From Struthio camelus (lineage: Eukaryota > Chordata > Aves > Struthioniformes > Struthionidae): a DNA stretch of 64,000 nucleotides. Numbering within the stretch: the first letter of the stretch is position 1; each line of letters starts with the position of its first letter. Below, in pieces: positions 1-64,000 of the stretch. A model generated the notes under the pieces. The model saw only the letters and a program-made list of their open reading frames with translations. It was not told where the DNA came from and searched no databases. The translations under genes were made by a program, and so were the position numbers. The stretch lies in NCBI RefSeq assembly GCF_040807025.1, contig NC_090944.1, positions 125,851,738-125,915,737 of the forward strand, in the 5' to 3' direction.

Positions 1-3000
1 CACAGCAGCCTGAAAAACTCTCCACCTCCCCCTTTCTGTTTGCCTTGGGTTGCCCTTTCCCAGACTCCAGCTGTTCTCAGGCAAAGCCGGAGGAACTGCC
101 CTGATTATCACCTTTGCTCAGATGTGGATTGGGCATTTGACTTTCTACTTACACCAGCAATTAGAAGGCCGCTATGAAAGGCAAAGTGTCAGACACTCTT
201 TGTAGGAGTTTGTGAAATGCAAAAGTGGGGGGAGGCAAGAGAGGGAGAGGAAATAAGGTCTCACCAGCAGGATAAAGATGCAACTTATCATAGATTTTGA
301 AAGAAAATGGGAGAGCAGCCTTGGTTCAAAAGAAAACACGGAAGGATCACACAGGGCAATTTAATTCAGCTACCAATGGCGTTTAATATAGATTGAAGCC
401 TCTGTTCTTGCTCCTAAAATGTAATAGTAATGGAGAGGGAAAGCTTCTGTCACAGTAAAGTGCTGGTGTCCTGCCCGAGCCTCTCCTGGGAGAAAAGCTT
501 TCATGAGACTTAATAGATTTCCCTGTGTCCAGCTCTATTAAGTATTCCAGGAGCTCACGGGACGTGTTTTGAGAAATGCCGTGCAGGCAGCTCAGAGCGC
601 ACATCCGTGATCAGCTTTAGCCCGGATATACTGGCACTGCAAACAATTACACGAGTGCTTAATTTTAAGCATGGGACTAACAGGGCTTTAAGCACTAAAT
701 GTGAAAGGCACACGTTTCTTTCTTTTTCTTGAGCACCAAGTGGGTGATTTGTGCTTTCAATATTGCAGGAGGTTGACCACTGTTTTAACATTGTTTTTGC
801 CTTAAAGCATCTTTCCTTTTTTTTTTTTTTTCTGGAAATCATTTCTACTTATATGTGCTTCATTAAGCCCCTGCGCTGCTCTTCCTTTTTTTGCAACGGA
901 ACATAATTGTTAATGCTGAAACAAGCTGCCACCCTGTACATAAGATGTTCTCTCTTTCCTCAGGGACTGCGTTGCCACTCAGATGGAAAGAATAACATGA
1001 CAGCTTGACAGGCTACGCATATGTTACAGGTTGTACCAATATAAAAGCAGCAAGATAGCACACAAAAGAGATCACGGAAAATGCAGCCTGGACCAAAGAT
1101 GACAGGCTGGGAGATCGTTTTCTGCAGCACTGGCTGATGTCAGGAAAAGCCCCAGGTGTGGCAATATTTCACTGACAGTCTTCTGCCTAGGAGTTTGCAC
1201 TATAGAAATCTCTTGCGTCTTCCCCGCTTCAGACAGGTCCCTGAGCCTGCTGCAGTGTCACTGCAAAGCCTGCTGAAGTTACGAGCATGCTTGAAGAGAC
1301 ACGTGCTGTGTGTCCCCTGTTACATGAACGCTGTGCCTGTGCTATTTGGGCACATCACCGTGCTTTTCATTTCCGAGCTGTTGTCACAGAGAGAGGAGGA
1401 TTTAGGTAGCAATGTCCTGTCCCCCACAAAAAGAGGGGATTTTTAACCCAGGCGTGGGTTTAAAAACTACCCACAGATTGCTCGCAGGTTTGTGCCCTGT
1501 CCCCCTACTGCAATACCTGCAGCTCTCTCCACCATAATGCCGGCTCTCCTGAGGCCGTCGCCAGCCCCCTCCTCATCTCCCCTAGCTGTGAGCCACAGCA
1601 CGGTTTCGTACACCTTGCTTCCATAGGAATCCAGAGCAAAAATGTGTTTGGCCTCTAAGCCGAAAAGATTAGCCACTCTGTGCCCTTAATAGATGACAAA
1701 GTCAGTCCCCCGGCTGAGGTCCCGCTCTGGCCCAGCCAGCCTTGTCCCTTCGCTGCCCCATGGGCAGCGCAAGAGGAGTGGGATGCTCTGTGGTGCAGGT
1801 TCCCAGCAGCGGGGCAGCAGAGGAGGTCCCAGTCCATGTCCACGCCACTCTGTCCCCAGCCCTGCTCTCCAAGGAGCCTCCACCAGGCACCGGGGTGTCC
1901 CCCGAACCTGGCTGGGCAGCTTGGCTCCCCGTGCTGCTGGGCCCACCAGGACTGCACAGGATTTCTCCCAGGCTTGGGGCATGATGCCATCCCCTGTTTT
2001 TAGGTAAACAGAGTCCAAGTGCTTAGGGTCGAAAGGAAGCCAGGGTTAATGCTCTTCATTCTCATGCAGAGACCAGTCCAAACGCTATCTTCCACAGGAG
2101 CAGACTGGTGTATGGATAAATGGGCTGCTTTGTTCTTCGTGGTAATAGCTGATCTCAAGGCCTTTGGCCTATTCCCCACCCTGAAATGGGGTACAGAGGA
2201 ACTGGGGAGTGAATGGCAATTTCATTCAGATAGATGCTGCATAGTCATGAGAAGGAAACAGCCAGAGATCCCCTGGCTCATCTAGCTCACATTTAAGTAA
2301 CCCATGGTGCTCTAGTGCTCTACATCCCAGCGCTGGTAACTGGTGAGTCCGTACTTTCATCTTTTTCCTCTCCTTAGAAGGCTTTTTTTTTTTTTTTTTT
2401 GGTCATGAGTGTTTGCACTAGCAAAAGGTGCCAGCCTATCCACTGCCCAAGGCAGGGATGACTAGGTGACCTCAGACCTGACATTGCTCAGGGCAGCAGG
2501 GACGCTTGACACTTCAGCCTTCCTGATGTATGAGCAGAAACCACCGCTGTGTCCCTCTTTTCACCTGATCCATGGCCCACAGCCGGACACACTCATTTAG
2601 GAGTCACCACACCAGCAGTGGGTTCAGACAGTGCCTCTGGGACAGCACCTTACCAGAGAGGACTACTGGTGACCACCTCAACTCCGGAGTGGCCAATACT
2701 TTGCTAGATTTTAAGCCGAGGAAAGGAGTCTAACACAGCATGTGGAACTCATCATCATTAGCAACACAGGGGCCAACAGTTCAGTACAATTCAAAAAAGG
2801 ATGAAACCAAATTATCACTGGTCTTCTTCAGGGGACCTGTTACTTAGATGTCCACGAGTAAGGGTCAGGGTTAATACGCTTTACCTAGGAATGGGGTGGA
2901 GGGATATCTTTCAGGACGACAGTTTCAATTTATTGCCTACACATGCTGTGGTAGCACTACCGCAGCTCGCATTGAGAGCGTCATCTCTTGCCTGTCAGAG

Positions 3001-3290
3001 AGGTCTCTAGATTTTCTTTTCAACAAAGCGTTAGCTTCAACTCTGCACAAGCTCACAGAGACATGCTGGTGGTATGCGCTCCACCTACTGATTCAAACTA
3101 GACCCTGCCTGCTTGAGTAGATATTCTTTATCACAAGCAGTCAAAATCATACATGTAACTGAGAACAGCTGTTACTTGTGTGGGCATCTATAGCAATTGG
3201 ACATTGGAGTACATTCAGAAATATTACAGATTTTTTTCCCTCCAATTTCAGACATAAGAATAACTATAAGCAAACACATGGCTATTTTAA
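1..3290. other. Intergenic DNA downstream of LEFTY
   Basis: No coding exon is recognised on either strand. In other amniotes PYCR2 lies near LEFTY, but no PYCR2 exon is visible here. The segment from about 1680 to 2000 is GC-rich and stays open in several frames on both strands, which is expected from base composition and is not taken as coding. A pure T run of about 18 sits near 2385. A single FoxH1-type octamer (TGTGGATT) lies at 123-130. Confidence 0.6.
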
Positions 3291-3299
3291 TATTTACAT

Positions 3300-3305
3300 T
3301 TTATT
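3300..3305 (-). promoter_or_regulatory. Candidate LEFTY poly(A) signal
   Basis: TTTATT on the plus strand reads AATAAA on the minus strand, about 950 nt downstream of the LEFTY stop codon. I saw no better canonical hexamer closer to the stop. A second AATAAA on the minus strand at 2929-2934 is an alternative. The implied 3' UTR of about 0.95 kb is an inference. Confidence 0.45.
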
Positions 3306-3537
3306 GTTTCTTTGAGTTTGAAAGCACATAAGACTAGAACCATATCCCTAAGTTGAAGTAACCGTAACACACAGCCAGAAAAATAAGGCCTGATTCTACA
3401 AACTATTACTCTTGAGAGTAAAACTAAGTCCTAGTATTCCCATTGACTTCAGGACTCTAAATTCGGCCTTAAAACTGTGCTAACCCCATGGTACAGGGGC
3501 CAAAAATATACTCCTCTGAGTTCTAGACAATATTTTA

Positions 3538-3650
3538 TGTACATATATATGTATATATCTATACAATACACATATACATATATATTCACATGCTATACAT
3601 GTGTGTGTGTGCGCGCGCGTATACAATATATACATATAAGTGCTTCTGCT
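3538..3650. repeat. Mixed TA/CA/TG/CG alternating dinucleotide tract
   Basis: A run of alternating purine-pyrimidine dinucleotides: TA-rich, then CA-rich, then (TG)n passing into (CG)n near 3601-3620, then TA again. It lies inside the predicted LEFTY 3' UTR if the distal poly(A) signal is used. The (TG)n(CG)n part has the composition favoured for Z-DNA. Confidence 0.8.
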
Positions 3651-4254
3651 CTACAATTCACAGTAAACACGACCTGGACAGGCATGGACAAAATCACAAA
3701 GCACCAGGCGTCTAGAATTAAAAGCTGAACCCACGCATTAGCTCTTCACCTAGCAATGATCACTTGTTTTTCTCTTTTGCCTGTAGCTGTTTGCAATGCT
3801 CTGGACTGATGTAAGTCAGAAGTAGCGCCATCAAATTAAATAGAATTAGGCTAGCGTAAGATCGGCCCAGAGAAGCATTAGGCTCCGTAGGTACATTTTC
3901 CTGCCCCGCATACGTATCTTTGTGAAATCCTGTGCTCCTCTGAGCTCGTCTGTACGGACAGTGCCTTTAACCACATCCTCTCTGTAGGGGAGCGGGGAGC
4001 ATAGGAGAGCCGCAGCCTTGGCCACTGCTGAACTTTGCAATTGGGGAGCTGGAAGTCCCTGCGACCGCCTGCCGTTATGAGAGGAAGGGGGTTAGCCAGG
4101 CACAACCTCCTCTCAGGGCACCCGGCAGCTCTGGTCGCCAGCCTGCATTGCTGGACCGCGGCAGGCTCTGGGCCGGGCTACAGGGAAGGAAGAGACTCAG
4201 TGACATCTCATTTTTCCCCGCAAGAGCTGCTGGGCCCTGGCAGGTTATCTGCAC

Positions 4255-4594
4255 TTACACCAGTGCCATATTGTCCGTAACGCAGCTGCACTTCTCGACG
4301 ATCATGTTTGGAAATTCGGCCACTTCTATTTCAGTGTAGTTGTCCCGCTTGACAAGGTACATCATGGGGAGAGGGGAGCTCTCCACCACGGCACAGGCTC
4401 TGTCCCCGTAGCCGAAGTGACGCAGCAGGCTGCCGGGCTGCAGGCAGCCCCCCGAGCACTGGTAGGCCTGGTACCCTGCCGGCTCGATGACCCAGTACTG
4501 CGTCCACGTGAGCTCCCGGAAGTTGATGTAGTGTTTCTGCCGGCAGCAGGTGGACTTCCCCTTCACGGTGTCCTCCTTACAATCGCCAGGGCCC
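4255..4594 (-). CDS. LEFTY2: LEFTY coding exon 4 (cystine-knot domain)
   Basis: This exon encodes residues 250-362, the whole TGF-beta-like domain, ending CSCVTDNMALV with stop TAA at 4255-4257. The acceptor is GCATGCAG|GGGCCC, preceded by a T-rich tract. The C-terminus ends eight residues after the last cysteine, an extension past the knot that is usual for Lefty and absent from most TGF-beta ligands. Confidence 0.95.
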
Positions 4595-7436
4595 CTGCAT
4601 GCGAAGGAAACAAAAAAGAAGTGCCTCTGTTACACGAAGTCAGGAAGGTGGGGGAAATAATCCCTGCTGTACAGGCGGGCCCTCAGTCATTAAGCTTGGA
4701 CCTAGCTCTTGTTTAGTTTGAACAGTCAAACAACAAAATGAGGCCAGCAAATCTGGGAAGAGGAAGGGTATGATTCAGCAGCAACTCCTAGCTACTCCAG
4801 CAGCTTACTTCTGAAGGCAAGAGCTGCACGTCTTGGGTTTGGGTTTGCACACACCATACTATAATTTAGCAGCAAAGTTACATCAGAGACAGCAGAGATT
4901 TAGGTTTCATACATACCCATAGTCTTCCAAGTCGAGGGTATAAAGCACCAATTCAGGTTTGCCTAAGGCTTTATCCCTGGGGTCCTGAGAGGTAAAACGC
5001 ACAGCTTTGGCCATTTCCGAGGCATAGCTGCCTACTCTTTCTCCTTCGATCCAGACCTCCAGAAGCATTGGCTCCCGCCTCTTGTTTCGTAGCCAGTAAT
5101 GCACAGCCTGCGTCACGTCAAAGTTCTTCCAGCCCGACTCTCGTATGGGAACCAGCCTGTGCAACAAGGGCTCAGTTGAAGAAAAAAGCCCATCAGGTAA
5201 TGCCTGGGCTCACAGCACTATTGCCACAGAATAATTTGCTTCCTGTAGCTTGTCACATGCCCTGATTACGTGATAATTCTTGCTGAGCACTCTGGGCAAG
5301 CAATTAACTCATAGCTCTAAAAGAAACACACAAAGCACATGAATCGAGCAGACACTGGAGGGCTAAGTAAAAACCTTTACATACACTCATGTCAAGGGAT
5401 TCGTTCACGGTGGTACTGAAATGCAGCCGTGCAGGATTATACGCAGCCGCAGCATTCTTGACTACAGCCTGGTAAACGTGACTTTTTCCCAGCTCCTCGT
5501 GTCCTAGCGGTATTAGGGCCATAAGTTTCTACCCACCCAGAAAATTTGTGTGATGTCGAATCCTGCCTTCAAGGATTGCAAAACTTTCACAGAGCTCAAG
5601 GGTACAGAATCAGACCCTTTTGGTATAATTTACTTATTTAAAATGGCTAGTGAAATGGCCAATAGAAAGAATACCAGCAGCCAGTAACCCACTTGAGGTA
5701 GAGAGTAAGAGATAAGTGAATCAAACGGAGGTTTTTAGAGAGGAAGCCCTAGCACTACATGGCATCATTTGAAACAGAAATACATCATTTCAATGAATCA
5801 CTGTATACTATTGTCTTAACCTCACTATCTGCTCTTAAGGATTCAGTCTGGGTTTAGAGGCTAGAGAGCCTGATTCTACAGACATAACCACATCAGCCTG
5901 ACTGGAGGCACAAACACACATGACAGCTTGAACCTGGCCCGGAAGACCACACCCCATAAGCTGACACTCCCTAAGCTACAGTCCAGCCTTCAGGAGGGGT
6001 CCCTTTCTTACCGAGAGTCTATCAAGGAGGTCCTGTTGGTCCCATCGAGCTGCCGTTGCACCCAGTACACACTGACTCTAGCGTTGGAGACCGGCCTGTG
6101 AGACTGCTTGGCAGGCAGGTTTGTCCTGTCCAGAGGCTTTTTGAAAAGCTTCAGTTCAGCCATTGTCACTTCACTGTTTTTAGGTATTCTCCCCTCCATG
6201 TCAAAGACGAGATTCTGGCGCGTGGTATCAGAATAGAGGACTTCTCCTGGGATGTCTGTGTGTATTTGGAACAAAAAAAGAGAGCCTGTCATTGCCATGA
6301 GCAAAGCCCTGACACTTCATCCGCAATTATCATCACAACACACTCCTTCCATGTTCCCAAGATGATCGCTTGTGTCAGAGTCAGGCACTAAACACACCTT
6401 TTCTAATGCATGCTTGAATCAATGTCTTGCAAATGCCCTAATTCTTCTTCTATGTATGAGTCCCTGCAACGTGGAGACAATGGTAAGAAATAGATACAAT
6501 TCACCCCAGAAGGGAACAAACACTGAAAAGTGTGCATCTCTTTGTGCCGCTGCTGTACATGAAAACAGAAAACTGCACCAAGAGCAATGGAAAACTGTTT
6601 TCATTAGCTGTCCAGAATGTTACGTACACCTTCTGAAAATGAAGCAAACTTTAAGTGCTCTTGTACAGACACTATTATTGAAAAAGTGAGGCTGATTTTC
6701 TTGAGGATATTTTTCTAAGAATTAAAAAAAAAAAGACCAGGGAGAGTGAAATAGCCTCAAAGAGGTGATTCCTGTAAGAATGACAAGATGTTCTGGAGTT
6801 TTGACCAAAACCTGCAAGGTCTGCACTTCCTACTGACTTTTTTTTACATTTTTTTCCCGCTTCCCAAAATGTTGCCTGGGTACGAACACTCCCCTACCAA
6901 GCTCCAGTAGCAGCCTGCTGTTTGTGACTGTGGGGCTGCCTCTCCTGGTGCGAGGAGTTGCTAGTGCAGGTTATTCTTTAAGCTGCTATAACACGCACCT
7001 CTTCTACCCAGCTGAGGTTCAGAACCAGTCCCAAACCTCATTTCTCCTGTGGGTTCGCCTTTGCCCACCCTGCGGCTTGGACGGGAAAGCATGGGCACCG
7101 AGGTGGGAGTTAACTTCCCCTGGCTACAGCACAACCACTTTGATGCACGACAATCACGGCAGCAATGTTACCTGCATTGCCAGGGATTCCCCTGAGGATG
7201 CCAGCCAGGCTCGGCAAAGCTCTGCGCTTCACCCTGTGGCGCTTCAGCAAGGAGATGTATTTGTTCTTTATGTGGTCGGGGATAACCAGATTCATCAGGT
7301 CTCTCTTATGAAGTCTGGGGACCTCGGAGAGCCCCAGCTGCTTTAGCAAAATCTCCTTGACCCCTTCCTGGGTAAATGCTCTGACCGTGATGAGCAGGCA
7401 GAGCGCGCAGAGCATCTGGGCGAACCTCACATCCAT
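4255..7436 (-). CDS. LEFTY2: Left-right determination factor (Lefty), Nodal antagonist; four-exon gene
   Basis: Coding exons are 7172-7436, 6012-6255, 4917-5156 and 4255-4594, all with GT-AG junctions. The joined frame is 1089 nt (362 codons plus stop), close to the usual Lefty length of about 366. Residues 4-20 form a hydrophobic signal peptide. A furin-type RVKR site is at residues 68-71. An N-glycosylation sequon (NRT) is at residue 162. The C-terminal cystine-knot domain begins at about C255, with C266/C267, C296, C300, C317 and the terminal CSC at 352-354. Only one cysteine (C317) stands where dimeric TGF-beta ligands have CC. The long central helix is also shortened; both are Lefty hallmarks, consistent with a monomeric secreted inhibitor. 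Family knowledge: Lefty binds Nodal and its EGF-CFC co-receptor and restricts Nodal signalling at the midline and in the left lateral plate. Birds are thought to have one LEFTY gene, so the choice between LEFTY1 and LEFTY2 is a naming convention. Confidence 0.96.
4917..5156 (-). CDS. LEFTY2: LEFTY coding exon 3
   Basis: This exon encodes residues 170-249, including LVPIRESGWKNFDVTQAV, a block conserved in Lefty and related propeptides. The acceptor is TTGCACAG|GCTGGT and the donor ACTATGG|GTATGT. Intron 3 is 4595-4916 (322 bp). Confidence 0.95.
6012..6255 (-). CDS. LEFTY2: LEFTY coding exon 2
   Basis: This exon encodes residues 89-169, starting D-I-P-G-E-V-L-Y-S, typical Lefty propeptide. 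The acceptor is ACACAG|ACATCC and the donor CTCTCG|GTAAGA. The exon ends after two bases of a codon. Intron 2 is 5157-6011 (855 bp). Confidence 0.95.
7172..7436 (-). CDS. LEFTY2: LEFTY coding exon 1
   Basis: This exon encodes residues 1-88: signal peptide, N-terminal propeptide and the RVKR cleavage site followed by RALPSLAGILRG. The ATG at 7434-7436 is followed by GAT, so the +4 base is G. The donor reads GCAATGCAG|GTAACA. The exon ends after the first base of a codon. Intron 1 (6256-7171, 916 bp) shows no other gene. Confidence 0.95.
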
Positions 7437-7562
7437 CCTCCTCCGTCAGCAACACAGCCGCCCACCCGGCAGGGATGAATGGGTGAGTCTCCCCGGGGCT
7501 GCTCTTGGCAAAGATGCGGTCACAGGCTGCCTGAGCAGGACGGAGGTCCCCTGCGCCGGCGT

Positions 7563-7569
7563 TTTATAG
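7563..7569 (-). promoter_or_regulatory. LEFTY TATA box
   Basis: The minus strand reads GCTATAAAACG, a near-perfect TATA box about 130 bp upstream of the ATG. It predicts a start site near 7535 and a 5' UTR of roughly 100 nt. The flanks are GC-rich, which suits a core promoter. No start-site data can be read from sequence. Confidence 0.75.
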
Positions 7570-7739
7570 CCAGCCTCGTCCCACTGGCACAACAAATTCC
7601 ACAAGTGGAGACGAAGAAGAGGACTTAAAAGGATCACTCCCCCATCAATAGACACATGGCAGTTTAACACCTTCACGTACCGCAAAGTTAATACAAGGAG
7701 GTTTAGGAGAGCTTCCAGATTCCTTCTCGGCAAAGAAGC

Positions 7740-9780
7740 TTCTGCTCTTTTTTAACTCCCTGTAAACTTTTGCCCAGAGATCACTCCTAAGTGATCGGTG
7801 TCTCATATTCAGTCTAGGTCAGAGAGGAAACATCTGCAGAGTGCATTGCTTTATGTACTGCACCATACAATTCATAAAGGAAGTGTCAATCTTTACCGCA
7901 GGGGACTTGCTACCTAAAATAGCCAATACCAATCAGAAGAATAACGCTTCAGCTGAAAGTCCATCTTTATGGTAGACATTAAAACATCATTTAAAATCTT
8001 TTTGGGGGAAGGTACCTCTCTGATCTCCGAATATTTGTATCAAGCATATGAATCATAGCAGTGAATCACAGCACTCGGATGGTTTATGGCCTTTTACACT
8101 GCTTCTGAATGATAGAACGCGGAAGATGTACAGGCCTGACGCTTTGGAAAAATGTCCCATCACTCTTTATGGATTCCTGAGGGTTTAATAATACTTGTGC
8201 TTAAAAGAAGATGGCTTTATACCAAGGCAGATCATCTTTCAGTGAACATGAAAAACCACTCTGCTTTTGAACAATATGGAAAAAAAGTTTTGGTATTTTG
8301 AACAGTATCAGTAACCACAACAGACAGCAGTCTCTGGGGAGCAGAACTGAACTGGAGCCTGGGTTTGGGGGGGGGGGCGTGTTTGGTTGCCTTGAAGTCA
8401 ACCTTTAAGCTTTAAGTTCACGCCCTTCGCTTTCCTGGCATTTGCTGCCATGAGATGTGGAAATCTATTTCTTGAAACTAACCCCAGGAGAAGGGAATTG
8501 AAAAATAAAACTTAATCAATACAAATCTTAAGAAGCATGGCACCTGGTGCAAATTCTCTGGGGCAGCAGTAACACAATGTGACACTGATATTTGTTTCAA
8601 GTATACATACAAATATGTATACATACATACCTGAGCCTGAGCATACACACAAATGTCTTCCTTGTCAAAAGATTTTCCAATTTTATATGTCTCTGTGAAT
8701 GAGTCAAAATTGGAGCCATTTCATCCAATCTCCATGTTGAATGGTGTGCCCTTAAAAAAGTGTGGCCTGAGGACCCAGGGTAATGAACTTGTACAAAAGC
8801 ACCCCTTTGTGGTTCATCTCTCATTAAAACAAGAGCAAGCTGAATCAGCCTGCTCTGTAAAGAGGAGACAACAAAACCTTCTGAAAAAGTCTTAAATCCT
8901 TCCGGCACTGCCCATTTTGTCTTCTTAATCCTTTAACAAACTTCTCTCCTTAAATATGCCAAAGACTCCATTAGATGTTAAAGGGGCACCTCATTTGGTT
9001 GAATTTTAAGGCTACAATGGAAACATAATATAGGCTACAAACTAATAGATATGTGCATGGCCCAGGGCAGTATCTGGATCACAAATTCTCCCAAACCTTA
9101 CACTCTTTGATCTTTCTCTTTTCTCTTTCTCACCGTTCTCTGAACAAATCAATACTTTGTGTTATATTAATTTCCAATACGCTAATAAGGAGTGAAAAAT
9201 AGCTACTTTACTTGACTGCTATAACTTCAACTCATGTCAAAAATGCCTACTCTTCCAAAGAAGATGGAAGATTTCTCACGGAAATCTTTGTGATTCTCTC
9301 TGCCCCCCTTGGGAAGGCTACGTAGGCCCTGCTCTTCCCTCCGAGCTGCCTCTCCAGCTAAATGGCACGCTACTGATTCGCCTGCTCGCACCCTGGGATG
9401 TGATAAACAGAGTCACACAAACTGCTGAGGCTTGGTGCTGACAAACTTTGCTTCAGATACGCTCTATAAATGTCTCCTAACTCTGTTCCAGCAACAAAGT
9501 TGGATAAGTTTTTGCAGTGGGGAGAGTCATTACCTCCTGTAAAAAATTGCAGTCCATGTATTTGTCTCGTATTAAACAGGTCAGAAAACCTGCTCCTGAA
9601 ACCTTTATCCCTCCAATGAGTCTTTATTCTGGCAAGTAGTCCAACTGTTTAGTGACAGCTCTTCAAATAAATATGATTACATGAAATAAAAATCCCTGAT
9701 AGCTCCATCAGCACCCAGCTTTTCTGGATCCAGAAGTAACTTCTCTTGTGGCTGATGTCTAATCTATTAGGATGAAGACT
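7740..9780. other. LEFTY upstream intergenic DNA
   Basis: No coding exon is recognised. The segment contains a G run at about 8369-8379 and AT-rich stretches. No FoxH1-type octamer was found here by eye. Confidence 0.5.
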
Positions 9781-9793
9781 CTTTGCTGTCCAG

Positions 9794-10012
9794 TGTGTAT
9801 TAGAAGGTGATTTATGGGCTTCACACACAAAATAAAATTATTGAGCAAACACAGTTGAAGCTCAGCTAAGAAAAAAACAGAGGATGTGGATTGTAGGCTT
9901 TTCACAGGAGAGTGATTATCTGGTCCAATTGGAGGATTTGCCTTTCCCCCTTTGTCATGCAAACAAGAAAAGTCAGGAATTTTATAATAGCTCTTTCTGT
10001 GTAATGTGTATT
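9794..10012 (-). promoter_or_regulatory. Candidate Nodal-responsive LEFTY enhancer (FoxH1 motif cluster)
   Basis: Three octamers fitting the FoxH1/FAST consensus TGT(G/T)(G/T)ATT lie on the plus strand at 9794-9801 (TGTGTATT), 9885-9892 (TGTGGATT) and 10005-10012 (TGTGTATT). A fourth (TGTTGATT) is at 10492-10499. All share one orientation and read AATNNACA in the LEFTY direction. The cluster is about 2.3-3.0 kb upstream of the predicted start site. A GTCT Smad-type half site lies at about 9757. Mammalian Lefty2 is known to be driven by an upstream asymmetric enhancer with paired FoxH1 sites, and this block is a positional counterpart by inference. Confidence 0.5.
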
Positions 10013-10499
10013 GGAACCTACCTGGTACTTTCAAAATGTCAAACAGAGGATTTAAAGAGGCTGCAAGGGATGAAGAATAAGCAACTTATAGGTTTAATAA
10101 AAGCCAGTACTTAGTGGAGAGAGAATCTATGTTTAAAATTTCAATTTAGTTTCAAACAGTTCTCTAAGACATTGTCTGAGCATATCTAGGCAATGATTTT
10201 TGGTAAATAAATCTAATGGGTTAAAAGAGAAAGTGTGAAAGGCTTAGCCTAATTATATAGCTATTATCCTGAGAAACAAGAATGTTTCAAACACATTTGC
10301 AGTGTGTGAGTGAGGGTTTGAATTTGTCAAGATTTGTATTTCCGTAGACATAATTATTCCATACAACAATTGGGCCCACATTAGAACAGCCTGTGCTTGA
10401 GCGATGTTGAAGGCCGCAGTTTTTGCATGCTCCATGAAATGCCATGATCTGTGTACCAGGTTTATTGTATAGAGATGGGACCACACCTCCATGTTGATT

Positions 10500-13400
10500 T
10501 CAGTCTGTTTTTTCCCAAAAGTCAGGGTTATTTGAATCTAGGAGCATGGAAATAAAACTAATAGTGTTACGATCCAGGTATAAACATTCCCAATTTAAAG
10601 AAGAATTCAGGTAGAGGTTCTGTTTGACCATTTCTAGTATTTTCTTACTTTTTTCTGTCTTAAGCACACTGAGTTTCACATAGTTACCACATAAACACAG
10701 ACTAGACTACTCGCATGAAGGGCTGGGCTAGAGGTTTCAAAAACGGGAATGCTATGCATCAGGGCATGCTCTTCTCATACTGCCTCAACAATAAACCCCA
10801 AGAATCTCCAATCAGTGCTTTAAAATTAATATTCCAATCAGCATTTTAAACCCAAGCTACACATCTTTAATCAGGATTTCAGAGGCATCTTTGGCTTCCT
10901 TCTTGACTAGCACAGTCCATGCCAGTGCTGGGACTCCTGCTTCTCTGCAGGGTCCAGTCCTGTGTCAAACAAGTCCAGACTGCGAGCGTCAGCCCCCAGA
11001 GCCAAAAGGAGCCACTGAGCTCAGTGTGGGAAAGCCACCCAGCTGCCATCAGACAGCAGCTAGTTTTCACTCATTTTGGATTTAGACCTAAATTCTAAAT
11101 AGCGACGAAGACAAAGAACTTCCCATTTCCTCCAGCGCAGTATGAGAGTGAGGTGTTACCTGGAGCAGGAGTCGGTGTTCCCTGAGCTCACAGCTCAGCC
11201 TACCCTCGCTGCAAGCACAGCTGTGGGACCGCAGCACAGCACTGGTGCCTCAGCCAGAGAGGCAGCCTCTCTATTTTGATGGCGCCTTTACGCAAGAAGA
11301 AAAGGGCAGTGAATGTCTCATCCCCCCCATACGGTTTCAGTGCAGCACAGACTGGGCAGTTTAGTCCCCTACCTCCTTTGGGTGGTTTTACCTCTTCTGT
11401 GCACTAGCTGCTCAATGGCCCAAATGAAAACTACAACTTCTTTTGTTTAGGGTTTCTTTTTAGTTGGATCAGCAAGTTGCTCTGGCTCACTGCCCAGCTC
11501 TTTCTTAAATTAGCAAATACTGAATCTAAGAAAATTCACTTACACTCTCTGGAAGAGGCCACGAAAACATTTAATCAAAAATGATCTTAGTAACTTCACC
11601 TAATCTCTCCCAAGAACAGAAAGGGCTGGACAGAGTTTCCTTACGAGCCACTCTGGCCAGAAAGGTCTCTAACAAACTATGCAAAGCACTTCTGACGCCT
11701 GGAATCAGGCACTGGCTCCAGTTCTCAGAAATGACGAAGCAAAAAAACTAGCGGCAAGCCCTAAGTCTCCTTTTTTGATGAAAGGATGAAAGACCTTCAC
11801 TTGAGAAATTCCTCCACCACTAAGAGCAAGTGAGCAGGTCACAGCGTCATCATTGCGTTCGTTTGCCACCTCATCTCCAAACACCACCAGCCTGGTCTGG
11901 AGATGCTCCAATCTGTTCTATATCGCTTCCTTGAAAATGGTATACGCCTACTGAAAGACACTGGCAAATTACCTTCCTAGGGTGGTGGCTTTCCTTCCTC
12001 CTCTTCTTTTACAGATAGCTACTCTTTCATTAGGGTATGAATAGCTGGCACAGTATAAAGAACCAGAATAACAGTACCCAGGACTCGCTGGGGACAGTAT
12101 ACCTTGCTAGAGTTTGCATGAACGCTGCCCATGGCCTCAGCCTGCTCTGCAAGATTCCTGCATGGAAGAGTTTCATAAGCTATGGTCGGATAACATGAGG
12201 CATCCAGCTTTTGTCTGGCTCCCAGTGCCAGACCGAAAACAGCACCGCCACTTAACGCAAAGTGCTGATCTGCTATAAACTCCGTCTGCTGGTTCTGATT
12301 TGTTCTAAAAATTTGACCGTGTGATTTTCGTGCCAAAAGGCTTTATGCTAGATTGGGTATTGCCTGGCTTCTCTCTCCTTCCGTGTGTACCTCCATGAGT
12401 CCCCTGCAGCGACCATAAACTCAAAAAAAACTGACTTTGCATCTGTATTGTCTAACCTAGCTAATATGATTCTGGGACACAAAACTTTGTGTCTCATATC
12501 TAATCTGAATCATGTTTATTCTGCTAGGCGATATGATAGCACACAGTTCTCATAGCAAAGACACTGCAACCACAGCCTCAGTCCTGCCAGCAGAGGAGCC
12601 GACTTCAGTGGGAAGTTTTGCGATACAGACAATTGTCTGCTTGATCTATACAGAAATCATTCAACTCATTTAATCTAGGCAAGGACATGAGCCTGCTCGT
12701 GGGGAATAAAAGCTTTCCCTCATCACCAGCCTACGCCAGATTTGAACTGTTCCCTTATGTCAGCAGCGTGTTTATTCCACAAGTTATCCAGTAGAGTTAA
12801 GAACACCATTTTATTTTTGAGAAGTCGCAAATCTGGTCTGATCTTGAGCGCAGTTATACTATTCACCCAATTCTGCCACTGTGTAACTTGTGTTGCGTCG
12901 ACGTGCAGCACACCTTCCATAGGCAGACTTCTGCTTTTACTTAAGGCTCAGACAGAGGACTGCCTGTTTGAAGAGAAACGGACAAACCGCCCAGCGTCCC
13001 ACCATGCCCTTGGTCAGCCGATGTCAGCTGGCTTGCTCACAGGGTTTGTGTTGGCATGTTTGCAAAGTGCCAGTGTTCTGGCAGAAAAGAGCTTTCAAAG
13101 TCTTTTTTTTTTTTTTTTTTAAACACAAAACCAAACACAACTGTTTAAATACAGCTTTTTTCTGTCCCTTCAGCAGTCTCCTCCTCACTGCCCTACTCTG
13201 GGTCTTGTTTGTAGCTGGGAAAGAGGGTTAGTTACCACTCTCAAATGGCGACAGAAAAGGCTGCAAGCAAGAACACTGACATTTGGCAAAAGCGATCATA
13301 TCAAATCAATGCTTTGGCCAAGCATATGGCCCTAAGTTGGCTAGCTTTACGCCGTTGCCTTTATATTATTGAGGAACGTCCCAATAATTGAGGAATATCT

Positions 13401-13590
13401 GTATTTTGTAAGAGCAATACTTAACTTTCTAATATGTGCCTATGTAACTGCCTAGTTACAAACGCTGACTTTTTTCTTCTTACGGTTGGGAGTTTACACC
13501 GTAAAAGCTTTGTCAGCCTTTTTTTTTAAGAGCCTATTTTTTCCGACTTAGAGAACCCAACTCCGGAGGAAGCAGGGATGGAGGGGCTCT
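10500..13590. other. Intergenic DNA between LEFTY and TMEM63A, first part
   Basis: I see no coding exon, RNA gene or clear repeat apart from a T run near 13103-13122. Open frames here are short and have no splice or family support. Confidence 0.5.
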
Positions 13591-14180
13591 GAGAGGCTGC
13601 CCAGGTGCTGCCTTCCCCCGGAGAAGCTCCGCTGGCACAGCGACGACTGCTGCTGAGCTGGGTTTCGGCAAACACGCTCCAGCGAATGTCACCGCGACAG
13701 TTCAAGGCGAGACCGCCTCGGCTGCCTGCGCCGAGCACGGCCGGCGGAAGGGAACGCCTGCGTGAGCGAGGCCTCAGCCATGCAGCACAGCCCCTGGCTG
13801 AACGCTGGGGAAGGTTTTAATGCAGACGGAGCTCTTGAGAGAGCTGGGCTCGATGCTGATACAGCTTACGGGCTGGGCCGGCTCTACAGACTTCTGAAAG
13901 TTGGGTGATGTCCTGGGCTGGGTGCCGGCGAGGTGGTACGGGGCCAATGCTCTGCCAGCGGGCTGGGACTGCACACGCCGTACTTGGCAGCGCTAAGGAA
14001 ACCTGCAAGCTGCTTCCCCTCCTGTCCACCTCCAGCTCTGCCCGCCCGTCGTTGCGTCAACGTCAAGAGTTGCGGCCGTCCCCACTCTCCCAGCAGAAGC
14101 CGCTGGTAGAGACACAACAGTGGCAACGTTGCGCGCCCGCAGGAACAGCCTGCGTCATTTGCCGGGTGGCTTTGCTATAG
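13590..14180. promoter_or_regulatory. Isolated CpG-rich block
   Basis: CpG density is high. I count about 19 CpG in roughly 150 bp around 13621-13770, at about 64% G+C, far above the neighbouring sequence. It lies about 6 kb upstream of LEFTY and 10 kb upstream of the TMEM63A promoter and matches no recognised first exon. Open frames on both strands are explained by GC content. It could be an orphan CpG island, an unannotated promoter or an enhancer. Confidence 0.5.
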
Positions 14181-17100
14181 CGGGGCAGAGCTCTGTTAGC
14201 TCCGCTGCAGCTATACTAGAGGCAGCCCTGCCACTGTAATCCCCTTTGTTTCCATACCCAGAAGCACCCCTGGTGAGGCTGAGCACACACAGCACTCATG
14301 TCCTGCAGCACATCCCACACCCCTTATAAACTCTGTGCCAAGGTCGTGTAGCAAATGGCCTTCCTATAATTCAGAAATATCCGTGCTTTCCTGTCACACT
14401 AAAACACTTTGAATACTATTATTTTGTCTGTGGCAGTGAGTTGCCTGGCTTAATTACGGATTGTATTTTCTTCAGCTATTTATAACTCTGATGACTTTTG
14501 CTTCACTGAATAGTTTTTCCTCTTCTGCTATGAAAAAGAGGAAATTAACCACTTTTTTTCCACTCAGATAGATATAGAAAGAATAACACTATATCCTAGC
14601 AGCTGTGATTTATTTCTATTACCAGGAGAAGCTGCAAGGGCAGAAAGATTAGCAACTATATGTCAATGAAAGTTGGAATAATTTGCATTACTAACTTTGC
14701 TGGAAGGTGGGTTGTTTTTTTTTTTTTCCTGAAGGCCAGAAATAAAGATGAAAGGCCAAGCGGAGTGAGTTCTAAAACACACCTCTTCCCCTAAGCACTG
14801 TGAGCTGTCATGCAAAATAGTAACTTTTGACTTTAGTGCAAAAAAGAAAAAGGGCTGTTCCTTGCACTGAAAATTACAAAAGCCAGTGCAAGATTGTAGA
14901 AAATAAAATTAGGCCATAATATGCACAGAGAAGACAAGCTGGAACTGAAAAATACTTTAGATTTTACTAATTTTGTACATCTAATAGACTGCAGATTAAC
15001 TGCCAAACAGCTTCCGTTCGCCCTCACTGAGCTATTTAACATTAACCTGGACAGTGCCTTAGCAAATATATCAGAACAAAAAAGATATCCGCAACAGCAG
15101 GAAAACGAGCTAAACTACTCACACAGTTGTTTTCCATCTGTAACATCTGCTGCTAAACTGCCTTTTTGGCTATTAAGTGTCAGCAGGTTTTACACTGTGG
15201 AACCTGAATGTATCCAGTTTCAAAATAATTACCCGCACACATTTTTAAACTCGATGTTAACAGCATATTAACTCCACAATCTACAGGATGGGGAAGTGGA
15301 ACTCTTGAGAGGATCCAGCAACAGCCCCAGGCCTGCCTGTCCGAGCACCGAGGGAGCTGGGGCAACGCAGCGGAGGCACGCCTGGGAGGCTTTCGGAGGG
15401 GCAGGAGGTTCAAGGACAAAACAATCTCCTTCGCCACTATATTCCCTCATCTTGATGCTTAACGTTTGTTCTTTGAAAACAAAAAAGACAGGCTCCCCAT
15501 GGGAATTTTTTCTTTGTCTTCAGAAAGTTCTGCCCTCTCTTCTGGGAATGGCTTTAAAGGGCTTTAGAGTAAAAAGTATGTATTTTAAAATATTTTATAT
15601 CTATCATGAGAGTGCAAATGATTAACATTAACTCCTCTGGGAAAAGCTAATGAGCTGTTTACTATTTATCCTGATTTATTACTTATGCTGTTCATGCTAT
15701 TTCCCTTCTGTTTAGATTGTGTGTTCATATGGTACCCTGCTACACTTCTGAGAGTTGTATAAATAATAAAGTACAAACAACAAAATAAACCCTAAATTTT
15801 CTCTTGCCTTCAAACAACGCTGCAATGTTCAGAAAGGAGAGCGTGTGGACAGAATGCTTCTGCTCAAGCGCTACAACAAAGCCGTTTGCACTGAAAATAA
15901 ATATTTATATTAACTTTATATTGGTTTTGTAACTTTTTGTATGTTATTGCTTTTTAATGAAACAAGAACTCAAAGGGAAAGAACTGAAGAAAACACAGTT
16001 CTCTGTGTATTTCATTCCAAAACAGAACACAAAGGGGCATTCTACTTCATGGCACAGGTTAAATTATGCAATTTCCTGCCCTGTACCCATATCTATGCAA
16101 ACAAAGAGTATAAACTCTTGGATTTAACATGGCCCTTAAAAAGAGTAAAATAAAGCTGTGTGACCTGACTAGTTTTAATCCTTTTAGCATTCATACTACA
16201 GGACCCTGGGAGATGCATCATGTTCATTTGATTTTAAAAGGGAAGTCCACACTTTGTCAGGCCACTTGAAGCGTGAAACACAAACTTCAGAGTTATTTTT
16301 TTCCTACCTAACCATTTGCTTATTCAAATGCATTAATCCAGGAACGGCCAACATTTAGTCTGCCAGCACAGGGTTCCAAGTAGCAACCAACAGCATTTCT
16401 GAACCTTAATTCTGGATTCAGCGCACGATTCTGCAGGAAATGCCATACATTCGAAGATGATATCTAAGCTCTCTGGGCAGAAGAACCATGGTAAAGATAT
16501 GGTGACTAAAATTTGCTCCATTTATGCAGCATGGCTGTTACTACAGCAGTTGCCAATAGAGAATCCAGCGCCTTCTGGCAAATCATACCCATGGAGATTT
16601 TCAAAGGCACAAAAGGAATAAGGAGTCCTTTTTCCATTGACTTTAGGTAAAACTTGGACGCCCAGTCCCATTCTCACTTTTTATTCTAAAAGGGGATGTA
16701 AAGTATTTTACTCCGGTGACAGCAAGCCTAGAAATAACGAATTACTACAATCAGAGCAGAAATGCGTATAATCTGGGAATTCATTTGAAATACTTACTCA
16801 GTTTGACCTGATCTGTTAGAATCCCTCAACGGCAGACTACAGGAAAAGGGCGTTTTCAATAAAGTTTAGGTCATGCAAATCCCATGCATAAAATTGTCCT
16901 TGACTTCAGTGAAAATCCTGATGTACAGCAGACTTGGAAGACAGGCTCTCAAAACTCTTCAGTGGCTGCACCGCTTGATTTTTCTCAGCCATTGTGATAT
17001 GAAGTCCACCTACGCATGGGCTTCAGTATGTTCCCACACAGGAAAGTGCTTAAACATATGCTACCCCAACAGGAAAATGCTCAGGGTCATAATGGTGTAT

Positions 17101-20100
17101 GAAAATATTCTATTACCGGGGCTTGACCTAAAACTGATCCAGAAACTGCAGCAACTGCAGAATGCAGTGGACTTGCTTCCTGAGAAAAGCAGATGTGAAC
17201 TGGTTCCTTAATGTAATTGCATTCCCAAGAAAAGTTCTCACAGTCATAACTTGAATAATAAGTTCAAGGTCTTACGCTGACATACCAAACCCTTCTAATC
17301 TTCACTGGAACTGCAGTGCGAAGGAATTATGATCAACCCGGCTTGCCATTCCCCACAGCAGTCCGTAATTTGTGGCCTTAAACACCAGCCTGGCTGATCT
17401 CCGGGCTCCATGTGCAGCAGTGCCAGTTTAAACCTGCTTTCGCAGCTGCATCCATACAACCCTCTGGGGGCCAGTCCCGGGAAACTGCTCAGAGAACGAT
17501 CCGGGTAGAGTAAAAAAAAAAAAAAAAGAAAAAAAAAAACAAGGTACTATCTTGTGAAGGCAGGAGTAGTTTACTCTGGTGTTGCCATTGGCGATGGATG
17601 ATTCCCTCCATCCTGGAAGCAGTCATACTCCAGAGGCTCCCCAGAGTGGCTATACCTTTTTACAGAACCTGTTTTTAAAGTCCTCTCAAACTAATTATGA
17701 TCACCTTATAACCTGGCATGTAATCTGAATATAAAACATCTGCTTTACTGAAACTGTACTGCATATTAATAAGAAGGGAGAGGTGAAAAGATTTGAGCTC
17801 TCTCCCCACTTCTGTCCCTGACTCAGTAAAACGACCTTGAGCAAACTGCCGTGGCCAAAATTTTCAAGTCCATATTTAGACACCAAAATAAACAACCTGA
17901 TTTTCAAAGGCGCTAGCCAACCGCAGCTTCTATCAACAAAACTCTAATCACCAATGGACTCTAGAAACTTACTGTACGTTAAACATCTTAATAAAGCAAG
18001 CAATATACCTCTTCCTCTCTGTTACTGCTTACTTACAGGGAAGAAAGTTTTTCTCGTCCATTGACTCACAGATCCATAGTTTAAACTTGGTTTACACTGA
18101 TTACATTACTTTCCCCTTTTACACAGATCACAAAGCAATGTTAAACATGCTGCGTACAGCTGGCAGAGATGCAAGAAATACCTTTATATCCTCTGCTTAC
18201 ATTTCAGAGGAAAGATGGAATAGAAAAAACAGAAAGATTCAGAGAAGGTAAGATCATCGTAAGAAAGGAGAGACAGGAGAAAGGAAAAATCAGGAGGAGG
18301 CAGTAAGCTACTACTATACAAACAGGAATGAAAGAGTGTATAGGGAAGGATGAGAACGGGAAAGGCAGGAGGTACTGTGAAACAGCACATTACAGGCAAT
18401 ACATCCAAAAGATGATTACATGCTAAGGAACGGGCAGTATTTAGGCAACTCTTCTGCTCCCCTACAAGTGGGGGGGCCAGTAAGTGCCCAGCAAGGACCC
18501 ACATGCCCACCACTCCCACGGTGGTGCGTTATGTTCAAAGGAGCCAAGTCACTGCTGCAGCCCTGACTTGTAACACTGACCTCCCTGGCTTTTTACAAAA
18601 TCAAAATCTAAAATTAACAGATCAAGCCTATTTCTAATGGCTGCATGGTAAAAATCGTGAGTCACACAAATCTACAGAGACAATTATTGACACAAACTCC
18701 TAGGCAGTACAAGGAAGCTGATAAAAGTGTTACAGACAATCCTCGTTTTGCTGCTTCTGGTTTGCTTTGAATTAACCTGAGATCAAAACAAAAGCAAAGC
18801 TCTTTGAAATCTTCACAGTCTGCACGAAATTTTTTTCATCTCTAAAAGCAGGAGTGGGAAGGGGGAATTCTTGCCCAAGGAAGATAAAGATCGCTCATTT
18901 TAAAAGTCCTTTTTCAAAAATTATTTAATCTAGATTTTTATTTCAATATATTATTTTAGTTAATTTAGTTATTTACAATTAAATTATAACCACCTATAGT
19001 AAGACTTAGGCTCATGACACTTTAAAAGTATTGCATTTTACATTTATAAACATTCAAGCAGTGTGCTTGATACTGAAATGTTAATGGTAGAGAAGGTCAT
19101 GGCTAAGCCCTTGGAACCCCGTTCTTAAGGACAAAAGCTTTGGATCCCACTGGATTCTTTTGTAGGTACAGAGAGAATAAAGCAGACTGACCAGTTTAAT
19201 GAGTATTTTGCTTAAAGTTGACAAACTGATTAGTCTTTGGGGAAAAAAAAAAAAGTAAAAACTAGTTTTCCGCTTCTGATCTATGAATAAAAACAGGATT
19301 TGAGAGGTCAGTTAACAAATGTGACTTTTAATCCATCAGAGACTCCAGCAAAGCCTGCGGTCTTCACCCTCCAATGATTTAGACTACAGGATCTCCTGGA
19401 GTGTTTTGTAGCTCCTGTTCAAGCCACCACCAGCTTTCTTCTCAGTGGAAAGCCGAAACGCAAAGCAAAGACACTAATGTGTGTCCAGGTCTGGTCACAG
19501 CACTCCTGCAACAAGAGTTGTTTTCTGCAGCATCAGGACAGCTGTGGAGCACAGAGGCAAGCACACTAGCGCTCTTTGCTAAAGTTAACATATATTGTGT
19601 GCAAGAACAGTAAGACATTACAAGCTGTAAGTGGTTTGATACTTTAGATAAATATACCTGCTTGCTGACTCACCCAAAGCAAACAGGTCGTATGGCCAGG
19701 TGCTGTCCTTTTCAGTGGAAGGGACCAGATCTTGCCACGTGGTTTCTCCCTCTCCTTTTCTCTCAGGGAGCTGCCTTCCTTTAAAATGTAGTGCTACCCT
19801 AGCTGTGCATGAAATCCCTTCAGCCTCTATTTATGCAGGCTTAACACACAGATAGTCTGCATTAGTAGAATATAAACATTCAGCAAAACAGTGAAGTCAT
19901 CCAAGTTTCAGCCTCAGTTTTGTCCTAGTCCTTTTGCCCTCGTTCTAGTTTTGTATCAAAGTTTGTCATATCAACAACAGTTTCACTTCAACGAGCTAAT
20001 AATACATCTAAAAATCCTTTACACCAGCAGAAGATTCTCCACAGCTGCAACTATCAGCAAAACAAAAGTTTAAAACCTTACATTGCACACACGTGAGTGA

Positions 20101-23100
20101 TGAGGAAGTCTATGCTGGGGTAAGGCACAGGGCCAAAGTTTTGCCTAGACAGGCCTATGGCAAGACTTTGGCGGTTGTTACAGCTGTTTTTGGCAGCATC
20201 TGCAGTGCTGGGTTACCAGTACAGAAACCTAGAAGTACCCACAGGGACTGCTCTTAGACATAGCCAGAACGATCAAAAACAATGAGTTCAATGCGCCAAG
20301 TAGAGCAATTTTAAATCAGGCAACTGATTTAGAATCAGTTTTAAATGCAAAATGTTGTGATAAGCCTGCTTTTTTCCTCCTGTACATTTCTCCTTTACAT
20401 TTCAGTATTTCTATGTTAAACTGCAGTTATTTGAGCATTTCAGTACAATTCCCGTTTTCATTTAAACACAGCATGACAAAAATCATGACAAAAATAAATT
20501 GTGTTAAAATAACCAGTGCATCATCCACCATTTCCTATCCAATACAACTGTAAAAGAAAAACAAGGGAAATTTCTATCATATATAATTACATATGTTTGC
20601 TTAAACATTTTGTATAAATGTGGTGAATTCTCTTGAATAATAAAAGTACATTCCAACTTTAATGAAAGACTACTTTTTACTTTGAAAATCAACATGTTAT
20701 CCATGAACGGGAAGCAACACTAAGAAAAGAACTAGGAACTACAAAGAGAAAACAAGTGTAAATCTGTTAATTTAAATCAACTGTTGCTGCTTGCTTGTTT
20801 GTATTGTGATTAAAAGAGCTCACTTAAGTGTCTATCCTGTTCTAGATTCTTCTAATTGTTTGTTTTTGTTATAAACATATAAACGCTCAAATCCTTCAAA
20901 GGAAAACTCCATAATGCCCACATTAAGTCCTTTGGTATATTGAGACCTGTAAACAGATTGCTAGATGAAAGCAAAGATTAAGAGGTAGCAATGGGCTGCC
21001 AGGCTAGAAACCTGACTTAAATCCATTAAGATACACTTGATTAGGCAGATATGTAAGGAACAGCAAGCTGGGTTGACGCGTTTCTTCAGAGAGCTGCAGT
21101 GGTGAAAACTCTGCAACCACACCCAGAGCTGGCACGTATGGTAAAGCACCAGGCCACCTGCTACCCAGGGTCCCGAGACTATTGATGTCCTGTTGGGCGT
21201 TCACCCATCAAGGGAAGTCCTGCTGTGATAAATCAAGCTGAAAGTGACAGCTGAGTTCTTCAGCCATAAGGTCATTTAATAAAGTACCTTTGCCTCAGGA
21301 TATAACTCACTTGTACGGGGGAAGAGTGGCACATGTAAGTGTAAATACTCTGCACGCTTGTTCAACTCGGTGCTAAAGAGCCGTCAAAGGGGATATGGAA
21401 CTTGCGAAGTACAGTAAAGACAGAAGAACTTTAAGTTTTGTTGACCTGCTCCCTAGGTCGTGACACTGGATTTCCATCTGCTCTAGCAATGTAATTAAAC
21501 GTTTGCTAACTAATGACAGTATGCGGCTTTTGTCACCAAAAGAACAGACAGTGGTAAACAAAACCCTATTTACAAGAGGTAGGGAGGAGGGAAATGTGAC
21601 TCTGCTGCTGAAATTAGAGATAAACGAAATCACACCAGTTAGCTAAAGAGCCTGTCTAGACAGAGGAAGAAAAAAACAAATGACAAAAGCTTGATGCTCT
21701 TCTCGTGAGAAAGAGAAGGAAAAATGATTTCATAGCCTGGCAAAAGTCTTCAAAATGAAGATCTACTGCAATGTGAAGATTACTGAACAACATCTGTTCT
21801 ACACTACAGAATAAGATAGTCTAGCCACAGCAAGGCCTCCTTTATTCTGAACCAAAAAGAGACAAGAATCTAAAGTACAAAAGCAGCTTATGAAACCAGT
21901 GAGCAAACCAACCAGGCAGATTTGGGCTCTAGAAGTATAAAAAGTGCAAGGCATACACTAAGGCCTCACCCACATGGGAGGTCTACTCTGCTACATGTAG
22001 CTACATGAATAAATGCAGTTACCACAGTAAAAGTGATTTTAAGTATTCTGCTTCTAATTTCTGTTGTGAAATAAACTGTCCACACAGACAGTTTATTCCA
22101 GGAGAGCCAAGAGAGAGTAATTACTCTACTATACTCATGTCAAAATTTTTTCCCAACAACCTGGCCCTAAATAGGAGAAGGCATTTTTAAGCTAAAATCA
22201 TTAGCATCGTTTAACAACAAATGTTATTTGAAGTTTTATTCCAGCAGTGAGTCTGGACCACACTGCTTTGAGCTAAGCGCTTCTATGCCAATTTCCAACT
22301 AACGCAAATGTTTATGGCCAATTAAAACCCCAAATTATCTACAGTGCAGCCGCTAGATAAATTGAGTATGAAATTATGTTTTGAAATGTCTCTTAGTTAC
22401 TGCAGGTGACTAGGACTTTTTCCCTTTTTGCAGGACAGAGCGAAGGTGAGGAAACGCACAGAACCCACGAGCAGTCACAGCCAGCTATACGCTGAGGACA
22501 CTTTCCTCAAAAGTGAGACAAGGATTTGACAGAGAGAAAAGCAATTTTTCCTAAAAGGATTCATACAGTGTTGAGGAGCGGGGCAGAGAGTATGCATGCA
22601 TGGACTTAAGAAATACGCACAGCGTGAATACACAGGGGACAGTACCTACAGTGTTGAAGATGGAGAGAGAGGGGCAGGATCATCAGGACTGTCAACTGGA
22701 GGAGATGCTGGCTTTTTGGCAGCTGGGGTGCTAATTTCCTTTAAATATAAAAATCAACAGATGACGGGGTACTGGCCTGACGTTTTGATTAGTAGACCTC
22801 CTTATAACAAGAGACTGAATCTCGCAACGCCCTGATGCCTTTGGTTGTTCCTGGAGTGGATTGCTGCTCTGAAACATCACAGCTGCTTCATCTGTGAGAC
22901 TGGATGCTGGGTGTAAATCTTGTACGGCAAGCATCCTTCCTGCCTCCCTCTGAACAGTCACATTTTCATCATCATCATCTTCTTCCGCAGAGGCCTGGGG
23001 CCTCTGATTGCCAAGGACAATCAAGTCAGTCATGGGCAGAGGACAGAAAAACAGGAGGATGATGTTGGTTAGCAGGGCAGGGTATCAAACGATCACTGAT

Positions 23101-24040
23101 AGCACACCAAAATAAAGGGCAGAGAAACGGAGGGCGGTAGGGCCTTGCTGCACTGCCTTTCTGGCCTGTTGGCTAGCAGCAATTCACTTCCATAGAGGAA
23201 AGGACGTCCTCGTGCCTGACTGGAAATTGGTTTCAGCCCAGCCCTACCACAGATACATTAAGCTCAACTTGCCGGGTCTCATTTTTTCCAGTCTACCAAA
23301 TTTGAATACTATTTCTCTCTTTATAGGTGTGTGGAGACAAGAGGCTTTGAATATTTCATGGAGCATTCATATTACTACTATTACTTATTTCAGAGTTAGA
23401 TCTGTCTTCGAGTGTGGCCTGCTGCACATCAGGCCTGCATGCTTGCTCACTCTAGCAGCCTGGGACCTGTGAAATCTTGCCGCCTCCTTGGACCCTCGCC
23501 TTTCTCCTTTTCTGCTCTAAAAAGCTCATTTTGGATCCGATTACTTAGGAAGTTCATTGCTGATGCAACTCAGAGAGGCATAAAATCGTTTCCTCCAAAC
23601 TAGAGAACTGTAGCTCACACTATCCTAACACTGTAACGGAGAAACCCCCAAGTAGTTACACAACCCTTCATTCTTCAGTACAGATTTTGTCTTTAGGATT
23701 CAGCATAAAATTTTCATAGATAAACTGTGAACATCTCAGACTGAGTGGTGGAATCCACTACTGACGAGATTTCAACAGTTACACAGAAAGAAAACTTGGC
23801 TCAAGATGTTTTAAAGGCCACTCTGGTACACACCAGCCTCCAGCTCAGCAGCTTGGCTGAGCCAGCCACGGGGGGGAAACACAGCCCCTCACACGGCTCA
23901 CAGCTACGCCCGCAATAAAATCTGACTGCTACTTTCGGCCGACTGCGTTCCCCAATTGCCACGTAATATTCCTGGCACCATTAAAAAAAAAATAAAAAGA
24001 GCAAAAGAAAAATAACGGGAACCCACTCCCCAATTATTTT
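14180..24040. other. Intergenic DNA between LEFTY and TMEM63A, second part
   Basis: About 10 kb without a recognised gene. It includes A-rich tracts at about 17513-17540 and an AT-rich block at about 18900-19000. A 300-bp minus-strand frame at 22731-23033 contains a run of acidic residues from a CATCAT repeat and is not convincing as a gene. Confidence 0.5.
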
Positions 24041-24329
24041 AACAGAGCCTCTCTTCCCTGAGGGAAGCGTTTCAGCAGAACAAGGACAAAAGGGCTACGG
24101 ACAGCGGCACCCCCGTTTAAAAACGAAACAAAACAAAGGCTTCCACCGCCTCGAGAGGGCAGCACGCAGGCTACGGGGCTCGCAAGCGCTGGAGGCGGGG
24201 GAAGCAACGGCCGCGGCCGTTGGGCTCGCGGGGTGCCCGGCCGTTGGGCGCGCGCGGTGCCCCGGCCCGACCCGGCGGCCTCAGCCCCGCCCGGCGCAGC
24301 GCGTCCGGCCCAAGGGCGCATGCGCGGCG

Positions 24330-24444
24330 CCCGGGACTTGTTGTTCGGGCTCGTCAGTTCGGGGCGGGGCCGCCCCGCCCGCCGTAAAGGCCGTGTGAGG
24401 ACGGGGCGGGGCGTGACGTGACGGGGGAGAGCGCGCCGGTGCGG
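24330..24444 (+). other. TMEM63A: Probable TMEM63A non-coding exon 1
   Basis: The donor CGGTGCGG|GTAAGG at 24445 lies inside the CpG island, just after the NRF1/GC-box/CRE cluster, and would join the acceptor at 25888. The 5' boundary is approximate because the start site cannot be read from sequence. Confidence 0.5.
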
Positions 24445-24485
24445 GTAAGGGGGTGGCGGCGGCGGGGGGGCCTGGCAGCCGGGGC

Positions 24486-24510
24486 AGGAGAGGAGAGGAG
24501 AGGAGAGGAG
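24486..24510. repeat. (AGGAG)5 tandem repeat
   Basis: Five perfect AGGAG units lie directly downstream of the putative exon 1 donor within the CpG island. Confidence 0.9.
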
Positions 24511-25039
24511 AGGGCGCTGCTGCTGCCCCCTCTCCTTCCCCCCCCCCGCTCGCCGTTTCCCCGGTGCGGCGGGCCGAGGGGCCGGCCCCGGCCGGAGGGG
24601 AGCCGGCCGCGCCGGGGCTGGCGGGGTGGTGCTCGAGGAAGGTGGCCGCGCCGGGGAGGTGGCGAAGTGCGGTTTTGCAGTCCCCTTTGGGCCGCTCCAG
24701 CTGTGCGAAGCGTTGCCATGTTGCCTTTTTTTTTTTTTTAAATCTACCCGGCAGTTTGCTTATTTTAGAAATAATAGCTTTCGGGACTGGAAAACCGGTC
24801 TGCAGTGAGATCCCGGGTGTTACCTGGAGTTTCACGTGCGGTCTCGGCAGTTGTTGGGACACGGGTGTTTCCAAAGAACGTTCCAAAATACCCTTAACTT
24901 TCTTGTGTCGCCGCTGAAGTTCAAGCCTTAGGAAGCAAGGACAGGCTCACGGTGGAAGTTATGGAGAAGGGTTCTCCCTGCTCTTTTTCTGCTGTTTAAT
25001 ATTACACCTTCTAATTATCCGTGTTCTTGCCTCTTTCAG

Positions 25040-25108
25040 CATCCAGAGTACTGCTGTCACCAGAGGCATGTATGTGGTGGCCTCTTAGAGAGGCATGATA
25101 TTCCAAAG
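25040..25108 (+). other. TMEM63A: Possible alternative 5' UTR exon of TMEM63A
   Basis: The acceptor TTGCCTCTTTCAG|CATCC is followed 69 bp later by the donor CCAAAG|GTAGCG. It carries no conserved coding sequence, so if used it would be an optional non-coding exon. The evidence is splice-site shape only. Confidence 0.25.
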
Positions 25109-25443
25109 GTAGCGTCTCTGGAGTTGCGATGAGGCCGCACTGTCTTTGCTCTCAAGGGACAGAGTTTTCTGCGGTATGCTTTCCTTGCCGATTTATCGAT
25201 CAGAAGTGTGTTTTCTGTGAAACACAGCTTTATCCCAAGTGGTTGAGAACCAGCAAGTTAAAAAGATCCAAGAAAAGAAATATGTAAAGTGGAAAGCCCA
25301 AAAATAAGTGAGCAATTTCTTGCACTGATAAAAGGACCTTTGTATCGCTAGCTAAATCTTGTGTGATCTTGTATGTCGCTAGGTTATCTGAGCTGATCAG
25401 CTGACTAAAATGAGGTAGACAGCTGATCTCTTGGAAAGTTAGA

Positions 25444-25469
25444 AATATTTGATATTGATATCAAATATT
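25444..25469. repeat. AT-rich inverted repeat
   Basis: An 11-bp perfect inverted repeat (AATATTTGATA and its complement) flanks a TTGA loop. It is followed by further GATAT-containing units to about 25490. It lies in TMEM63A intron 1. Confidence 0.8.
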
Positions 25470-25898
25470 GATATCAGATATTGAATATCTTCAAAATGGT
25501 ATTGCTTGTTGGAATAGCTAATGACCCATGTTACTCCTAGAATCAAAATCCAGACTGAAATAAGTAGTCTAATATTATAAGTTGGAGGATAGAGAGATTT
25601 GTACGTGGGTATTCTGAAGCCTTCCTCAGCTGTTCTTGGAGGAGGACGTGGTTGGTTAAATGTCTGGAATTTGCACTGGGACATTGTTAGTAACTGAGCC
25701 TGTCAGTAATTGCCAAATACTTCACAAATGAAGGGGAGTGATTGTCAAATATGGCTTATTGTAGGAGGTAGTTTCCTTGTTGAATCCTGCTGTATTGTTT
25801 GCCACGTGCAGCGTTTGTACATCTCATGTACACCAGGTGGCTGTTCATGTGCCTATTTCGCTTTTTTTTTTTTCCTCCTTTTTTAAGGGAAAGACAAA

Positions 25899-54345
<28,447 letters not shown>

Positions 54346-55005
54346 AGATAACTGATGCTGCATATAGATAACGGGTCACTGAAGCAAATGCAGCTCTTGA
54401 TCGCAGCTGCCATTTAATTATTCAAAATAATTCTCCTTTAACTTTTAACAAACCTTGAGTATTTATAAACCACTTGGGATGTATTCAGTCCTGAGCCAAT
54501 GTCACTTTTGATGAAATTACTGTGCCTGTGGGAGATGGGGAGGGTGGATGTGAGGGGGGGGGTAATCTCTCTTCTGTGTCACCCAAAGTAGTCAGTGTGG
54601 ACACGAGCACTTTTTTTTTTTTTTTTTTTGGAAGACACGTGGGAATTACTGTGCACTTGGATATTAAAAGTACCAAACCAAAAAGCCTGGTGTAAAGAGG
54701 GATTGATTGATCTGATACTGTTTTTATATATTCTTGGAGGGCATTCAGGTTGTTAGTTTCAGTTTGCTATTGCCTTACACAATGAATGCTCACTTGCCAG
54801 CCATAAAAGATGTAAACATTTTATCTTTCTTTTTAATCTTGGGTCAAAATGACAAATCTCTGGGGTTTTTCCATAAGTGCCAATTACACAAGCTGTAAGA
54901 TACTAAGTTTTTAAATTATGCAGTAGGTGCCAATTTATTCCAAAGTACGTTGTGTCAAAGTGTAACTAATAATCACAAAGCAATAAAACACTGAGTTAAG
55001 AGAAA
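54346..55005 (+). other. TMEM63A: TMEM63A 3' UTR with poly(A) signal
   Basis: A canonical AATAAA lies at 54982-54987, about 640 nt after the stop. A T run of about 20 near 54611-54629 and a G run near 54556 are inside it. The cleavage position is inferred. Confidence 0.65.
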
Positions 55006-58000
55006 TTTAAGGCTGTCTTGACTGATTTATTGCTTGTGTATTTAAATACTGTCTTTGCTCATGCTATGAAGCAGCCAGCAATTTCATGACCTGCTCATAA
55101 GAGAGAGTACTGTTACAAGGCTCAGAATGACAGTTTGTCCCACGAGAGACCTGGATACTTTTAAATTTCTCAGGGGGGTGAATCTTGCTGACTTTTGAGT
55201 AGGAGAGGCTTTTGCTCTCTCCAGCCTTCTATCTGTTTGCCTGCTCACTGTTAAACAATGAGCTACTTTATTAGCTTGTTTGTGAAGCAATGACATCTCT
55301 TAAGATTGGGGCCTCTTGTGCCACGGATCGGTGCGTGCAGATGTCCAGTGTCTTGCAGGATTGCCTCCAGCTTCCTGAGCCTGGCCTTCTGGATGAACGT
55401 TGAAAACACTGAAGGAGGAGACCCGCCTTGATACAAGACGGCCCCTGCAGAGCTCCGATATCGTAATGACGAGACCGTCCTCTTAGCCAAAGGTGCACAA
55501 ACTCCTGGCTCTTAAAAGATAAGTGAGGAGTCTAGTCTTGTCTAGTGGGGGTGTGGATCACTGTCAAACTTCTGTATACGGTCACTTTAGAATTGCTGTT
55601 TAGTAGTGGTTTTTTTGTTTGTTTGTTTTTAACAATCATGGTATTATTAGAGGTGGTGAGTACCTTGAATACAAACTGCCATTTAAGATTGAGACTCAAG
55701 GCAAAAAGAAAAACAATAGACAATGTTTTTTACTCGTCAGAGTATTTCATATGGCCGTGAGAGCAGGAGGAAGAGAGAGAGCTCCTGCTGTATTAATTAG
55801 ATCAGAAATATGTAACTGTTCTAACTCCCGCCTGGCTGCAGTACCCCATCTTGTGCAGGCATCTGCAGGAGCAGTGGACACTCCTTAGTATACTAATTGA
55901 GGAAGCAAATAAATGGTTCAGCTACCACACTTGACCTGGTTACGGTGCTGGCACTGAGGGGTTTTTAAGTTCTGTGGAATAACTTACTTCTCTGAACAAG
56001 GGGCCACTATGAGGTTCACGTATCGTGTCAAGGACAAAAACTCTTTAGGTTGTTGGATTTCCTTTTTGTGCTTGTCTGCTTGGTGCTCGGAAGGCTGCTG
56101 AGCCTTGATAATGAAACTCCTAATTGCTGGCATAGATTCAGTGTGGACAGCAGCAGTAACAGTGCCAACTCTTCAGTGAACTTGAATAAACCCACCTCTG
56201 GTCATGCTAACGTGCTTCAGATAGTGGAATATGGAAAACCTATTAGGTAATGGAAAGTTGTATCTTGCTAAATAGTCGTTGCTGGCACTTGTAGAGGCGG
56301 TTAATGTGTCTGATGTGGAAACCACCTGCATATTTCACCTATCGTGTAGCAGCTACTCTAGTACACCACTGGGCTCTGCAGGAGTTAAAGTCATAGCTAT
56401 TAGTATTTATAATATTAGGGCATGATCTGGTGTACTCACACCCTGTTTGGGTAAAGGCTGGGATCATCCGATAGTAAATTATCAAAAGACCTCTGTGTCT
56501 AGCAGCACACAAAGTCAAGCCTGGTCTATCAGCTTTGTTCTGTTGTGGTTGCTTACCTAGTATCCTTTGGGTCTCTCTGTCTCGGAGCTGGAAGTAATTA
56601 AGAAGCTGCACTGGCTCTAGTTCATTCCTTCATGCTGGTGGATGTTTCTGAGAGGATAAAATTAGATCAGCAGGAGAAACTCCTTGCATTCCTTGCTGAG
56701 CCTTAGAGAAAAGCTGAGGGATGGAAGCCTCAACAAATGTGGATATTGGCTGCACTGTATTCGAAATTCATATTTAAAGCCATTGCACATTCTTTACTAT
56801 GCTTTTTATAAGTCTTTTGGCAGGAAGCCTAAGCAAATGGCCCAGCTGGAGTTGCTGATCGTAGCTCCCAGAAGCCATATTTGCTGAGATCCAACGCCTG
56901 CTGCTTTCTTTGCATCGCTCAGTTGGAAACAACACCTCCCCTTCCCCCTCACCTCACTTCTTGCGAAGTCCTTATGATCTAGCAGCCGCTGCCTCTTGGA
57001 ACAGCGCTGTTCCCATGGAACGTGAATCCTAGGCAAGTCTGACATTCAAATGTGAGTAAGCCCTACAAAGTGGCCTGTGATGGGATCCCACGTGATGCAA
57101 CCAAGGATACAGTCTCTTAAAAGTTGAAGAACAAAGCCCATGTGATACTCGTACAATTCAACACAGTTCTGCAGAGGCTAAACTTCTTCTATAGAGAAGA
57201 AAATGTTGTATGATATGCTTAGACTCAAAAGAAAAAAAAAAAAAAAAAAAATTGGCTTGTTTAGATATTGCCTAGCTCTGTGCCAGTCTGGGCATGCATA
57301 CAGAAGCAGCTGTGCCTGGTTCACCTTCTCCTGCCCTATTACCACGCATCCTGAACACCCAAACAGAGATGGCAATTTCTCATTTGCATTAGATGCACAC
57401 ATTCCTGCCTTGCCTTCCTCCGGGCTTTTCCCATCTCCTGAGCCACAAGCAGAGATCTCTCCCAGCTAGGTTTCTACATGCTTCAGTATAGCACCAGCCC
57501 ATCTCTGTACAGAAATCCAGTTCCCAACTCTGCTTACCCATAGACACTAACGGCACAACTGAAGGCTTTCTCATGTATGCTCTACCAATAGCTCACATGT
57601 CAGTTTGAAACACTTCACTTCTATGCTTTCCAAGAAGGTGGAGTTGTCCTAGGAGCATCGGAGGATCACAGATGCTTATTCTCTGCGCTTTTTGCAAAAA
57701 TGAGGTGAAAAGTGCAGGCAGACTTGGGGAGGAGGGATCTCTTTCTGCCGCCAAAATGAACATAAGTCCTTTGAGTGCAGAGAAAAGACCCGGTTTATTG
57801 TCTCCAAACTGCAACAATCTAAGGAAGTACACATTTTTTTAAATTTCAATATGGCAGCAAGGGCTGTAACTTTCTAAGAGGACGTATGTCCATATTTCTC
57901 AAGTGGCCTCACAGATTTCTTCTCCGTCTAATCTGGACAGGACTCTTTGAGTGTTTCTGCTTGTCACCTGTCTGTAACAGCTGCAAGTGCCTCTTTCAGA

Positions 58001-58477
58001 TATTTCAGAGTTAGAGAACTTTGTTTTTTCTACTCTGAGGACAGCTGTCTGCCAGATCAAACCAGGAAGGAAATGACTGAAGGCAGGGGCACTGAAAGCT
58101 ATCCACTGGGTCATTATAATAGAACATTCTTCCCTCTAATTTTCCAGTTCTTGTGTTATCTCCTGGCTCTGGCTTTATATCTGACATCCAATTGGTTAGG
58201 TCATAGCATCTGAGCTGTAAGTGCATCTTCTGAACTTTTTGTGCTCAGGTATGGAGTTCTTGAATTATCTTGATTTGTTCTGTGTCAGTTACAGTCTATG
58301 AACGTTAATTTTTTGGAGAGGATGTGAATCAACATCACCTGTCTTTCTATTGCATGTACTGTAATTAGCTTTTAATTCTTTTGCTGAAACTAAGAATGGG
58401 CCCCCCTGAATTAACTGGTATGGTATATGAAACTGCTTCTCCCGATTCAATGCGTCTCCATTAATAATCTCTTACAG

Positions 58478-58705
58478 GCAGGAGCCTGCAATCCCCAGTA
58501 TAGTGACTCTGGATTCCTGGCTGATATCAAGCACTATCGCTCTCCTGGAGGATGACTTGTTCTCTTCTGCAGCAGCTTATTTCCTGCCTAGTAAGGAAGT
58601 TCTGGTATACCATGTACCTGATCTTCGCACATCTGAATGGATTGAAATTCCTGCCTCAAGACCAACTTATATAGCTAGTGAGAAATAACGTTCTGTGACA
58701 TTAGG
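58478..58705 (+). other. Exon-like segment of unknown transcript
   Basis: The acceptor TCTCTTACAG and donor ATTAG|GTAAGG bound 228 bp. One frame is open through most of it and ends in a stop at 58686-58688. The encoded peptide has no family I recognise. It could be a non-coding RNA exon, a downstream TMEM63A alternative exon or chance. Confidence 0.2.
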
Positions 58706-61700
58706 TAAGGATTTTACTGACTTAATGAACTAAATAAGTTTCCAACTTCGATTTTAGATGGTTCTCTTTCCATTTAAATTCTGGTTTGGAAATGTCCAGA
58801 ACTATGGATAGTTTGGTAGTTTTTGATAGCTATGATAGTTTTTTTTCCTCAAGTCTGATTAGATTTAAGACTTTTGTGTATTAAAAAGACCTCTTTTTAC
58901 TGCTATATTTTACTCTGTGCAGAAAAGGTTCTCCTTGTTATTTTTCCGGTGCCTAAATGGAGTGCGGGCAGTGTTGCCTGCCAGATGGAGATTACACTCA
59001 TTCTGCTATAGCTCTCCTGAGACCTTGACTGACCTGCTGCAGGATAGATGTTCCCAAAGGTTCAGTACACGGTATTGGTTTGTGGAAGCGTCTCAAACAA
59101 CACAAATTCTCCGATTCTTAGTTGCCAGCTCTCTAAAGTTGGGTTGGCAGCATCTACTGATGTCAAGTTTGTGGTCCTCAGCAGTCCAGAGCTTTATTCC
59201 ACCTTATCATCTACCTAGGATATGATAGATAGGTGATTTTAGGGCCTTTAAAACACTCTCATCTTCCTTGCTGATTGTAAACTCCAGATTATATTTAGGT
59301 CTTGAAGTAAAATAGCTTTTCTGAGAAGTCACAGGACAGTGTTTTCAAGATCTGATACCCTTGACCTGTCTGTACTAGATCTATGCCTGATACTCCAGTG
59401 GGAACGGATAGGACTATAGATAACTTCCCTCTCCCCTTCTTGGCTTTCTCATCTGTTTCTGAACTCAGTGGTTAAGTAAATAATGGTTAATAGTTAACGA
59501 CAACAAGTATTCTCAAAAGCGATTGCTAAAAAGGAGTTCCAGGAATCTAAGGTATGACACGTCCTAGGGTATTCCTGAAAATAGAGCCAGAATTTGTTGC
59601 TGGCTCATACTGTTACTCCTGTCTTGAGTGGTATCTTGGTTGTTGTGGAACTCATTTTTAGGCAGCGAAAGAAAAGGTGAAGGTTTGTGATGAAAGCTAG
59701 CTACCTTTTAAAACCAATCACTATTTGTTTTGCCTTTCGAATCTTTCTGAGAGCAGAAAGAATGCAAGATCAATGCATTTTTGCAAACAGCTGCTCTTCC
59801 TTCTATATGAAAACCTTTTCCGTGCATTTAGAGTTGTTTCAGAAGATTTGGCTTTCCTGCTCGATCAGCTTTATTACAGCCTGCTCTCCTGAAACATAAA
59901 GCACAGACTTGCTTCTCTTCAAGTGAGTATGTTCCATATCAAAACTTACTTTGAATTCTAAAAGCATTAATTAAAAAAAAAAAAAAAAGTTTGCCTAAGG
60001 CAAATCAGCAGTATTTTGATTTTTTGTTTTTAATCTGTAGATACAGAGATAAAACTAGCAGCTCTCTCCACAGAGGAAAATGGAAAAGGAAGTGATTTAA
60101 AGAACTTGTAAGCTGCACGTATAGGATTTTTTTCTGACAAGAGGTTTTGCTTTAGAGAATGGAGTAGACTTTTCTTATTCTGCTATATTGTTGATGTTTG
60201 TGGTTTCCAAATTACTCTTAGACAGGAAAAATTCATTCCAGTCTCAAGGGACCAGAAATCAGAATCCGCTTATGTAGTGGGAAGAGAAGGGCAAAAACTG
60301 AGAAATAAATCAGTTGCACGCTGATTAGGATTTAGGAGGAATCATTTAAGCAATAGTTTCTGCTGCTTAGCTTAAAAAGGGAAAAGACATGAAGTGATGT
60401 GGTTAGGAGAATTAATCATATCTGTGTTCTGCCATGTGTTCTGCTGCTCAGCTGGTGTGAGATCTTTGGCAGATTACTTAATCCCTCTTTGTTTCAGGTT
60501 TCCCTGAAACATTAAGAATGTCTTCCAATCACTGCAAGAGGCCCTACCAGCCACAAAAGATGTGAGGTGATGCAGGACAAAAAAAAACCCCCAAAAACAG
60601 TGAGACAAAAGTGCAGGGGTGGACTTCTGTCCCATGAGACTATACAAGAAAGTTCCTGGACCTCAAGAGATATAAATACATTTCCATATAAAACCACCCC
60701 AACAATACAGGCTTGGTTCCAAAACAGCTTAATAACTGCTGAGGGGGAAAAAAAAAGTTCTTCTTAAACTTCAGCCATTTGGAGGAAGTTGAAAGGTTAA
60801 TAGATGCACTCTGAGCAGAGATGAGATCCTACAAGGCGGGGATGGCTGTAGTCCAAGAGTGAACGGGACTACACAGGCTCAGCTGGAGCAGAGCTGCAGC
60901 CTGAGCATCTGGCTCAGGAGACCACACTGAGTGAGGGCTGCTCACTCAGTCCAGAAAACGGGAGAAACGTTTGCTGGGCAAGGCCTTTCAGGCCCCTCTG
61001 CAGAGACAGACGTTTCCTAGGCTTATCTGCATACCTAGGTGCGGAACGCGTCCACAGCCCGTTGCGCAGTGGAGGACAAGGCACGGAGCGCTAGGAAGCA
61101 GATCGTGCTGCGGAGCGAGGGCGGGAGGTTTACCTTGGCAGCCAGTGTCAGCAGGACGGGCAAAAGTCAGTTTCCCCTCAGATGCAGAGGGGATGCCAGC
61201 GGGGGCATCCAGGGAGTGGGAGGAATTTCGGAGCTGTGGGGCTGGTTTCTCTTTGCCTTCTCCACCCACCTTCAGGCCCTCGCCCTGCCTGGGCACTTGG
61301 GGAAGGGGGGGATGATGAGGCAGGAGCCTCATGGATTGGGGCTTTTTGTTCTGCTGCCCCAGCAGGCTGCAGCTGCTGCTGCTGAGAGGGACAGGCAGCC
61401 GGGGCTGCCTGTGGGCCACCCCCCTCACTGGGCTTGGCGAGCTTGAGGCCAGGTCCCTCACTGCCGCTGGGATGGGCAGTCTGTGTTCCCCTCCCTGCGC
61501 ATCTTTTGTGCTCTTGAAACAGTCCTGAAGTACAGTTGAGGCTTTCGTCTCCATATCTTCGACCCAGAAGCTGGGTGGTCGTATGTGGTTTTGTCCTCTC
61601 GTGTTTCCGGGCACCCCTTCTCTGTGCAGCGCTGCTTCTGCATTGATCATCTGCAGTGGTTGGAAGCATTGCTGCAAAAGGGGGATTATCTTTCATTTAA

Positions 61701-62740
61701 GAAGATGGAAATTCAGCATTTAAATAGGAAAATGTCATGTATTGTTCCTCCTGTTCTCAAAATGGCAGACATTCAATTTTTAAACACAGGGAGAGCACGA
61801 GCACCTGTCTTAACATCTTAAAATCCAGTCAGGAAGGTATTTTGAAGACTAGAGTTTAGACTACATCTAGCAAGGGGAAAGAGCTGTCACTCAGCACAGA
61901 TCAGTTTATAAATACCAGTCTCCAGAAGACAACTGACAATTGTAATGGGGCTAATTCTCTTAGCAGCGTTGGCATAACACCATCAGGGCTGTCTGGCACT
62001 GCAAGGATATTTCTTCCATGTAAGAAAACTAATCCTAAGCAAGATGGGTTTAGTGAGAGTTATGTTCTTTAAAGTGCTATTACAGCAAGTAAAACAAATG
62101 GCATCATTTCCAGTGTTTTAAAATAAGCAAGCCTGAAATCAATATGGATTTATTCTCATCTCTTCCTACAGTCCCCGACAGGGTCTTTACATTTTTTTCT
62201 GACAGAGTCTGGAATGGATCTTCATGCAATGCACTTTATACATGGCCCCTGCTGCAACACCGAATGCACACCTGATGACTGTCTAGCTTGAGTGGGTAGC
62301 TTCCTGCCCCAAGCAATCCTTGCTGGCTCAGTGGTCATGCCAAATGTCCGTTATGGATCTAGAGCCAACTGGGATGCTAGACTTAAGTGAGATTCTATTT
62401 TTCTCTAAATGAGGGTTTAACTTTATTTTTGGTGTAAAAAGTGTTTTCTAGTCATGTTGTTGTTAACTCATGAGCTAGGTAATGTTGAAGGGGGGGTGTT
62501 TGGTTTGGGTGTGGTTTTTTTTTTTTTTTTTAATATACTCAGTCTTGTTTAGTTAAATAAGGTGTCCAAAGGCTGCATTTAGAGGCTTGGATATTCAGGA
62601 CTTAAAGGAATGTAGTTTAAAAATCAGGAAATCAAATTTGGGTATAGTGGGAGTTAATTTTGCTGGATCTGTATGAGAAGATAATGATTTTACTAGTGAC
62701 TTTCCATACCAGAAACAGATACTCTCCAAAGCACTTTGGG

Positions 62741-62789
62741 GGGGGGGGAAGGGGGGGAATGAAAGTGTGTGTGTGTGCGCGTGTGTGTG
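62741..62789. repeat. G runs followed by (GT)n microsatellite
   Basis: Two G runs separated by AA, then GT units with a short CG interruption, immediately 5' (plus strand) of the candidate minus-strand poly(A) signal. Confidence 0.9.
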
Positions 62790-62797
62790 AAGTTCTA

Positions 62798-62803
62798 TTT
62801 ATT
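62798..62803 (-). promoter_or_regulatory. Candidate poly(A) signal for a convergent minus-strand gene
   Basis: The minus strand reads AATAAA about 135 nt after the stop codon of the open frame at 62938-63167. Its spacing fits a short 3' UTR. Confidence 0.3.
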
Positions 62804-62937
62804 TTCAGTGGCATCTCTGTGGTTTTTTGAACCTTTTATGCTGACTCTCCACAGGCTGCAACTGGTTAATTAAAAACGGTGGTTAAGGTCAGCTACTTCT
62901 GTTTTCAGTGCAGGATAAAAGCCTGTTTTGGAGCAAC

Positions 62938-63167
62938 TTAAGGAGGAGTGGCTTTTAGGACAGCAATTTCTTTGTGCAGGGACTTAGGGGCAACTTTGGT
63001 CAAGAAATGGCTCTTGAGCAAATACTGTGAGCATTGAAGCATCATGAGATTCTGAGTTCTCATGAAGGTCATAGTTACTACTCCAAAGAGCATCAGTCCC
63101 AAGAAACAGCTCAGCCAGCCCAACAGCAGCATATTTGGTCTTGTTAGTAGAAACAGCAGGTACTCGA
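62938..63167 (-). CDS. Possible last coding exon of an unidentified membrane protein
   Basis: The minus-strand frame is open from the acceptor GAGGCAG|TCGAGT to a TAA at 62938-62940. It encodes about 75 residues. The part EYLLFLLTRPN followed by a very hydrophobic stretch (LLLGWLSCFLGLMLFGVV) suggests one or two membrane helices, then a basic polar tail ending KATPP. The frame can also start at an internal ATG (63130-63132), giving 64 residues. I do not recognise the family and it is not EPHX1. The splice phase agrees with the donor at 63936. A poly(A) signal follows at a sensible distance. Confidence 0.3.
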
Positions 63168-63936
63168 CTGCCTCACTTGCGTAAGAATGAATATAACAAA
63201 GGGGGGAGCCCTTTCTTAGTATTTATTACTACTGAAACAATCTGGTATGCATGGTTGCCTGCTACAAGAGATGTTAAAACTATTTTTGATTAACTAGCTT
63301 TCATTTTTGCACTGTTCACTGGAGCAGTACTGTACCAACTAATTGTCCACTGGCCAGTACTGGAATATATCAGAAGTGAATCTGGATTCACTCAAGGTGA
63401 TTATCAAATCCCAATCTTAGGCTCACGGGAGATTTTCTCCCTGCAGGAAGAGATGGAGATACTATCGTTAGCCTACAAAACACCGCATTAGTATTAAACG
63501 CTACGCTACAGGCAGTGGGATTGGCTGCATATCACTAAAAACGGATGATTATTTTGAAAAGAGAGAGGAGAACTGATGTCCAGCTTTGTGGCTGGCACAA
63601 TGCTAGCTGACTCTTAGTCTTACAGATTGTCATAGGATTTCACTGGTCATTGAATCTTTGCATATAGGTGTAGATAGGTGATGAAAAACAGCTGCTGATA
63701 GCTGTAGGCTTGAGAAGCATGACATCAGAATTCCGAATAACCTTTGTTATATAGCAAATGTTGACTTACCCTTTTTAAGCTTCCAAAGCCTACAACTTTT
63801 ATGTCCAGATTTCTTCAGAGGGTGGCTAATCAAACCCATTTGCATGCAGGATTTAGTGTCTTGGCCACTATTTTTTGCACTAAGTAAAACTTGACACTGT
63901 AGACAGCTTGTGTGTAGGAGGCTGAAGTGCGCTTAC

Positions 63937-64000
63937 CTGGTGTGCAGAATGGAACAAGGACACGCGCACTTACTGTCTTTATTATCATTGTCTCAAATTG
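63937..64000 (-). CDS. Possible penultimate exon of the same unidentified gene, cut by the window edge
   Basis: The minus strand has a perfect donor, CACCAG|GTAAGC, and only one of three frames is open to the window edge. That frame ends after one base of a codon, matching the two-base start of the exon at 63167. The encoded piece includes VSARVLVPFCTP. A chance match is possible. Confidence 0.2.

Follow-up and report, generated by a model that had tools for sequence, protein, structure and literature searches.

A candidate Lefty asymmetric enhancer core with three FoxH1-type sites upstream of the ostrich LEFTY gene

Three FoxH1-type sites grouped within 219 bp upstream of the ostrich LEFTY gene form what is probably the avian equivalent of the Lefty asymmetric enhancer (ASE), a reading of the sequence to which we assign a probability of roughly 0.6. 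The sites lie in a stretch of 64,000 nucleotides of Struthio camelus DNA, the whole of which was analyzed and is called the window here. The first-pass annotation had proposed a block of four octamers in one orientation as the Nodal-feedback element of this locus. That proposal retains the support of the identity of LEFTY, the class of the sites, their spacing, their position, and a reptilian precedent, whereas neither the complete four-site block nor the common orientation of its sites is strong evidence for it. The three-site core, which the annotation had not singled out, is a stronger candidate than the four-site block, and the grouping of its sites is likely to be nonrandom. The features concerned are as follows.

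9794..9801, + strand: FoxH1-type site TGTGTATT, GT class, with a gap of 83 bp to the next site
9885..9892, + strand: FoxH1-type site TGTGGATT, GG class, with a gap of 112 bp to the next site
10005..10012, + strand: FoxH1-type site TGTGTATT, which with the trailing GG reads TGTGTATTGG
9794..10012: candidate Lefty ASE core, three TGTGKATT sites (AATMCACA in the LEFTY sense) in 219 bp
10492..10499, + strand: TGTTGATT, TG class, 479 bp past the core
7563..7568, − strand: TATAAA box, likely LEFTY promoter
4255..7436, − strand: LEFTY coding region, four exons, 362 aa
7436-7172, 6255-6012, 5156-4917, and 4594-4255, − strand: LEFTY exons, with ends placed from splice signals and reading frame

The four TGTKKATT octamers originally reported at 9794, 9885, 10005, and 10492 were all recovered, each on the + strand, and a scan of both strands between 7437 and 11000 yielded no further match, just as had been claimed. 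They lie 2358 to 3056 bp upstream of the LEFTY ATG (7436); from the TATA-like box, their upstream distances are 2226, 2317, 2437, and 2924 bp. On the LEFTY strand, the octamers read AATACACA, AATCCACA, AATACACA, and AATCAACA, respectively. Three of the four, all inside the core, belong to the FoxH1-selective class TGTGKATT. The GG-class site at 9885 (TGTGGATT) is one of three in the 64-kb window, and the third core site together with its trailing GG (TGTGTATTGG at 10005) is one of two TGTKKATTGG matches in the window; the GG extension belongs to the FoxH1 motif (JASPAR). A published rule for ASEs, derived from Nodal, Lefty2, and Pitx2, calls for two AATMMACA sites in any orientation with 30 to 200 bp between them (PMC2627943). 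Both gaps in the core (83 and 112 bp) fall within this range, giving two consecutive pairs. Taken alone, the spacing rule is weak and of low specificity, since two other pairs in the window conform to it (22627/22752 and 27497/27604) and 437 of 815 letter-permuted motifs produce a pair at this spacing somewhere in the window. The octamer at 10492 is of the TG class, lies beyond the 30- to 200-bp range, and is not needed for the core; hence, we reject the four-site block as a single unit and regard this site as probably incidental.

The grouping of the core sites was evaluated against several controls. When the 14 TGTGKATT matches of the window are placed at random (which, like all uniform-placement P values given here, assumes independent sites), a triple in 219 bp arises with a P of 0.012 window-wide and of 0.0018 when only the 10 kb upstream of the gene is considered. 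Both values are optimistic in that the sites were already known when the motif class and the span of 219 bp were picked. The site list of the window contains no second triple of this kind. Local Markov sequences of orders 1, 2, and 3 contained a TGTGKATT triple in 1, 0, and 0 of 1,500 cases, and none of 829 letter-permuted motifs gave a comparable triple, whether the 10 kb or the entire window was considered, although this test is flattered by the permuted motifs being scarcer than the real one (mean of 6.3 versus 14 matches). For the wider motif TGTKKATT, with its 28 sites placed at random, the triple has a P of 0.093 window-wide; among 815 permuted wide motifs, 6 gave a triple in the 10 kb and 33 gave one somewhere in the window, with the same advantage from scarcity (mean of 16.9 versus 28).

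As for the cluster of four, the sites themselves are real, but their unusualness had been overstated: random placement of 28 sites brings four together inside 706 bp anywhere in the window with a P of 0.075. The value is 0.026 if all four are to lie on one strand, with three quarters of the sites on the + strand, and 0.012 inside the 10 kb upstream of the ATG. Among whole-window Markov sequences, such a group appeared in 0 of 150 at order 2 and in 2 of 150 at order 3, neither of them with all four sites on a single strand, and among local 10-kb Markov sequences in 0, 2, and 7 of 1,500 (orders 1, 2, and 3); random placement is the fairer control because the Markov sequences contain fewer sites than the real sequence. 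Permuted wide motifs gave a group of four in 3 of 815 cases in the 10 kb and in 22 of 815 window-wide. The set of motifs used in PMC9634164, which does not include TGTTTATT, has 19 sites in the window, 14 of them on the + strand; for this set, likewise picked after the sites were known, random placement yields a P of 0.017 in the window and 0.0023 upstream for the group of four and of 0.029 and 0.0045, respectively, for the triple. By themselves, the four-site cluster and the wide-motif triple are marginal window-wide.

Underlying these figures is the frequency of the motif. The earlier expectation of one match per 8 kb is true only with equal base usage; the window contains 28 TGTKKATT matches, about one per 2.3 kb, whereas dinucleotide shuffles contain a mean of 13.97 and a maximum of 23 per 64 kb (100 shuffles). 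The roughly twofold excess over the shuffle expectation extends across positions 1 to 64000, with 21 matches on the + strand and 7 on the − strand, half of them (14 of 28) in the first 24 kb and the other 14 beyond. Given that 21 of 28 are on the + strand, agreement in strand means little (four randomly drawn matches agree with a P of 0.29), and the shared orientation adds little as evidence.

The alternative that survives best is that common AT/TG-rich words have come together here by chance, with the true LEFTY enhancer lying elsewhere, for instance in an intron, in the 3′ flank, or at a more distant upstream position. We consider this somewhat unlikely. It can draw on the match frequency of twice the shuffle mean, on the window-wide P values of 0.075 for the four sites and 0.093 for the wide-motif triple, on good single sites elsewhere, such as TGTGGATTGG at 123, and on the lack of Smad motif enrichment. 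However, the TGTGKATT triple, with a P of 0.012 window-wide and 0.0018 upstream, has no second instance in the window, and it stands upstream of a known FoxH1 target gene.

Smad motifs were not enriched in 9694-10112, where CAGAC occurs 0 times versus 0.92 expected, AGAC 2 times versus 2.72, and CAGA 6 times versus 5.74; both forms of the 5GC Smad motif are absent from the same interval. Neither the T-box motif GGTGTGA nor the Nkx2 motif (CAAGTG or TAAGTG) occurs in 9694-10112; Nkx2 input acts at Pitx2. A slight excess is seen in this interval for GATA (2 versus 0.34), a T-box half site (1 versus 0.34), and the octamer-like ATGCAAA (1 versus 0.38), which is no evidence, as 17 partner motifs were examined. 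With respect to the Smad counts, CAGA boxes showed no closeness to ASEs in PMC2627943. A repeat origin of the block is unsupported: when 9500-10700 was compared with the window, its sole match with an E value under 0.06 was itself, though an old element present as a single copy in the window would escape this comparison. The repeats that touch the block, within 7450-15000, are 18 nt at 9953-9970 and a 17-nt inverted arm at 10324-10340, and no tandem array was found near the block. Rfam gave no matches at gathering scores. A 20-base probe of the third site had no match in viral_contigs, which is uninformative on birds, and a LEFTY protein match at one locus in viral_contigs (47 columns, 43% identity, with no DNA match to the window) was rejected as chance.

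That the gene downstream of the core is LEFTY, as called earlier, is upheld by both its domains and its protein matches. The 362-aa product contains a TGF-beta propeptide and a TGF-beta domain (Pfam), and among the best 120 of 284 protein matches, the top one is the left-right determination factor of Rhea pennata (95% identity over the full length), with identities of 85% to the tinamou Eudromia and 81% to Crocodylus. Bird entries among these best 120 of 284 matches bear the names LEFTY 1 and LEFTY 2 but do not separate clearly into two groups, which suggests that one bird gene may cover both mouse Lefty roles. Transcription of LEFTY would start near 7535. Two further matches lie in and around the gene. 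A TGTGTATT match at 6259 (stretch 6256-6266) adjoins the acceptor that ends LEFTY intron 1, and the splice signal itself may account for this match. At 123-132, about 4.1 kb past the LEFTY stop codon, TGTGGATTGG is a strong lone FoxH1-type match.

The other gene recognized in the window is TMEM63A, on the + strand, with Pfam hits near 30.9, 36.5, and 46.0 kb and a best PDB match to CSC1-like protein 1/TMEM63A; a CpG island at 24.0-25.0 kb is its presumptive promoter. About 2.2 kb separate the core from the LEFTY promoter, against about 14 kb between the core and this island. LEFTY is the nearest gene found by full-frame Pfam scans, which favors the reading of the core as a LEFTY element; the scans covered the − strand at 1-4200 and 11001-25000 and the + strand at 10001-64000, in addition to LEFTY itself and two open reading frames on the − strand beyond 25 kb, and would let a gene without a Pfam domain escape. 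LEFTY and TMEM63A are arranged head to head in the ostrich window. Human TMEM63A and LEFTY1 lie on the same strand, so an inversion may separate birds from humans at this place. Between the two ostrich genes, 13501-14000 is CpG rich (GC content of 0.61, CpG observed/expected ratio of 0.73) and has no Pfam match on either strand; it is possibly the promoter of an unannotated transcript. Across 16000-28000, the base skew changes sign at about 24 kb, with A exceeding T from 16 to 24 kb and T exceeding A thereafter, as if leftward transcription also started from the CpG island.

If the core is a Lefty ASE, the following mechanism is proposed. Nodal signaling would phosphorylate Smad2/3, FoxH1 seated on the three AATMCACA sites would recruit the Smad complex, and the assembled Smad/FoxH1 at the core would increase the transcription of LEFTY from its TATA promoter, at a distance of about 2.2 kb. 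The resulting LEFTY protein would block Nodal and thereby complete the feedback in the left lateral plate; the same LEFTY-Nodal loop would probably also run in the streak, node, and midline. It is a prediction that FoxH1 binds the core and that the core acts as a Smad-dependent, left-sided enhancer. That a single compact three-site element serves all Nodal-responsive LEFTY expression, in the early embryo, the midline, and the left lateral plate, is unlikely; in the mouse, these tasks are split between Lefty1 and Lefty2 enhancers. Were it true, the ostrich core would reflect the condition that preceded the mammalian duplication.

A related alternative accepts the core as a Nodal/Smad element but places its action mainly before or outside left-right patterning, in the epiblast, primitive streak, node, or midline. 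The mouse provides the grounds for it, in that the Lefty2 ASE overlaps an embryonic stem cell enhancer (PMC11676945) and the FoxH1 enhancers of Lefty1 act at E3.5-E4.5 (PMC5686177); moreover, FoxH1 sites alone would not encode sidedness. Nevertheless, the same Lefty2 ASE is also reported to drive Lefty2 expression in the lateral plate (PMC11676945), such that both uses may hold, and no sequence feature separates early from left-sided use. We judge a mainly non-asymmetric use to be quite unlikely. A generic forkhead enhancer (FoxA/FoxC/FoxF) in place of a FoxH1 element is highly improbable, for although the canonical TRTTTRY occurs twice in 9694-10112 against 1.09 expected, there is no TGTTTATT in 9600-10600 and the core sites are all TGTGKATT, to which FoxH1, unlike other forkhead factors, binds (as TGTG(G/T)ATT), with FoxA2 selecting only TT sites (PMC9701222).

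Should the ASE reading of the core be right, it would supply a 219-bp, three-site target for site-by-site mutation in the chick, by which the Nodal-LEFTY feedback loop could be tested, and it would add a basal bird lineage to the amniote ASE comparison. The gain is modest, as this kind of element is already known and was to be expected. No chick Lefty enhancer assay was found in the open-licence literature, and among the papers listed there, PMC9634164 is the only one whose title or abstract concerns a sauropsid Lefty enhancer.

Among known systems, the stem cell expression of mouse Lefty2 depends on a region of 1.9 kb, located about 3.7 kb upstream of the gene, with which the ASE overlaps (PMC11676945). 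Like the ostrich core, the mouse Lefty2 ASE is upstream, within a few kilobases, and has FoxH1 gaps of 30 to 200 bp (PMC2627943, PMC11676945); the ostrich core differs in having three sites rather than pairs, in lying at 2.2 to 2.4 kb rather than about 3.7 kb, and in being a candidate predicted from sequence. For mouse Lefty1, two FoxH1 enhancers are described, a proximal one at about −1.5 kb and a distal one at about −10 kb; each contains two sites, was examined in transgenic mice by mutating them, and is active at E3.5-E4.5 (PMC5686177). These resemble the ostrich core in their upstream FoxH1 sites, whereas the distances differ and the ostrich element, in contrast to the mutation-tested ones, is a prediction. 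The position of the core is comparable to that of the mouse Lefty enhancers. The ASEs of Pitx2 and Nodal likewise use FoxH1 clusters for the response to Nodal, but they are intronic (PMC9634164). The closest precedent in print is from reptiles: ASE-like FoxH1 clusters are reported upstream of Lefty in the softshell turtle and the gecko, with other turtles being similar, and the chicken is among the species drawn in Figure 4 of that study (PMC9634164, 2022), so that the idea of an upstream sauropsid Lefty ASE has already been put forward there. Like the ostrich sites, the turtle and gecko clusters are composed of the AATCCACA, AATACACA, and AATCAACA types and are situated upstream of Lefty (PMC9634164).
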